From assembly GCF_003751265.1 (NCBI RefSeq), contig NZ_RJKN01000004.1, positions 124,001-188,000 on the forward strand: DNA of 64,000 bases. The letters run 5' to 3'. The translations under genes were made by a program, and so were the position numbers. The notes beneath the pieces were generated by a model. It had not been told where the DNA came from. It saw only the letters and a program-made list of their open reading frames with translations, and did not search any database. This document shows positions 1 through 64,000 of the stretch, piece by piece. Source of the DNA: Pseudokineococcus lusitanus. Its GTDB lineage: Bacteria; Actinomycetota; Actinomycetes; Actinomycetales; Quadrisphaeraceae. How positions within the stretch are numbered: the first letter of the stretch is position 1; every line of letters begins with the position of its first letter.

Positions 1-1051
1 GGTAGTCCTGCTCGAACTCCTCGATGTTGCGGATCGAGGCGCCGCGGAAGGCGTAGATCGACTGGTCCGCGTCGCCGACGACCGTCAGCTCCGACGGCGG
101 CAGCGCCGCGTCGGCGCCGTCGCCCCCGCGCTCGGCCTCCGCGCCGTGGACGGCCCCGCCCACGAGCTCGCGGACGAGCACGTACTGGGCGTGGTTGGTG
201 TCCTGGTACTCGTCGACGAGGACGTGGCGGAAGCGACGCCGGTAGGCCTGCGCGACGTCGGGGAAGGCCTGCAGCACGTTGACCGTGAGCATGATGATGT
301 CGTCGAAGTCGAGGGCGTTGGCCTGCCGCAGCCGGGCCGTGTAGATCCGGTAGGCCTCGGCCAGCACCTTCTCCGCGGGCGTCCCCTCGGCGGCCACGCG
401 GGAGGCGTACGTCTCGTCGTCGACGAGCTCGTTCTTGAGGTTGGACACCTGGGCGGTGAAGGACCGCGGGGGGTGCCGCTTGGGGTCGAGGTCCAGCTCG
501 CGGCACACGAGGGCCATGAGGCGCTGGCTGTCCGCCGCGTCGTAGATGGAGAAGCTGCTGCGCAGCCCCACCGCCGTGGCCTCGCGGCGCAGGATGCGCA
601 CGCAGGCGGAGTGGAAGGTCGACACCCACATGGCCCGGGCCGCCGGGCCGACGAGCTGCTCGACCCGCTCGCGCATCTCGGCGGCGGCCTTGTTGGTGAA
701 GGTGATGGCGAGGACCTCGCCCGGTCGCACGCCCCGCGCCGCCAGCAGGTAGGCGATGCGGTGGGTGAGCACCCGGGTCTTGCCCGAGCCGGCGCCGGCG
801 ACGAGGAGCAGCGGCCCGCCCTCGTGCAGCACCGCGGCGCGCTGCGGCGGGTTGAGCCCCTCGAGGAGGGCCAGCGCCCGGGGGGACCCCGGCCCGGTGC
901 GCGGCGGCTCCGCCGGGCCGCCGCCGCGGGCCGCCTGCAGCCGCTCGCGGACGGCCGCCGCCCCCGTCGCGGCGGGCGGGCGCACGGCGGCGGGACCGGA
1001 GCCGCGGGGTCGCAGGCCGGGCAGGGGGAGGTCGTCGAAGAGGGCGTCCAT
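1..1051 (-). CDS. pcrA: ATP-dependent DNA helicase UvrD/PcrA, N-terminal part (gene cut by window edge)
   Basis: Superfamily 1 3'-5' DNA helicase acting in excision repair and in removing protein roadblocks from DNA. Only the first 350 residues are present; the rest lies beyond the left edge. Visible motifs: Q motif (LNPPQRAAV), Walker A GAGSGKT near residues 86-92, motif Ia (AITFTNKAAAEMRERV), Walker B DEYQDT near residue 282, and motif III (VVGDADQSIYAFRGA) just before the cut. The start is the ATG at 1051, preceded by a TAGGCT hexamer 9 nt upstream and no Shine-Dalgarno, so a leaderless mRNA is likely. A disordered stretch of about 60 residues (Pro/Gly/Arg-rich) precedes the helicase core. 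Family assignment is secure; PcrA rather than UvrD is a naming convention for Gram-positives. Confidence 0.96.
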   Translation of the reverse strand, partial: MDALFDDLPLPGLRPRGSGPAAVRPPAATGAAAVRERLQAARGGGPAEPPRTGPGSPRALALLEGLNPPQRAAVLHEGGPLLLVAGAGSGKTRVLTHRIAYLLAARGVRPGEVLAITFTNKAAAEMRERVEQLVGPAARAMWVSTFHSACVRILRREATAVGLRSSFSIYDAADSQRLMALVCRELDLDPKRHPPRSFTAQVSNLKNELVDDETYASRVAAEGTPAEKVLAEAYRIYTARLRQANALDFDDIIMLTVNVLQAFPDVAQAYRRRFRHVLVDEYQDTNHAQYVLVRELVGGAVHGAEAERGGDGADAALPPSELTVVGDADQSIYAFRGASIRNIEEFEQDY

Positions 1052-1060
1052 CGCCCGCCG

Positions 1061-1066
1061 AGCCTA
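1061..1066 (-). promoter_or_regulatory. -10 hexamer for leaderless pcrA
   Basis: TAGGCT on the minus strand ends 9 nt before the pcrA ATG. No ribosome-binding site is visible between them. Confidence 0.5.
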
Positions 1067-1152
1067 CGGCGCCGCCCCGAGGCCCCTGCTCCCGCGCGAC
1101 GGGCTGTGGACGGGCGGGCGGGCCCCCGTGCGGTGGACGCCCCGCGGCCGGC

Positions 1153-1662
1153 TCAGGCGGTCGGGGCCGTCCGGGCCGCCGCGTCCAGCGCCATGGCCAC
1201 GACGTCGCCGACGACGACCCGGCCGGCCTCGACGTCGGCCACGGGGACCCACGCCGCCGCGTCGGACGTCCCCCCGACGTCCAGCACCTCGGGCTCGCGG
1301 GTGTCCTCGGTGGTCGCGGAGAAGACCACCGAGATGCCGTGGAAGTCCTCCAGCCGGCCCGCGGGCGAGCGGCCCGTGAAGTGGGTCGAGCCCACGTCGA
1401 GGACCTCGCCGACGACGACCTCGAGGCCCGTCTCCTCCTGCGCCTCGCGGTGCGCGCCGACCCGCGGGTGCTCGCCGTGCTCGAGGCCGCCGCCGGGCAG
1501 CGTCCAGACACCGGGCCGGGGCGTCCCGGGCGACAGGCGGGTCAGCAGCACGGTGCCGCCGCGCCGGCACAGCACGTAGGCCGCCACCCGCTGACGACGC
1601 ACGGCCTGCTCGTCGGCGGGGGCGGCGCTGACGCGGGCGGGCTCGGGCGCGGGGTCGGTCAC
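1153..1662 (-). CDS. NUDIX hydrolase
   Basis: 169-residue NUDIX hydrolase that would cleave a nucleoside diphosphate linked to another moiety; the substrate is not predictable. The NUDIX box GX5EX7REUXEEXGU is intact at about residues 57-79 (GGGLEHGE...REAQEETGL). The start is the GTG at 1662: translation from it begins VTDPAPEP, and a TAGCGT -10 hexamer ends 8 nt upstream with no Shine-Dalgarno. It is divergent from a second, unrelated NUDIX gene across a 234-nt gap. A much longer reading frame extends upstream but is antisense to the next genes and is not coding. Confidence 0.9.
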   Translation of the reverse strand: MTDPAPEPARVSAAPADEQAVRRQRVAAYVLCRRGGTVLLTRLSPGTPRPGVWTLPGGGLEHGEHPRVGAHREAQEETGLEVVVGEVLDVGSTHFTGRSPAGRLEDFHGISVVFSATTEDTREPEVLDVGGTSDAAAWVPVADVEAGRVVVGDVVAMALDAAARTAPTA

Positions 1663-1670
1663 GTCGCAGC

Positions 1671-1676
1671 ACGCTA
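1671..1676 (-). promoter_or_regulatory. -10 hexamer for leaderless NUDIX gene
   Basis: TAGCGT on the minus strand, 8 nt before the GTG at 1662. Confidence 0.5.
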
Positions 1677-1884
1677 CCCAGCGGCCCGTCCCGCGGCCCG
1701 GCGCGCACCTCGCCGCACCGCCCCGGGGGCCGCCGACCGGCAGCCCTACGTCGACCGTCGACCTCGACCGGAGGTCGAGGTCGAGACCTGCGCGGCCTCC
1801 CGGCGACCACGACCGGCCACCCGCCCCGCCGACCCGCCCCCGGCGGGGACGGGGACGGCCGGGCCCGGCGTCGCGGCCCACCCC

Positions 1885-1890
1885 TACCCT
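1885..1890 (+). promoter_or_regulatory. -10 hexamer for leaderless second NUDIX gene
   Basis: TACCCT ends 6 nt before the ATG at 1897. The rest of the 1663-1896 gap holds a short palindrome-rich stretch around 1750-1790 (alternating GTCGAC/GGTCGAGGTCGAG) and no gene. Confidence 0.5.
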
Positions 1891-1896
1891 CGCGGC

Positions 1897-2415
1897 ATGC
1901 CCCCGTCCGCCCCCGCCCCGCTGCGACGCCGCGCCTACGTCCTGGCCCTGCGCGTCTTCCGGGCGCTGCCGGCCCCCGCACGGCGCGGCCTCGTCCGGGC
2001 CGGCACGCCCGGGTTCACCGTGGGCGCCGTCGTGGCCGTGACGCACGGGTCGGACGTCCTCTTCCTCCGCCAGCCCCACCGGGTGGGGTGGAGCCTCCCC
2101 GGCGGCCTGCTCGACCGCGGCGAGCGCCCGGCCGAGGGCGTCGTGCGGGAGGTGCGCGAGGAGACCGGCCTCGACGTCGAGGTGGGCCTGCCCGTCGCGA
2201 CGGCCGTCGACGCCCGGGTGCGCCGCGTCGACGTCGTCTACCGGCTCCGCGTCGACGAGCGGCCCCGCGTGGCGGTCGGGGGCGAGGCCCAGGGCTTCCG
2301 GTGGATCGCCCTCGACGAGCTGCGGGACGCCGACGACTCGACCCGCGCCATCGTCCGGGTGCTGCAGCAGTCCGACCGGCCGGGCTGCTACGACGGCCGG
2401 GTCCTCCCCCGCTGA
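1897..2415 (+). CDS. NUDIX hydrolase
   Basis: 172-residue NUDIX hydrolase with an intact box (GGLLDRGE...REVREETGL, near residues 69-91). It differs from the other NUDIX protein in having a basic N-terminal stretch of about 35 residues (RRRAYVLALRVFRALPAPARR), which could be a weak amphipathic helix. The ATG at 1897 follows a TACCCT hexamer by 6 nt. The stop lies 4 nt before the GTG of the next gene, so the two are probably co-transcribed. A link to sugar-nucleotide metabolism is inferred only from that neighbour. Confidence 0.88.
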   Translation: MPPSAPAPLRRRAYVLALRVFRALPAPARRGLVRAGTPGFTVGAVVAVTHGSDVLFLRQPHRVGWSLPGGLLDRGERPAEGVVREVREETGLDVEVGLPVATAVDARVRRVDVVYRLRVDERPRVAVGGEAQGFRWIALDELRDADDSTRAIVRVLQQSDRPGCYDGRVLPR

Positions 2416-2419
2416 CGTC

Positions 2420-3241
2420 GTGGGCCCCCACCTCGCGGGCGTCGTCCTCGCCGCCGGCGCCGGCACCCGCCTCCGGCCCCTGACGGACCTGCGTCCCAAG
2501 GCCCTGTGCCCCGTCGGCGGGACCCCGCTCCTGCACCACGCGCTCGACCGCCTCCGTCCCGCGCTGCCCGCGACGGGCGACGCCGAGGCCCTCCTCGCCG
2601 TCAACGCGCACGCCCACGCCGACCAGGTCGGGGCCGTGGTGCGGGGCGGCCCGGCACCGCTCGCCCACCTGCAGCGCGAGCGCGAGGCCCTCGGCACGGC
2701 CGGGGCGCTCGGCGCGCTGCGGGGCTGGCTGGACGGGCGCGACGTCGTCCTCACCAACGCCGACGCCTGGCTGCCCGCCGGCCTCGACGGGCTCCTCGAC
2801 GGCTGGGACGGCGAGCGCGCCCGCCTGCTCGTCGCCCCCGCGGCGGACGGCCACGGCGACCCGCTGGCCGCGCCCGGCACACGGCCGGGGGGCCCCGTCC
2901 GCTACGTCGGCGCCTGCCTCCTGCCGTGGCGTCTCGTGCGCGACCTCGCCCCCGTGCCGACCGGCCTCTTCGAGGTGGTGTGGCGCCCGGAGCGCGACGC
3001 GGGCCGGCTCGACCTCGTCCGCACGGAGCAGGCGGCGGTGGACTGCGGCACGCCCGCGCGCTACCTCGCCGCCAACCTGGCGGCGTCCGGCGGGACGACC
3101 GTCGTCGGCGCGGGCGCCCGGGTGGACGGCACGGCGGAGCGGTGCGTCGTCTGGGACGGCGCCGTGGTCGAGCGGGGCGAGCACCTCGTCGGCGTGGTCC
3201 GGGCCGAGGGCGGGGGCCGTCGCCTCACCGTCGGCGGCTGA
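2420..3241 (+). CDS. NTP-transferase family sugar-1-phosphate nucleotidyltransferase-like protein
   Basis: 273-residue protein of the nucleotidyltransferase superfamily that includes mannose-1-phosphate guanylyltransferase and glucose-1-phosphate thymidylyltransferase. The N-terminus carries the signature (GVVLAAGAGTRLRPLT...PKALCPVGGTPLL) and a later metal-binding-type Asp (LTNADAWL). It is short for the class: after the catalytic fold only about 30 residues remain, with a vestigial beta-helix-like tail (VVGAGARVDGTAERCVVWDG). The GTG at 2420 is 4 nt after the preceding stop, so the gene is translationally close-coupled to the NUDIX gene. The sugar and nucleotide used cannot be told. The reading frame and motif match are strong. 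Confidence 0.85.
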   Translation: MGPHLAGVVLAAGAGTRLRPLTDLRPKALCPVGGTPLLHHALDRLRPALPATGDAEALLAVNAHAHADQVGAVVRGGPAPLAHLQREREALGTAGALGALRGWLDGRDVVLTNADAWLPAGLDGLLDGWDGERARLLVAPAADGHGDPLAAPGTRPGGPVRYVGACLLPWRLVRDLAPVPTGLFEVVWRPERDAGRLDLVRTEQAAVDCGTPARYLAANLAASGGTTVVGAGARVDGTAERCVVWDGAVVERGEHLVGVVRAEGGGRRLTVGG

Positions 3242-3280
3242 GCGGTCCCGTCCGCCCGGGCACCGGCCCGCCTCCGCCGT

Positions 3281-3286
3281 TAGCGT
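3281..3286 (+). promoter_or_regulatory. -10 hexamer for leaderless pta
   Basis: TAGCGT ends 7 nt before the GTG at 3294; no Shine-Dalgarno is visible. Confidence 0.55.
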
Positions 3287-3293
3287 CGGGGCC

Positions 3294-5438
3294 GTGGCCA
3301 GCCTCTACGTCGCCTCCGTCGAGGGCGAGACCCGCAAGTCGACCGTCGCGCTCGGCGTGCTGGCCGCCCTCCGGGCGCGGGCTGCCGCCACGGGCGGCAC
3401 CGTCGGCGTCTTCCGCCCGCTCGTGCGCGACGACGTGGGCCGCGACGACGTCCTCGACGTCCTGCTGTCGGAGCTGGCCGACGGCGGCGAGGTGGACGAC
3501 GACACCTACGCCGCGAGCGTCGGCGTCGGCTACGAGGCGGTGCGGACCGACACCGGGGCCGCGCTCGACGAGGTGGTGGCCCGCTACCGCGCCCTGGCCG
3601 CCCGGCACGACGCCGTGATGGTGCTCGGCAGCGACTACACCGACGTCGCCGGGCCGACGGAGCTCACCCTCAACGCGACGGTCGCGGCGGACCTCGCCCT
3701 GCCCGTCCTCCTCGTCGTCAAGGCGCTCGGCCGCTCGCCCCGGGAGGTGCGGGCCGTGGCCGACGTCGCCCGCGCCGAGGTCGAGGCGCACCACGCGCAG
3801 GTCGTCGGGGTCGTCGCCGCCCGCGCCGACGCGGGCGCGCTCGAGCAGGTCGTCGCCGCCCTCGGCGCCCCCGGGCGCGACGGCGCCGCGCTGCCCGCCT
3901 TCGCCCTCCCCGAGGAGGCGACGCTCACGGCCGTCGGCGTCCGCGACCTCGTCGAGGCGTGCGACGGCCGGCTCGTGCTCGGCCGGGAGGAGGACCTCGA
4001 CGACGTCGCCGGCGGGCTCGTCGTCGCGGCGATGTCCATGCCGCACGCCCTCGAGCACCTCGTCGACCGGGCCGTCGTCATCGTCCCGGGCGACCGCAGC
4101 GAGGTCGTCCTCGGCCTGCTGACGGCGCACACCTCGGCGACCTTCCCGCAGCTGGGCGGCGTCGTCCTCACGGGCGGCTTCGCCCTGCCCGACGTCGTCG
4201 TCCGGCTCCTCGAGGGGCTCGGCAGCACGCCGCCCGTCGTCTCGACCGAGCTCGGCACGGTGGAGACGGCCGCGTCGCTGCTCGCCGTCCGCGGCCGGCT
4301 CTCCCGCCGGACCGAGCGGGCCCGCGCCCAGGTCCGGGCGGCGCGCGACCTCTTCGCCGCGCACGTCGACGGCGAGCGCCTGCTCGACCTGGCCGAGCAC
4401 GCGGACGTCCGCACGACGACGCCCCGCGCCTTCGCGGCCGTGCTCGCCGAGCGCGCCCGCAGCCACCGCAAGCACGTGGTGCTCCCCGAGGGCCTGGAGC
4501 CGCGCGTGCTCCACGCGGCCGCCGAGCTGCTGGCGGGCGCCGTCGTCGACCTCACGCTGCTGGGCCCGGAGCAGGAGGTCCGCCAGCTCGCCGAGGAGAT
4601 CGGCGCGGACGTGGCGGCCGCCCGCGTCGTCGACCCGGCGACGTCGCCGGACCGCGGCCGCTACGCCGCCGAGTACGCCCGGCTGCGCGCCCACAAGGGC
4701 GTCACCCCCGAGGCCGCCGACGGGCTGCTCGTGGACGTCACGCGCTTCGCGACGCTCATGGTCCACCTCGGCGACGCGGACGGGATGGTCTCCGGTGCCG
4801 TCCACACGACGGCCGAGACGCTGCGCCCGGCCTTCGAGGTCATCAAGACCGCGCCGGGTCGCGACGTCGTGTCCAGCGTCTTCCTCATGTGCCTGCCGGA
4901 CCGCGTCCTCGTCTACGGCGACTGCGCCGTCAACCCCGACCCGGACGCCGCCGCCCTCGCCGACATCGCCGCCAGCAGCGCCGACACCGCGGAGGCCTTC
5001 GGCGTCGAGCCGCGGGTCGCGATGATGAGCTACTCGACCGGTGGGTCCGGCTCCGGCGCCGGTGTCGAGAAGGTCGTCCGGGCGACGGCGCTCGTCCGGG
5101 AGCAGCGCCCGGACCTGTCCGTCGAGGGGCCGATCCAGTACGACGCCGCCGTCGACGCGGGCGTCGCGCGCACCAAGCTGCCCGACTCGGCCGTCGCGGG
5201 CCGCGCCACGGTCTTCGTGTTCCCCGACCTCAACACCGGCAACACGACCTACAAGGCCGTGCAGCGCAGCGCCGGCGCCGTCGCCATCGGGCCCGTCCTC
5301 CAGGGCCTGCGGCGACCCGTCAACGACCTGTCCCGCGGGGCGCTAGTCCGCGACATCGTCAGCACCGTCGTCATCACCGCCGTCCAGGCGCAGGCCCTGG
5401 ACGGCGCCCCGAGCCAGACCGAGGAGGCCGCCCCGTGA
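3294..5438 (+). CDS. pta: Phosphate acetyltransferase (long form)
   Basis: 714-residue phosphotransacetylase converting acetyl-CoA and phosphate to acetyl phosphate and CoA. It has the long three-part form: an N-terminal P-loop-like domain (ASVEGETRKSTVALG, whose GK[ST] loop is altered), a central DRTGG-type domain, and the catalytic PTA domain from about residue 390 to the end (RKHVVLPEG..., SYSTGGSGSG, and FPDLNTGNTTYK near the C-terminus). The start is the GTG at 3294 with a leaderless -10. The stop overlaps the ackA start in a GTGA arrangement, so Pta and AckA are translated as a coupled pair for substrate-level ATP formation or acetate assimilation. Confidence 0.96.
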   Translation: MASLYVASVEGETRKSTVALGVLAALRARAAATGGTVGVFRPLVRDDVGRDDVLDVLLSELADGGEVDDDTYAASVGVGYEAVRTDTGAALDEVVARYRALAARHDAVMVLGSDYTDVAGPTELTLNATVAADLALPVLLVVKALGRSPREVRAVADVARAEVEAHHAQVVGVVAARADAGALEQVVAALGAPGRDGAALPAFALPEEATLTAVGVRDLVEACDGRLVLGREEDLDDVAGGLVVAAMSMPHALEHLVDRAVVIVPGDRSEVVLGLLTAHTSATFPQLGGVVLTGGFALPDVVVRLLEGLGSTPPVVSTELGTVETAASLLAVRGRLSRRTERARAQVRAARDLFAAHVDGERLLDLAEHADVRTTTPRAFAAVLAERARSHRKHVVLPEGLEPRVLHAAAELLAGAVVDLTLLGPEQEVRQLAEEIGADVAAARVVDPATSPDRGRYAAEYARLRAHKGVTPEAADGLLVDVTRFATLMVHLGDADGMVSGAVHTTAETLRPAFEVIKTAPGRDVVSSVFLMCLPDRVLVYGDCAVNPDPDAAALADIAASSADTAEAFGVEPRVAMMSYSTGGSGSGAGVEKVVRATALVREQRPDLSVEGPIQYDAAVDAGVARTKLPDSAVAGRATVFVFPDLNTGNTTYKAVQRSAGAVAIGPVLQGLRRPVNDLSRGALVRDIVSTVVITAVQAQALDGAPSQTEEAAP

Positions 5439-6673
5439 GCGGTGCCGTGCTCGTCGTCAACAGCGGCTCGTCGAGCGTCAAGTACGAGCTCGTCGAGGTG
5501 ACCGGCGTCGAGGACGGCGTCCCGACCGGTCGGACGCTGGCCGTCGGCCTCGTCGAGCGGATCGGCACCGAGGGCGCCGCGCACCTGCGCCACCGGCGGC
5601 CGGGCACCGACGGGGCGGCGGCGAGCACCGCCGAGAGCGACCTCGACGCGCCCGACCACGCGGCGGCGCTGGCCGCCGTCGTCGAGGCCTTCGCCGCCCA
5701 CGGCCCCGACCTCGGCGAGGCGGGTCTCGTCGCCGTGGGCCACCGCGTCGTCCACGGCGGCGAGCGCTTCTCCGCCCCCGCGCTCGTCGACGACGACCTC
5801 GAGCAGGCGGTCGAGGAGCTCGCGGCGCTGGCGCCCCTGCACAACCCGGCCAACCTCGAGGGCATCCGCGTCGCACGCCGCGCCGTCCCCGACGTGCCGC
5901 ACGTCGCGGTCTTCGACACCGCCTTCCACGCGACCGTGCCGCCCGCCGCGCACACCTACGCGCTCGACCGGGCCCTCGCCCGGCGGCACGGGGTGCGGCG
6001 CTACGGCTTCCACGGCACGTCGGTCGCGTCGGTCGTCCCCCGCGCGGCCGCCGTCCTCGGCCGGCCGGTGGAGGACCTGGCGGTGGTCGTCCTCCACCTC
6101 GGCAACGGCGCCTCCGCCACCGCCGTCCTCGGCGGCCGCAGCGTCGAGACCTCCATGGGGCTCACGCCGCTCGAGGGGCTCGTCATGGGCACGCGCCCGG
6201 GCGACGTCGACCCCGGGGCGCTCCTCCACCTGCTGCGGGCGGGCGGCCTGTCCGTGGACGAGCTGGACACCCTGCTCAACCGCCGCAGCGGCCTCCTGGG
6301 GCTGGCCGGCGCCTCCGACCTCCGCGAGGTGGAGCGCCGCGCCGGAGAGGGCGACGACGACGCGGCCCTCGCGCTGGACGTCCTCGCGCACCGGGTCCGC
6401 CACTACCTCGGCGCCTACGCCTTCGCGATGGGCCGCCTCGACGCCGTCGTGCTGACCGCGGGGGTCGGCGAGAACAGCGCCGGCGTCCGCGCCCGTGCCC
6501 TCGACGGCCTCGCCGGCTTCGGCGTCGTCGTCGACGAGGAGCGCAACGCCGAGCGGTCCGACCGGCCGCGCCGCATCTCGCCCGACTGGTCGCCGGTCGC
6601 CGTGCTGGTCGTCCCGACGGCCGAGGAGCTGCAGATCGCGCACGAGGCGCTGGGGGTCGTCGGAGGCGGCTGA
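5435..6673 (+). CDS. ackA: Acetate kinase
   Basis: 412-residue acetate kinase interconverting acetyl phosphate plus ADP and acetate plus ATP. Family signatures are visible: VVNSGSSSVKYEL at the N-terminus, the second signature YGFHGTSV near residue 190, LGNGAS, and the C-terminal VLTAGVGENS loop. The GTG at 5435 overlaps the pta stop by 4 nt, and no separate promoter is seen. An insertion (RHRRPGTDGAAAS) around residues 50-62 is slightly longer than usual. Six nucleotides after the stop comes the convergent stop of the excalibur gene, leaving no room for a terminator between them. Confidence 0.97.
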   Translation: MSGAVLVVNSGSSSVKYELVEVTGVEDGVPTGRTLAVGLVERIGTEGAAHLRHRRPGTDGAAASTAESDLDAPDHAAALAAVVEAFAAHGPDLGEAGLVAVGHRVVHGGERFSAPALVDDDLEQAVEELAALAPLHNPANLEGIRVARRAVPDVPHVAVFDTAFHATVPPAAHTYALDRALARRHGVRRYGFHGTSVASVVPRAAAVLGRPVEDLAVVVLHLGNGASATAVLGGRSVETSMGLTPLEGLVMGTRPGDVDPGALLHLLRAGGLSVDELDTLLNRRSGLLGLAGASDLREVERRAGEGDDDAALALDVLAHRVRHYLGAYAFAMGRLDAVVLTAGVGENSAGVRARALDGLAGFGVVVDEERNAERSDRPRRISPDWSPVAVLVVPTAEELQIAHEALGVVGGG

Positions 6674-6678
6674 CCCCG

Positions 6679-6969
6679 CTACCGCCGCTCGCAGACGATG
6701 CCGTCGTCGTCCCGGTCCAGGTCCCGGTTCGGCGCACCGTCGTTGAGCTGGTACACCGCCCGCGAGACGGCGAAGCCCCGGACCGGCGTCCCGGTCGTCC
6801 GGTCCCGGCTCGAGGAGCTCACGGCGACACCACGCGGGTAGACGGCGTTCAGCGCCGAGCAGGTGGCGTAGGCCCGCGCGGCCGGGGCCGCCGCGGCCGG
6901 CGGCGCGACGACGCCGGTGGCCAGGAGGACGCCGCCCAGGACGGCGGCGGTGCGGGTGCGGGCGGTCAC
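6679..6969 (-). CDS. Secreted excalibur calcium-binding domain protein (copy 2)
   Basis: 96-residue protein with an N-terminal signal peptide (basic start, hydrophobic LGGVLLATGVV, then an AAAAPA cleavage-type region), followed by one excalibur domain: conserved Cys (YATCSALN), a YPRGVAVS turn and the C-terminal DLDRDDDGIVCE calcium-binding loop (DxDxDGxxCE). The chosen start is the GTG at 6969, four nucleotides after GGAGG; a GTG 11 codons further upstream lacks a site. It is about 60% identical by eye to the adjacent gene at 7063-7359, so the pair is a tandem duplication. The role is unknown: excalibur domains occur alone or attached to surface proteins and nucleases, and nothing else is attached here. 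Confidence 0.85.
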   Translation of the reverse strand: MTARTRTAAVLGGVLLATGVVAPPAAAAPAARAYATCSALNAVYPRGVAVSSSSRDRTTGTPVRGFAVSRAVYQLNDGAPNRDLDRDDDGIVCERR

Positions 6970-7062
6970 GGGTCCTCCGGTGTGGGTGCGCGGGCCTCCC
7001 ACGGTAGAGCCGTCGCGGCTGACGTCCCCGCGGTCGGCCCGAGCCGGCCGCGGGGTCGCCGC

Positions 7063-7359
7063 CTACTTCTTCTCGCAGGCGATGCCGTCGTTGTCGCGGT
7101 CCAGGTCCTTGTCCGGCGCGCCGTCGTTGAGCTGGTAGACGGCCTTCGACACGGTGAAGCCCGTGACCGGCTTGCCGGTGGTCTTGTCCTTGCTCTTCGA
7201 GCTCACGGCCACGCCGTGCGGGTAGACCTTGTTGAGGGCGGTGCAGTTGGCGTAGGCCTTGGCGGCCGGCGCGGCCGCGGCGGGCAGCGCCGCCGTCGCC
7301 GTCGTCGCGAGGAGCACGCCGCCCAGGACGGCGGCGGCGGTGCGGTGGAGCGCGGGCAT
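7063..7359 (-). CDS. Secreted excalibur calcium-binding domain protein (copy 1)
   Basis: 98-residue paralogue of the next gene downstream, with the same layout: signal peptide (LHRTAAAVLGGVLLATTATAALPAAAAPA), then one excalibur domain with YANCTALN and the loop DLDRDNDGIACE. This copy is Lys-rich (KSKDKTTGKPV), where the other has Arg/Ser (SSRDRTTGTPV). The ATG at 7359 has a GGAGG site 7 nt upstream; an in-frame start 9 codons earlier is disfavoured because it would add residues before the signal peptide. The two copies are separated by 93 nt. The two Cys residues probably form a disulfide once exported. Confidence 0.85.
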   Translation of the reverse strand: MPALHRTAAAVLGGVLLATTATAALPAAAAPAAKAYANCTALNKVYPHGVAVSSKSKDKTTGKPVTGFTVSKAVYQLNDGAPDKDLDRDNDGIACEKK

Positions 7360-7442
7360 GGGTGTTCCTCCGGTGCGGTGGGCCACCCGGTCGGGTGGTG
7401 CTCGTCACCGTACGGTCGCGACCGACTGCTGCGCAGGCGTTC

Positions 7443-9008
7443 TCAGGCGTCCGTCGTCGCCGCCCGCCCCAGCCGCCGGTACCGCGCGTGCCGCGCGGCG
7501 AGCCGCTCGTCGGGGTCGACGGTCGCGAGCCGGGCGATCTCCGCCTCGACGACCCGTCCGACCCGGCGGCAGAAGTCCTCCGGCTCGGCGCCCGCGTGCG
7601 GACGCTCGGGCACGACGACGTCGACGACCCCGTCCCGCACGAGGTCGGCCACGCGCACGCCCTGCTCGGCGGCCATCTGCGCGGCGTGCTCGACGTCGCG
7701 GTGCACGATGGCGCTGGCGCCCTCGGGCGGCAGCGGGGACAGCCAGGCGTGCTGCGCGGCGACGACGCGGTCGGCCGGCACGAGCGCGAGCGCCCCGCCG
7801 CCCGTCCCCTGGCCGAGCAGCACGCTGACCACCGGCGCGCGCAGCGTCACGAGCTCGGCGAGGCAGCGGGCGATCTCCCCGGCCAGCCCGCCCTCCTCCG
7901 CCTCCACGGACAGCGCGGCGCCCGGGGTGTCGATGACGGTGACGAGCGGCAGGTCCAGCTGGTCGGCGAGCGCCATGCCGCGGCGGGCGGCGCGCAGGGC
8001 GGCCGGGCCGAGCGGCGCGTCCGGCGTCTGCCCCCGGCGGTCCTGCCCGAGCAGCACGCACGCCGCCCCGCCGAGCCGGGCCAGCGCGAGCAGCAGCCCC
8101 GGGTCGCTCTCCCCCGCCCCCGTGCCGTGCAGCGGGACGACGTCGCGCGCGGCGTAGCGCAGCAGCCGACGGATGCCGGGGCGCTCGCCGCGGCGGGACA
8201 GGGTGACCGACTCCCACGCCGGCACGTCGGGCAGCCGCGCCACGTCGGCGGCGGGGACGGCGTCGCCCTCGTCGAGGACGGGCACCCGGCCGGGCGCCGG
8301 CGCCTGGAGCACGCTGAGCGCCCGGTCGGCGACGTCGGCGAGCCGCTCGTGCGGCACCACGGCGTCGACGAGTCCGTGCGCGTGGAGGTTCTCCGCCGTC
8401 TGCACGCCCTCGGGGAAGGCGCTGCCGTACAGCGCCTCGTAGACGCGCGGCCCGAGGAAGCCGACGAGCGCCCCCGGCTCCGCGACCGTGACGTGCGCCT
8501 GGCTCCCCCACGAGGCGAAGACGCCGCCCGTCGTCGGGTGGCGCAGGTACGCGAGGTACGGCAGGCCGGCGGCCTTGTGCGCCGCGACGGCCGCGGAGAT
8601 CTTCACCATCGTGAGGAAGGCGACCGTGCCCTCCTGCATGCGCGTGCCGCCCGACGACGGCGCCGCCAGCAGCGGCAGCCCCTCGGCCGTCGCCCGCTCG
8701 ACGGCCTCGACGAGGCGGTCGGCCGCCGCGACACCGATGGACCCGGCGAGGAAGCCGAACTCCCCGGCGACGACGGCCACGCGACGGCCGCGCAGCCGCC
8801 CCTCGCCGGTGACGACGGCCTCGTCGGCGCCCGAGCGCTCGGCGGCGCGCGCCAGCTCGGCGTCGTAGGCGGGGGTGCTGCGCGGCTGCACGGGCGGGGC
8901 GTCCCACGAGCGGAAGGTGCCCTCGTCGAGGACGAGGTCCAGCAGCTCGCGGCCCCCGCGCCGGGGCGGCCGGGGCGCGGCGCCCCGGCCGGCGGGCGAC
9001 GGCGTCAC
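7443..9008 (-). CDS. Fused AccD/AccA-like carboxyltransferase (possible malonyl-CoA decarboxylase-type role)
   Basis: 521-residue protein fusing two crotonase-fold carboxyltransferase halves: beta-like (about 15-250, with SSGGTRMQEGTVAFLTMVK and HPTTGGVFASWG) and alpha-like (about 270-515, with VIDTPGAALSVEAEEGG, LGQGTGGGALAL and LSPLPPEGASAIV). These are the oxyanion-forming loops of acetyl-CoA carboxylase carboxyltransferase. The N-terminal Cys4 zinc ribbon of canonical AccD is missing; the protein starts directly at LLDLVLDEGTF. No biotin carboxylase or BCCP gene is nearby. The GTG at 9008 overlaps the stop of the CoA-transferase gene (GTGA), and upstream lies a MatC-like carrier. I infer it acts on a CoA ester made by that transferase, perhaps decarboxylating malonyl-CoA; a normal acetyl/propionyl-CoA carboxylase subunit is the alternative. 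Confidence 0.8.
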   Translation of the reverse strand: MTPSPAGRGAAPRPPRRGGRELLDLVLDEGTFRSWDAPPVQPRSTPAYDAELARAAERSGADEAVVTGEGRLRGRRVAVVAGEFGFLAGSIGVAAADRLVEAVERATAEGLPLLAAPSSGGTRMQEGTVAFLTMVKISAAVAAHKAAGLPYLAYLRHPTTGGVFASWGSQAHVTVAEPGALVGFLGPRVYEALYGSAFPEGVQTAENLHAHGLVDAVVPHERLADVADRALSVLQAPAPGRVPVLDEGDAVPAADVARLPDVPAWESVTLSRRGERPGIRRLLRYAARDVVPLHGTGAGESDPGLLLALARLGGAACVLLGQDRRGQTPDAPLGPAALRAARRGMALADQLDLPLVTVIDTPGAALSVEAEEGGLAGEIARCLAELVTLRAPVVSVLLGQGTGGGALALVPADRVVAAQHAWLSPLPPEGASAIVHRDVEHAAQMAAEQGVRVADLVRDGVVDVVVPERPHAGAEPEDFCRRVGRVVEAEIARLATVDPDERLAARHARYRRLGRAATTDA

Positions 9009-10228
9009 GCGCCCTCGCCGTCGAGCCAGGCGCGCACGGCCGCTCCGTCGGCGTCGAGGACGGGCGGCGCCGCATGCGTGCGCCGGGTCGTCTCCGCGCC
9101 GTCCCCGTCGAAGAAGCGCAGCGGCGGGCCCGGCAGCGAGACGGTGCCGAGCGTGGCGTGCTCGACGTCGACGAGCAGGCCCTGGCTGCGCGTCTGCTCC
9201 CACCCGTAGACCTCGTCCATCGTCCGCACCTTCCCCGCCGGCACGCCGATCTCGGCGAGCCGGGCGAGCAGGTCGGGCGCGGACCACGAGGCGAAGACGC
9301 CCTCGACGAGGGCGACGACCTCCTCGCGGCGCGCCACCCGCTCCGGGTTGGTGGCGAGGCCCTCGAGAGCCGGGTCCAGCCCGAAGCCGTCGCAGAACCG
9401 CTTCCACAGCCCCTCGCTGCCGACCGCGATCTGGACGGAGCCGTCCGCGCACCGGAACAGCCCGTACGGGCTGATGGACGGGTGGTGGTTGCCCTGCGCG
9501 CGCCCGACCTGCCCCGCGACCGTCCACCGCGTGCCCTGGAAGGCGTGGACGCCGACGACGGAGGCCAGCAGCGACGTCCGCACCACCTGCCCGCGGCCGG
9601 TGCGCTCGCGCTCGAGCAGCGCCGCGAGGACGCCGTGCACGCCGGTCATCCCGGCCAGCAGGTCGGCGATGGGCGTCCCGACGCGCTGGGGGTCGTCCGG
9701 GCCGGAGCCGGTGATGGACATGAGCCCGGCCTCGCCCTGCGCGATCTGGTCGTAACCGGCGCGCCCGCCCTCGGGCCCGTCGTGCCCGAAGCCGGTGATC
9801 GACAGGACGACGAGGCGCGGGTTGAGCTCGAGCAGCCGCGACGTCGGGAAGCCCAGCCGGTCGAGCACGCCCGTGCGGAAGTTCTCGAGGAGCACGTCGG
9901 CCCGCTCCACGAGCGCCGTGAGGTACCGGCGGCCGTCGTCGCTCTTGAGGTCGAGCGCCACCGACTCCTTGCCGCGGTTGCACGACATGAAGTACGTCGA
10001 CTCCCGGTCGCCCCCGCCGGGCGGGTCGACGAAGGGCGGGCCCCACCCGCGGGTGTCGTCGCCCGTGCCCGGGGTCTCGACCTTGACGACGCGGGCGCCG
10101 AGGTCGGCGAGCACCATGCCGGCGTGCGGCCCGGCGAGGGCGCGGGTCAGGTCGACGACGAGGGTGCCCGCGAGCGGGCCCCCGCCCGGTGCGCCCTCGG
10201 CGACGCCGGGCTGCGGGGTGACGGTCAT
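9005..10228 (-). CDS. CaiB/BaiF family (class III) CoA-transferase
   Basis: 407-residue class III CoA-transferase, moving CoA between an acyl-CoA donor and a free carboxylate through a glutamyl/aspartyl anhydride. The fold is recognisable from VVDLTRALAGPHAGMVLADLGARVVKVE, MSCNRGKESVALDLK and LLENFRTGVLDRLG. The catalytic Asp of the family (Asp169 in formyl-CoA transferase) aligns with Asp189 in GTPIADLLAG. The ATG at 10228 has AGGAG six nucleotides upstream. The gene lies 24 nt after the transporter gene and overlaps the carboxyltransferase start by 4 nt, so all three form one operon. A dicarboxylate such as malonate is a plausible acceptor because the carrier is MatC-like; substrate specificity cannot be read from the sequence. 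Confidence 0.88.
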   Translation of the reverse strand: MTVTPQPGVAEGAPGGGPLAGTLVVDLTRALAGPHAGMVLADLGARVVKVETPGTGDDTRGWGPPFVDPPGGGDRESTYFMSCNRGKESVALDLKSDDGRRYLTALVERADVLLENFRTGVLDRLGFPTSRLLELNPRLVVLSITGFGHDGPEGGRAGYDQIAQGEAGLMSITGSGPDDPQRVGTPIADLLAGMTGVHGVLAALLERERTGRGQVVRTSLLASVVGVHAFQGTRWTVAGQVGRAQGNHHPSISPYGLFRCADGSVQIAVGSEGLWKRFCDGFGLDPALEGLATNPERVARREEVVALVEGVFASWSAPDLLARLAEIGVPAGKVRTMDEVYGWEQTRSQGLLVDVEHATLGTVSLPGPPLRFFDGDGAETTRRTHAAPPVLDADGAAVRAWLDGEGA

Positions 10229-10252
10229 GTCGGCTCCTGGGGGCTCGGGTGG

Positions 10253-11629
10253 TCAGGACGTCGGGAGGACGAGCACGAGCCAGGTGACGAGCGGCGCGAC
10301 CACCATGAGCGACATGCCGTAGACCATGAGCGAGCGGAAGACCTTGTCCCGCTGCGCCGGCTCGGCGTTGGCGACGACGAGGGCGCCGTTCGTCGAGAAG
10401 GGGCTGCAGTCGACGACCGAGCTCGAGATGGCGAGCGCGATGACGAGGCCGACCGTGCCGACCTCGCCGGCGAGGAGGAACGGCACCGACAGCGGGATGA
10501 GCGTGCCGAGGATGCCGGTCGTCGAGGCGAAGGCCGAGACGACCGCACCGATGAGGCAGATGACGAGGGCGGCGAGCAGCGGGGCGCCGAAGCCGGCCAC
10601 CGCGTCGCCGAGCCGGTCGATCGTGCCCTGCTCGCTGAGCAGCTCGACGTAGGTGACGATCCCGCCGATGAGCAGCACCGTGGCCCAGCTGACCTTGTCG
10701 ACGGCGCCCTTGGCGGAGGCCGGGAAGACCAGCGTGAGGACGACGGCCACGGCCAGGGCGGAGAAGCCGACGTCGAGGTCGAAGCCGAGGGCGAGGACGA
10801 CGAGCAGGCCGAGGCCGACGAGGGTCGAGATCTTCTGGGCGTCCAGGGCGGGCGCCGGCGCCTCGTCGGGCGCCTCGTCGCGGCGCCCGCCGCTGCTGCG
10901 CAGCCGCTCGCCGCGCTCGACGAGCGAGCTCGGCGTGCCCTGCACCGGGGTGCGCGTCGTCGCGCTGGCGGCGAGGGCGTCGGCGGAGAAGGCCTCGTCC
11001 CGGCCGGAGCGGTCGATCCGGCCCCCCTCGACGTCGCGGTTCCGCAGGACGAGGTAGGCGAGGACGTTGAGGACGACCGCGGACAGCACGCTCGCGAAGA
11101 ACAGCCGCAGCGGGAAGGTCTCGAAGTCGTTGTCGCCCACGACACCGTTGGTGATGAGCCCGAAGACGCCGATGGGGCTGAAGGAGCCCGCCGTCGCCCC
11201 CTGGACGACCATGAAGCCCATGAGCACCGGGTTGATCCGGTTGCGGACGGCGAACTGCATGGCGACGGGGGCGATGATCGCGACGGCCGCCGGGGTGACG
11301 GCGCCGATGGACGTGATGGCGCCCGCGACGAGGGCCATCACCCAGGGGATGAGCGCGACGCGCCCGCGCACCGCGCGCACCGCGGCGTGGACGATCCAGT
11401 CGACGGTCCCGTTGTTCTTCGCCAGCGCGAAGAGGTAGGTGACGCCGACGAGGATGACGAAGAGCGTGGCCGGGAAGCCGGCGAGGACGTCCGGCGCCTC
11501 GAGGCCGAAGACCGTGGTGCCGACGACGAAGGCCGCGACGAGCGCGAGCGCACCCATGTTGACCGGGCGCACGGTGGCGACGAGGAAGACGGCGGCCAGG
11601 ACGAGCAGGCCGATGAGATCTGGGGACAC
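10253..11629 (-). CDS. MatC-like / SLC13-type dicarboxylate carrier
   Basis: 458-residue inner-membrane carrier of the ion-transporter superfamily, most like MatC malonate carriers. About 11-12 hydrophobic helices are visible in two repeats joined by a charged cytoplasmic loop at about residues 205-255 (NRDVEGGRIDRSGRDEAF...GGRRDEAPDEAP). Each repeat has a re-entrant-type motif: SIGAVTPAAVAIIAP and GATAGSFSPIGVFG in the first half, SAFASTTGILGTLIPLS and SSSVVDCSPFSTNGAL in the second. The GTG at 11629 follows GAGGTG by 9 nt. It is the first gene of the minus-strand cassette and diverges from the GntR gene. The malonate assignment rests on family resemblance and neighbours; another dicarboxylate is possible. 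Confidence 0.85.
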   Translation of the reverse strand: MSPDLIGLLVLAAVFLVATVRPVNMGALALVAAFVVGTTVFGLEAPDVLAGFPATLFVILVGVTYLFALAKNNGTVDWIVHAAVRAVRGRVALIPWVMALVAGAITSIGAVTPAAVAIIAPVAMQFAVRNRINPVLMGFMVVQGATAGSFSPIGVFGLITNGVVGDNDFETFPLRLFFASVLSAVVLNVLAYLVLRNRDVEGGRIDRSGRDEAFSADALAASATTRTPVQGTPSSLVERGERLRSSGGRRDEAPDEAPAPALDAQKISTLVGLGLLVVLALGFDLDVGFSALAVAVVLTLVFPASAKGAVDKVSWATVLLIGGIVTYVELLSEQGTIDRLGDAVAGFGAPLLAALVICLIGAVVSAFASTTGILGTLIPLSVPFLLAGEVGTVGLVIALAISSSVVDCSPFSTNGALVVANAEPAQRDKVFRSLMVYGMSLMVVAPLVTWLVLVLPTS

Positions 11630-11695
11630 GGGCGGAGCACCTCGGTTCGACGGTGAACGACGGTGGGCGCCTCCCGTTCCGGTGGCGCAGTGGCC

Positions 11696-11725
11696 TAGCC
11701 TCTTGTCCACGAGGGTGCCTGTCAA
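11696..11725. promoter_or_regulatory. matC-like/gntR divergent control region with candidate operator
   Basis: The 131-nt gap between the divergent genes holds TAGCCT at 11696-11701 (a plausible plus-strand -10 for gntR) and, at 11703-11725, an imperfect inverted repeat with half sites TTGTC and GACAA-like TGTCAA. Read on the minus strand the right half gives TTGACA, a consensus -35, but no convincing -10 follows at the right distance. Autoregulation by the GntR protein here is inference. Confidence 0.3.
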
Positions 11726-11760
11726 CGTCGACACGGCCCGCGGGACCGGAGGTGGTGCGC

Positions 11761-12435
11761 GTGGACGACGACGGCACACGGGTGGTCGGCGCGCCCGGGG
11801 ACGTCGGCGGCGGGCGGGCGGGACGGGCGCGCGGCGGCCTCCACCGCCTGCGCCGCCCACGCCTCTACGAGCAGCTGGCGGACCACATCACGGCCTTCAT
11901 CGACGCCCAGGGCCTGTCCCCCGGCGAGCGGCTGCCGCCCGAGCGGCTGCTCGCGGAGCAGCTCGGTGTCAGCCGGGCGACGCTCGCCCAGGCGCTCGTG
12001 GCGCTCGAGGTGCGCGGCGTCGTCGACGTCCGGCACGGCGACGGCGCTGTCCTGCGCGAGGACCGCGCCGCGCGGCACGCCCGCGTCCGCGAGGCGCTCG
12101 ACGCGCCGGGCACGACCGCCCCGGACCTCGCCGAGGCGGTCGTCGCCGCGGTGGCGGGCCTCGTGGACCTGGCGGCCGGCCGGGCCACCGCCGCCGACCG
12201 GGCCGAGCTCGCCGCGCTGGCGGACGACGCCGACGTCGACCTCGGCGACCTCGCCCGAGCCCTGGCCGCCGCCGCGTCCTCGCCGGTGCTCGCCGAGCTC
12301 GTCGCGGCGCTGGCCCCCGACGGCGGGGCCGCGGCGCTGGGGGCCCGGCCGCGGGACGTCGTCCGGGCGGTGGCGGCCGGCGACACGGCCGGCGCCCGCG
12401 CGGCGCTGCGGGACCGCGCCCGGCCGGCTCCCTGA
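11761..12435 (+). CDS. GntR-family transcriptional regulator
   Basis: 224-residue regulator with an N-terminal winged helix-turn-helix at about residues 28-95 (RLYEQLADHITAFIDAQGLSPG, then ERLLAEQLGVSRATLAQALVALEVRGVV). An alpha-helical C-terminal domain of about 120 residues, rich in Ala and Asp, resembles the FadR/FCD type but is poorly conserved. The GTG at 11761 is chosen because GGAGG (11748-11752) lies 8 nt upstream; reading further upstream adds an unlikely Ser/Thr/Arg-rich leader. It is divergent from the carrier/CoA-transferase/carboxyltransferase operon, so it is probably its local regulator, with a CoA ester or dicarboxylate as likely effector. The effector is inference. Confidence 0.85.
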   Translation: MDDDGTRVVGAPGDVGGGRAGRARGGLHRLRRPRLYEQLADHITAFIDAQGLSPGERLPPERLLAEQLGVSRATLAQALVALEVRGVVDVRHGDGAVLREDRAARHARVREALDAPGTTAPDLAEAVVAAVAGLVDLAAGRATAADRAELAALADDADVDLGDLARALAAAASSPVLAELVAALAPDGGAAALGARPRDVVRAVAAGDTAGARAALRDRARPAP

Positions 12436-12451
12436 GGGGGGCGACCGGCCG

Positions 12452-13230
12452 TCAGGCGCCGGGTCGGGAGGGCGTCGCGGCGTCGGTGCCGCCGTCCGAC
12501 CGGCCGGCGCCCGGACCGTCGCCGCCCTCGTCCTCGTCGTCGTCCGTCGCGGTGGGGTCGAAGACGGGGCGCAGCGGCCCCTCGGAGGACGTGGGCCCGA
12601 TGACCGCACCGAGGGCGGACGCGTTCGGCACGCGGAGCAGCCCCTCCTCGGTGCGCAGCACCTGGTGCGTGAGCGTCGCGCCGACGACCCGCCCCTCGAG
12701 CACGCCGCCGGTCGTGCCGCCCCGCAGCCGCACGAGGTCGCCGACCGCGTAGGGCCGCGTCAGCAGCAGCACGAGGCCCGCGAAGACGTTGCCGAGGACC
12801 TGCTGGAGCGCGATGCCGAGCACCACACCGGTCAGCGCACCGCCGACGAGCAGGCTGCGCACCGAGACCTGGAGGACGTCGAGGACGGCGAGCAGGAGCA
12901 CGAGCCCGCCCACGGCGAGCGTGCCCGTCTGCGCGAGCGTGGCCGCCGACTCCCCGCCGTGCCGCTCCGCCAGCGCCGACAGCCCGGCGGCCGCGGCGCG
13001 GACGAGCAGGACGACGGCCACGACGAGCACGAGCGCGCAGACCACCGCGATGGTGACCTCGCGCGGCGTGCCCCGCAGGTCCCCCGCGACCTGGCCGACC
13101 GCCGAGGCGGCGACGGCGAGCGCACCGGGGACGGCGTAGCGCCACACGTGCGGCACGACGCGACGGCGGACGGGCCGGTGGTCGGCCCCCCGGACGTCGC
13201 CGACCCAGCGCGGGCCCTCGGGCCCGGCGC

Positions 13231-13234
<4 letters not shown>
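12452..13234 (-). CDS. Small mechanosensitive channel, MscS family
   Basis: 260-residue membrane protein of the MscS family, which releases solutes on hypo-osmotic shock. Three or four transmembrane helices (about residues 34-50, 62-82, 103-120 and the pore helix 128-160, with [28 protein letters not shown]) are followed by the beta domain ([29 protein letters not shown]...[13 protein letters not shown]). The C-terminal 40 residues are an acidic, disordered tail ([16 protein letters not shown]). The GTG at 13234 overlaps the guaA stop (GTGA), so expression is coupled to guaA. The tail is unusual for small MscS proteins; its role is unknown. Confidence 0.85.
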
Positions 13235-14982
<1,748 letters not shown>

Positions 14983-14989
14983 GGGCGCC

Positions 14990-14995
14990 AGGCTA
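14990..14995 (-). promoter_or_regulatory. -10 hexamer for leaderless guaA
   Basis: TAGCCT on the minus strand ends 7 nt before the guaA GTG. This supports the long N-terminal start. Confidence 0.6.
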
Positions 14996-15047
14996 GTGCG
15001 CCGCGCGGGCCGGGCCCGCCCGTGGCCGACCGGCCCGCGGGCGGACG

Positions 15048-15449
15048 TCAGGCCCGCTGCCCCAGCTGCCGCAGGAGGTCCTTCACCTCACGGGTGACCC
15101 GTCGCTCGACGACGAAGGACACGGCCGGGACGACGCCGGCCAGCACGAGGCCCGCGAGCCGGGCCGGCCCCCACCGCAGTCGCGACCACATGTCGACGAC
15201 GGTGACGAGGTAGACGATGTAGACCCACCCGTGGGTGATGGCGAGCCAGCTCCCGAACAGGTGGACCTCGTCCCCGAGCAGCGCCGACACGAGCCGCACC
15301 CCGAGGTTGAGGAAGACGACGACGAGCAGCACGCCCGTGACGATGGCCATGACGCGGTAGCGCGTGAGGGCGGGCCCGAGGCTGGCCTCGCGCAGGCGGC
15401 GGGCGCGGGCGCCCGTGGGGGCCGGGGTGGCGGACGGTCCGGTGCTCAC
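15048..15449 (-). CDS. DUF3817 integral membrane protein
   Basis: 133-residue membrane protein of the DUF3817 family, common next to guaA in actinobacteria and of unknown function. Three hydrophobic helices are visible: [20 protein letters not shown] (about 33-52), [20 protein letters not shown] (about 68-88) and [19 protein letters not shown] (about 95-115). A basic cytoplasmic C-terminus follows ([18 protein letters not shown]). The GTG at 15449 overlaps the SURF1 stop by 4 nt, so the two membrane proteins are translationally coupled. Confidence 0.85.
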
Positions 15450-16387
15450 CGGGTGACCTCCTGGGTCGGTCGTGCGGTCGGGGGCCCGGCGGCGTCGGCG
15501 GCGTCGGTGGGGGCGGGGGCGTCGGCGTCGACCGGCGGCCCGGGGCCGTCGCGGCGGGCGCGGGCCTCCTCGCGCTCGTCCTCGCACCGCTCGGCCTCGC
15601 GGCGGCGCACGTCGTGGACGACGCGCAGCCACATGGCGACGGCGAAGGCGGCGAAGACCCACCACTGGAAGGCGTAGGAGATGTTCTGCGCGTTGACGCC
15701 CGTGTCGCGGGCGGGCGGCGGGACGACGTCGAGGCCGGCGGCCTGGTCGTCGGCGACGGGCACGAGGTGCGCGGCGTAGACCGCGCCGTCCCAGACGTTG
15801 AGGAGGTCGGCCGAGCTGGCCGCCGCGAGCCGTCCCGGCGGGAGGTCGGCCGTCCCGCGCGGGTCCTGCGAGAGGGCGAGCTCGCCGACGAGCGTCGCCG
15901 GGCCCTCCTCCGCGGGCAGGGACGCCGCGTCCGGGTCGGGCACCCAGCCGCGGACGACGGGGAGGTACGCGCCCGTGCCGTCCACCTCGAGCGCCGCGAG
16001 GACCCACGCCCCTCTGCCCTCGCCGCCGTCGGCCGTGCGGCCCGTGACGAGCTGGACGGGCTCGTCCGCCCACGTGCCCTCGACCTCGACGGGCCCGGCG
16101 ACGGCCTCGCCGCTCAGCGGCTCCTGGGGCTCGAGCACCTGCGCGAGCGGGACGACGCCGCGCTCCTCGGGCGCCTCGCTGCCGGAGCGGGCCCGGCCGA
16201 GCTGCCACGACCCCAGCTCGGCGAAGACGACCGCCAGCGCGAGGGCCAGCGCGAGCAGCCCGAGCATCCGCGGGCGCGTGGCCGTCCGCCAGAAGCCGGG
16301 CAGGTCCTCGGGACCGGGGTCGGGCGCGCCGTCCCCGGCGCCCGGGGCACCGGGGGCTCGCGTGCCGCCGACCGGTCCCTCGCCCAC
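15446..16387 (-). CDS. SURF1-family cytochrome oxidase assembly protein
   Basis: 313-residue SURF1-like protein, expected to help insert haem a into cytochrome c oxidase. It has the SURF1 topology: one helix near residues 42-60 (LLALALALAVVFAELGSWQLGRA, containing the typical LG.WQ..R motif), a large extracytoplasmic domain (VEVEGTW, VLAALEV, VVRGWVP, NAQNISYAFQWW), and a second helix at about 247-263. A long cytoplasmic tail rich in Arg/Glu, then Pro/Ala/Asp, adds about 50 residues. The GTG at 16387 has a TACCGT hexamer ending 6 nt upstream and no Shine-Dalgarno. The downstream DUF3817 gene overlaps by 4 nt. Confidence 0.88.
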   Translation of the reverse strand: MGEGPVGGTRAPGAPGAGDGAPDPGPEDLPGFWRTATRPRMLGLLALALALAVVFAELGSWQLGRARSGSEAPEERGVVPLAQVLEPQEPLSGEAVAGPVEVEGTWADEPVQLVTGRTADGGEGRGAWVLAALEVDGTGAYLPVVRGWVPDPDAASLPAEEGPATLVGELALSQDPRGTADLPPGRLAAASSADLLNVWDGAVYAAHLVPVADDQAAGLDVVPPPARDTGVNAQNISYAFQWWVFAAFAVAMWLRVVHDVRRREAERCEDEREEARARRDGPGPPVDADAPAPTDAADAAGPPTARPTQEVTR

Positions 16388-16393
16388 GGGTCC

Positions 16394-16399
16394 ACGGTA
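16394..16399 (-). promoter_or_regulatory. -10 hexamer for leaderless SURF1 gene
   Basis: TACCGT on the minus strand ends 6 nt before the GTG at 16387. Confidence 0.5.
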
Positions 16400-16459
16400 C
16401 GGCGCCGGACGCGTGCCCCCGCCGCCCCCCGGGCACGAGGGCCCTCTCTCCGGCCGCCC

Positions 16460-16612
16460 CCCGCGGCACGAGGGCGCCCACGTGCCACGGCGGGCCGTCT
16501 CCCCACGGCAGAAGGGCACCGACGTGCCACGACGAGCGGTCACCCACGGCAGAAGGGCACCGACATGCCACGAGGGGCGGTCTCCTGCGGCAGGAGGATG
16601 CCGAAGCGCCCT
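16460..16612. repeat. Tandem intergenic repeat, about 41-bp unit, family A
   Basis: Nearly four diverged copies of a unit, starting at about 16460, 16502, 16543 and 16584 (spacings 42, 41 and 41). The conserved core is GGCAGAAGGGCACC followed by GACGTGCCACG, which contains the short inverted repeat GGCAC-N4-GTGCC. It fills the gap between the SDR gene and SURF1, both on the minus strand. Related units occur at 49861-49980. No reading frame with coding character crosses it. Confidence 0.75.
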
Positions 16613-16620
16613 CCCGGACG

Positions 16621-17628
16621 TCAGGTCGTGGGGGCCAGCTCGCCGTAGTGGACGCCCGTGAGACGGACGGCCTCGTCCCAGAGCCAGCGGGCCATGTCGA
16701 CGTCCTGGGCGCGGGCGGACGTGCCGACCCGGACGGGCGGGCCGCTGCGCTCGCCGGCACCGGCGGGGCCGTAGTACTCGCCGCCGACGACGTCGGGCGC
16801 CGTCGCCGCGCGCAGGACCGGCCAGGCCCCCATCTCCGGCGACTGCATGACGAGCTCGCCGACCTTGCCGAGGCCGTCGCGCACCGGCCGGGGCAGGCGG
16901 CCGAGCGGGCCCTGGGTGAAGAGGTTGGTCGCCGAGATGCCCGGGTGGGCGGCCACGCTGACGAGCTCGCGGGCGGCCCGGTCGGTGCGGCGGTCCAGCT
17001 CGAGGGCGAACATGAGGTCGGCCAGCTTGGACTGCCCGTAGACGCTCCAGGCGCCGTACCGCTTCTCGCGCATGAGGTCGTCCGGCGTGATGCGGCCCCA
17101 GCGGTGGGCCATGCTCGACAGCGACACGACCCGGGGCCGGCGCCCGGCGGTCTCGGACTGCAGGAGCGGCCCGAGCAGGCGGCCGGTGAGGGCGAAGTGC
17201 CCGAGGAAGTTCGTGCCGATCTGGGTCTCGAAGCCGTCGGCCGTGCGGCCCTGCGGCACCGCCATGACGCCGGCGTTGTTGACCAGCAGGTCCAGCCCGT
17301 GCGCGCCCAGCGACGCCGTCATCCGGGTGGCGAGGTCGGCCACGCTGGCGAGGCTGGCGAGGTCGAGCATCTGCAGCTCGACCTGCGCGCCCGGCGCCCG
17401 CCGCCGCACCTCGGCGAGGGCGGTCTCCCCCCGCTCGCGGGAGCGCGCCGTCATGACGACGCGCGCGCCGGCGCGCGCCAGCACCGCCGAGACCTCCAGC
17501 CCCAGACCAGAGTTGGCACCGGTGACGAGCGCCGTGCGCCCGCTCTGGTCGCCCACCTGCGTGGGGCTCCAGGCGGCGCCCGAGGGCGCCCCGGCCGGCG
17601 GGGTGGGGCTGTCGGCGTGGCTCGTCAT
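16621..17628 (-). CDS. Short-chain dehydrogenase/reductase (retinol dehydrogenase-like)
   Basis: 335-residue classical SDR oxidoreductase using NAD(P). The nucleotide-binding motif TGANSGLG is near residues 35-42, NNAGVM near 119-124, the catalytic Ser in VVSLSSMAH and the YGQSK pair near 197-201. The layout (long N-terminus, LVTGANSGLGLEVSAVLA) matches the retinol dehydrogenase/WW-oxidoreductase-like subgroup of actinobacteria, whose substrates are mostly unknown. The start is the ATG at 17628; the upstream sequence has no strong ribosome-binding site. Intergenic repeat arrays flank it on both sides (16460-16612 and 17734-17918). Confidence 0.88.
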   Translation of the reverse strand: MTSHADSPTPPAGAPSGAAWSPTQVGDQSGRTALVTGANSGLGLEVSAVLARAGARVVMTARSRERGETALAEVRRRAPGAQVELQMLDLASLASVADLATRMTASLGAHGLDLLVNNAGVMAVPQGRTADGFETQIGTNFLGHFALTGRLLGPLLQSETAGRRPRVVSLSSMAHRWGRITPDDLMREKRYGAWSVYGQSKLADLMFALELDRRTDRAARELVSVAAHPGISATNLFTQGPLGRLPRPVRDGLGKVGELVMQSPEMGAWPVLRAATAPDVVGGEYYGPAGAGERSGPPVRVGTSARAQDVDMARWLWDEAVRLTGVHYGELAPTT

Positions 17629-17733
17629 GGGGACACCCTGCCGAGGCGCGCGCCGCCGCGCACGGCGGCCCGGGCACTTGTCCCCCGCCCGCTCGACGGC
17701 GCTGCCCCCGTCGACCCCGAGACGTCCTCCCCC

Positions 17734-17918
17734 TCCACGTCGCTGCCGACGTCGGGGGACGAGGTCGCCTTCTCCCGACGTCGGCAGCGAAGTCGAGGAT
17801 CAGGGCGCCTTCTCTCCGACTTCGGCAGCGAAGTCGGGAAAGCGGGAGTCTCCTGCCCGACTTCGGCAGCGAAGTCGAGGAAGAGGGCGCTGTCGTCAGC
17901 TCGCTGCCGACGTCGACG
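17734..17918. repeat. Five-core palindromic repeat array, 41-bp period
   Basis: This is the 324-nt gene-free stretch 17629-17952. It holds five imperfectly conserved 21-bp cores starting at 17734, 17775, 17816, 17857 and 17898, exactly 41 bp apart. Cores 2-4 read CGACTTCG-GCAG-CGAAGTCG (or the CGACGTCG variant in core 2), a hairpin with 8-bp arms. Cores 1 and 5 carry the reverse-complement form CGCTGCCGACGTCG. The 20-nt intervals are partly similar to each other (AGGGCGCCTTCT-like), unlike CRISPR spacers. The array lies between the SDR gene and guaB3, both on the minus strand. Confidence 0.85.
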
Positions 17919-17952
17919 AGATGCCTCGGGCGGCAGCGGCGCCGCCGCGCCG

Positions 17953-19074
17953 TCAGCCCGGCTGGTACGGGCTGACGACGACCTCGCAGCGCTGCATCTC
18001 CTTGAGGTCGGAGTAGCCCGTCGTGGCCATGGCGCGGCGGAGGCCGCCGACGAGGTTCGTCGTGCCGTCGGCCGTCCGGCCCGGGCCGCGGAGGACCTCG
18101 GCCAGCGGGGCGGCGGTGCCGACGTGGACGCGCTCGCCGCGGGGCAGCTCGGCGTGGTGCGCCTCGGGGCCCCAGTGCCAGCCGCGGCCGGGCGCCTCCT
18201 CGGCGCGGGCGAGCGCCGCACCGAGCATGACGGCGTCGGCGCCGCAGGCGAAGGCCTTGACGAGGTCGCCGGACCGGCTGACGCCGCCGTCGGCGATGAC
18301 GTGGACGTAGCGGCCGCCCGACTCGTCGAGGTAGTCGCGGCGGGCGCCGGCCACGTCGGCCACGGCGCTGGCCATCGGCGCGTGGACGCCGAAGACGGTG
18401 CGGGTCGTGCTCGCGGCCCCGCCGCCGAAGCCGACGAGGACGCCCGCGGCACCCGTGCGCATGAGGTGCAGCGCGGCCGTGTACGAGGCGGCGCCGCCGA
18501 CGACGACGGGCACGTCGAGCTCGTAGATGAAGCGCTTGAGGTTGAGCGGCTCGGTGCGCGACGACACGTGCTCGGCGGAGACCGTCGTGCCGCGGATGAC
18601 GAAGAGGTCGACGCCGGCGTCGACGACGGTGCGCCACAGCTCGGCGGTGCGCTGGGGGCTCAGGGCCCCGGCCACCGTGACGCCCGTCGCCCGGACCTCC
18701 CGCAGCCGCGCGGTGACGAGCTCGGGGTCGATGGGCCGGGCGTAGATCTCCTGCATGCGGCGGGTGGCCGCGTCCGGCGCCAGCCCGGCGATCTCCTCGA
18801 GCAGCGGCTCCGGGTCCTCGTAGCGGGTCCACAGGCCCTCGAGGTCGAGGACGCCCAGGCCGCCGAGACGCCCGACCTCGACGGCCGTGGCGGGCGAGGT
18901 GACGGAGTCCATCGGCGCCGACAGCAGCGGCACCTCGAAGGTGTAGGCGTCGATCTGCCAGGACGTCGACACGTCCTCCGGGTCGCGGGTGCGCCGGCTC
19001 GGCACCACCGCGACGTCGTCGAAGGAGTACGCGCGCCGTCCGCGCTTGCCACGCCCGATCTCGACCTCAGCCAC
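17953..19074 (-). CDS. guaB3: GuaB3-family IMP dehydrogenase-related protein
   Basis: 373-residue (beta/alpha)8-barrel protein of the GuaB3 family, which sits beside guaB in actinobacteria. It has the IMPDH barrel start (YSFDDVAVVPS, VPLLSAPMDSVTSP) and a phosphate-binding region ([27 protein letters not shown]), but no CBS domains. The catalytic loop that reads GPGSICTTR in GuaB is GGAASTTR here, so the catalytic Cys is absent; classical IMP oxidation is therefore doubtful. The GTG at 19074 is preceded by a TAGCCT -10 at 6 nt. guaB lies 88 nt upstream on the same strand. The function of GuaB3 in actinobacteria is not settled. Confidence 0.9.
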   Translation of the reverse strand: MAEVEIGRGKRGRRAYSFDDVAVVPSRRTRDPEDVSTSWQIDAYTFEVPLLSAPMDSVTSPATAVEVGRLGGLGVLDLEGLWTRYEDPEPLLEEIAGLAPDAATRRMQEIYARPIDPELVTARLREVRATGVTVAGALSPQRTAELWRTVVDAGVDLFVIRGTTVSAEHVSSRTEPLNLKRFIYELDVPVVVGGAASYTAALHLMRTGAAGVLVGFGGGAASTTRTVFGVHAPMASAVADVAGARRDYLDESGGRYVHVIADGGVSRSGDLVKAFACGADAVMLGAALARAEEAPGRGWHWGPEAHHAELPRGERVHVGTAAPLAEVLRGPGRTADGTTNLVGGLRRAMATTGYSDLKEMQRCEVVVSPYQPG

Positions 19075-19080
19075 GCGGCG

Positions 19081-19086
19081 AGGCTA
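19081..19086 (-). promoter_or_regulatory. -10 hexamer for leaderless guaB3
   Basis: TAGCCT on the minus strand ends 6 nt before the guaB3 GTG. guaB3 thus has its own promoter downstream of guaB. Confidence 0.6.
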
Positions 19087-19162
19087 GTGGCCGGGGCGGA
19101 CGCCCCGGGACGCCGCCCGTCCCCCCGCGCGCGGGCCCCGGCGCGGGAGGACGGCGGTGGTG

Positions 19163-20755
<1,593 letters not shown>

Positions 20756-21355
20756 TCAGCGGACGAGGCCCGCCCGGAAGCCGATGGCCACCGCGTGGGC
20801 ACGGTCGGCCGCCCCCAGCTTGCGGAAGAGCCTGCGCGCGTGCGTCTTCACGGTGTCCTCGGAGAGGAACAGCTCCTTGCCGATCTCGCCGTTGCTGCGG
20901 CCGCGGCTCATGCCGGCCAGCACCTGGTGCTCCCGCTCGGTGAGGACCGGCACGTCCTCCGAGGCGTGGGCGGCCACGGCGGCGCGGCGCGCGTCGCTCA
21001 CGGCGAGCGCGTGGTGCAGGACCGCGGTGAGCTCGGGGGTGCTGGGCTCGCGGACGACGACGGCGCAGGCGCCGGCGGCCATCGCGGCCCCCGCCACGTC
21101 GCCGTCGCCGGGGGCGACGACGGCCACGACGGCGGTGGTGGGACGGGCCTGCATCCACGAGCGCACGTGCTCGGCGGCACGGACGTCGGAGCAGGCGAGC
21201 AGGACGACGTCGGGCGGGCCGGTGGGGGCGGTGCGCGCCATGGCGCCGCCCCCCGTGGCGACCGCCGCGCGGCTGACGCCGGGCACCGAGCCGACCTGGC
21301 GGCGCAGCGCCTCGCGGGCGGGCAGGACGTCGTCGCAGACGAGCACGCTGGACAC
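20756..21355 (-). CDS. bldM: BldM-like orphan response regulator (LuxR-type DNA-binding domain)
   Basis: 199-residue regulator resembling Streptomyces BldM, a developmental transcription factor also located by guaB, whiD and groEL. The N-terminus VSSVLVCDDVLPAREALRR retains the acidic pair (Asp8, Asp9). The position of the phosphoacceptor (Asp54 in BldM) is Ala54 in DVVLLACSDV, and the conserved Lys is Arg in VVVREP. The C-terminal NarL/LuxR helix-turn-helix is highly conserved (LTEREHQVLAGMSRGRSNGEIGKELFLSEDTVKTHARRLF...DRAHAVAIGFRAGLVR, in segments). The GTG at 21355 has GGAGG 5 nt upstream. No cognate kinase is adjacent. The orthology call rests on C-terminal similarity plus synteny and is from memory of the BldM sequence. 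Confidence 0.82.
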   Translation of the reverse strand: MSSVLVCDDVLPAREALRRQVGSVPGVSRAAVATGGGAMARTAPTGPPDVVLLACSDVRAAEHVRSWMQARPTTAVVAVVAPGDGDVAGAAMAAGACAVVVREPSTPELTAVLHHALAVSDARRAAVAAHASEDVPVLTEREHQVLAGMSRGRSNGEIGKELFLSEDTVKTHARRLFRKLGAADRAHAVAIGFRAGLVR

Positions 21356-21437
21356 GGGGACCTCCGGGGATCTCAGGCCGCGGTCGCGACCTGCATGCCC
21401 ACCTGATCGGCAGGGACGACGACGCACCTGAGGGACC

Positions 21438-21463
21438 GGTGCCCCCGGGGGCGGCCGGGCACC
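21438..21463 (-). terminator. Possible terminator after the MerR-like gene
   Basis: Inverted repeat GGTGCCC...GGGCACC (7-bp arms, 12-nt loop) in the 142-nt gap between the MerR-like gene and bldM; no T-tract follows. The remaining gap shows no clear bldM promoter. Confidence 0.35.
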
Positions 21464-21497
21464 CCGACCGGACCCCTCACGCCCGCCCGCACCGGTC

Positions 21498-22541
21498 TCA
21501 GGCCAGCGCGCCGGCGAGGTCGCCGAGGTCGCGCACGACCGTGGCGAGGCCCGCGGCCCCCTGGCCCCAGCCGCGGCCCACCAGCACGACGCGAGCCCCG
21601 CGGGGGTCGACGAGCCGCGCGGTCTCCGCGAGGGCGGCCGGCTCGACGACGGCGTCGGCCGCGACGACGAGCACCGCGGCGCCCTCCTGCTCCGCGACCG
21701 CCGCCACCCGTTCGGCGTCGTGGCGACCGGGCAGGACGGCGCTGTCGGCGCCGGACTCGCGCAGGACCGTGGCGACGACGTGGGCGAGGAGGTCGCCGCC
21801 GCCGTCGACGGTGGGGACCGCGAAGCCGACGGCGCAGGGACGCAGGACGAGCACGCGCGGCCCGGCGACCGGGGCGTCGTCGGCGACGCCGCGCAGCGTC
21901 TCCATGAGGCAGGTCTGCAGCAGCCCGGCCGGGGTGCGGCCGGGGGGCACGGCGCCGACCCGCTGGGCGAGCGCGTCGAGCACGGGGCGGGCCAGGGCGG
22001 ACCAGGTGAGCGCCACGCCGTCGACGGCGGCGTGCGCCTCGAGCTGGCGGGTGCACTCCCCCTCCTGCAGCGCCATGGCGGCGCGGGCCAGGGCGCGCAC
22101 CGACGGCGCCGCGGTCCGGTCGGCCGGGGCCTCGCGGCGGGGGGCGGGCGGCCGCGGAGGACCGGCGGGCGCCACCGGCACCGGCGGCACGGCGGCGAGG
22201 ACACCGGCCAGCGGCGACGGGTCGGCCGTCGCGGCGCCGGACGGGTCGCCGGGGGTCGCCTCCAGGGCGACGCGCGCCGCCTCGGCGGGCGAGTACCCCT
22301 CCAGCGTCATCCGCCGCATGACCATGAGGCGCTCGAGGTCGCCGAGGCTGTACTGCCGGTGCGCGCCGGCGGTGTGCGCCGACGGCCCCAGGCCGTAGCG
22401 CCGCGCCCAGGTCCGCAGCGTGGCCGGGGCCACCCCGAGCCGGGCCGCGACGGCCGCCACCTTGAGCGTCGCGCCGGCCGCGGCGCCGGCGCCCTCGTCG
22501 GGCGCGGTCGTGCCGCCACCCCCGTCGGCCTCGTCGGCCAC
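21498..22541 (-). CDS. MerR-family regulator with a cobalamin-binding-like C-terminal domain
   Basis: 347-residue regulator with a MerR-type winged helix at about residues 24-92 (KVAAVAARLGVAPATLRTWARRYGLGPSAH...YSLGDLERLMVM). A Pro/Ala linker follows, then a helical domain and Rossmann-like C-terminal half resembling the MerR-B12 (CarH/LitR) architecture. The cobalamin-ligating motif DxHxxG is not present: the corresponding stretch is VDGGGDLLAHVV. Ligand binding by B12 is therefore doubtful. The GTG at 22541 is chosen because GGGGAGG lies 4 nt upstream. It lies between bldM-like and whiD-like developmental genes and is followed by bldM on the same strand after 142 nt. A role in development is inference from location. 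Confidence 0.75.
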   Translation of the reverse strand: MADEADGGGGTTAPDEGAGAAAGATLKVAAVAARLGVAPATLRTWARRYGLGPSAHTAGAHRQYSLGDLERLMVMRRMTLEGYSPAEAARVALEATPGDPSGAATADPSPLAGVLAAVPPVPVAPAGPPRPPAPRREAPADRTAAPSVRALARAAMALQEGECTRQLEAHAAVDGVALTWSALARPVLDALAQRVGAVPPGRTPAGLLQTCLMETLRGVADDAPVAGPRVLVLRPCAVGFAVPTVDGGGDLLAHVVATVLRESGADSAVLPGRHDAERVAAVAEQEGAAVLVVAADAVVEPAALAETARLVDPRGARVVLVGRGWGQGAAGLATVVRDLGDLAGALA

Positions 22542-22748
22542 GGCCCCTCCCCTGCCGAGACGGCCCGCCGCCGGACGCCGACCGGGAGCACGGCCCGCAC
22601 GCCCACGGGGGGCGGGGCCGGCGACGGCGGCGGACGGGGGCACCGGTCGATGGTCCCGTGCCCGTCACCACCGGGCCACTCGGCACGCCGCCGCACGCCA
22701 CGGGTGGCGCGGACGTGACCGGGGCAGGACCCGTTCCTGGCACGAGGC

Positions 22749-22807
22749 TGAACAACTTCTTCACGTCTGCCGAGGGCCTTGAACAACTTCTGGATCGGTT
22801 GTAGCGT
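22749..22807 (+). promoter_or_regulatory. whiD promoter with paired 12-bp direct repeats
   Basis: Within the 351-nt gene-free region 22542-22892. TTGAAC (22779-22784), a 17-nt spacer and TAGCGT (22802-22807) make a good sigma-70-type promoter for the WhiB gene. TGAACAACTTCT occurs twice (22749-22760 and 22780-22791), 31 bp apart start to start (about three helical turns), and the second copy overlaps the -35. This is AT-rich for the window and looks like a paired activator or repressor site. The rest of the gap holds only GC-rich sequence with no gene. Confidence 0.65.
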
Positions 22808-22892
22808 CCTCGCCATCGACACCGCGTCGTGACCGCCCTCGGTGGTCCGCCGCACCGGCGCCCCCTCGGGGGCACAACGTCAGGAGCTCCCC

Positions 22893-23201
22893 ATGGCTGA
22901 GATCTCGCGCCTCCCCGGCCCCGTCGCCGACCTCTGGGAGTGGCAGATGCAGGGGGCCTGCCGCGAGGCGGACGACACCCTGTTCTTCCACCCGGAGGGC
23001 GAGCGCGGCCCGAGCCGCCGCAACCGCGACAACGCCGCCAAGGCGATCTGCGCGAGCTGCCCCGTCATCCAGTCCTGCAAGGAGCACGCCCTCGCGGTGC
23101 GCGAGCCCTACGGCGTGTGGGGCGGCATGACCGAGGACGAGCGCGAGGCCGAGTACACCCGTCGCCGTGGTGCGGCGCGGGTGCTCCCCATCGCCAGCTG
23201 A
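22893..23201 (+). CDS. whiD: WhiB-family Fe-S regulator, WhiD-like
   Basis: 102-residue WhiB-like protein with the four cluster cysteines Cys23, Cys53, Cys56 and Cys62 (CX29CX2CX5C), expected to bind a redox- and NO-sensitive [4Fe-4S] cluster and to contact the primary sigma factor. The signature turn GVWGG (74-78) and the N-terminal SRLPGPVADLWEWQ segment match the WhiD/WhiB3 branch; WhiD acts late in spore development in Streptomyces. The ATG at 22893 has AGGAG 6 nt upstream, favoured over an upstream in-frame GTG at 22842. It is transcribed from a distinct promoter at 22779-22807 and ends before paired terminators shared with groEL. Confidence 0.92.
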   Translation: MAEISRLPGPVADLWEWQMQGACREADDTLFFHPEGERGPSRRNRDNAAKAICASCPVIQSCKEHALAVREPYGVWGGMTEDEREAEYTRRRGAARVLPIAS

Positions 23202-23276
23202 CGCGGACGCCGCGACGTCGGGTCGTGCGGCAGCGCTGAGGAGGCGCCGGTCAGCGTCCGCACGCACCACGACCAC

Positions 23277-23310
23277 CGAGAGGCCCCACCCGTCCGGGTG
23301 GGGCCTCTCG
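23277..23310 (+). terminator. Terminator of whiD
   Basis: Perfect 15-bp stem (CGAGAGGCCCCACCC pairing with 23296-23310) around a GTCC loop, 76 nt after the whiD stop. No T-tract follows. Confidence 0.75.
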
Positions 23311-23357
23311 TGCGTCCGGGCCCGGACGGCCGTGACGCGGCGCGGCCGGGGACGGGG

Positions 23358-23397
23358 ACGACGGAGGGCCCGGGCGTGCGCCCGGGCCCTCCGTCGT
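23358..23397 (-). terminator. Terminator of groEL
   Basis: Perfect 18-bp stem (23358-23375 with 23380-23397) around a GTGC loop, 15 nt after the groEL stop. Together with 23277-23310 it separates convergent whiD and groEL. Confidence 0.8.
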
Positions 23398-23411
23398 GCG
23401 TGCGGGGTGCG

Positions 23412-25211
<1,800 letters not shown>

Positions 25212-25505
25212 TCAGGAGACGACGGCGAGCACGTCGCGCGCCGAGAGGATGAGCAGCTCCTCGCCGCCGTACTTCACCTCGGTGCCGCCGTACTTCGAGT
25301 AGATGACCTTGTCGCCGACGGCGACGTCGACCGGCACGCGCTGGCCGTTGTCGTCGACGCGGCCCGGGCCCACCGCGAGGACCTCGCCCTCCTGGGGCTT
25401 CTCCTTCGCGGTGTCCGGGATGACCAGACCCGACGCGGTCGTCTGCTCGGCCTCGACGGCCTTGACGACGATGCGGTCCTCGAGCGGCTTGATGGAGACC
25501 GACAC
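25212..25505 (-). CDS. groES: 10-kDa co-chaperonin GroES
   Basis: 97-residue co-chaperonin that caps GroEL. It begins [26 protein letters not shown], has the mobile-loop region ([16 protein letters not shown]) and the [17 protein letters not shown]-terminal roof segment. The GTG at 25505 has GGAGAGG upstream. It is the first gene of the groESL operon and is read from a promoter overlapped by a CIRCE element at 25624-25664. Family length and motifs are standard. Confidence 0.97.
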
Positions 25506-25623
25506 TGTGCGGACCTCTCCTTCGTGGGGACCCCTGCGCGGGGTACCGGGGACGTGGGCAGGCGCCCGTCCTCGCCGTCCGCCGTCGCGGGGGTCGGCCG
25601 GCCAGGCTCGTGCGCCGGGCGCG

Positions 25624-25652
25624 AGACTATGACGGCGTTAGCACTCGGTCAA
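25624..25652 (-). promoter_or_regulatory. groESL promoter
   Basis: On the minus strand, TTGACC (25652-25647), a 17-nt spacer and TAGTCT (25629-25624). The -35 lies in the centre of the CIRCE element, so HrcA binding would block RNA polymerase. Confidence 0.75.
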
Positions 25653-25664
25653 TCCGAGTGCCAG
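25638..25664. promoter_or_regulatory. CIRCE element (HrcA operator)
   Basis: TTAGCACTC at 25638-25646, 9-nt spacer, then GAGTGCCAG at 25656-25664. This matches the CIRCE consensus TTAGCACTC-N9-GAGTGCTAA except for two bases in the distal arm. It predicts heat-shock control of groESL by HrcA. Confidence 0.9.
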
Positions 25665-25721
25665 CCGCGCCGGGCGCCCGGGCAGCACCTCCCGCGCGAG
25701 GGGCGCCCGGTGGGCGCGTGG

Positions 25722-25727
25722 CAGCAT
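25722..25727 (+). promoter_or_regulatory. -10 hexamer for leaderless methyltransferase gene
   Basis: CAGCAT ends 7 nt before the GTG at 25735. It is a CANNNT variant of the leaderless -10 seen at other genes here. Confidence 0.4.
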
Positions 25728-25734
25728 CCGCGCC

Positions 25735-26943
25735 GTGGAGGACCCCGCCGCCGCCGGCCTCGCGGCCGTGCTGACGCCCGCCGGCCGCGCCCTGCTCGAC
25801 GGCCTCCCGCCCTACGACGAGGCGGGCGCCATGGCCCTCGGCGAGCGGCTGCGCGCGCAGGGGCACGACCCGGCGCTCGTGGCCGCCGCCCTCACCCAGA
25901 GCCGGCTGCGCGCCCGCGCCGTCGCCAAGCTGGGCGGACGCGCGCGGACGATGCTGCTGACCGCCACGGGCCTCGAGCAGGCGACGCGGCGCGAGGTCGC
26001 CGAGCGCCACGCCGACCGGTTCGTCGCCACCGGCGCGGGCCGCGTCGCCGACCTCGGCTGCGGGGTGGGGGGCGACGCCGTCGTCGTCGCCGACCGCGGC
26101 CCCGGCGTCCTCGCCGTGGACCGGGACCCGGCCACGGCCGCCGTCGCCGCGGCCAACCTCGCCCCGTACCCCGCTGCCGAGGTCCGGTGCGAGGACGTCG
26201 CCGCGACGGACCTCGCGGGCGTGGACGCGGTGTGGCTCGACCCCGCCCGGCGGGACGCCGCGGGGCGGCGCGTGCTCGACCCCCGCCGCGCCAGCCCGCC
26301 GCTGTCCTTCGCCGAGGCCCTGGCGGCGGAGCGGCCGGTGGGGGTCAAGACCGCGCCGGGCATCGACCACGACGTCGTGCCCGCGGGGTGGGAGTGCCAG
26401 TGGACGTCGGTCGGCGGCGACGTCGTCGAGGCGGCGCTGTGGTCGGGCGCCCTCGCGCGCCCCGGGGTGCGGCGCAGCGCCGTCGTCCTGCCCGCCACGG
26501 GCGGGGCGGGCGTGGTGGTCGACGACGCCGACGACCCCTTCGCCGACGGGGGGCCTCCCGTGGGGCCGGTGGGCACCCACCTCTACGAGCCCGACGGGGC
26601 GGTGGTCCGCGCGGGCCTCGTCGGCGCCGTCGTCGCGGCGACGGGCGGGCGGCTCGTCGACCCGACCATCGCCTACGTCACCGCCGACGCGGCGCTCGAC
26701 CTGCCCACGGCGGCGGGCTACGTCGTCGACGAGGTGATGCCCTTCTCGCTCAAGGGGCTGCGGCAGCGGCTGCGCGAGCGCGGGGTCGGGCGCCTCGTCG
26801 TCAAGAAGCGGGGCACGGCGGTCGAGCCGGAGGAGCTGCGGCGGCGGCTGCGGCTCGAGGGCCCGCACGAGGCCGTCGTCGTCCTCACCCGCGTCGCCGG
26901 CCGGCAGAGCGCGCTCGTGTGCCGGGCGCTCAGGAGCCCCTGA
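25735..26943 (+). CDS. SAM-dependent methyltransferase with THUMP-like C-terminus
   Basis: 402-residue class I methyltransferase family protein found in many actinobacteria. SAM motif I is DLGCGVGGDA near residues 104-113, followed by AVDRDP (motif II acidic residue) and VWLDPARRD, the family's equivalent of the catalytic DPPY region. The last 70 residues (PFSLKGLRQRLRERGVGRLVVKKRGTAVEPEELR...) match the THUMP-like RNA-binding module. This suggests RNA methylation, but the target is unknown. The GTG at 25735 appears leaderless. The stop is followed after 10 nt by the convergent tsaD stop. Confidence 0.85.
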   Translation: MEDPAAAGLAAVLTPAGRALLDGLPPYDEAGAMALGERLRAQGHDPALVAAALTQSRLRARAVAKLGGRARTMLLTATGLEQATRREVAERHADRFVATGAGRVADLGCGVGGDAVVVADRGPGVLAVDRDPATAAVAAANLAPYPAAEVRCEDVAATDLAGVDAVWLDPARRDAAGRRVLDPRRASPPLSFAEALAAERPVGVKTAPGIDHDVVPAGWECQWTSVGGDVVEAALWSGALARPGVRRSAVVLPATGGAGVVVDDADDPFADGGPPVGPVGTHLYEPDGAVVRAGLVGAVVAATGGRLVDPTIAYVTADAALDLPTAAGYVVDEVMPFSLKGLRQRLRERGVGRLVVKKRGTAVEPEELRRRLRLEGPHEAVVVLTRVAGRQSALVCRALRSP

Positions 26944-26953
26944 CCCGGCGTCG

Positions 26954-28039
26954 TCAGGCGCCGACGAGCACCCGCCCGACCGGCAGCGACGGGTCGCCGC
27001 CGAGCGTGCGCGGCGACGGCGGCAGGCCGGCGGCGACGACGTGCGCGCCGAGCGCGGCGACCATCGCCCCGTTGTCGGTCGACAGCCGCGGCCGCGGCAC
27101 GCGCAGGGCGATGCCCGCCTCCGCGCAGCGCTCGGCGAGCAGCTCGCGCAGCCGGCCGTTGGCCGACACCCCGCCGCCGAGCAGCAGGTGCTCGAGGCCG
27201 TGCGTGCGGCAGGCGTCGACGGCCTTGCGGGTGAGGACGTCGCAGACGGCCTCCTGGAACGAGGCGGCGACGTCGGCGACCGGGACGGGCCGCCCCTGCG
27301 CCTCGCACGCCCGGACCCAGCGGGCCACCGCGGTCTTGAGGCCCGAGAAGGAGAAGTCGAAGCGGTGCCGCTCGAGGTCGCGCGCCGCGGTCAGCCCGCG
27401 GGGGAAGGCGATGGCCGTCGGGTCGCCCTCGAGCGCGGCCGCGCCGATGGCCGGGCCGCCCGGGTAGGGCAGGCCGAGCAGGCGCGCGGTCTTGTCGAAG
27501 GCCTCCCCCGCGGCGTCGTCGACCGTCTCGCCGAGCAGGCGCACGTCGGAGGCGACGTCGACGACGTGGAGCAGCGAGGTGTGCCCGCCCGAGACGAGCA
27601 GCGCGCCGCACGGCGTCGGCAGCGGGCCGCCGTCGAGCGCGCAGACGGCGACGTGCGCGTCGAGGTGGTTGACGCCGTAGAGCGGCACGTCGAGCGCCCA
27701 CGCGAGCGCCTTGGCGGCGCCGACGCCGACGAGCAGCGCCCCGGCGAGGCCGGGCCCGGCCGTCACGGCCACGGCGTCGACGTCCGCGAGCGTCACGCCC
27801 GCCTCGTCGCACGCCCGCCGGAGCGTGGGGACCATCGCCTCGAGGTGGGCGCGGCTCGCGATCTCGGGCACGACGCCGCCGAAGCGGGCGTGCTCGTCGA
27901 CGCTGCTGGCGACGACGTCGGCCAGCAGCGTCGTCCCCCGGACGAGGCCGACCCCGGTCTCGTCGCAGGAGGTCTCGATCCCGAGGACGAGCGGCGCCGA
28001 CGCGTCGGGCCCGACGAGGGGGGCGGGCGCCGACGTCAC
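26954..28039 (-). CDS. tsaD: tRNA N6-adenosine threonylcarbamoyltransferase TsaD
   Basis: 361-residue TsaD/Kae1, which transfers the threonylcarbamoyl group to A37 of ANN-decoding tRNAs. Motifs: [14 protein letters not shown] at the N-terminus, metal ligands in NHLDAH, SGGHTSL, and the C-terminal ATPase-fold segments [15 protein letters not shown] and STDNGAM. The GTG at 28039 overlaps the dedA stop (GTGA). It is the last gene of tsaB-rimI-dedA-tsaD, all linked by 4-nt overlaps; the partner tsaE is 14 kb away because of an inserted island. Confidence 0.96.
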
Positions 28040-28737
28040 AGCGCGTCCCGGAGCCGCCCGCCGCGGCGGCGGGCCCGGCGCACGCGGCTGCGGACGAAGA
28101 GGGCCAGCAGCACGACGACGGCCGCGACGAAGACGTAGTCGACGTAGCCGGCGTACTGCTCGACCCGCTCGAACTCGCCGCCCACGACGTAGCCGCCGCC
28201 GACGAGGAAGCTGTTCCACAGGCCGGAGCCCGCGGCCGTCAGCAGGCTGAAGCGGACGAGGCCCATGCGGGTGGCCCCGGCCGGCACCGAGATGAGGCTG
28301 CGGACGCCCGGGACGAGCCGGCCGAAGAAGACCGACGCGCTGCCGTGGCGGTGGAACCACTGCGACGCGTGCTCGACCTCCTCGCGGTCGACGAGCGGGA
28401 TGGCGGAGACCCAGCGGACCGCCCGCTCCTCGCCGAAGGCGTGGCCGACCCAGTAGAAGAACCAGCCGCCGACGAGGGAGCCGAGCGTCGCGGCGACGAC
28501 GGCCAGGACGAGGTTCATGCCGCCCTGGGCGGCGATGAAGCCGGCCAGCGGCAGGACGACCTCGCTGGGGATCGGCGGGACGATCGTCTCGAGGACGGTG
28601 GCGACGAAGACGCCGACCTCGCCGATGCTCGCGATGAAGCGCGCCAGGGCGCCCGAGACGCCCGTGAGGCCGCCGACGGCCTCGTCGACCGACACCGACG
28701 CCTGGGCACCGGTGACGAGCAGGGACAGCGGGGTCAT
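28036..28737 (-). CDS. DedA-family (SNARE-associated) membrane protein
   Basis: 233-residue DedA/VTT-domain membrane protein; the family flips or transports membrane lipids such as undecaprenyl phosphate or phosphatidylethanolamine. The sequence shows the conserved block [24 protein letters not shown], then [17 protein letters not shown], the acidic-to-basic [23 protein letters not shown], and two C-terminal helices ending in an Arg-rich tail. The ATG at 28737 overlaps the rimI stop (ATGA), and its own stop overlaps tsaD. Its place inside the t6A operon is odd, since no functional link to tRNA modification is known. Confidence 0.9.
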
Positions 28738-29330
28738 GGCGTGGGGGCTCCGTCGGGGTCGTCGGTCGTGGCGGTGGTGCCGGTGGTGCCGGTGGTGCGG
28801 GGGCGCCCGGTCGTGCCGGGGCCTCCGGGGCCGTCGGCGGGCGGGGGGCCGCCCGGTGGCCGGCGGCGCAGGACGAGCGCGTCCGAGCCGGGACCGTAGT
28901 AGTCGCGCCTGCGCGCCACCTGCACGAAGCCGTGCCGGTGGTAGAGCCGCAGCGCCGGGGCGTTGCCCGCCTCGACCTCGAGGAGCAGCGCTCCCGCGCC
29001 GAGGGCGGTCGCGTGGTCCTCGCAGGCCGTCAGCAGGGCGTCGCCGAGGCCGCGGCCGCGGGCGGCCGGCGCGGTCGCGACCGTCTGCACGTCGGCGTCG
29101 CCGCCCGCGGCGGCCGCGCCGGCGTACCCGAGGAGGCCGCCCTCGTCGTCGCGGGCCACCCAGTACGCACGGCCGGGCGCGGCGAGCTCGGACCAGAAGG
29201 TCTCGGCGCTCCACGCCGTGGGGCCGAAGAGCTCCGCCTCGAGGGCGGCGACGTCGGCGACGTCCCACCAGCGCATCGGCCGCAGGGCCGGCAGCGCCCC
29301 GGCGGGCGGGCGGACGGGGGCCGTCGTCAC
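28734..29330 (-). CDS. rimI: Ribosomal-protein-alanine N-acetyltransferase RimI-like GNAT
   Basis: 198-residue GNAT acetyltransferase; RimI acetylates the N-terminal alanine of ribosomal protein S18 and is usual beside tsaB/tsaD. The acetyl-CoA site [20 protein letters not shown] and the C-terminal [32 protein letters not shown] are clear. The final 45 residues are a low-complexity Pro/Gly/Thr tail; part of it is encoded by a threefold 9-bp repeat (GGTGGTGCC at 28773-28799), probably from slippage. Both ends overlap neighbours by 4 nt (tsaB upstream, dedA downstream). Confidence 0.9.
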
Positions 29331-30043
29331 CGGACGGGCGCGGGCGCGCCGCGGTCGGCGGTGGCCACGGCGTCGGGGCGCCGCAGGTACAGCGGCTCCA
29401 CGGGGACGAGGGCGAGGGCGCCGCGGCCGGCGAGCGCGTCGGCGGCCACGAGGCCGACCGCGGCCGCGGCCGGGTCGCGCAGGTCGTCGCGGACGGCGCC
29501 GTCGGTCGTCGCCGCCGGCAGGGCGGCCAGGTGGTCGGGGTAGAGGACGGCACCGCGGCCCACCCAGCGGCCGGCGGCACCGGCGACGTCCGCGGCGGCC
29601 CCGACGTCGGGACCGCCGGTGCGCCGCAGCTCGTCCGCCGTCGCGTAGGTGGCCCAGTAGACCTCGCGCCGCCGGGCGTCCGTCGCCACCCCGAGGACGT
29701 CCGGCAGGCCGTCGCCGAGGGCGTCCGCCGTCGCGCGCGCCACCGCGTCGAGGCTGCAGACGCCGTGGACGGGGACGTCGAGCGCGGCGCCGAGCGTCAG
29801 CGCGGCGGCCATGCCGACCCGCAGCCCCGTGTACGGGCCCGGGCCGACCCCGACGACGACGGCGGTGACGTCACGGCGCCCGGCGCCGGCCTCGGCCAGC
29901 ACGTCCTCGACCATCGGCTGGAGCACCTCGGCGTGCCGACGGGGGTCCTGGGCGGCCCGGGCCGCGAGCACGCGGCCGCCGTCGGCGCCCGTGGCGAGGA
30001 GCGCGGCGCTCGCCACGGCGGAGGTGTCGAGGGCCAGCAGCAC
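29327..30043 (-). CDS. tsaB: tRNA threonylcarbamoyladenosine biosynthesis protein TsaB
   Basis: 238-residue TsaB, the non-catalytic partner of TsaD in t6A synthesis. It has the ASKHA-fold N-terminus VLLALDTSAVASAALL, the VVGVGPGPYTGLRVGMAAA motif and VATDARRREVYWATY. The GTG at 30043 is preceded by TACCCT at 6 nt, so this start is leaderless and the gene has its own promoter just downstream of the glycan island. In most actinobacteria tsaE directly precedes tsaB; here the gap is filled by 11.7 kb of sugar-utilisation genes. Confidence 0.94.
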   Translation of the reverse strand: MLLALDTSAVASAALLATGADGGRVLAARAAQDPRRHAEVLQPMVEDVLAEAGAGRRDVTAVVVGVGPGPYTGLRVGMAAALTLGAALDVPVHGVCSLDAVARATADALGDGLPDVLGVATDARRREVYWATYATADELRRTGGPDVGAAADVAGAAGRWVGRGAVLYPDHLAALPAATTDGAVRDDLRDPAAAAVGLVAADALAGRGALALVPVEPLYLRRPDAVATADRGAPAPVR

Positions 30044-30049
30044 GGTCCC

Positions 30050-30055
30050 AGGGTA
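30050..30055 (-). promoter_or_regulatory. -10 hexamer for leaderless tsaB
   Basis: TACCCT on the minus strand ends 6 nt before the tsaB GTG and abuts the GH127 terminator. Confidence 0.6.
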
Positions 30056-30058
30056 GGT

Positions 30059-30092
30059 GCGGCCGGGCGGGGGGGGTCCCCCGCCCGGCCGC
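30059..30092 (-). terminator. Terminator after the GH127 operon
   Basis: Perfect 15-bp stem (GCGGCCGGGCGGGGG with its complement at 30078-30092) around a GGGT loop, 7 nt after the GH127 stop. It isolates the island from tsaB. Confidence 0.75.
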
Positions 30093-30099
30093 GGTCGCC

Positions 30100-32136
30100 T
30101 CAGTCGCCGACCGCCGCGGAGGCGTCGTCGGCGCCGGCGACGGGCAGCCACACCCGCATCGTCGCGGGACCCCGCTCGCCCCAGCCCTCGTACGGGCGGA
30201 GGACGACGTCGACCGGCTCGCCGAGCGGCGCGGCCTCGGTCCCCGCCCCGGGGTAGGGCCAGGCGCCCGCCGCACCGGGGTCGCCCCCGGCGGCGTCGCC
30301 GTCCTCGTCGTCGGGCAGGAGCCGCCCGCGGACGACGACGAGGCCGTCCTCCACCCGCGGGGCCGCGGAGGGGTCGAGGCGGAAGCGGTCCACGTGCGCG
30401 CCGCCCGGCAGGTCGACCGACTCGAGGCAGAGGACCTCGCTGCCGCGCTCGACGGCGACGGCGCCGCGGACGGCGTCGACGCGCGGGTCGGCGCGCACGA
30501 GCCGGGGCGCCGTCGGCAGGCGCAGCACCACCTCGTCGCCGGCGCGGAAGGCGCGGCGGACGACCGCCGTCCCGGGGTCGACGGGGCGGCCGCCGGCCGG
30601 GCCGTCCGGCTCCTCGAGCACCGCCCCGGCGGCCCAGCCGGGGACGCGGACGGACAGCGACCACGCCCGCGGGGCGTCGGCCAGCACGCGGACGCGGACG
30701 ACGCCGTCGACGCCGTCGACCTCCTCGACGTCGACGTCGACGTCGACGGGCGTGCCGTCCGGCAGCGCCGCCCGCACCTCCGCGCCGAGGTGGAGGTGCA
30801 GCTGCAGCCCGTCGTCGTCCGTCGTCGCCACGTAGCCGCCGAGGCTCGCCACGGTGCGCGCGACGTTGGTGGGGCAGCAGGAGACGCCGAACCACGGCGC
30901 CCGCAGCGAGGACGCCGCACGCCCGACGGCCACGTCCTCCGGGGGCACCGAGCCGGGCTCCCGCTGGTGCAGCGTGTTGGTGTAGAAGAACCGCCGCCCG
31001 TCGTGCGACGGCGACGCGGCCACGACGTTGTCGAGCGTGCGCTCGACGAGGTCGGCGTAGCGGGCGGCGCCCGCGCCGCCGCCGGCCAGCAGCAGCCGCC
31101 ACGCGAGCATGACGGACCCGATGCCCGCGCACGTCTCGGCGTAGGCGCGGTCCGGCGGGAGCACGAAGTCCTCGCCGAAGGCCTCGTCCTGGTGCCGCGC
31201 GCCCATGCCGCCCGTGACGTACGTGCGCCGGGCCACGGTGCGCGCCCACTGCCGCCGCACCGCGTCGAGCAGCCCGTCGTCGCCCGTCTCCACGGCGACG
31301 TCGACCGTGCCCGCGGCGAGGTAGGTGGCGCGCACCGCGTGGCCCCGCAGGACCGGGGCCTCGCGCACGGGCACGTCGTCCTGGAAGTAGGAGCGGCCGT
31401 ACTCGACGTCGGCGAGGACGTGGTGGCCGCGGCGCTCGACGAACAGGCGCGCCTGCTCGAGGTAGCGCCGCTCCCCCGTGACGCGGGAGAGCTCGACGAG
31501 CGCAGGCTCCACCTCCGCGTGCCCGCACACCGACTCCACGCCGCCCGGCCCGAAGACGTCGCACAGGTGGTCGGCCGCCCGCACCGCCACGCGGACGAGG
31601 TCGTCGTCGGTGCCCACGGTCCGGGCCCGGGCGACGGCCGCCTGGACGAGGTGGCCCAGGCAGTACAGCTCGTGGCCCCACTCCAGCGCGCTCCACCGCG
31701 GCGCCTGCCCGGGGCGGCCGAACATCGTGCCGAGGTACCCGTCCGGCTCCTGCGCCGCCGCGACGCGCGCGGTGATGGCGCGCACCCGCGCGTCGGCCCA
31801 CGCGTCGCCCGTGCGCCCGTGCTCCCACGACAGGGCCTCGAGGAGCTTGTAGACCTCCGAGTCCGAGAACTCGCGCCCCCGGCGGTCGTGCGGCAGCCGG
31901 CCCTCCACGGCGGCGTCGAAGTTGCCGAGCCAGCCCTCCCGCTCCAGCCAGTGCTCGACGTGGGCGAGGGTCGCGCGGGCGTTGACGTCCTGGCGGCGGG
32001 CCCAGCGGCCGCCGGTCACCCGCACCTCGTCGAGGCCGAGGGGGCGCAGGGCGCCGGTCGAGGGCAGGACCGGGGTGCCGGCGGACGTGCCACCGGTGGC
32101 GGGGGCGGCCGAGGGCGGGGCGGTGAGGGAGGTCAT
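30100..32136 (-). CDS. GH127 beta-L-arabinofuranosidase-like glycoside hydrolase
   Basis: 678-residue cytoplasmic (no signal peptide) DUF1680/GH127 enzyme, expected to release L-arabinose from beta-L-arabinofuranosides. It shows the (alpha/alpha)6 barrel region (PHDRRGREFSDSEVYKLLEALSWE, RTYVTGGMGARHQDEAFGEDF). The zinc-thiolate active site is present: Glu near residue 335 in YAETCAGIG with its Cys, and the Cys pair near 418-419 in FGVSCCPTNVAR, positions almost identical to those of B. longum HypBA1 (Glu338, Cys417, Cys418). A C-terminal beta-sandwich follows. The ATG at 32136 has GGAAAGG upstream. It is the last gene of the SBP-permease-permease-GH127 operon. Confidence 0.9.
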   Translation of the reverse strand: MTSLTAPPSAAPATGGTSAGTPVLPSTGALRPLGLDEVRVTGGRWARRQDVNARATLAHVEHWLEREGWLGNFDAAVEGRLPHDRRGREFSDSEVYKLLEALSWEHGRTGDAWADARVRAITARVAAAQEPDGYLGTMFGRPGQAPRWSALEWGHELYCLGHLVQAAVARARTVGTDDDLVRVAVRAADHLCDVFGPGGVESVCGHAEVEPALVELSRVTGERRYLEQARLFVERRGHHVLADVEYGRSYFQDDVPVREAPVLRGHAVRATYLAAGTVDVAVETGDDGLLDAVRRQWARTVARRTYVTGGMGARHQDEAFGEDFVLPPDRAYAETCAGIGSVMLAWRLLLAGGGAGAARYADLVERTLDNVVAASPSHDGRRFFYTNTLHQREPGSVPPEDVAVGRAASSLRAPWFGVSCCPTNVARTVASLGGYVATTDDDGLQLHLHLGAEVRAALPDGTPVDVDVDVEEVDGVDGVVRVRVLADAPRAWSLSVRVPGWAAGAVLEEPDGPAGGRPVDPGTAVVRRAFRAGDEVVLRLPTAPRLVRADPRVDAVRGAVAVERGSEVLCLESVDLPGGAHVDRFRLDPSAAPRVEDGLVVVRGRLLPDDEDGDAAGGDPGAAGAWPYPGAGTEAAPLGEPVDVVLRPYEGWGERGPATMRVWLPVAGADDASAAVGD

Positions 32137-32210
32137 GGCGAGCCTTTCCGGGACCGGCCCGCCCGTGCGGGCACGTCGGGCGGCGGAGGTGGGGGGAGGG
32201 CGGGCGGGCG

Positions 32211-33110
32211 TCAGCCCTTGAGCGCCCCGGACATGAAGCCGCGGACGTAGTGGCGCTGCAGCGCGAGGAAGAGCAGGACGCACGGCAGGGCGAGCACGGT
32301 GACGCCGGCCTGCGTGGCGCCGTAGTCGACGATCCCCATGACCTGCTGGCGCATGTTGGCCACCGCCAGCGGGAGGGGCATGAGGTTCGAGTCGGTGATG
32401 AGGACCAGCGGGGTGATGAAGTCGTTCCACGCCGCGAGGAAGGCGAAGAGGCCCACGGTGACGAGACCGGGCTTGACCGCCGGCACGAGGACCCGCCGGA
32501 GCGCGCCGAAGGTGCTGCAGCCGTCGACGAGGGCGGACTCCTCCAGCTCGGCGGGGATCGCCTCGAAGGAGATCCGCATCATGAAGGTGGCGAAGGGCAG
32601 CTGGAACATCGTCAGCACCAGCGCCAGCCCCACGAGGCTGTTCTGCAGCCCCAGCTGGGCCAGGAGCACGTACAGCGGGATGAGCAGCGTGGCGTACGGG
32701 ACCATGAGGATCGCCAGCACGAGCAGGAAGAGCAGGTCCTTGCCCGGGAACGAGAACCGCGCGAAGGCGTAGCCGCCGAGCAGCGAGACGCCGAGCGTGA
32801 GGACGACGACGAGGCCGGACACGACCGTGCTGTTGAGCAGGTACCGCCCGACGCCGGCCTGGTAGCCGACGAGCGTCTCGTAGTTGCCGAGCCCCCAGCC
32901 CTCGGACTGCGCGGTGCCGGCCTGCGGGGACACCGACGCCACGCCCGCCCAGATCAACGGGAACAGGAAGATGATGACGAGGCCGCCGGTGAGGACGTAC
33001 GTCGGCGTGCGCGACCACGGCGAGGGGCCGCCGCGGCCCCGGGAGGGGACGGCGTCGGGCCGCCGCGAGGACGGGGGCGGGGCGGGGCGTGCGGGGGCCG
33101 GTGCGCTCAC
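32211..33110 (-). CDS. Carbohydrate ABC transporter permease (MalG type)
   Basis: 299-residue inner-membrane permease of the CUT1 sugar ABC family. Six helices are visible from about residue 37 (YVLTGGLVIIFLFPLIWAG), and the ATPase-contacting EAA loop is at about 210-229 (EESALVDGCSTFGALRRVLV). The N-terminus is a Pro/Arg-rich disordered segment. The GTG at 33110 lies 2 nt from the stop of the partner permease. No ATPase gene is in the cluster, so a shared MsiK-like ATPase from elsewhere is needed, as in many actinobacterial sugar systems. Confidence 0.93.
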   Translation of the reverse strand: MSAPAPARPAPPPSSRRPDAVPSRGRGGPSPWSRTPTYVLTGGLVIIFLFPLIWAGVASVSPQAGTAQSEGWGLGNYETLVGYQAGVGRYLLNSTVVSGLVVVLTLGVSLLGGYAFARFSFPGKDLLFLLVLAILMVPYATLLIPLYVLLAQLGLQNSLVGLALVLTMFQLPFATFMMRISFEAIPAELEESALVDGCSTFGALRRVLVPAVKPGLVTVGLFAFLAAWNDFITPLVLITDSNLMPLPLAVANMRQQVMGIVDYGATQAGVTVLALPCVLLFLALQRHYVRGFMSGALKG

Positions 33111-33112
33111 GG

Positions 33113-34147
33113 TCAGACGTCCTTCCGGCGGAGGGCCTTGAACTGCAGCGCGTTGACGACGACGAGCGCCCCGAGCACGAGGATCGAGAGGGCCGCGGCG
33201 CGGCCGAGGTCGTTCGCGCCGGCGAAGGCGGTCGAGTAGACGAGCTGGACGACGGTGACCGTCGTGTTGTCCGGGCCGCCCTTGGTGAGGATGTAGAACT
33301 GGTCGAAGGCCAGCAGCGAGCCGGTCACGCAGAGGATCGTGCAGAGCGCCAACGACGGCGTCAGCAGCGGCAGCGTGATGTGCCAGAAGCTGCGGAACCG
33401 GCCGGCGCCGTCGATGGAGGCGGCCTCGTAGACGTCGCCCGAGATGCCCTGCAGGCCGACGAGCAGCAGCAGCATGTAGAAGCCGGCGAAGCGCCACACG
33501 ACGAGGGCGACGGTCGACCACAGCGCCGCCGTCGGGGTGCCGAGGAAGGACACCGGGCCGTCGGCGAGGCCGACCCGCTGCAGGAGCGGGCCGAGCGGCC
33601 CGCTCTGCGGCGAGTACAGCGCGTAGAAGAGCAGCGAGGCCGACGCCAGCCCGAGCGCGCTGGGGACGAGGACCGCGGTGCGCACCACGCTGTTCCAGCG
33701 GGTGGCCTCCTGGACGAGCAGCGCGAGCCCGAGGGCGAGCGCGATGAGGATGACGGTCGTGACGACCGTGTAGGTGACGGTGAACTGCACGGCCGGCCCG
33801 AAGAGGCGGTCGCCCACCGCCGCGGTGAAGTTGTCCGGGACGTTGATCCCGCGGCTGCCGGCGAAGAGGCTCCAGTCGGACACCGACATGCGCAGGACGA
33901 GGCCGAGCGGCACGAGGAAGAGCACGAGGACGAACAGGGCCGTGGGGGCGGCGTAGAGCCAGCCCTGCCGGCGGCGGGAGCTGCTGCTGCCCCGTCCGCG
34001 GCCCGGGCGGACCGGCCCGCCGCGCCGGCCGGCCCGGGGAGCGAGCGGGCTGCGCCGCGCGAGCGAGGCGGTGACGGGGTCGTCGCCCGCCCCGGCCGGC
34101 GCCGCGGTCGTGGCGCCCGGCGGCAGCGGGGTGCTGGGTGGGGTCAC
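33113..34147 (-). CDS. Carbohydrate ABC transporter permease (MalF type)
   Basis: 344-residue partner permease of the CUT1 sugar importer. After a 60-residue basic, Ser/Arg-rich cytoplasmic N-terminus (RGRGSSSSRRRQGWL), six helices begin at WLYAAPTALFVLVLFLVPLG. The EAA loop is clear (YEAASIDGAGRFRSFWHITLP). The GTG at 34147 follows a GAGGGGACCTCC stretch. It is downstream of the binding-protein gene, separated by 97 nt that contain a strong hairpin, so permeases are probably made at a lower level than the binding protein. Confidence 0.93.
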   Translation of the reverse strand: MTPPSTPLPPGATTAAPAGAGDDPVTASLARRSPLAPRAGRRGGPVRPGRGRGSSSSRRRQGWLYAAPTALFVLVLFLVPLGLVLRMSVSDWSLFAGSRGINVPDNFTAAVGDRLFGPAVQFTVTYTVVTTVILIALALGLALLVQEATRWNSVVRTAVLVPSALGLASASLLFYALYSPQSGPLGPLLQRVGLADGPVSFLGTPTAALWSTVALVVWRFAGFYMLLLLVGLQGISGDVYEAASIDGAGRFRSFWHITLPLLTPSLALCTILCVTGSLLAFDQFYILTKGGPDNTTVTVVQLVYSTAFAGANDLGRAAALSILVLGALVVVNALQFKALRRKDV

Positions 34148-34201
34148 GGAGGTCCCCTCTCTGCCCGACGGCGGCGGCGGGCGGCGTGCGGTGGTGGGTC
34201 C

Positions 34202-34236
34202 GTCGGCGGCCGCCCCGCTGGGGGGCGGCCGCCGAC
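34202..34236 (-). terminator. Intra-operon hairpin between binding protein and permease genes
   Basis: Perfect 15-bp stem (34202-34216 with 34222-34236), 5-nt loop, no T-tract, 9 nt after the binding-protein stop. It likely acts as a partial terminator or protects the mRNA 3' end, as in malE-malF type operons. Confidence 0.7.
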
Positions 34237-34244
34237 GGCGGGTG

Positions 34245-35552
34245 CTACTGGGACAGCGCCTCGGTGATGGCCTCGTTGTCCTGCTCCAGCGTCCCGGCGT
34301 CGCCGTAGACCTGGTTGCGGAACAGCGTCACCCAGGGGCTGCCGGGGGCGTTGAAGGCCTGCTGGAAGTTCGGGGCGAAGGGCGTGCGGCTGTCGGCCGC
34401 GCCCGCGACCTCGTTGATGACCTGCACGCGCGGGTCCTCCTGCGCGAACTCGTTGTCCGCCAGGTCCGTCCGGGCCGGCGTGACGTCGTTGGCCGCGAGG
34501 ACCTCGACCTGCGCCTCGTCGGACATGAGCCAGGACAGGAAGTTCCAGGCCGCGTCCGGCGCCTCGGAGTCCTTGGAGATGCCGATCCCGTCACCGCCGA
34601 CGAACGTCGAGGCACCGCCGTCGACGCCGGGGATGGGCGTGACGCCGACGTCGACCGTCTCGGAGGTGCCCTGCAGGAGCGTGGCCGGGTACGGCATGAC
34701 CCCGACGCGGCCCTCCTGGAAGTCGGCCACCCACGTCGCGCCCGTCTCGTCGCGCGACGCCGGCGTGACCGCCCCCGCCTCCTGCAGCGTGCGGAAGGTG
34801 TCGTAGACCTCCGTGGCGGCGTCGCCGTCGAGGAGGCTCTCGGTGCCCGCCTCGTCCATGACCTGCTCGCCGGACGCCCACACCATGGGGAACCAGGTGA
34901 AGACGCCGCACCCTCCGCAGTTGCCGCCGAAGGCGGTGCCGTACACGCCCTCTTGGTCGAGGGCCTGGACGGCGAGGGCCTGCTCCTCGTACTCCGCGAG
35001 CGTGGTCGGGCCCTGCTCGGGGTCGAGGCCGGCCTGGCGGTAGAGGTCCTTGTTCCAGAACATCACCGACAGGTCGAGGACGAAGGGCAGCACGTACTGC
35101 TGGTCCTCGTAGGTGCCGGCGTCGAGGTGCCCCTGGTTGATGCTGCCCGCCTCGGGCAGCTCGGCGATCTTGTCCGTGATGTCGGCGAAGAGGCCCGCCT
35201 CGGTCCAGTTGGGCACGTAGACGATGTCGGCGGCGAAGAGGTCGGGCAGGTCGCCGCTGCCGGCCGCGGCGCCGACCCGGGTGACGTAGTCGTCGTTGGG
35301 CGTGATGGTCAGCTCGACCTGGTTCTCGTGGCTCTCGTTGTAGGCGTCCACGAGCAGCTGCGCCTGCGCCTCGAGGGGCGCCCGCGTCCACAGCGTCAGC
35401 GTCGTGCCGTCGTCGACGCCCTCGGGGCCCGCGTCGCTGCTGACGGTCGGCGCGGTGCCGCCGCTGCCGCACGCCGTGAGGCCGGCCAGCGCGCCGGTCG
35501 CCAGGAGGGCGACGAGGCGCCGCGCGCGGCGCGTCCTGGGGGTGGTGGTCAT
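34245..35552 (-). CDS. Sugar ABC transporter substrate-binding lipoprotein
   Basis: 435-residue extracellular solute-binding protein (family 1, CUT1). The lipoprotein signal has basic MTTTPRTRRARRL, hydrophobic VALLATGALAGL and lipobox LTAC with the acylated Cys28. The mature part begins with a Ser/Gly linker, then TLTLWTRAPLEAQAQLLVDAYNE. An unusual CysGlyGlyCys (FGGNCGGCGVF, near residue 210) could form a loop disulfide. The ATG at 35552 follows GGGAGAGACC. The ligand is probably an arabino-oligosaccharide, inferred from the GH127 and modular glycosidase in the same locus. It is read from a LacI-controlled promoter at 35666-35695. Confidence 0.93.
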   Translation of the reverse strand: MTTTPRTRRARRLVALLATGALAGLTACGSGGTAPTVSSDAGPEGVDDGTTLTLWTRAPLEAQAQLLVDAYNESHENQVELTITPNDDYVTRVGAAAGSGDLPDLFAADIVYVPNWTEAGLFADITDKIAELPEAGSINQGHLDAGTYEDQQYVLPFVLDLSVMFWNKDLYRQAGLDPEQGPTTLAEYEEQALAVQALDQEGVYGTAFGGNCGGCGVFTWFPMVWASGEQVMDEAGTESLLDGDAATEVYDTFRTLQEAGAVTPASRDETGATWVADFQEGRVGVMPYPATLLQGTSETVDVGVTPIPGVDGGASTFVGGDGIGISKDSEAPDAAWNFLSWLMSDEAQVEVLAANDVTPARTDLADNEFAQEDPRVQVINEVAGAADSRTPFAPNFQQAFNAPGSPWVTLFRNQVYGDAGTLEQDNEAITEALSQ

Positions 35553-35648
35553 GGTCTCTCCCGCACTCGTCGTCGAGCACCGTCGTCGGTGGTCCCGACG
35601 TGCCGGGCACGCGGCGACCCGCCGCGCGCCGTCGCTGTCGCAACTCTG

Positions 35649-35662
35649 CGAAAGCGGTTGCG
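35649..35662. promoter_or_regulatory. LacI-type operator, site 1
   Basis: CGAAAGCGGTTGCG (plus strand), 12 of 14 positions fitting TGNAANCGNTTNCA with the central CG. It overlaps the expected start point of the binding-protein operon, so binding would repress it. The regulator is presumably the divergent LacI protein. Confidence 0.7.
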
Positions 35663-35665
35663 GAG

Positions 35666-35695
35666 ACCGTGGGCGGACGGCCTCCGGGCTGTCAA
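35666..35695 (-). promoter_or_regulatory. Promoter of the sugar ABC/GH127 operon
   Basis: On the minus strand, consensus TTGACA (35695-35690), an 18-nt spacer and CACGGT (35671-35666). The 5' leader is about 107 nt and starts inside the LacI-type operator. Confidence 0.55.
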
Positions 35696-35714
35696 CGGGT
35701 GTCGCCCACCCGGG

Positions 35715-35720
35715 TATAAC
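35715..35720 (+). promoter_or_regulatory. -10 hexamer for leaderless lacI-type gene
   Basis: TATAAC ends 6 nt before the GTG at 35727, and the divergent operon's -35 is 19 bp away. Binding at site 1 could affect both promoters. Confidence 0.5.
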
Positions 35721-35726
35721 AGTCCG

Positions 35727-36812
35727 GTGACCACCGGGGACGCGCCGCAGGGCCGGGACGACGGGACGTCCGGCGGGTCCGGAGGACGTCCCGGTCCGCC
35801 GCCGGACGACGCGCGCCCGGCGACGCTGCGCGACGTCGCGACGCTCGCCGGCGTCTCCGTCCCCACCGCGTCGAAAGCGCTGAACGGGCGCCCCGACGTC
35901 CGCGAGAGCACCCGTCGCCGCGTGGAGGACGCCGCCGCCCGGCTCGACTTCACGCCCAACACGCTCGCCCAGGGCCTCAGCGCCCGGCGCAGCGGCACGG
36001 TGGGCCTGCTGACGTCCGACCTCGACGGCCGGTTCTCCATCCCGGTGCTCATGGGGGCCGAGGACGCCTTCGGCTTCGAGCGGACGGCCGTCCTGCTCTG
36101 CGACGCCCGCGGCGACGCCATCCGGGAGCAGCACCACCTGCGGGCGCTGCTCGCCCGCCGCGTCGACGGGCTCATCGTCGTCGGCGAGCGCCCCGACGTG
36201 CGGGCCTCCCTCGGCCGCGTGCCCGTCCCCGTCGTCTACGCCTACGCCCCCTCGGACGACCCGGCGGACTGCTCGCTCGTCAGCGACCACGAGGGCGCCG
36301 GCCGCCTCGCCGTCGAGCACCTGCTCGCCACGGGACGGCGGTGCGTCGGCCACATCAGCGGCGACCCCGGCTACGGGGCGACGCGCGACCGCGCGGAGGG
36401 CGCCCGCGCGGCCCTGGCCTCGGCGGGCCTCGAGCTCGCCGGCGGCCGCCCCCTGCTGGGCGCCTGGAGCGAGGAGTGGGGCCGCGGCGCCACCCGCAGC
36501 CTCCTGCGCGCCGAGCCCGGCCTCGACGCGGTCTTCGCCGGCTCGGACCAGGTGGCGCGCGGTGTCCTCGACGCCCTCCGCGAGGAGGGTCGGCGCGTGC
36601 CCGACGACGTGGCCGTCGTCGGCGTCGACAACTGGGAGGCCGTGGCCACCGGTGCGCGCCCGGCGCTGTCGACGGTCGACCTCGACCTCCAGCACCTCGG
36701 CCGGGTGGCGGCCCAGCGGCTGCAGGCCGCGATGGGCGGCTCGCCGAGCCGCGGCGTCGAGCGGCTGCCCGGCCGCCTCGTGGTCCGGGCCTCCAGCGCT
36801 CCCCGCGGCTGA
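35727..36812 (+). CDS. LacI-family transcriptional regulator
   Basis: 361-residue LacI-type repressor. The helix-turn-helix is at about residues 33-54 (TLRDVATLAGVSVPTASKALNG) and is followed by the hinge helix (LDFTPNTLAQGLSARRSG). The periplasmic-binding-protein-like effector domain covers the rest (VGLLTSDLDGRFSIPVLMGAE, VSDHEGAGRLAVEHLL, VFAGSDQVARGVLDAL, VAVVGVDNWEA). A Gly/Asp-rich N-terminal extension of 32 residues precedes the helix-turn-helix; the GTG at 35727 is kept because of the leaderless -10. It is divergent from the ABC/GH127 operon and convergent with the modular glycosidase. Both carry matching operators, so it is probably their common regulator, with an arabinoside as effector (inferred). 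Confidence 0.93.
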   Translation: MTTGDAPQGRDDGTSGGSGGRPGPPPDDARPATLRDVATLAGVSVPTASKALNGRPDVRESTRRRVEDAAARLDFTPNTLAQGLSARRSGTVGLLTSDLDGRFSIPVLMGAEDAFGFERTAVLLCDARGDAIREQHHLRALLARRVDGLIVVGERPDVRASLGRVPVPVVYAYAPSDDPADCSLVSDHEGAGRLAVEHLLATGRRCVGHISGDPGYGATRDRAEGARAALASAGLELAGGRPLLGAWSEEWGRGATRSLLRAEPGLDAVFAGSDQVARGVLDALREEGRRVPDDVAVVGVDNWEAVATGARPALSTVDLDLQHLGRVAAQRLQAAMGGSPSRGVERLPGRLVVRASSAPRG

Positions 36813-36820
36813 CGCGCAGG

Positions 36821-36856
36821 AGGCGCCGTCGCGGACCACCTGCCGCGACGGCGCCT
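36821..36856. terminator. Bidirectional terminator between lacI-type gene and modular glycosidase
   Basis: Perfect 14-bp stem (AGGCGCCGTCGCGG with 36843-36856) and 8-nt loop, 8 nt after the lacI stop and 61 nt from the glycosidase stop. Confidence 0.75.
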
Positions 36857-36916
36857 CCCGTGGTGCCCCCCGGGGCGGCGGAGGAGCGCCGCCCCGGGGT
36901 GGTCGTGCCGGCCGGG

Positions 36917-39900
36917 CTACCGCTGGGGGCGGAGGTCGGCGTCCACGCCGTGACCGACCTGGCGCTGGTCGCCGTTGACGTCGGCGTAGGCCGCGACGAC
37001 CGTGGCCGACCGGCGGCCGGTGGACAGGACCAGCGCCCCGTCCACGACCTCGACGGCCAGCTCCGTGCCGGCCGCCGTCGTCAGCACCAGCCCGTCGGAC
37101 GCCGCGGCGCCCAGCCGCGCGGCCGTCAGCCGCTCGTCCGGGACGACGTGGCCGAGCAGCAGCCGCTCCACGCGCCCGGCGCCCCAGACCCGCAGGAGGC
37201 GCTGCGCGAGCACCGCCTCCGAGCGCGGGACCCGGCCGCCGAGGACGTCGTCGTACACCGCGCCCATGGCGGCGTCGTCGGGCAGGAAGGCCGTCAGCGC
37301 GGCCTCCGGGTCGTCGAGCACCGCGACCGGGGAGCCGGGACGGCGCTCGAGGACGCCCTCGACGAGCGCCACGACGACGTCGTGGTCGGACCCGTCGGCG
37401 TCCGGCGCACCGCTCGCCGTCCGCAGGGCGGCCAGCACCGACACGTCCGTCCCGGGCTCCGGCTCGGGCTCGGGGTCGGGGTCCGGGTCGGGGTCCGGCT
37501 CCTCGCCGGGGGCGAGGACCTGCACCCGGGCCACGGCGGTCGTCGTGCCGGCCGCCTCGACGGCACCGCGCACCTCGAAGGTGCCCGGCGCCGCGTACGC
37601 GGCCGGGTCGACGGCGTCCCACGCGACGTCGAGCATCTCCCGCGAGCCGTCGTTGTACTGGACGGCCACCCTGCCGGGCAGCGACGGCGCCGTGCCGGCG
37701 ACCGTCGTCACCGCGACCGGGTCGACGGTGTTGACCTGGCCCGGCGGCGTCGCCCGGACCCAGACCGTCGCGGTGGCCGGCAGGGCCGTGCCGTCGACCG
37801 CGCCGACGACGTCGAAGCTGCCCTCGCCGGACACCTGGTCGGCCGTCACCGCGCTCCAGACCACGGCGGAGCGCAGCCGCGTGCCGTCGGCGTAGACGAC
37901 GTCGACCTCGGCCGGCAGCTCGGGCAGCTCGCCGACGGCCGTGCGGACGTCGAGCTCCTCGACCGCCGTCGGGGCGTCGGCGCGCACGCGCCACTCGGAG
38001 ACGGCGACGGCCGAGTACCCGCCGGCCGTCCCGGGTGCCGCGTCGAGGACGACGCGCAGCGCCGACGTCGTGACGACGTCGAAGCCGGCGCTGCCCGTCT
38101 CGGCGCCGCGGCCGGACGCGACGTCCACCCACGCGCCGTCGACCTGCGCCTGCACCGTCCACGCCGCCGGGACCGCGACGCCGTCCCCGGTGCCCTGCGG
38201 GCTGTCCGACCAGAAGACGAGCTCGGAGCTCGCCACCCGGACCGGGCGCTCCCACGTGTACTGCAGCCACTGCTGCGCGGGCCGGTCGCCCGACCACGTG
38301 CCCCAGACCAGCTGCTGGTCACCGCCGCTCGTCGGGGCCTGGCCGTCGTTGACGGCCTGCACCCGGTTCCAGCCCGCGGTGTACGACGCGGTCGGCGTCG
38401 CCTGGCGCGAGACCTCGAGGCCCGCGACGTCGGTCTCCGCGACCTCGACGACGACGTCCTCCGCGGACGTCAGCGCCCCGTCGGTGGCCTCGAGCCGGAG
38501 CACGTAGCGCCCGGCCGCCGTGACGCGGGCCGTGGTGCTCGGGCTCGCCGGGTCGCGGAAGATCACCGTCGCGCCGGCCGGCGCCTCGACGGCCGACCAC
38601 GTGGAGGTGAGCCCGGCGCCGGGCAGCCCGTCGTCGCGCACCTCGCCGCGCAGCGGCACGGTGCCGCCCGCGGACGGCCCGTCTACCCGGGCCCGCACCA
38701 CCGGGGACGCGTTCTGCGACACCGGGACCGGCTCACCGGTGGAGCGGACCGCCAGCTCCTTGACGCCGGTGGCGGAGCCGGGGTGGTGGTCGACGACGAG
38801 ACGGAGCGCCGTCGTCGTCACGGGCGCGAACCGCAGGACGTTGAGGTTGGCCCGCGGGGCCGACGGCGTCGCCGAGGGCTGCGGCACCGGCTGCCAGCCG
38901 CCGCCGGTGCGGTACTCGAGCCGGTAGGACTCCGGCGCCGCGTAGCCGGGCCGGGTCCCCGCCGTCCGGCCGCCCTGCGGGGCGTCCGAGGTGGAGGTCC
39001 GGTAGAAGTGCACGCGCGCCTCGTCGACGGTCTGCTCCCCGTCCAGCTCGACGGTCAGCGCGTCGGACCCGGACGACGTGCCCGCGGTCCCCCAGAAGGG
39101 CTCGTTGACGGTGCTGCCGTCGACCGCCGCGGCGGCGGAGCTCCACGCGTCGGACGCGGTGTGCGTGGCCTCCGCCGGCCGCCCCTCGGTGACCGGGGCG
39201 ACGTCCGTGGTGGCGGTCCGGACGTCGGCGCCGGCCTTGGCCATGACGTCGACGACACGGTCGTCGTCGGCGAAGCGCACGTCCTGCGGGGCGAGCAGGT
39301 CGGCCGTCGTCGCGGAGGTCACCGCGAGACCGTCGGCGGCCTCCACCTCGCCCGTCGCCGGGTCCCAGACCGCCTGCCCGAGACCGTCGAGCGTGAAGCC
39401 GAGCTCGCCGTCGAGGTAGACGGAGTAGCCCTCGGGCACGTCCTCGCCGTAGGGGCGCTCGCCGTCGCCGGGCGCGTCCCAGACGACGGCGAGCTCGCCG
39501 CCGCGGTAGGGGATGCCGTCGACGCGGAAGTGCGGCCAGTCGACGTCGACCGGGTCGACCTCGACCTTCGCGTCGCTGCGCGGCCGGAACCCCATGGCGT
39601 CCTCGATGACGGTGAAGTTCGTCGCGCCGAGGATCGTGTGGTGGATCCACGAGCGGTAGCCGATGCCCTGCTCGTCGCCCCACGAGGTGTTGGCCGAGCC
39701 CTGCGCCCAGAACTCGTTCTGGTCGGGCAGCCGGTTGTCGCCGCCGATGTAGTGCGCCCAGGCGTTCCAGTAGAGGAGCTTCTTGTAGTCCTCGGCGCCG
39801 AGGTACTCGGTCGGGTAGTCCCGCAGGACGCTCGAGAGCATCCGGAAGGTCACCGTCGAGTTGATGACGGAGAAGTTGTTGCTGCCCTCGTCCCCCCGCT

Positions 39901-41764
39901 CGAGGGCGTCTCGCTGGTTGGCCGTGTAGAAGGGGAAGATCGGGTACTCCTCCGAGTCCTCCCACAGCCGCAGCGCCTCGGTGTAGTCGTCGTCGTAGTC
40001 CGCGTCCCCCGGCTTCGGCATCAGCCCGACCGAGAACGGGTAGTAGTTGTTGATCTCCTTCCACTCCACCAGCCGCTCGGGGCCGACGGACTGGCGGTGC
40101 TTGAGCATGTCGTCGTCGGCGTCCCACAGCGTGTCGACGACCGCCCGCTTGACCCGCTCGGCGACGGCGCGCATGCGCTCGGCGTCCTCGGTGCGGCCCG
40201 CGACCTCGTAGCCCTCCGCCGCCGCCAGGGCGTTGGAGTAGAGGTAGGCGTTCTCCGTGCGGTCCATCCGCGCACCGCCGTTGCGCGCGCCCCAGTCGAA
40301 CGACACCGCATCGGCGTCGTTGCCGGTCATGGCGCCCCAGTCGTACTCGATGAGGCCGTTGTCGTTGGTGTCGTAGTCCTCGAGCAGCCCCGCGACGTCG
40401 TCGTCGCCGTAGCGGGCGAGGTTCTCGGCGACGACCGCCGGACCGCCGTGGAGCTGGTAGGAGCGCCAGGCCGCCTCGGTGACGTACTGCGTGTAGCTGT
40501 TGCTCCAGTTCGCCGGGTCGCCCGGGTTGTCGACGAGGCGGTGGCTGCGCGCCACCTCGCCCGCCGAGACCCAGGGGCCGTAGGAGTAGACCGGGTCCTT
40601 GAAGTACTTGAGGTCGTCGATGAACATGCCGGTGGTCAGCACGATGTTGTTGTTGTAGCCGAGCACCCCCTCCATCGACGTGGGGAACTGGTAGTCGTTG
40701 CCGGGGACGTCGGCGTCGAGGAAGTTGAAGCGCATCAACCACCACCGGTAGAACAACGTCTTGTCGATGTTGTCCTCGGGCGTGTCGAGGTAGGGGACCT
40801 GGTCGGCCCACCACGCGTTGTAGTCGGTCACGTGCCGCGTGTACGCGGCCGGGCCGTCCTCCGCCCGGACGGCGTCGTAGTCGGTGCGGGACGCGGCGAT
40901 CTCGTCGGTCACGAGGCCCAGCTGGACCTTCGCGGCGGCGCTGCCCGTCGCCGGGACCGCCACCTCGCGCGTCACCGCGCCGTCGGACGCCGCGAAGCCG
41001 TCGCCCGACAGGCGGGGCCGCAGCTCGGTGAGGTCCCGCGGCGCGGACAGCGCCCCCACGACCTCGTCGCCCTCGACGACGCCCGCCAGCGGCGAGGCAC
41101 CGCGCACCGTCACCGTCCGCGCCGTGCCGTCGGTGCTCGACATCTCCAGCAGGACGACGGCGACGTTCGCGTCGGTCATGAACTTCGTCTGGACGACGCG
41201 GACGCCGCCCCCGACGTGCGTGCTCGTCCAGTAGCTCGGCGTCTGCTTGCGCGCCGCCGTCTCCTCGGTCAGCGCCACGGCCCGGCCGTCGACGAGCACC
41301 TCCACGCGCAGGAGGGCGTCGCCGCCCAGGTCGTCGACGTAGGCCGGACGCCCGACGAAGCCGAGGTCGCCCGGGGAGTGGGTGTACATGTACGCGGCCC
41401 GGCCGCGGGTGAAGAGCCAGCTGTTGCTGTCGCCGAAGGCGCCCGCCGTCCCGGTCCGCGCGAGCAGGTCGTCGACCCAGAAGTCCGCGTCGGGCGAGGT
41501 GCCGGCGCCCGCGGCGCGGTCGGCCTCGAAGGTGGCGCGCATCTGGCCGCCGACGACGGGGCCGGCGGGCAGGGGCGGGACGGGCTCGGCGTCACCGGTG
41601 AAGACCGGGTAGCCGATGCCGCTGTTGGGCCTCGCCGGGGCGGCCGCGCCCGAGGCGGTGGCCGGGACGGCGGCCAGCAGCGTGCCCGCGAGGGTGGCGG
41701 CCAGGGCGCCCGCGACGGCGACGGACCGCCGTCGGCCGGAGGGGCGTGGAGGGGTGCCGGACAT
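36917..41764 (-). CDS. Secreted 1615-residue modular glycoside hydrolase (possible GH121-like beta-L-arabinobiosidase)
   Basis: Large exported enzyme. In order: signal peptide (about 1-38, ending TASGAAA); N-terminal beta domain and (alpha/alpha)6-type catalytic region (about 50-760, with FWVDDLL, LFYRWWLMRFNFL, PTSMEGVLGYNN, TEAAWRSYQLHGG, DTNDNGLIEYDWG, IGGDNRLPDQNEFWAQG); discoidin-like module (about 865-1005); PKD-like domain (about 1020-1105); second discoidin-like module (about 1120-1260); two Big_4 Ig-like domains (about 1265-1418); a Pro-Asp/Pro-Glu linker (1420-1438); and a C-terminal fasciclin-like domain (AFLPDDAAM, LLLGHVVPDERLTA). No LPXTG motif or membrane anchor is seen. The ATG at 41764 has GAGGAG 5 nt upstream. 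GH121 is suggested by the locus layout; GH63-like is the alternative. Catalytic residues were not assigned. Confidence 0.8.
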   Translation of the reverse strand: MSGTPPRPSGRRRSVAVAGALAATLAGTLLAAVPATASGAAAPARPNSGIGYPVFTGDAEPVPPLPAGPVVGGQMRATFEADRAAGAGTSPDADFWVDDLLARTGTAGAFGDSNSWLFTRGRAAYMYTHSPGDLGFVGRPAYVDDLGGDALLRVEVLVDGRAVALTEETAARKQTPSYWTSTHVGGGVRVVQTKFMTDANVAVVLLEMSSTDGTARTVTVRGASPLAGVVEGDEVVGALSAPRDLTELRPRLSGDGFAASDGAVTREVAVPATGSAAAKVQLGLVTDEIAASRTDYDAVRAEDGPAAYTRHVTDYNAWWADQVPYLDTPEDNIDKTLFYRWWLMRFNFLDADVPGNDYQFPTSMEGVLGYNNNIVLTTGMFIDDLKYFKDPVYSYGPWVSAGEVARSHRLVDNPGDPANWSNSYTQYVTEAAWRSYQLHGGPAVVAENLARYGDDDVAGLLEDYDTNDNGLIEYDWGAMTGNDADAVSFDWGARNGGARMDRTENAYLYSNALAAAEGYEVAGRTEDAERMRAVAERVKRAVVDTLWDADDDMLKHRQSVGPERLVEWKEINNYYPFSVGLMPKPGDADYDDDYTEALRLWEDSEEYPIFPFYTANQRDALERGDEGSNNFSVINSTVTFRMLSSVLRDYPTEYLGAEDYKKLLYWNAWAHYIGGDNRLPDQNEFWAQGSANTSWGDEQGIGYRSWIHHTILGATNFTVIEDAMGFRPRSDAKVEVDPVDVDWPHFRVDGIPYRGGELAVVWDAPGDGERPYGEDVPEGYSVYLDGELGFTLDGLGQAVWDPATGEVEAADGLAVTSATTADLLAPQDVRFADDDRVVDVMAKAGADVRTATTDVAPVTEGRPAEATHTASDAWSSAAAAVDGSTVNEPFWGTAGTSSGSDALTVELDGEQTVDEARVHFYRTSTSDAPQGGRTAGTRPGYAAPESYRLEYRTGGGWQPVPQPSATPSAPRANLNVLRFAPVTTTALRLVVDHHPGSATGVKELAVRSTGEPVPVSQNASPVVRARVDGPSAGGTVPLRGEVRDDGLPGAGLTSTWSAVEAPAGATVIFRDPASPSTTARVTAAGRYVLRLEATDGALTSAEDVVVEVAETDVAGLEVSRQATPTASYTAGWNRVQAVNDGQAPTSGGDQQLVWGTWSGDRPAQQWLQYTWERPVRVASSELVFWSDSPQGTGDGVAVPAAWTVQAQVDGAWVDVASGRGAETGSAGFDVVTTSALRVVLDAAPGTAGGYSAVAVSEWRVRADAPTAVEELDVRTAVGELPELPAEVDVVYADGTRLRSAVVWSAVTADQVSGEGSFDVVGAVDGTALPATATVWVRATPPGQVNTVDPVAVTTVAGTAPSLPGRVAVQYNDGSREMLDVAWDAVDPAAYAAPGTFEVRGAVEAAGTTTAVARVQVLAPGEEPDPDPDPDPEPEPEPGTDVSVLAALRTASGAPDADGSDHDVVVALVEGVLERRPGSPVAVLDDPEAALTAFLPDDAAMGAVYDDVLGGRVPRSEAVLAQRLLRVWGAGRVERLLLGHVVPDERLTAARLGAAASDGLVLTTAAGTELAVEVVDGALVLSTGRRSATVVAAYADVNGDQRQVGHGVDADLRPQR

Positions 41765-41818
41765 GATTCTCCTCGACGTTGAGGGAGGGGACGCCTCACC
41801 TCAGCACGCCGGACATGT

Positions 41819-42412
41819 CTACGGCAAGCGGTTTCGGTCCGTTTCGTGGGGACGTCGACCCGGGGCGTCGTCCGACGCCACGCCGAGGTCCGCGGCGAGA
41901 CCGGACCAGCGCGGGCCCGTGCCCCGCAGCACCGCCCGTCTCGCCTCGTCGACGTCCGCGGTGCCGGCGAGCACGGCGTCGGCGTCCCCGTCGTCGCGGC
42001 CGAGCGCGACCTCGAGCCGCTGCTCCGCGAGGTGCTCGACGAGGCCGCTCCCCCACTCGACGACGACGACGGCCTCCTCGAGCTCGGTGCCGAGGTCGAG
42101 GTCGTCGAGCTCGAGCGCCCCGCCGAGCCGGTACGCGTCGACGTGGACGAGCGGCGGCCCGCCGACGGTCGAGGGGTGGAGGCGGGCGACGACGAAGGTC
42201 GGCGACGTCACGGGGCCCCGCACGCCGAGGCCCTCGCCGAGGCCCTTCGTCAGCGTCGTCTTGCCGGCCCCGAGGTCGCCGGACAGGACGAGGAGGTCGC
42301 CCGCCCGGACCAGGCGGCCGCACAGGCGGCCGAGGTCCGTCGTGGCGTCCGCGGTCGGCAGGTCGACGACGACCTCGACGACCTCGGGACTGCCTGCGGC
42401 GGAGCCGGTCAC
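41819..42412 (-). CDS. tsaE: tRNA threonylcarbamoyladenosine biosynthesis ATPase TsaE
   Basis: 197-residue TsaE P-loop ATPase that drives turnover of the TsaBDE complex. Walker A is LSGDLGAGKTTLTKGLGEGL, followed by TSPTFVVARLH, VHVDAYRL and the VVVVEWG motif. The last 45 residues, beyond the family core, are a variable basic tail. The GTG at 42412 overlaps the hydrolase stop by 4 nt. The 3' end carries a LacI-type operator (41823-41836) belonging to the downstream glycosidase gene, so coding and regulatory signals overlap. Confidence 0.95.
   Translation of the reverse strand: MTGSAAGSPEVVEVVVDLPTADATTDLGRLCGRLVRAGDLLVLSGDLGAGKTTLTKGLGEGLGVRGPVTSPTFVVARLHPSTVGGPPLVHVDAYRLGGALELDDLDLGTELEEAVVVVEWGSGLVEHLAEQRLEVALGRDDGDADAVLAGTADVDEARRAVLRGTGPRWSGLAADLGVASDDAPGRRPHETDRNRLP
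41823..41836. promoter_or_regulatory. LacI-type operator, site 2 (inside the tsaE 3' end)
   Basis: GGCAAGCGGTTTCG, 12 of 14 positions fitting TGNAANCGNTTNCA. It lies 59 bp upstream of the modular glycosidase start and covers the final tsaE codons. No convincing -35/-10 pair is seen between it and the glycosidase. Confidence 0.65.
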
Positions 42413-43506
42413 GCCGACCGCCGGTCGTGCTCGACGAGCCGCAGCGCCCGCTCGAGGAGCCCTTCGACGGCGGCCTGGACGACCTCGGGGTGCTCGAGCG
42501 GGACGAGGTGGCCGGCGTCCGGGACGACGACGAGCTCGGCCGCGGGCAGGCGCCGGACGATCTCCTCGCTGTGCGAGGGCGGCGTGAGGAGGTCGTCGGC
42601 CCCCACGAGCACCAGCACCTCGCCGCCCGCGAGCGCGCCGAGGGCGTCGGCCTTGTCGTGGGCGGCGAAGGCCGGGAAGAAGTCGTCGATGACCTCGACC
42701 CGCGTGCCGGCGATCATGCGCGAGGTGAAGTCGACGACGTCCTCGGGCACGTCCGAGGCGTAGGACCAGTGCCGCACGAGCAGCGCCTCGAGGTCGCCGC
42801 CGAGGGCGCGGGTCCGCTCGACGAGGGCCGCCTGCCGGCTCAGCAGGCCGAGCGCGGTCGGCGCCACCCTCCGCAGCAGCGGCGCCAGGGCGGCGAAGCC
42901 GAAGTCGTTGGCCTCCATCCCCCCCGAGCTCGTCGACACGAGCGCGGTGCCGACGACGCGCTCGGCGACGAGGTCGGGGTCGCGCGCCGCGAGCGCCATG
43001 ACCGCCATGCCGCCCATCGAGTGGCCGAGCAGGACCAGCGGCCCCTCGGGCGCCGTGGCCGCGACGACGGCGGCGAGGTCCTCCCCCACCTGGTCGATCG
43101 TCGCCGACCCCTGCGGGCCGCGCTGGGACCGCCCGTGCCCGCGCTGGTCCCACAGGACGAGGCGGTAGCGGCCGCGCAGGGCGAGGCGCTGGACGTGCCA
43201 GAAGTCGAGGTTGAGGCCGTAGCCGTGGGACAGGACGACGGTGGGCCGGTGCTCGGCGGCGGCCCGGGCGGCCTCGTCGGCGGGCAGGTCGTCCACCTCG
43301 ACGTACAGCGCCGTGCCGTCGCCCGTCCGGACCGTCGTCGACGGCCCGGTCAGCGAGCCGAGCGGGACCTCGCGCCGGGGCCCCCGCGGCCGGCCCGGCA
43401 GGAGCGGGCGGCCGACGGCGACCCGCTCGGCGCCCAGGCCGATGGCGGCGCCCACCCCCGCGGCCGCCAGGCCCAGCCCGAGGGGGACCAGCCGCAGGGC
43501 GCTCAC
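42409..43506 (-). CDS. Alpha/beta hydrolase
   Basis: 365-residue alpha/beta-hydrolase with an N-terminal hydrophobic segment (LVPLGLGLAAAGVGAAIGLG) that could be a signal anchor. Fold motifs: oxyanion HGYGLNLDFWH, nucleophile elbow GHSMGG, acid Asp in LVGADDLLTP and catalytic His in DAGHLVPLEHP. The GTG at 43506 overlaps the alr stop and its stop overlaps tsaE, so it belongs to the alr-tsaE operon. A hydrolase in this position is common in actinobacteria, but its substrate is not known to me. Confidence 0.88.
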   Translation of the reverse strand: MSALRLVPLGLGLAAAGVGAAIGLGAERVAVGRPLLPGRPRGPRREVPLGSLTGPSTTVRTGDGTALYVEVDDLPADEAARAAAEHRPTVVLSHGYGLNLDFWHVQRLALRGRYRLVLWDQRGHGRSQRGPQGSATIDQVGEDLAAVVAATAPEGPLVLLGHSMGGMAVMALAARDPDLVAERVVGTALVSTSSGGMEANDFGFAALAPLLRRVAPTALGLLSRQAALVERTRALGGDLEALLVRHWSYASDVPEDVVDFTSRMIAGTRVEVIDDFFPAFAAHDKADALGALAGGEVLVLVGADDLLTPPSHSEEIVRRLPAAELVVVPDAGHLVPLEHPEVVQAAVEGLLERALRLVEHDRRSA

Positions 43507-44768
43507 GGGAGCACCTGCGCCGCAGCGGACCCGGCGACGTCGAGGCCGTGCCGACGGGCGACCGCGCCCGAGTAGCGGCGCGGGACGCGCGCGCCGAGGC
43601 GGGTGACGACCTCGTACCCGATGGTCCCGGCGGCGTCGGCCCAGTCCTGGGCCGTCGGCCCGCCGTCCGCGCCCGTGCCGAAGAGCTCGACGACGTCGCC
43701 GGCCCGGACGGCGCGGGCCGCCGCGTCGTCGCCGAGGTCGAGGACCACCTGGTCCATGCAGACGCGGCCGGCGACCGGGTGCCGGCGGCCGCCGACGAGC
43801 ACGGGCCCCGTCCCGCTCGCGTGCCGGGGGACGCCGTCGCCGTAGCCCAGCGGCACGAGCGCGAGCCGCGTCCGCGCCGCGGTGACGTGCTGGTGGCCGT
43901 AGGAGACGCCCTCCCCGGGCCCCACCTCCTTGACGAGCGACAGCCGCGCCCGCAGCGCCATGGCGGGCACGAGGCCGAGGTCGGCCGCCGAGCCCCGGAC
44001 GGGCGAGGGCGTGACCCCGTAGACGGCGATCCCCGCGCGCACGAGGTCGAGCCGGGTCCGCGGGTGGGCCAGCACGCCCGCGGAGTTGGCGAGGTGCCGC
44101 AGCGGGGGCCGCACCCCCAGGCCGGCGGCGACGGCGAGGGCCTCCTCGAGCCGGTCGGCCTGCCGGTGCGTGAGGGCGTCCGCGGCCGGGTCGTCGGCCG
44201 AGGCGAGGTGGGACCAGACGCCGACCACCTCGACGGCGCCCTCGGCCTGCGCGGCCGCGGCCGCGCGTACGAGGTCGGGCCAGTCGTGCGCCGTCGCCCC
44301 GCCGCGGGACAGGCCCGTGTCGACCTTGAGGTGCACCCGGGCCGTCCGCCCGGTCCGGCGGGCGGCGCCGGCGAGCGCGTCCACCGCCCAGGGCGCCGAG
44401 GCGGAGACGTCCACCCCGGCCGCCACCGCCGCGGTCGTGTCCTGGCCCGGGACGAGCACCCACGCGAGGACGGGCGCCGTGATGCCGGCGGCCCGCAGCG
44501 CGAGCGCCTCGTCGAGGTGGGCCACGCCGAGCCACGTGGCCCCACCCTCGAGCGCGGCGAGCGCGGCGGGGACGGCGCCGTGCCCGTACCCCTCGGCCTT
44601 GACGACGGCCATGAGCGCGGCGCCCCCGGCGCGCTCGCGCAGGAGCGCGGCGTTGGCCGCCACCGCGTCGAGGTCGACGTCGGCCCACGCGGGGACGACG
44701 GGGGCCGTCGGGCCCCCGGTCGCGGGGGGCGTCGACGGGGGCGTCGGGGTCGTCGTCCGGTCGGGCAT
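43503..44768 (-). CDS. alr: Alanine racemase
   Basis: 421-residue PLP-dependent alanine racemase providing D-alanine for peptidoglycan. The PLP lysine is Lys57 in AVVKAEGYGHG; the second catalytic base is the Tyr in GEGVSYGHQH. A C-terminal beta domain has VAGRVCMDQVVLDLG. A 27-residue Thr/Pro-rich N-terminal tail precedes the barrel. The ATG at 44768 has no Shine-Dalgarno; GAGACT ends 7 nt upstream and may be a -10. The gap to nnr upstream is 96 nt, so alr probably has its own promoter. Confidence 0.96.
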   Translation of the reverse strand: MPDRTTTPTPPSTPPATGGPTAPVVPAWADVDLDAVAANAALLRERAGGAALMAVVKAEGYGHGAVPAALAALEGGATWLGVAHLDEALALRAAGITAPVLAWVLVPGQDTTAAVAAGVDVSASAPWAVDALAGAARRTGRTARVHLKVDTGLSRGGATAHDWPDLVRAAAAAQAEGAVEVVGVWSHLASADDPAADALTHRQADRLEEALAVAAGLGVRPPLRHLANSAGVLAHPRTRLDLVRAGIAVYGVTPSPVRGSAADLGLVPAMALRARLSLVKEVGPGEGVSYGHQHVTAARTRLALVPLGYGDGVPRHASGTGPVLVGGRRHPVAGRVCMDQVVLDLGDDAAARAVRAGDVVELFGTGADGGPTAQDWADAAGTIGYEVVTRLGARVPRRYSGAVARRHGLDVAGSAAAQVLP

Positions 44769-44775
44769 CGGCGGC

Positions 44776-44781
44776 AGTCTC
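44776..44781 (-). promoter_or_regulatory. Possible -10 for leaderless alr
   Basis: GAGACT on the minus strand ends 7 nt before the ATG. It departs from TANNNT at the first base, so support is weak. Confidence 0.3.
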
Positions 44782-44864
44782 CCACCGGGCGGCGCCGCGG
44801 GCCGTGCGGCTCGGCGCGCGGCGGCGCGCCGCACCTCGCCGGCCGGCCGCGGCGGCCGGGACGG

Positions 44865-46406
44865 TCAGCCGGTGGGCACGTCCTCGAGGAGGGCGGTGAG
44901 CACCTCCGGCAGGGCCGCGACGACGGCCTCGGCGTGCAGGGGTCCGCCCGCCGACGCCGCGGAGCCGGCGAGCCCGTGGACGGCGGTCCCGAGCGCCCCG
45001 GCGTCCGCGAGGTCGAGGCCCGCAGCCGCGAGGACGCCGACGACGCCGGCGAGGACGTCGCCGCTCCCGGCCGTCGCGAGCCACGGCGTGCCGTCGGCCT
45101 GCGAGCGCACGGGCACGGCCCCCGCGCCGGCCCGCCCCGGCGGGACGACGAGCGTCGTGCCGCCCTTGAGGAGGACGACGGCGCCCGTCGCGTCGGCGGC
45201 GCGCCGCGCGTGCTCGAGCGGGCGCGCCTCGACGTCGTCCCGCCCGCAGGGGGTCCCCAGCTGCCCGAGCAGGCGGGCCAGCTCCCCGGCGTGCGGCAGC
45301 AGGAGCGTCGGGCCGTCCCCGCGGGCGCCGTCGGCCAGCGCCGTCACGAGGGCCGGCAGGGCGCCGGCGTCGACGACGCACGGCACGTCCTCGGCGAGGG
45401 CGGCCCGCACGTGGTCGCCCTGCTCCTCGTCGTCCGGGTCCACCCCCGGCCCGAGGACCCACGCCTGCACGCGCCCCGGGCCGGGGACGACCTCGGGCCA
45501 GCGCGCCCGGACGAGGTCGGTGGGCCGCGCGGGCCCGAGGTAGCGCACCATCCCCGCCCCGGCGCGGGTCGCCGCGCCCGTCGCGAGGACGGCGGCCCCC
45601 GTGTACGTCGCGCCCCCGGCCACGACACCCACGACGCCGCGCGAGTACTTGTCCGAGGTGCCCGTCGGCCGGGGCCACCGCGCGGCGACGTCGGCGGCGC
45701 CGAGACGCTCGACGGCCGGGGCGCCGAGGTCGTCGGGCCGCAGCCCGATGCCGGCGACGACGACCCGGCCGGCGAGCGCCGAGGCCGGCGGCAGCAGCAG
45801 CGTCGGCTTGGCGGTGCCGAGGGCGACCGTCACGTCCGCCCGCACGCACGGCGCGCTCCCGGCGTCGACCGGGCCCGCGGGCACGGCCCCGGTGCCGACG
45901 TCCGTCCCGCTGGGGACGTCGACGGCGACGACCCGTGCGCCCCCGGCCGCCACCGCGCCGGCGAGGACGGCGGCGGTCCCGCGCAGGCCCGGGCGGCCGC
46001 CCGTGCCGAGCAGCCCGTCGACGACGACGTCCGCGGCCCCCACGGCGGCCCGGCCCGCGGCGCCCGCGGCCGCGTCCTCCGCCAGGACCCGCCCGCCCGC
46101 CCGGCGCAGGGCGGCGAGACCGGGCGCGTGGGCGGACGGCGTCGCGAGCAGCGCCGTCACGGCCGCCCCGCGGGCGGCCAGCAGCGCGCCCGCGTGCAGC
46201 GCGTCGCCGCCGTTGGTGCCGCCCCCGACGAGGAGGACGACGGCACCGCCGTAGACGCGCCCCGCCACGTCCCGCAGCTCCTGCCCGACGACCCGCGCGA
46301 GGGCCGCGGACGCGCGGGCGACGAGGGTGGCGAGGCCGTCGGGCAGCCCGGCCGCGACGGCCTCCTCGGCGGTGCGGACGACGTCGGCGGCGTGGGCGCG
46401 GATCAC
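44865..46406 (-). CDS. nnr: Bifunctional NAD(P)HX epimerase/dehydratase
   Basis: 513-residue repair enzyme that rescues hydrated NAD(P)H. The N-terminal epimerase (YjeF_N, about residues 1-215) shows VGGGTNGGDALHAGALLA and VAVDVPSGTD. The C-terminal ADP-dependent dehydratase (about 240-505) shows KYSRGVVGVVAGGATYTGAA, LPHAGELARLLG and the phosphate loop TAGSGDVLAGVVG. The GTG at 46406 has GGAGG 4 nt upstream and overlaps the acpS stop. Fusion of the two domains is usual in bacteria. It is part of the glmS-acpS-nnr run. Confidence 0.94.
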   Translation of the reverse strand: MIRAHAADVVRTAEEAVAAGLPDGLATLVARASAALARVVGQELRDVAGRVYGGAVVLLVGGGTNGGDALHAGALLAARGAAVTALLATPSAHAPGLAALRRAGGRVLAEDAAAGAAGRAAVGAADVVVDGLLGTGGRPGLRGTAAVLAGAVAAGGARVVAVDVPSGTDVGTGAVPAGPVDAGSAPCVRADVTVALGTAKPTLLLPPASALAGRVVVAGIGLRPDDLGAPAVERLGAADVAARWPRPTGTSDKYSRGVVGVVAGGATYTGAAVLATGAATRAGAGMVRYLGPARPTDLVRARWPEVVPGPGRVQAWVLGPGVDPDDEEQGDHVRAALAEDVPCVVDAGALPALVTALADGARGDGPTLLLPHAGELARLLGQLGTPCGRDDVEARPLEHARRAADATGAVVLLKGGTTLVVPPGRAGAGAVPVRSQADGTPWLATAGSGDVLAGVVGVLAAAGLDLADAGALGTAVHGLAGSAASAGGPLHAEAVVAALPEVLTALLEDVPTG

Positions 46407-46882
46407 GGGACCTCCGGGGCGGGCGACGGGGGCGACGGGGGCGGCACGAGCGGCGCGGCCGGCAGGGGCTGCGCGCGCTCGACGACGACGAAGGCGGTGG
46501 CCACCCCGCCGTCGTGGGACAGGGACAGGTGCACGGCGCCGGCGCCGAGCCGGGCGGCGAGGTCGGCCACGGTGCCGCGGAGCTCGAGCGAGGGGGCGCC
46601 GTGCTCGCCGCGGCGCACCCGGGCGTCCCGCCAGCGCAGGCCGGGCGGGGCGCCGAGGGCCTTGGCCACCGCCTCCTTCGCGGCGAAGCGCGCCGCCAGC
46701 GAGCGCGGCGCCAGGTCGGCCTCGTCGTCGTCGAAGAGCCGGCGGCGCAGGGCGCCGCCGCGGGCGTCGTCGCGCGCGAGCACGGCCGTGAAGCGGTCGA
46801 CGTCGACGACGTCGACGCCCACCCCGACGAGCAGCCCGCCCCCGACCGCACCGCCCGCGCCGTCCGCCCCCGCGGGGGTCAC
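46403..46882 (-). CDS. acpS: Holo-[acyl-carrier-protein] synthase
   Basis: 159-residue 4'-phosphopantetheinyl transferase that activates acyl carrier protein using CoA. The two metal-binding motifs are clear: GVGVDVVDVDRF near residues 18-29 and RFAAKEAVAKALG near 63-75. Extensions at both ends (Gly/Ala-rich N-terminus; Pro-rich C-terminus PLVPPPSPPSPAPEVP) make it longer than the usual 120 residues. The GTG at 46882 overlaps the glmS stop and its own stop overlaps nnr. Confidence 0.94.
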   Translation of the reverse strand: MTPAGADGAGGAVGGGLLVGVGVDVVDVDRFTAVLARDDARGGALRRRLFDDDEADLAPRSLAARFAAKEAVAKALGAPPGLRWRDARVRRGEHGAPSLELRGTVADLAARLGAGAVHLSLSHDGGVATAFVVVERAQPLPAAPLVPPPSPPSPAPEVP

Positions 46883-48768
46883 TCGACGGTGACCGACTTC
46901 GCGAGGTTGCGCGGCTGGTCGACGTCGAGGCCCTTGGCGGCGGCCAGCTCGGCGGCGAAGACCTGGAGCGGGACGACGGTGAGCAGCGGCATGAGCAGCG
47001 GCGGGCACGCGGGGACGGAGATGACCTCCTCGGCGAAGGGCGCCACGCCCTCGTCCCCCTCCTCGGCGATGACGAGGGTGCGGGCGCCGCGCGCCCGGAT
47101 CTCCTGGATGTTGGAGACCACCTTGCCGTGCAGGCCGTGCGGGCTCGAGGGCGGCGGCACGACGACGAAGACGGGCTGCCCGGCCTCGATCAGCGCGATC
47201 GGCCCGTGCTTGAGCTCGCCCGCCGCGAAGCCCTCGGCGTGGATGTAGGCGAGCTCCTTGAGCTTGAGCGCCCCCTCCAGCGCCACGGGGTAGCCGACGT
47301 GCCGGCCGAGGAAGAGGACCGAGCGCGAGTCCGCCATGAAGCGCGCGATCTCCCGCACGCGGTCGAGGCCGTCGAGGACGGTCTGGACCTTCTCCGGCAT
47401 GGCGTGGAGCTCGGTGAGCACCTCCTTGACGAGCTCGGCGCTCGCCGTGCCGCGGAGGCGGCCGAGGTAGAGGCCGAGGAGGTAGCACGCGGTGATCTGC
47501 GCGAGGAAGGCCTTCGTCGAGGCGACGGCGATCTCCGGCCCGGCGTGCGTGTAGAGGACGGCGTCGGACTCCCGGGGGATCGTCGCCCCGTTGGTGTTGC
47601 AGATCGAGAGGGTGCGGGCGCCGAGCTCGCGCGCGTGCCGCACGGCCATGAGCGTGTCCATCGTCTCGCCCGACTGGGAGATCGAGACGACGAGCGTCCG
47701 CTCGTCGACGACGGGGTCGCGGTACCGGAACTCGTGGGCGTACTCGACCTCGACGGGGATCCGGCACCAGTGCTCGACGGCGTACTTGGCCACCTGCCCG
47801 GCGTAGCTCGACGTCCCGCACGAGATGACGACGACCTTGTCGACGGCGGCGAGCTCCTCCGTGGGGATGCGCACCTCGTCGAGGACCAGGCGGCCCTGCT
47901 CGTCGCTGCGGCCGAGCAGCGTGTCGGCGACGGCGCGGGGCTGCTCGTCGATCTCCTTCGCCATGAAGGACGGGTAGCCGCCCTTCTCGGCGGCGGCGAC
48001 GTCCCAGTCGACGTGGAAGGGCGACCCCTCGACGGGCTCGCCGTCGAAGGTCGTGATGGCGGCCCCGTCGGCCGTGATGGTCACGACCTCGTCCTGCCCG
48101 AGCGCGAGCGCCGAGCGGGTGCGGGAGATGAAGGCCGCGACGTCCGAGCCGAGGAAGGTCTCGCCGTCGCCGAGCCCGACGACGAGGGGGGAGCTGCGGC
48201 GGGCGCCGACGACGGTGCCGGGCTCGTGCGCGCGGACGGCGAGGAGCGTGAAGGCCCCCTCGAGGCGGCGGCAGGTCCGCCGCACGGCCTCCGTCAGCGC
48301 CTCGGCCCCGGTCTGCCCGCCCTCGCGGACCCGGCCCAGCTCGCGGGCGAGGACGTGCGCGGCGATCTCGGTGTCGGTCTCCGACACGGGCGTCACGCCC
48401 GCGGCGGCGAGCTCGGCGCGCAGCGCGGCGAAGTTCTCGATGATGCCGTTGTGGATGACGGCCACCTCGTCCTCGCCCTCGCCGGCGAGGTGCGGGTGGG
48501 CGTTGACGTCGGTCGGGCCGCCGTGGGTCGCCCAGCGGGTGTGCCCGATGCCGGTGGCCGACGGCGGCAGCGGCGACGCCTCGAGGAGGTCGCGGAGGTT
48601 GACGAGCTTGCCGGCCTTCTTGCGGACCTCGAGGCCCCCGTCGGGCCCCACGAGCGCCACGCCGGCCGAGTCGTAGCCGCGGTACTCCAGCCGCGCCAGG
48701 CCGTCGACGACGACCTCCAGCGCCGCACCCGTGCCCGGCGTCCCGACGTAGCCCACGATCCCGCACAT
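46879..48768 (-). CDS. glmS: Glutamine--fructose-6-phosphate aminotransferase (isomerising)
   Basis: 629-residue glucosamine-6-phosphate synthase, first step to UDP-GlcNAc. The N-terminus [12 protein letters not shown] exposes the nucleophilic Cys after Met removal; the glutaminase domain spans about 1-240, and two SIS sugar-isomerase domains follow ([42 protein letters not shown]). The C-terminus is [13 protein letters not shown] as in the family. The ATG at 48768 has TACCCT ending 7 nt upstream, hence leaderless, and no glmS ribozyme. glmM, the next enzyme of the pathway, is 2.4 kb away on the same strand. Confidence 0.98.
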
Positions 48769-48775
48769 GCGGCTC

Positions 48776-48781
48776 AGGGTA
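48776..48781 (-). promoter_or_regulatory. -10 hexamer for leaderless glmS
   Basis: TACCCT on the minus strand ends 7 nt before the glmS ATG. Confidence 0.6.
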
Positions 48782-48890
48782 GGTGCGCCGCCGGTGCCGC
48801 CCGTGCCGCGACGTGCCGCGGGACGCCCGTCGGCACCGGCCGGCCGGGGCCCCCGGCCGGTCGCGTGCCGTCCACCCCCGCGTCACCTGG

Positions 48891-48896
48891 CAGCAT
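48891..48896 (+). promoter_or_regulatory. -10 hexamer for leaderless coaA
   Basis: CAGCAT ends 8 nt before the GTG at 48905, the same CANNNT variant and context (GGCAGCATC) as at 25722. Confidence 0.45.
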
Positions 48897-48904
48897 CGGC
48901 GCCC

Positions 48905-49852
48905 GTGGCCGAGTCGTCGGAGTCCTCCCCCTACGTCGAGCTCGACCGGGCGGCGTGGAGCGCGCTGGCGCCGTCGACGCCGCTCCGGCTCTCCGAGGAG
49001 GACCTGGCGAGCCTGCGGGGGCTCGGCGAGCCCATCGACCTCGCCGAGGTCGAGGAGGTCTACCTCCCCCTCTCCCGCCTCCTCCAGCTGTACGTCGAGG
49101 CGTCCCGCGCGCTGCACGCGGCCCGCACGGCGTTCCTCGGCGAGCAGACCGCGCCGACGACCTTCGTCGTCGGCGTCGCCGGCTCCGTCGCCGTGGGCAA
49201 GTCGACGACGGCGCGGGTGCTGCGCGAGGTCCTCGCGCGCTGGCCGGCGACGCCGCGCGTCGAGCTCGTGACGACGGACGGCTTCCTGCGGCCCAACGCC
49301 GAGCTGGAGCGCCGGGGGCTGCTGGAGCGCAAGGGCTTCCCCGAGTCCTACGACCGCCGCGCCCTGCTGCGCTTCGTCAAGGACGTGAAGTCGGGCGTCC
49401 CCGAGGTGCGGGCGCCGGTCTACAGCCACCTCGTCTACGACATCGTCCCGGGCGCCGAGGTCGTCGTCCGCCAGCCCGACGTCCTCCTCGTCGAGGGGCT
49501 CAACGTCCTGCAGCCGGCCCGTCCGCGCACCGACGGGCGGCTGGGGCTCGCCGTCGGCGACTACTTCGACTTCACGATCTACGTCGACGCCCGGACGGCC
49601 GACGTGCGCCGCTGGTACGTCGAGCGCTTCCTCCGGCTGCGGGAGACCGCCTTCGCCCGCCCCGAGTCCTACTTCCGGCGCTTCGCCGGCCTGTCGGACG
49701 ACCAGGCGGTCGCCCTCGCCGAGCAGATCTGGGGCGCCGTCAACGAGCCGAACCTCGTCGAGAACGTCCTCCCGACGCGGGGCCGCGCCTCCCTCGTGCT
49801 CACGAAGGACGCCGACCACACCGTGCGCCGGGTCCGGCTGCGCAAGGTCTGA
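48905..49852 (+). CDS. coaA: Pantothenate kinase, type I
   Basis: 315-residue prokaryotic type I pantothenate kinase, the entry step of CoA synthesis. It starts [21 protein letters not shown], the family's YVEFDR.qW-like N-terminus. Walker A is [17 protein letters not shown] near residue 98, followed by [21 protein letters not shown] and [10 protein letters not shown]. The length matches the family. The GTG at 48905 is leaderless; a longer frame upstream overlaps glmS regulatory sequence and is not used. It is divergent from glmS and convergent with the GNAT gene across a repeat-filled gap. Confidence 0.96.
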
Positions 49853-49860
49853 CGTCCCGC

Positions 49861-49980
49861 GGCAGCAGGGCGCCGGAGCGCCACCCGCGACACCGCCGGG
49901 GCACATGGGCGCCGCAGCGCCACCCACGGGGCTCCTCGGGGGGACGACGGCGCCGACGTGCCTCGCCGCAGCGGCAGCAG
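49861..49980. repeat. Intergenic repeat, about 40-bp unit, family A (second locus)
   Basis: Three diverged units (cores at about 49868, 49907 and 49948; spacings 39 and 41) with GGCAGCAGGGCGCC followed by G(T/C)GCC. It resembles the array at 16460-16612, notably GGCGCCGACGTGCC in the last unit. It fills the gap between convergent coaA and the GNAT gene. Confidence 0.65.
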
Positions 49981-49983
49981 GGG

Positions 49984-51090
49984 TCAGGCGCGGCCGACGA
50001 CGGCGCGCACCGCGGCGACGTCGGCCTGGATCTCGTGCAGCTCCTCGACCGGCCGGAAGCCCATGGCCTCGTTGACGGCGACCATCGGGCCGTTCGAGGC
50101 GGCGTTCCACGTCCGCACCGCCCGGAGGCCGTCCGCCCAGCCCTCGGCGCGGCCGTCGGCCAGCGCCGCGTCCAGCGTCGCGAGCTTGAGCAGCAGGCCG
50201 AGGCGGTGGCCGCGGTGCCCGGGCAGGACGAGCGTGTCCTCCTGCCGCAGCACGTCGGGCTCGTGGGCGCTGCGCTGGAGGACCGAGTAGGCGGCCACCG
50301 CGCCGTCCTCGCGCCGTCGGGCGAGGGCCGTCCACATCCGCCGGCCCAGCCGGACGTCCCGCGCGTGCCGGGCGAGCACCTTCGCCGCGTCGACGGCCTC
50401 GGGCTCGACGACGAGGGCGTCCTGCGGGGCCTCGGCGAGCATGCGCGAGGACAGGCCGGCGACGGCCTCCGCGTCCTCCCCCGACGGCGCGCCGCGCAGC
50501 ACCTCCCACCGGTAGCCCGCGGCGTGGGGCAGCGCGGCGGCCCGGAGCCGCTCGAGGGCCTCCGCCGCGGCCGGGTCCGGCGGGACCGGCATCTCGCGGC
50601 GGACGTCGGCGACGCCGAGGGTGAATCCCCACCGCGTCGTGGCGACGGCACCCGGCCAGGTCCCGGGCTCCCGGCCCACGGGCAGGGCCACCTCGCCGAG
50701 GACGCGGGGCCGGCCCAGCCGCTCCGCGAGGTCGCAGACGGCCCGGGCGAGGGCGGAGCCGACCCCCTGCCGGCGGTGCGCGGGCGGCACGGCCAGGTCG
50801 GCCGAGACGAGGTCACGGTTGTCGTCGAGGGGGACGTCGACGAGACCGGCGCCCACGACGCGCCCGTCCGCGTCCGTCGCGGTGAGCAGCCGCACGTCCT
50901 CCCCGGGCTGCCGGTCCGCGACGACGAGCCTCGCCTCGGCGCGCGGCCACACGGACGCGGTCGGCAGGTCACCGCCCAGCCCCGCCTCGAGGGCGGAGAA
51001 CCAGGCGTCGAAGCGTGAGGCGAGGAAGGCGGGGTCGTCGCCGGCGCACTCGACGACGGAGACGGCGGCCGGGCGCGGCGAGGAGGTCAC
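49984..51090 (-). CDS. Tandem-GNAT N-acetyltransferase
   Basis: 368-residue protein with two GNAT domains. The first (about 60-170) has the acetyl-CoA site SADLAVPPAHRRQGVGSALARAV. The second (about 225-365) has VLPGHRGHRLGLLLKLATL and ends in AVNEAMGFRPVEELHEI. This two-domain layout occurs in mycothiol synthase-like and other actinobacterial acetyltransferases, but the sequence does not identify the substrate. The GTG at 51090 is preceded by CAGGGT at 6 nt, suggesting a leaderless start. It is separated from glmM by 65 nt on the same strand. Confidence 0.85.
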   Translation of the reverse strand: MTSSPRPAAVSVVECAGDDPAFLASRFDAWFSALEAGLGGDLPTASVWPRAEARLVVADRQPGEDVRLLTATDADGRVVGAGLVDVPLDDNRDLVSADLAVPPAHRRQGVGSALARAVCDLAERLGRPRVLGEVALPVGREPGTWPGAVATTRWGFTLGVADVRREMPVPPDPAAAEALERLRAAALPHAAGYRWEVLRGAPSGEDAEAVAGLSSRMLAEAPQDALVVEPEAVDAAKVLARHARDVRLGRRMWTALARRREDGAVAAYSVLQRSAHEPDVLRQEDTLVLPGHRGHRLGLLLKLATLDAALADGRAEGWADGLRAVRTWNAASNGPMVAVNEAMGFRPVEELHEIQADVAAVRAVVGRA

Positions 51091-51096
51091 GCGCCG

Positions 51097-51102
51097 ACCC
51101 TG
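51097..51102 (-). promoter_or_regulatory. Possible -10 for leaderless GNAT gene
   Basis: CAGGGT on the minus strand ends 6 nt before the GTG; the same hexamer and spacing occur before the DUF5709 gene. Confidence 0.4.
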
Positions 51103-51155
51103 GCGAGGCCCGGGGCGTGCCGTCCAGCGCTTTCCCGGCACGGGCCGGCGGCGGG

Positions 51156-52511
51156 TCAGTCCTCGCGCAGCGCCAGGCGGTCGCGCACCACGCCGGCCAG
51201 CCGGTCGGCGACGTCCTGCGCCTGCTCGGCGGTCGGCGCCTCGACCATGACCCGGACGAGCGGCTCCGTGCCGGACGGCCGCAGGAGCACCCGACCGGTC
51301 TCCCCCAGGTCGGCCTCGGCCGCGGCGACGGCGTCGCGGACGCCCGGGTCGGTGCCCGCGGCGGACCGGTCGACCCCGGCGACGTTGACGAGGACCTGCG
51401 GCAGCCGGCGCACGACGCCCGCCAGCTCGGCGAGGGGGCGGCCCGTGGCGGCCACGCGCGCGAGGAGGTGCAGCGCCGTCAGCACGCCGTCGCCGGTCGT
51501 CGCGTGGTCGAGCAGGAGGACGTGCCCGGACTGCTCGCCGCCGAGCGTGTACCCGCCGCGCCGCATCTCCTCGAGGACGTAGCGGTCGCCGACGGCGGTG
51601 CGGACGCACCGGATGCCGGCCTCCTCCATCGCGAGGGTGAGCCCGAGGTTGCTCATGACGGTGGTGACGAGGACGTCGTCCGCCAGCGCCCCCGCCTCCT
51701 TCAGGCCGAGGGCGAGGACGCCCATGACCTGGTCGCCGTCGACGAGGGCGCCGGTGGCGTCGACCGCGAGGCAGCGGTCGGCGTCGCCGTCCCAGGCCAC
51801 GCCGAGGTCGGCGCCGTGGGCGACGACGGCCTCCTGGAGCACGCCCGGGTGCGTCGAGCCGACGCCGTCGTTGATGTTGACGCCGTCCGGCTCCGCGCCG
51901 ACGACGAGCACCTCGGCCCCGGCCGTCCGCAGCGCCAGCGGGCCGAGCTCGGAGGCCGCCCCGTGGGCGCAGTCGACGACGACGCGCAGCCCCTCGAGCC
52001 GGTGCGGCACGGCCGCGCCGAGGGCCCGCGCCCACGCCCGCCCGGCCTCGTCGTCGCGCCGGACGCGTCCGACGGCCGCCCCCGTCGGCCGGGCCCACGC
52101 CTCGCCGCTGCGCCGCTCGATGGCGTCCTCCACGTCGTCGGGCAGCTTGTGGCCGCCGCGCGCGAAGAACTTGATGCCGTTGTCGGCCATGGGGTTGTGC
52201 GAGGCCGAGAGGACGACGCCGAGGTCCGCGCCCGAGGAGGCCACGATGGCCGCCACCGCCGGGGTGGGGACGACGCCGACGTCGTCGACGTCCACGCCGG
52301 CGCTCGCGAGGCCCGCCGTCACCGCGGCGGAGAGGAACTCGCCCGAGGCGCGGGGGTCGCGGCCGACGACGGCGCGCGGCCGGTGGCCGCTGAAGGCCCC
52401 CCGGTCGGCGAGCACGTGCGCGGCCGCGACCGACAGGTCGAGCGCCAGCTCCGCCGTGACGGCGACGTTCGCGACGCCCCGCACCCCGTCCGTGCCGAAG
52501 AGCCTGCCCAC
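51156..52511 (-). CDS. glmM: Phosphoglucosamine mutase
   Basis: 451-residue enzyme converting glucosamine-6-phosphate to glucosamine-1-phosphate. It begins [15 protein letters not shown], has the phosphoserine loop [18 protein letters not shown], the metal site [14 protein letters not shown], the sugar-binding GGEQSGH and the C-terminal phosphate loop [14 protein letters not shown]. The GTG at 52511 has AGGAGG about 5 nt upstream. It follows rpsI on the same strand after a strong terminator, a common actinobacterial order. With glmS nearby it supplies the cell-wall amino-sugar pathway. Confidence 0.97.
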
Positions 52512-52594
52512 TGGTCCTCCTGGTCGTCGCGTGCCGTCGTGCCCGGGCCGGCCCCGGGGCCGGTCGTCCACGGCCGCGGACGGCCCCGGACGCA

Positions 52595-52630
52595 CGAAGG
52601 CCCCGGGGTGGTCGAACCCCGGGGCCTTCG
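52595..52630 (-). terminator. Terminator of rplM-rpsI
   Basis: Perfect 14-bp stem (CGAAGGCCCCGGGG with 52617-52630) and 8-nt loop, 9 nt after the rpsI stop. No T-tract follows. Confidence 0.8.
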
Positions 52631-52639
52631 GAGCGCAGG

Positions 52640-53152
52640 TCAGCGCTTGGAGTACTGAGGCGCCTTGCGGGCCTTCTTCAGACCGGCCTTCTTGCGCTCC
52701 TTGACCCGCGCGTCACGGGTGAGGAAGCCGGCCTTCTTCAGCGTGGCGCGGTTGGCCTCGACGTCCACGGCGTTGAGCGCGCGGGCGATGCCGAGGCGCA
52801 GGGCGCCGGCCTGGCCGGAGGGGCCGCCGCCGTCGATGCGCGCGACGACGTCGAAGCGGCCCTGGAGCTCGGTGACCGTGAACGGGTCGTTGACGAGCTG
52901 CTGGTGGACCTTGTTGGGGAAGTAGGCCGCGAGCTCGCGGCCGTTGACCGAGTACTGGCCGGTGCCCGGGACGATCCGGACGCGGGCCACGGCCTCCTTG
53001 CGACGGCCGGTGGCCATCGCGGGGGCCACGATGCTCGAGCCGCCGCCCACGGTGGGGGCGCTCTCGCTCGTGTAGCTGCTGGGGGCGTCGTCCTCGACGG
53101 TGGTGTCGAGACCGCCGTCCTGGTAGTCGGTGGAGTCGGTCTGCACGGTCAC
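52640..53152 (-). CDS. rpsI: 30S ribosomal protein S9 with N-terminal extension
   Basis: 170-residue S9. The conserved part starts near residue 46 ([15 protein letters not shown]) and runs through the C-terminal [17 protein letters not shown] that reaches the P-site tRNA. The first 45 residues are an acidic, Ser/Thr-rich extension ([18 protein letters not shown]) not found in typical S9. An internal start at that Met would give a normal-length S9, but the GTG at 53152 has a GGAGAC site 4-5 nt upstream and sits 43 nt after rplM, so the long form is preferred. Confidence 0.93.
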
Positions 53153-53195
53153 GGGTGTCTCCTCGGGAACGGGTGCTGGGCCGGGCGCGAGGGGG

Positions 53196-53639
53196 CTACT
53201 GCGCGACCTGGGTGATCTGGAACTGCTGCGGCTGCTGCGCGCCGTGGGGGTGCGACGGGCCCGAGTAGACCTTGAGCTTCTTGATCATGGCCCGGCCGAG
53301 CGTCGTCTTGGGGAGCATCCCGCGGACGGCCTTCTCGACGGCCTTCTCGGGGTTCTTCTCGAGCAGCTCGGTGTAGGAGGTCGCCGTGAGGCCGCCCGGG
53401 TAGCCCGAGTGGCGGTAGGCGATCTTCTGGTCCCGCTTGCTGCCGGTCAGGGCGACCTTGTCCGCGTTGACGACGACGACGAAGTCGCCGGTGTCGACGT
53501 GGGGCGCGTAGGTCGTCTTGTGCTTGCCGCGCAGCAGCGACGCCACGTGGGTCGCGAGGCGGCCGAGGACGACGTCGTCGGCGTCGATGACGAGCCACCG
53601 ACGCTCGACGTCGGCGGGCTTGGGGGAGAACGTGCGCAC
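53196..53639 (-). CDS. rplM: 50S ribosomal protein L13
   Basis: 147-residue L13, an early-assembly protein of the large subunit. It begins [20 protein letters not shown], with [17 protein letters not shown], the [20 protein letters not shown] core and the C-terminal [17 protein letters not shown]. The GTG at 53639 is the start used by the family in actinobacteria. It is the first gene of the rplM-rpsI operon, read from a promoter 190-220 nt upstream with a long leader. Confidence 0.97.
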
Positions 53640-53667
53640 GGTCGTTGCCTTCGTCCTGTCGGGGTCG

Positions 53668-53692
53668 TCTCGCGATGTCTCGCGATGTCTCG
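53668..53692. repeat. 10-bp tandem repeat in the rplM leader
   Basis: TCTCGCGATG occurs twice in tandem followed by a partial third copy, inside the 5' leader of rplM-rpsI. Confidence 0.7.
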
Positions 53693-53827
53693 GTCCTGCG
53701 CTGCCGGGCTGCCTCGTCCCGGGTAGCCGCGGCAGTCCTCCGGGTGTGGTGCACCCCGGCGGCCGCGCGGCCCGGCGAGACGGACGTGGCTGCCGCAGGG
53801 CATGGCACGACCCGGAACTCGCGGACC

Positions 53828-53857
53828 ACTGTACGAGCAGCCCACCGGGCGGGTCAA
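53828..53857 (-). promoter_or_regulatory. rplM-rpsI promoter
   Basis: On the minus strand, TTGACC (53857-53852), an 18-nt spacer and TACAGT (53833-53828). It predicts a leader of about 180 nt before rplM, long enough for autoregulatory RNA structure. The rest of the gap 53640-53890 holds no gene. Confidence 0.7.
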
Positions 53858-53890
53858 AAGCGGTCCGGCGGCCGGGTCGGGCCGGCACCG

Positions 53891-55618
53891 TCACCGGGCC
53901 GGCGACGGCTCCCCGGCCTCCCACACCGGCTCGGGCACCTCGACGAGGCGGCCGTCCGCGCCCAGCACGACGAAGCGGTCGAAGCCCCGGGCGAACCACC
54001 GGTCGTGGGTCACGGCGACCACCGTCCCCTCGAAGCCGGCGAGGGCCGCCTCCAGGGCCTCGGCGGACTCGAGGTCGAGGTCGTCGGTCGGCTCGTCGAG
54101 CAGGAGCAGCGTCGCCCCGGACAGCTCGAGCAGCAGGACCCGGAAGCGGGCCCGCTGCCCGCCGGAGAGCTCGGCGGTCGTCTGCTCCGCCGCGGCGACG
54201 AGGCCGTAGCGGTCCAGCGCCCGGCTCGCCGCCTCGCGCCCGAGGCCGGCGCGGTCCCCGTCGCCGCGGTGGAGCACCTCGAGCAGCGTCGGCCCGCGGG
54301 CCGCCCGGCCGCCGCCCGCGGGGGCCGACGGCCCGACGCCGCGGTCGCGCTGGGAGAACCACCCGGGCCGCACGCGGGCACCGAGGCGGGCGGTCCCGGA
54401 GTGGGGCACCGCGCCCACCGGGACGTCCGAGGTCGCCGGGGCGTGCTCGGGTCCCGGGTCGGTGCCGCCGGCGGCGAGCAGCCGCAGGAGGTGGGACTTG
54501 CCCGAGCCGTTGGGCCCGAGCAGCGCCACCCGGTCGCCGAACCAGACCTCGAGGTCCGCCGGGGCCATGAGGTCCGGGATGGCGACCTGCTCGAGGACGA
54601 CCGCGCGCCGTCCCGTGCGGCCGCCGGCGAGGCGCAGCCGGAGCGGCCGCGCCGTGGGGGCCTCGGGCGGCGGCCCCTCGTCCTCGAAGCGGGCCAGCCG
54701 GGTCTGCGCCGCCTGGTATCGCGACGACATCCCGTCGTTGAAGGTCGCCTTCTGCTTGAGCGAGAGCACGAGCGCGCGCAGCTGCGCGTGCTCCTCGTCC
54801 CACCGCCGCCGCAGCTCCTCGAGCCGGGCGGTCCGGGCCGCCCGGGCCTCGTGCCAGGAGCCGAAGCCCCCGCCGTGGGTCCACGAGCGGGCGCCGCCCG
54901 GCCCCGGCTCCAGCGTGACGACCTGCGTCGCGGTGCGGGCGAGGAGCTCGCGGTCGTGGCTGACGAAGAGCACGCTCTTCGGCGTCGCGACGAGCACCTC
55001 CTCGAGCCAGCGCTTCGCCGGCACGTCGAGGCTGTTGTCCGGCTCGTCGAGCACGAGCACCTCGGCGGGCCCCTGCAGCAGGGCCTCGACGGCCAGCCGC
55101 TTGGCCTGGCCGCCCGAGAGCGTGGCGAGGGGGCGCCACCGGCACGTGTCGTACGGCAGCCCCAGGGCCGCGCGGGTGAGGGCGTCCCAGTGGACCTCGA
55201 CGTCGTACGAGCCCGCGTCGCCCGCGTCGACGAGGGCCTGCGCGTAGCGGAGCTGCGTCGGCTCGTCGTCGACCTCCATGAGCGCGAGCTCGGCGGCGTC
55301 GAGCTCGAGCAGCGCGTCCCGCAGGCGGGGCGGCGACGTCGCCACGAGGAGGTCCCGCACGACCCGGTCGTCGCCGGGCCCGCCCCGGCCCACGTCCTGC
55401 GCGAGGACGGCGACGCCGCCCGAGCCGGTCACGGCCCCGCTGTCGGGGGTCACCTCGCCCGCCACGAGCCGCAGGAGCGTCGTCTTGCCCGTGCCGTTGG
55501 GCCCGACGAGGGCCGCCGTGGCGCCCTCGCCGACACGGAAGGAGACGTCCCGCAGGAGCGGCCTGCCGTCCGGGAGCCGCAGCCCCACCCTGCTCACGTC
55601 GACATGACCCACGCGCAC
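53891..55618 (-). CDS. ABC-F family ATPase
   Basis: About 575-residue soluble protein with two ABC ATPase domains and no membrane segment, as in ABC-F translation factors and ribosome-protection proteins. Domain 1: Walker [14 protein letters not shown], signature LSGGQAKRL, Walker [13 protein letters not shown]. Domain 2: [34 protein letters not shown]. The linker between them is charged ([18 protein letters not shown]). The start is uncertain: the GTG at 55618 lies 3 nt after a hairpin, and another at 55612 has GACACT 7 nt upstream. The Arg/Gly-rich insert in domain 2 is longer than usual. Housekeeping versus antibiotic-protection role cannot be decided. Confidence 0.9.
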
Positions 55619-55620
55619 GA

Positions 55621-55660
55621 GTGTCCCCGGGACCCGCCGTGAGGGGGGTCCCGGGGACAC
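55621..55660 (-). terminator. Terminator of the DUF5709 gene
   Basis: Perfect 15-bp stem (GTGTCCCCGGGACCC with 55646-55660) and 10-nt loop, 41 nt after the DUF5709 stop and directly before the ABC-F start. Confidence 0.75.
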
Positions 55661-55700
55661 CGGGTGCTGCGCCGGGGCTACCGGCGGGGCGGTCGGGAGG

Positions 55701-56267
55701 TCAGAGGCGGTCCTCGTCGACGACGTGGACGGCGGCCTCCTCGGCACCCGCGGCGCCGCCGTCGATCCCGACGTCGCTCGCCACCTCGTCCTTCTCCGTG
55801 TCCGGGCCGATGCCGCCCGAGGGGGCGACGAGCCGGCCGGCCCGCGCGTCGCCGACCTGGTCGTCGAGCAGCTCGCCGTCGGTGTCGAGGTCGGCCTCGG
55901 TCCCCGGCAGGGGCTCGACCGTGTCGTCGGCGTCGCCGGTCGACATCTCGCCGTCGAGCCGGACGGGGCCCGGGTCCTCCGCCAGGGGGTCCGGCACGGC
56001 CATGGCCGGGTCGGGGACCTCCTCGGCGAGGCGCTGGTCGAGGCTCTCGCCCTGCCGCTGCTCCTCGGCCGTCTCGCCGAAGCGCCCGAGCTCGCGCGGC
56101 TTCTCCGGCGGCGAGTACCCCTCGTCGAGGATGGCGTCGCGGGTCTTGTCGAGGGAGTTGTCCGCGTCGTACTCGGGCGTGATGTCGGTGTCGCCCAGGC
56201 CGTCGCCGACCTCGGGCTGGTAGACGTCGTCGCCGACGGCGCTGGACTCGTCAGGTGTCGTGCTCAT
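55701..56267 (-). CDS. DUF5709 acidic protein
   Basis: 188-residue acidic, hydrophilic protein of the actinobacterial DUF5709 family. The conserved part is near the N-terminus (YQPEVGDGLGDTDITPEYDADNSLDKTRDAILDEGYSPPEKPRELGRFG, described here in segments), followed by ESLDQRLAEEVPDP and a Glu/Asp-rich remainder with little predicted structure. No signal peptide or membrane helix is seen. The ATG at 56267 lies inside the truA 3' end (17-nt overlap) and has CAGGGT ending 6 nt upstream. Function unknown. Confidence 0.85.
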   Translation of the reverse strand: MSTTPDESSAVGDDVYQPEVGDGLGDTDITPEYDADNSLDKTRDAILDEGYSPPEKPRELGRFGETAEEQRQGESLDQRLAEEVPDPAMAVPDPLAEDPGPVRLDGEMSTGDADDTVEPLPGTEADLDTDGELLDDQVGDARAGRLVAPSGGIGPDTEKDEVASDVGIDGGAAGAEEAAVHVVDEDRL

Positions 56268-57162
56268 GCCCCGACCCTGCCACCGGGCCGTCGCCCCCGC
56301 CCGGCGGACGGCGGGCCGGCGCCGGTCCCTCCCCGCGCCAGGTGCGGGCACGCCGCGCCTGCGCCGCCAGCTCCTCGTCGGCGGGGTAGCGGACCTCCTC
56401 CAGGACGAGCCCCGTGGCCGGGGCGACGGCGACGGCGGGGTCCCGCACGCCCGCCGCGAGCACCCGGGCGGGCCACCCCTCGTCGCGGCGGCCCTCCCCC
56501 ACGGCCAACGAGGCGCCGACGAGCGAGCGGACCATGTGGTGGCAAAAGGCGTCCGCCTCGACGTCCGCCACGGCCAGGCCGTCGGGGTCCCGGCGCCAGC
56601 CCAGCCGCAGGACCGTGCGGACGGTGCTGGCACCCTCCCGCGGCCGGCAGAAGGGCAGCCAGTCGTGCTCCCCGACGAGCGGCGCCAGGGCGCGGTCCAT
56701 GGCGCCGACGTCGAGCGCCCCGCGCACGACGAGCACCTCGCCGCGCCGCAGGGGGTCCCGGACGGACGGGTCGTCGACGACGCGGTAGGCGTAGCGGCGG
56801 CTCAGCGCGCCGAAGCGGGCGTCGAAGCCCTCGGGCGCCGGGCGGGCGCCCCGCACGACGACGTCGTCGGCCAGCACCCCCGCCAGGCGGCGGAGGAGGG
56901 CTGCGCCGGGGGTCGGGGCGTCGGGCCGGCCGGCCGCACGGCCGGGCAGCGCCTCCCAGGCGGCGACGGGGACGTCGACGTGGACGACCTGCCCCCGCGC
57001 CGAGACCCCGGCGTCCGTCCGTCCCGCCACGACGAGACGGGGGGGCTCCTGCCGCAGCACCCGGCCCAGCGCGGCCGACAGCTCGCCCTCGACCGTCCGG
57101 AGCCCGGGCTGGGCGGCCCACCCGGCGAAGCCGCGGCCGTCGTAGGCGAGGTCCAGGCGCAC
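56251..57162 (-). CDS. truA: tRNA pseudouridine synthase A
   Basis: 303-residue TruA, which makes pseudouridine at positions 38-40 of the tRNA anticodon arm. It starts VRLDLAYDGRGFAGWAAQPG; the catalytic Asp is in VAGRTDAGVSARGQVVH, and AFCHHMVRSLVGASLAVGEGR is the conserved core. The C-terminal 35 residues are a Pro/Gly/Arg tail. The GTG at 57162 has no clear ribosome-binding site. It lies downstream of rplQ, the usual order in actinobacteria, after a strong terminator, and its end overlaps the DUF5709 start by 17 nt. Confidence 0.95.
   Translation of the reverse strand: MRLDLAYDGRGFAGWAAQPGLRTVEGELSAALGRVLRQEPPRLVVAGRTDAGVSARGQVVHVDVPVAAWEALPGRAAGRPDAPTPGAALLRRLAGVLADDVVVRGARPAPEGFDARFGALSRRYAYRVVDDPSVRDPLRRGEVLVVRGALDVGAMDRALAPLVGEHDWLPFCRPREGASTVRTVLRLGWRRDPDGLAVADVEADAFCHHMVRSLVGASLAVGEGRRDEGWPARVLAAGVRDPAVAVAPATGLVLEEVRYPADEELAAQARRARTWRGEGPAPARRPPGGGDGPVAGSGHEHDT
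56274..56279 (-). promoter_or_regulatory. Possible -10 for leaderless DUF5709 gene (inside truA)
   Basis: CAGGGT on the minus strand ends 6 nt before the DUF5709 ATG, within truA codons. Confidence 0.4.
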
Positions 57163-57212
57163 CCGTCGCCGCGGGTCCCCCGGCGCCGCGTCGCCCGGCC
57201 CCGGGGACGACG

Positions 57213-57247
57213 GGAGCCCGCCACCCCCGGCAGGGGTGGCGGGCTCC
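57213..57247 (-). terminator. Terminator of the rpoA-rplQ operon
   Basis: Perfect 15-bp stem (GGAGCCCGCCACCCC with 57233-57247) and 5-nt loop, 17 nt after the rplQ stop. Confidence 0.8.
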
Positions 57248-57263
57248 TCGGCGCGGGCTGCGG

Positions 57264-57983
57264 TCAGCTGCGCGCGTCCTTCTCGGCGTCCTCGGCGGCC
57301 GTGGTGACCTCGTCGGCGGCGTCGGCCGCCGCGTCGGCGTCCACCGCGTCCGACGAGCCCGGCGCGAGGACCTCGGCGTCGTCCGCCGCGGTCTCGGCGT
57401 CGGCGGTCGCGTCGCCGGCACCCTCGGTGTCGGCGCGCAGCGACCTGTCCTCGGCCTCGGTGGCCGAGTCCTCGGCGCGGGCCTCGGACAGGGCCGCCGC
57501 GTCCGCGTCGTCGACCTCGGACACGCCGACGCCGGCGGCCGCGGCCGCGCTCGCGCGGGCCTCGTCACGGGCCGAGCGGCCCGTGGCGGCCGTCGCCTCG
57601 CGGACGACGTCCTGGCGGGCCGAGACGGCCTCGGTGACCAGCTCGATGACGACCATGGGGGCGTTGTCGCCCTTGCGGGGGCCGATCTTCGTGGTCCGCG
57701 TGTAGCCGCCCTCGCGGAGCTCCATCGCCGGGGCGATGTCGGTGAAGAGCTCGTGGACGACGGACTTGTCGCGGATCTGCGTCATCACGCGGCGGCGCGC
57801 GGCGAGGTCGCCGCGCTTGGCGAAGGTGATGAGGCGCTCGGCGTACGGGCGGAGCCGCTTGGCCTTGGCCTGCGTGGTGGTGATGCTCCGGTGCTCGAAC
57901 AGCTGCGTGGCCAGGTTGGCCAGGATCAGGCGCTCGTGCGCCGGACCGCCGCCGAGCCGCGGGCCCTTGGTGGGGGTGGGCAT
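57264..57983 (-). CDS. rplQ: 50S ribosomal protein L17 with long acidic C-terminal tail
   Basis: 239-residue L17. The conserved 120 residues begin [46 protein letters not shown] (in segments) and end near [13 protein letters not shown]. The remaining 115 or so residues are Ala/Asp/Glu-rich ([35 protein letters not shown]) and should be disordered and strongly acidic, unusual for an rRNA-binding protein. Actinobacterial L17 often has such tails; their role is unknown. The ATG at 57983 lies 41 nt after rpoA. A strong terminator follows. Confidence 0.95.
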
Positions 57984-58024
57984 GACTTCTCCTCGTGCGG
58001 GTGCTCAGTCGGGCAGGCGGGTGG

Positions 58025-59041
58025 TCAGTACTGCTCGTCCTCGGCGAACGAGGCGTCGTCGTCCTCCTCGTAGGCGCCGATGGCGGCGCTCGGGTCGAAC
58101 CCGGGCGGGCTGTCCTTGAGCTGGAGGCCCATGGTGCCCAGCTTGACCTTGACCTCGTCGATGGACTTCGCGCCGAAGTTGCGGATGTCCAGCAGGTCGG
58201 CCTCGCTGCGGGCGACGAGCTCGCCCACCGAGTGGATGCCCTCGCGCTTGAGGCAGTTGTAGCTGCGCACCGTGAGGTCGAGGTCCTCGATCGGCAGCGC
58301 CAGGTCGGCGGCCAGGGCCGCGTCGGTCGGCGACGGGCCCATGTCGATGCCCTCGGCGTCGACGTTGAGCTCGCGGGCCAGGCCGAAGAGCTCGACGAGG
58401 GTCTTACCGGCCGACGCCATGGCGTCCGCGGGGACCGTCGACGGCTTCGTCTCGACGTCGACCACGAGGCGGTCGAAGTCGGTGCGCTGCTCGACGCGGG
58501 TGGCCTCGACCTTGTACGTCACCTTGAGCACCGGCGAGTAGATCGAGTCGACCGGGATGCGGCCGATCTCGGCGTCGCCCGACTTGTTCTGGGCGGCGGA
58601 GACGTAGCCGCGGCCGCGCTCGACCGTCAGCTCCATGTCGAGCCGACCGTCCTCGCCGAGCGTCGCGATGTGGACGCCGGTGTCGGCGACCTCGACGCCC
58701 GCCGGCGGGGCGATGTCGGCGGCCGTGACGGCGCCGGGGCCCTGCTTGCGGAGGTACATCGTCACGGGCTCGTCGTGCTCGCTGGAGACGACGAGCGTCT
58801 TGACGTTGAGGATGATCTCGGTGACGTCCTCCTTGACCCCGGGGATCGTGGAGAACTCGTGCAGCACGCCGTCGATGCGGATGCTCGTGACGGCCGCACC
58901 CGGGATGGACGAGAGCAGCGTGCGGCGGAGGCTGTTGCCGAGCGTGTAGCCGAAGCCGGGCTCGAGCGGCTCGATGGTGAACCGCGAGCGGCGGTCGGCG
59001 ACGCGGTCCTCGGTCAGGGTGGGTCGCTGTGCGATGAGCAC
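58025..59041 (-). CDS. rpoA: DNA-directed RNA polymerase subunit alpha
   Basis: 338-residue alpha subunit. The N-terminal dimerisation domain ([39 protein letters not shown] in segments) is about 1-235. The C-terminal DNA/activator-binding domain (about 255-320) has [47 protein letters not shown] (in segments). The tail is acidic ([15 protein letters not shown]). The GTG at 59041 has GGAAGG upstream. It lies between rpsD and rplQ, the standard order. Confidence 0.98.
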
Positions 59042-59168
59042 GGGGGTTCCTTCCGGGCGCGGGGTCCGCCATATGACCCCGGGGTGGCTCGAGCCGGCAC
59101 GCGGCTCGGGTGGCGGGTGGGCGCGGGCCCGCCGGGCACCGCGCCGCCCGGAGGGGCGGCGCGGGTGC

Positions 59169-59202
59169 GGGCCGGCCCCCGCGCAGAGGCGGGGACCGGC
59201 CC
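59169..59202 (-). terminator. Hairpin after rpsD
   Basis: GGGCCGG-C-CCCCGC pairs with GCGGGG-A-CCGGCCC (one mismatch, 6-nt loop), 11 nt after the rpsD stop. It may reduce read-through into rpoA. The gap 59042-59212 shows no gene. Confidence 0.55.
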
Positions 59203-59212
59203 GGGGGTCAGG

Positions 59213-59839
59213 TCACTTGGAGTAGTACTCGACGATCAGCTGCTCCTGGACCTGGACGTCGATCGCGCCGCGGGCCGGGACGGCGTGCACGAGGGCACGC
59301 ATCCGGTCGGCCTGGACCTCGAGCCACGCGGGGGCCGTGCGGCCCTCCTGCTCGGCCTTGGCGACGACGAACGGCGTCATCTCCAGCGACTTCTCGCGGA
59401 CCTCGACGATGTCGAGGGCCGAGACGCGGTAGCTGGGGATGTCGACCTTCTGGCCGTTGACCCGGATGTGTCCGTGGCGCACCGCCTGGCGGGCGGCGTC
59501 GCGCGACTTGGCGAAGCCCGCGCGGTACACGACGTTGTCCAGGCGCAGCTCGAGGATCTCGAGGAGGGTCTCGCCGGTCCGGCCGGACCGGCTCTGCGCC
59601 TCCTCGTAGTACCCGCGGAACTGCTTCTCGAGGACGCCGTAGATGCGCGCGCACTTCTGCTTCTCGCGCATCTGCATGAGGTACTCGCTGTCCTTGGTCC
59701 GGCCGCGGCCGTGCTCGCCCGGCGGGTAGGGGCGGATCTCGATCGGGCACTTGCCCGAGTCGCACTTCGCGCCCTTCAGGTACAGCTTCTGCTTCTCGCG
59801 CCGGCAGCGCTTGCAGTCGGGCCCGGTGTAACGCGCCAT
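59213..59839 (-). CDS. rpsD: 30S ribosomal protein S4 (zinc-binding form)
   Basis: 208-residue S4, a primary 16S rRNA binder and translational regulator. Cys9, Cys12, Cys26 and Cys31 (CKRC...CDSGKC) make the zinc-binding C+ form, so zinc limitation might favour a C- paralogue elsewhere. The S4 RNA-binding domain is at about 96-160 (RLDNVVYRAGFAKSRDAARQAVRHGHIRVNG in segments). The C-terminus is QLIVEYYSK. The ATG at 59839 is 34 nt after rpsK. Confidence 0.98.
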   Translation of the reverse strand: MARYTGPDCKRCRREKQKLYLKGAKCDSGKCPIEIRPYPPGEHGRGRTKDSEYLMQMREKQKCARIYGVLEKQFRGYYEEAQSRSGRTGETLLEILELRLDNVVYRAGFAKSRDAARQAVRHGHIRVNGQKVDIPSYRVSALDIVEVREKSLEMTPFVVAKAEQEGRTAPAWLEVQADRMRALVHAVPARGAIDVQVQEQLIVEYYSK

Positions 59840-59873
59840 GGGTGCTCTCTCTCTTCTCGCTCGCGGGCCGCGG

Positions 59874-60281
59874 TCAGACGCGCCGGCGCTTGGACGGGCG
59901 GCAGCCGTTGTGGGCCTGCGGCGTCACGTCCTGGATGGTGCCCACCTCGAGGCCCGTGGCCTGGAGGGAGCGGATGGCGGTCTCGCGGCCCGAGCCCGGG
60001 CCCTTGACGAAGACGTCGACCTTGCGCATGCCGTGCTCCTGCGCGCGGCGGGCGGCGGCCTCGGCGGCCATCTGCGCGGCGAAGGGCGTCGACTTGCGCG
60101 AGCCCTTGAAGCCGACCTGGCCCGCGGAGGCCCAGGAGATCACCGCACCCGTGGGGTCCGTGATCGAGACGATGGTGTTGTTGAACGTGCTCTTGATGTG
60201 GGCCTGGCCGAAGGAGACGTTCTTCTTCTCCTTGCGGCGCGTGCGGCGCGCGCCGCCGGCCGACCTGGTCTTGGGGGGCAT
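59874..60281 (-). CDS. rpsK: 30S ribosomal protein S11
   Basis: 135-residue S11, part of the mRNA-exit platform. Conserved blocks: [38 protein letters not shown] and the C-terminal [18 protein letters not shown]. The ATG at 60281 has GGAGAG upstream. It lies in the rpsM-rpsK-rpsD-rpoA-rplQ order, 126 nt after rpsM. Confidence 0.98.
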
Positions 60282-60379
60282 GGGCTGGTTCTCTCCTGGA
60301 CGTGGGACGAGCTGACCGGGACGCCGCTCGCGCCGCCTGGCGGCACGCGGGGGTCTCGCGGTCGGGGTCTGGGAGCCGC

Positions 60380-60399
60380 GGCCGGGCGGGTGCCCGGCC
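60380..60399 (-). terminator. Hairpin after rpsM
   Basis: GGCCGGGC-GGGT-GCCCGGCC, perfect 8-bp stem, 8 nt after the rpsM stop and inside the operon. It is probably a processing or partial termination element. Confidence 0.45.
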
Positions 60400-60407
60400 G
60401 GTCGGCC

Positions 60408-60788
60408 TTACTTGCGGCCGACCTTCTTCTTGCCGGCGACCGTGCGCTTGGGGCCCTTGCGGGTGCGCGCGTTGGTCTTGGTGCGCTGGCCGCGGACCGG
60501 CAGGCCCCGGCGGTGGCGCAGACCCGCGTAGCAGCCGATCTCGACCTTGCGGCGGATGTCGGCGGCCACCTCGCGGCGGAGGTCGCCCTCCACCTGGTAG
60601 GTGCCCTCGATGTGGTCGCGGAGCTTGACCGCGTCCTCCTCGGACATGTCCTTCACCCGCAGGTCGGGGCTGATGCCCGTCGCCGCCAGCGTCTCGAGGG
60701 CGCGCGTGCGCCCGACGCCGAAGATGTACGTGAGCGCGATCTCGAGCCGCTTGTCGCGGGGGAGGTCGACGCCGACGATGCGTGCCAT
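60408..60788 (-). CDS. rpsM: 30S ribosomal protein S13
   Basis: 126-residue S13, in the head of the small subunit and contacting tRNA and the large subunit. It begins [21 protein letters not shown] and has the helix-two-turn-helix [21 protein letters not shown], then the basic tail [21 protein letters not shown] ending KKKVGRK (segments). The ATG at 60788 has GGAGCACC upstream. It follows rpmJ by 160 nt. Confidence 0.98.
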
Positions 60789-60849
60789 CGCGGTGCTCCT
60801 GGTGCTCTGCCGGAGGTGTGGTGCAGCGTCGTCCCGCCTCCCGGCGGGT

Positions 60850-60869
60850 CCCCCGCCTCCGGGCGGGGG
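60850..60869 (-). terminator. Weak hairpin between rpmJ and rpsM
   Basis: CCCCCGCC pairs with GGCGGGGG around a TCCG loop in the 160-nt rpmJ-rpsM gap. No gene or clear promoter is seen there. Confidence 0.35.
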
Positions 60870-60948
60870 GTGACGTCCCGCTCGCGCGGGGGTCGGACGC
60901 TGCGGTCCGGCGGCCGCGGGTGCGGCAGCCGGTGCGACGTGCCGGGGC

Positions 60949-61062
60949 TCAGCCCTGGCGCTGCTTGTGACGCAGGTTGTCGCAGATGACCATGACCCGG
61001 CCGTTGCGGCGGATCACCTTGCACTTGTCGCAGATCTTCTTGACGCTCGGCTTGACCTTCAT
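60949..61062 (-). CDS. rpmJ: 50S ribosomal protein L36
   Basis: 37-residue L36, the smallest large-subunit protein. The sequence runs [16 protein letters not shown]...[13 protein letters not shown] with zinc ligands Cys11, Cys14, Cys27 and His32, so it is the zinc-binding C+ form. The ATG at 61062 has GGAGGAC upstream. It lies between infA and rpsM as expected. The ligand pattern and position make the call certain despite the short length. Confidence 0.97.
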
Positions 61063-61135
61063 GGCTGTCCTCCACCGCGTCCCCGCGCCGGGGGCAGTCG
61101 GTACTCGTGGGGGCTGGTGGTGCTGCTGCGCACCG

Positions 61136-61152
61136 GCCCCTCGGGGAGGGGC
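61136..61152 (-). terminator. Hairpin between infA and rpmJ
   Basis: GCCCCTC pairs with GAGGGGC around a 3-nt loop in the 151-nt infA-rpmJ gap. It is likely a partial terminator or processing site. Confidence 0.35.
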
Positions 61153-61213
61153 ACGGTGCCGGGTGCTGCTCGGGCGCCGGCCGGCCGGGGCCTGCCGGGC
61201 TGCCCGCCGACGG

Positions 61214-61435
61214 TCACTTGTAGCGGTAGACGATCCGGCCGCGGGTGAGGTCGTACGGGCTCAGCTCCACCACCACGCGGTCCTCGGGGAGGATCCGGAT
61301 GTAGTGCTGGCGCATCTTCCCCGAGATGTGGGCGAGGACCTTGTGGCCGTTCGACAGCTCCACGCGGAACATGGCGTTCGGCAGTGCCTCCACCACGGCG
61401 CCCTCGATCTCGATGACCCCGTCCTTCTTGGCCAT
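61214..61435 (-). CDS. infA: Translation initiation factor IF-1
   Basis: 73-residue IF-1, an OB-fold protein that occupies the A site during initiation. The whole protein is conserved ([56 protein letters not shown]). The ATG at 61435 has GGAGGGC a few nt upstream. It heads the infA-rpmJ-rpsM-rpsK-rpsD-rpoA-rplQ run. Confidence 0.98.
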
Positions 61436-61613
61436 TGCCCTCCGCTCGTGCGGGCGCGCGGACGCACCCCGTCGCAGTTCTCGTGTCCGGTCGTCGGTGC
61501 GGACCCAGCGCGCGGGAGAGCACCCCGGCCCGGGAGAGACCGGGCCCGTCCTCGCCGAACCAGCCGCGGGGCGAGGACATGGGTGTGCGAGCGCGCTCGT
61601 GCACCGACGGGGC

Positions 61614-61619
61614 AGCCTA
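61614..61619 (-). promoter_or_regulatory. Possible -10 for the infA operon
   Basis: TAGGCT on the minus strand, about 180 nt before infA, in the 246-nt gap between map and infA. The -35 region is poor (TTCGTC). The gap otherwise holds GC-rich inverted repeats near 61521-61555 and no gene. Confidence 0.35.
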
Positions 61620-61681
61620 CGCGAGGCGGGCCGTGCGACGAAATCGCGGTGCCCGGGCCGCGGCCCGACCGGCGCGACGGG

Positions 61682-62512
61682 TCAGCCGAGCGGCTGCGGC
61701 ACGACCCCGTGCCGCGCGAGCCCCGCGACGCCGCCGTCGCGCGCGGTCAGCACCCAGAGCCCGCCGTCGTGGACGGCGACCGTGCTCTCCCAGTGCGCCG
61801 CCCGCGAGCCGTCGGTGGTGACGACCGTCCACTCGTCGGCGAGGACGTCGGTGTCCGCCGTGCCGCGGGTGACCATCGGCTCCACGGCCAGGCACATGCC
61901 CGGCCGCACGCGCGCGCCGCGGTCACGGGTGCGGTGGTTGAGCACCTCGGGCGGCTGGTGCATGGCCGTGCCGATCCCGTGGCCGACGTACCCCTCGACC
62001 ACGCCGTACCGGCCGTCGAGGGAGTCCTCGACGGCGGCGCCGACCTCCCCCAGCCGCTGCGCCCCGGCGAGGGCGGCGAGGCCGGCCCACATGGCGGCCT
62101 CGGTGGCCGCGACGAGGGCGACGTCCTCCGGGTCGGCCGCGCCGGCCCCCGTGTCGAGCACGGCGCTGAAGGCCGCGTCGCCGTGCCAGCCGTCGAGGAC
62201 GGCGCCGCAGTCCACCGACACGACGTCTCCGTCGACGAGCACCCGGTCCCCCGGGATGCCGTGGACGACCTCCTCGTTGACCGAGACGCACAGCGAGGCC
62301 GGGAAGCCCTGGTAGCCGAGGAAGGACGGGACGGCGCCCGCCGCCCGGATGACGTCGTGCGCCACCCGGTCCAGCTCGGCCGTCGTCGTCCCCGGCGCCA
62401 GCGCCGCGCGGACGGCGTCCAGCGCGTCCGCGACGACGAGGCCGGCGGCCCGCATGAGCACGACCTGGTCGGCCGTCTTCAGCTCGACCCGCTCCCGGCG
62501 CAGCAGGCCCAC
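61682..62512 (-). CDS. map: Methionine aminopeptidase, type I
   Basis: 276-residue enzyme removing N-terminal Met from nascent proteins. The five metal ligands of the pita-bread fold are visible: Asp in SVDCGAVLDGWHGDAAF (two Asp), His in YVGHGIGTAMHQPP, Glu in MCLAVEPMV and Glu in AHWESTVAVHDGG. There is no N-terminal SH3-binding extension. The GTG at 62512 lies 4 nt after the adk stop. It is in the secY-adk-map order. Confidence 0.97.
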   Translation of the reverse strand: MGLLRRERVELKTADQVVLMRAAGLVVADALDAVRAALAPGTTTAELDRVAHDVIRAAGAVPSFLGYQGFPASLCVSVNEEVVHGIPGDRVLVDGDVVSVDCGAVLDGWHGDAAFSAVLDTGAGAADPEDVALVAATEAAMWAGLAALAGAQRLGEVGAAVEDSLDGRYGVVEGYVGHGIGTAMHQPPEVLNHRTRDRGARVRPGMCLAVEPMVTRGTADTDVLADEWTVVTTDGSRAAHWESTVAVHDGGLWVLTARDGGVAGLARHGVVPQPLG

Positions 62513-62516
62513 GGCG

Positions 62517-63083
62517 TCAGCCCCGGCCGAGCGCCGCGAGGATGCGACGGGTGACCTCGGCGACCTCGCCGAGCCCGTCGACGGGGCGGAGCAGGCCCCG
62601 GCCGGCGTAGACGTCGACGAGGGGTGCGGTCTGCGCGGCGTAGACCTCCAGGCGGTGCCGCTGCACGGCCTCGCCGTCGTCGGAGCGGTGCTGCTCCGTG
62701 GCGCGCTGCGCGAGCCGCTTGACCACCTCGTCGGTGTCGACGGTGAGCTCGACGACGGCGTCCAGGCTGCTGCCGTCCGCGTCGAGCATCCGGTCGAGCT
62801 CGGCCACCTGGGCCGTGGTCCGCGGGTACCCGTCGAGGAGGAAGCCGCCCCGGGCGTCGTCCGCGGCCAGGCGGTCGCGGACCATGGCGTTCGTCACCGT
62901 GTCGGGGACGTACTCCCCCGCGTCCATGAAGGCCTGCGCCTCGCGCCCGAGCTCGGTGCCCTCGCTGACGTTGGCGCGGAAGATGTCGCCCGTCGAGATC
63001 GCCGGCACGGCGAGCTCGGTGGCGAGCCGCGCGGCCTGCGTGCCCTTGCCGGCCCCGGGCGGGCCGAGCAGCACGAGCCTCAT
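62517..63083 (-). CDS. adk: Adenylate kinase
   Basis: 188-residue adenylate kinase balancing AMP, ADP and ATP. P-loop LLGPPGAGKGTQAARL at the N-terminus, STGDIFRA, FLLDGYPRTTAQ and VKRLAQRATEQHRSDDGEA. The LID is the short form without the Cys4 zinc site, usual for actinobacteria. The ATG at 63083 overlaps the secY stop (ATGA). Confidence 0.98.
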   Translation of the reverse strand: MRLVLLGPPGAGKGTQAARLATELAVPAISTGDIFRANVSEGTELGREAQAFMDAGEYVPDTVTNAMVRDRLAADDARGGFLLDGYPRTTAQVAELDRMLDADGSSLDAVVELTVDTDEVVKRLAQRATEQHRSDDGEAVQRHRLEVYAAQTAPLVDVYAGRGLLRPVDGLGEVAEVTRRILAALGRG

Positions 63084-64000
63084 CGGAGGAACCCCTCGTA
63101 GGTGCGCTGCTGCAGCTGCGACTCGATCTGCTTCACCGTCTCGAGGCCGACCCCGACGACGATGAGGATCGACGTGCCGCCGAAGGGGAAGTTCTGCGTG
63201 GCGTCCACGAGCACGAGCGCCACGAGCGGGATGAGCGCGACGAAGCCGAGGTAGATGGCGCCGGGCAGCGTGATCCGCGTGAGGACGTAGTCGAGGTACT
63301 CGGCCGTGGGCCGGCCCGCCCGCACGCCGGGGATGAAGCCGCCGACGCGCTTGATGTTGTCGCTGACCTCGTCCGGGTTGAACGTGATCCCGACGTAGAA
63401 GTACGTGAAGAAGATGATGAGCAGGATGTACACGACGATGTAGATCGCCGTGTCGCCCGTCACGAGGTTCGCGTTGATCCACTGCACCCAGCCGGCGCTC
63501 TGGTCGTTGAACTGCGCGACGAGGGCGGGCAGGTAGAGCAGCGACGAGGCGAAGATGACCGGGATGACGCCGGCCATGTTGACCTTGATCGGGATGTAGG
63601 TGCTCGTCCCGCCGTACATGCGGCGGCCGACCATGCGCTTGGCGTACTGGACCGGCACCCGGCGCTGGGACTGCTCGACGAAGACGACGAGCGCCACGAT
63701 GACGAGGCCGACCGCCACGACGACGGCGAGGACGCCCCAGCCGCGCGACAGCCCGATGCTCCACAGCTGGCCCGGGAACGTCGCCGCGATGGACGTGAAG
63801 ATGAGCAGCGACATGCCGTTGCCGACGCCGCGCTCGGTGATGAGCTCGCCCATCCACATGATGAGGCCGGTGCCCGCGGTCATCGTGATGACCATGAGGA
63901 CGATGGTGACGACGGAGTCGTCCGGGATGATCTCCGCGGCGCAGTTGGGGAACAGCTGGCCGGCGCGGGCCACCGCGATGTAGGTCGAGGACTGCAGCAC
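63080..64000 (-). CDS. secY: Protein translocase subunit SecY, C-terminal part (gene cut by window edge)
   Basis: The last 306 residues of the SecYEG channel subunit; the N-terminal part lies beyond the right edge. Visible: MGELITERGVGNGMSLLIF, the cytoplasmic loop VEQSQRRVPVQYAKRMVGRR with the basic ribosome/SecA-binding residues, the periplasmic loop around FNDQSAGWVQW, YFYVGITFNPDEVSDNIKRVGGFIPGVRAGRPT (in segments) and the last helices ending QLQQRTYEGFLR. About seven transmembrane helices are in this part. Its stop overlaps the adk start by 4 nt. Confidence 0.97.
   Translation of the reverse strand: MLQSSTYIAVARAGQLFPNCAAEIIPDDSVVTIVLMVITMTAGTGLIMWMGELITERGVGNGMSLLIFTSIAATFPGQLWSIGLSRGWGVLAVVVAVGLVIVALVVFVEQSQRRVPVQYAKRMVGRRMYGGTSTYIPIKVNMAGVIPVIFASSLLYLPALVAQFNDQSAGWVQWINANLVTGDTAIYIVVYILLIIFFTYFYVGITFNPDEVSDNIKRVGGFIPGVRAGRPTAEYLDYVLTRITLPGAIYLGFVALIPLVALVLVDATQNFPFGGTSILIVVGVGLETVKQIESQLQQRTYEGFLR

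Follow-up and report, generated by a model that had tools for sequence, protein, structure and literature searches.

A GH121-type enzyme with a C-terminal FAS1 domain in Pseudokineococcus lusitanus: a putative exchangeable attachment module

The window analysed here, a stretch of 64,000 nucleotides from one contig of P. lusitanus, carries a gene for a large HypBA2-like GH121 enzyme that ends in a FAS1 tail. Downstream of it, on the same strand, lie genes for an ABC transporter solute-binding protein, a pair of ABC permeases and a GH127 enzyme with its C-terminal domain. The features are as follows.

36917..41764, minus strand: entire gene for the 1615-aa HypBA2-like GH121 enzyme, with the FAS1 tail at its C-terminus (open reading frame, PDB and NCBIfam matches)
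41651..41764, minus strand: putative signal peptide, approximately residues 1-38 with a guessed end (signal-peptide-like hydrophobic stretch at about 15-33)
39221..41647, minus strand: GH121 catalytic region, residues 40-848 (6m5a_A, E 4.9e-209; catalytic motifs)
38798..39127, minus strand: first discoidin domain (F5/8 type C_2), residues 880-989 (Pfam, E 3.1e-8)
38444..38671, minus strand: PKD-like domain, about residues 1032-1107 (Pfam, below cut-off)
37955..38437, minus strand: second discoidin-like domain, about residues 1110-1270, weak (E 0.043; homologous stretches in related-locus proteins)
37547..37969, minus strand: two Big_4 domains, about residues 1266-1406 (Pfam, two stretches; 8q2h_A match to 1266-1406)
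37451..37504, minus strand: Pro-Asp/Pro-Glu linker, about residues 1421-1438 (sequence)
36920..37447, minus strand: FAS1 tail, residues 1440-1615 (homology to FAS1 relatives)
34245..35552, minus strand: ABC solute-binding protein (SBP_bac_1), start approximate (profile match)
33113..34147, minus strand: ABC permease (profile match)
32211..33112, minus strand: second ABC permease, open frame extending to 33521 (profile match, list of open reading frames)
30100..32124, minus strand: GH127 beta-L-arabinofuranosidase, start approximate (E 1.6e-77)

The enzyme gene is a single unbroken frame from ATG to stop, as the 1615-residue frame of the earlier note had implied without a strand being given. 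GC3 was 0.98-1.0 across the six blocks measured, tail included (0.983 for residues 1440-1615), and this uniformity indicates that the FAS1 tail is coding. In the whole protein, Pfam detected MGH1-like_GH at 409-584 (E 1.8e-10), F5_F8_type_C_2 at 880-989 (E 3.1e-8) and Big_4 in two stretches (E 3.6e-27). Of the accessory modules named in the earlier note, the two Big_4 domains, the first discoidin and the acidic proline linker were recovered. The second discoidin is only a hint at E 0.043, with no PDB match up to E 0.1, and the PKD domain gave a weak Pfam match below the cut-off (K319L-like_PKD, E 0.01). Past residue 100, hydropathy averaged over 19 residues peaked at 1.16, from which a transmembrane helix appears to be absent there, and the sole LP.T[GAS] string, LPATA at 1328, lies within a Big_4 domain. 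Inspection of the 1615-aa protein by Pfam, hydropathy and motifs revealed no SLH domain, transmembrane helix or C-terminal sorting signal of LPXTG type, in keeping with the earlier statement that a cell-wall anchor is lacking.

As for the enzyme family, the protein had been described simply as a glycosidase. A PDB search supported this and narrowed it to the GH121 type, as residues 40-848 aligned to residues 2-863 of HypBA2 (6m5a, E 4.9e-209), the GH121 beta-L-arabinobiosidase BLLJ_0212 of Bifidobacterium longum. The NCBIfam model NF041578 (beta-L-arabinobiosidase HypBA2) matched residues 9-1442 with 1121.9 bits. This is less than the 3200 bits required for an equivalog, and the protein is consequently assigned as GH121-type and not as a HypBA2 equivalog. 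Catalytic motifs taken from passages of PMC7263609 were searched in the window protein, where E365, D483 and E684 (in SMEGVLGYN, GNDADAVSF and QNEFW) correspond to HypBA2 Glu383, Asp515 and Glu713. According to these passages, mutation of Glu383 or Glu713 abolished HypBA2 activity and mutation of Asp515 nearly did so. Both proteins thus have in common the catalytic region, the three essential acidic residues, and discoidin and Big_4 modules. They differ at the C-terminus: the 1943-aa HypBA2 ends in FIVAR and transmembrane segments (same passages of PMC7263609), whereas the window protein ends in the linker and FAS1, without a transmembrane helix. Judged from its sequence, the enzyme is predicted to be a secreted GH121-type (HypBA2-like) beta-L-arabinobiosidase that cuts arabinose off plant cell-wall proteins.

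The two loci also share their neighbouring solute-binding protein, two permeases and GH127. In B. longum, a set comprising these genes together with GH121 and GH43 degrades and imports beta-arabinooligosaccharides of hydroxyproline-rich glycoproteins, as described in passages of PMC7263609, and the window holds most of the set described there. The neighbouring frames scanned, which were a part of the frames of the window, showed no GH43 (HypAA). The GH121 identity and the beta-arabinooligosaccharide operon context are additions to what had been noted for this DNA before. The secreted GH121 enzyme would act on plant extensin-type glycoproteins and free beta-arabinobiose from their hydroxyproline-linked arabinosides. 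The disaccharide would then be taken up by the ABC importer encoded nearby and split by the neighbouring GH127, with the discoidin and Big_4 modules of the GH121 enzyme probably aiding substrate binding and spacing.

By Pfam, the arabinose genes lie between two housekeeping blocks (window 23412-28360 and 43503-52595). One side holds Cpn60 and TsaD, and the other alanine racemase, NAD(P)H-hydrate dehydratase, a SIS/GATase protein (probably GlmS), a PRK-family kinase and a PGM/PMM protein (probably GlmM). A GH121 match was absent from all 12 other genomes of the family and present in two of 22 chosen genomes. The arabinose genes may represent an insertion into a stable neighbourhood.

We then considered the identity of the tail. 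In the whole protein, Pfam Fasciclin (PF02469) matched residues 1483-1592 with 16.3 bits, against a cut-off of 22. Taken separately as 179 aa, the tail scored 22.1 bits (E 1.9e-4), just over the cut-off, and as 183 aa 21.6 bits, just under it, while five fused homologues gave 25.4-45.8 bits, all above. PF02469 was matched by every row of an alignment of 28 relatives, stand-alone FAS1 proteins from other genomes of the order included (E up to 1, best 3.5e-13), and 20 columns were invariant across these rows. Searched against the PDB, the family profile found AstaP-pink1 as its best match (two entries, 2.9e-8), as well as two LRC6 chains and 1w7d (beta-ig-h3/fasciclin, 2.4e-5). When the profile was built from nothing but the six fused tails, it reached FAS1 structures at just E 0.033 and 0.047; hhalign of fused tails with an ordinary FAS1 domain of the window genome gave a probability of 70 and E 4.1e-5. 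The model of the tail built from its single sequence had pLDDT 43.1 and pTM 0.28. We accept the tail as a FAS1 domain by homology, and the FAS1 call of the earlier note is thereby upheld at the level of sequence. The low whole-protein Pfam score and the poor structure model would be expected if the resemblance had arisen by chance or the fusion were an assembly or frame artefact, but we regard this as extremely improbable. Against it stand a homologue in the same genome (L004), five more fused rows, 24 aligned stand-alone relatives and the uniform GC3, and an artefact was rejected on the GC3 and the homologous tails.

FAS1 has been described mainly in matrix and adhesion proteins, and classical FAS1 proteins (Mpb70/Mpb83, Nex18, beta-ig-h3) are not known to be fused to glycosidases. 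Classical FAS1 proteins and the tail are both recognised as Fasciclin by profile, 1w7d being among the structures matched; Mpb70/Mpb83 and Nex18 are treated in parts of PMC6032426. In a full-text literature search (titles and abstract openings, mostly open papers), FAS1-tailed bacterial glycosidases were not found among the matches listed. What is seen here is a known domain, FAS1, in a new portable position.

Tails of this type were found on several other secreted enzymes. The window genome (G000) encodes a second FAS1-tailed protein, L004, which is GH39-like and 1491 aa long; its PDB matches were 8uwt_A ('family 5/39') and 5u22_A ('N2152', which we take to be GH39), and Rfam gave no match on L004. 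The tails of the two G000 proteins are 41% identical over 175 aa. Genome G045 has the tail on a GH43-CBM6 protein of 894 aa and on a 1440-aa LamG/Big_4 GH39-like protein, which in its catalytic stretch shows 75% identity to the G000 GH39-like protein. Genome G060 has it on a GH121 protein (L074:8082-15887, 2601 aa with the start as in the list of open reading frames) and on an ExeM/NucH nuclease (989 aa, 492.1 bits against a cut-off of 300). This extracellular nuclease (L075:623-3592) has an LTD-like domain besides its C-terminal FAS1 tail. Finally, G876 carries a FAS1-tailed GH39-like protein, 69% identical to that of G000, in two identical contig copies. The contigs concerned (L121 and L122) have 8279 and 1039 bases in common at 100% identity, and these include the FAS1-tailed gene; the cause would be either assembly duplication or a true repeat.

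The GH121-FAS1 protein of G060 is 62% identical to the window protein over residues 3-1435 and likewise ends in FAS1. However, the stretch 1395-1580, which is mostly tail, is just 41% identical, and the G060 protein alone has extra Big_13/OmpL47-type and discoidin-like stretches ahead of the tail. In a tree of 31 rows, the seven fused tails (the window tail, L004, L043, L044, L073, L075 and G876) were split by one branch (100/100) from 24 stand-alone ones, the latter being those in alignment A2, a subset of all found. On the fused side, the window tail grouped with the nuclease tail and not with the other GH121 tail, though weakly (87/47) and on a long branch. This would fit a tail that moves independently of its enzyme. 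Because related tails follow unrelated secreted enzymes in a few actinobacteria, the domain has the look of an attachment module that can be swapped. This recurrence, a nuclease included, goes beyond the earlier note.

The chief rival explanation is that the tail targets the enzyme to its substrate by binding glycoproteins or glycans of the plant wall; fasciclin-like arabinogalactan proteins, which bear FAS1 themselves, would be possible targets. Arabinose-rich glycans of plants can be substrates of GH39 enzymes, and both fused tails of the window genome are on glycosidases (GH121 and GH39-like), as such targeting would have it. FAS1-bearing arabinogalactan proteins do exist in plants (parts of PMC8424115), and bacterial FAS1 proteins have been linked to plant and other hosts (parts of PMC6032426). 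Pairing of FAS1 with FAS1 is, however, speculation, and the G060 nuclease, which should have no plant-glycan substrate, bears the same type of tail, so that a purely plant target is disfavoured. We consider substrate targeting unlikely, if still a serious contender.

What occupies the C-terminus in other GH121 enzymes was seen in 33 relatives from named genomes, collected by a scan with six peptide patterns and hence close relatives only. The FAS1 tail was absent in all 33. From a reading of their ends by eye, fourteen had a tail of some 90 aa ending in Cys (10 aligned, four recognised by eye), eight stopped just past Big_4 and five ended in an Ig-like SYQW-type domain. One (L006) had an SLH end, with an LPQTG string near the end and no transmembrane segment, and another (L007) a sortase-like motif followed by a transmembrane segment; there was one FG-GAP end (L030), one discoidin end (L034) and two other ends (L027, L032). 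A similar difference exists within the window genome, where a second GH39-like protein has a Cys-ended tail and not FAS1. Identity between the two paralogues is 60% in the query domain of 430 aa and 53% when 1204 residues are aligned. Since the ends differ among relatives and between these paralogues, the enzyme C-terminus appears to be an exchangeable slot, sometimes occupied by known anchors. It is not always used for anchors, as seen from the eight relatives that stop after Big_4 and the 14 with a Cys-ended tail.

The Cys-ended tail occurs on large secreted enzymes, and two cysteines were invariant in 11 aligned rows (alignment A4: L136:7226-7525 and the ends of L008, L010, L011, L012, L019, L023, L024, L033, L035 and L036). 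None of three such tails tested had a Pfam match at E 0.01. Among nine genomes searched, matches to it numbered nine in G045, seven in G060 and two in G000, with none in the other six. In G045, a gene with the Cys-ended tail (L072:1854-5081) lies directly upstream of the FAS1-tailed GH43-CBM6 gene (5164-7848), so products of one locus are possibly sent to different places. In four genomes searched, SLH was matched in G045 only, and sortase in all four, with four sortase matches in G000.

Two observations would suit a stabilising or folding module, or a binder of small ligands, with no role in attachment: many relatives of the enzyme manage without the tail, and AstaP-pink1, which the family profile matches best in the PDB, is a FAS1 protein that binds astaxanthin. 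The position of the tail behind unrelated extracellular enzymes fits localisation or binding better, and we hold such a module to be quite improbable.

In the distribution surveys, whose genome sets overlap, a tail match was counted at E 0.001. The window genome was the only one with a match among four genomes of its genus and among 13 of its family, which rules out a genus- or family-wide trait. Matches were found in at least 39 of 396 genomes of the order, at least 55 of 394 of the class and at least 41 of 186 of family f17; these are lower bounds, as only the best candidates were scored (at most eight per genome for order and class, where larger groups were sampled, and 18 for f17). In family f18, two of three genomes matched. 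Across the surveys, at least four genomes (G000, G045, G060, G876) had the match in an open frame longer than 750 aa. By this count, and with the tail in none of the 33 GH121 relatives and a FIVAR and transmembrane end described for HypBA2 in passages of PMC7263609, the arrangement can still be called uncommon in the sets searched, as first supposed. Among the matching frames of 450-750 aa, six (L053, L065, L066, L069, L123, L124) were judged by eye to be probably over-extended frames ahead of stand-alone FAS1.

Secreted proteins of about 220 aa in which FAS1 stands alone (L045-L071, e.g. L045:1498-2139) occur in many actinobacterial genomes, and one tandem double-FAS1 form was seen, in G690 (L125:1756-2982). 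The stand-alone proteins belong to the same FAS1 subfamily as the window tail, but consist of a signal-peptide-like start and FAS1 only (by eye) and fall on the opposite side of the 100/100 bipartition. Two scans of viral contigs found no tail relatives. In plasmids, both the tail and the full-length enzyme were absent (for the enzyme, seven records had any match, none covering 80%).

Taken together, we consider it fairly probable that the locus encodes a system of GH121 enzyme, importer and GH127 in which the FAS1 tail serves as a portable attachment module. On its acidic proline linker, the tail would keep the enzyme near the cell, at the surface or in extracellular matrix, and would take the position that SLH, sortase-type or transmembrane anchors hold in some relatives; beta-arabinobiose freed close to the producer could then be caught by the adjacent importer. 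Of this account, the sequences show the enzyme family, the conserved catalytic residues, the gene neighbours, the FAS1 homology and the return of the tail on unrelated enzymes, and we infer the activity and substrate, the uptake, and the retention by the tail through a binding partner. An exchangeable attachment module is the most likely role of the tail. Against the account as a whole stand the GH43 (HypAA) not seen among the neighbouring frames scanned, the NF041578 score below cut-off, the pLDDT of 43 for the single-sequence model and the E-values of 0.033 and 0.047 with which the six-fused-tail profile reaches FAS1 structures. Against attachment in particular, one FAS1 domain that has no link to the membrane could not anchor by itself and would need a partner. 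Parts of a FAS1 review (PMC6032426) caution that, in bacteria, fungi and plants, the label 'cell adhesion' may be misleading, which weakens an adhesive reading, and report FAS1 proteins as prominent in leaf and absent from root bacterial metaproteomes. An adhesive function of the tail is plausible.

A broader version may tentatively be put forward, with rather low confidence. In some actinobacteria, this FAS1 subfamily could serve secreted hydrolases (GH121, GH39-like, GH43 and extracellular nuclease) as a general localisation tag at the C-terminus, recognised by a partner on the producer's own surface or matrix and exchangeable with the Cys-ended tail, an apparently unnamed second tag that would send sister enzymes elsewhere. 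The pair of GH39-like paralogues in the window genome, with similar modules and FAS1 versus Cys-ended tails, makes the question testable by domain swap. If FAS1 is a swappable attachment module, a domain of matrix and adhesion proteins would have been co-opted to position plant-degrading enzymes, and also a nuclease, at a particular site. It would also offer a single-domain handle on where actinobacteria keep their secreted enzymes, with possible use in enzyme display or immobilisation.
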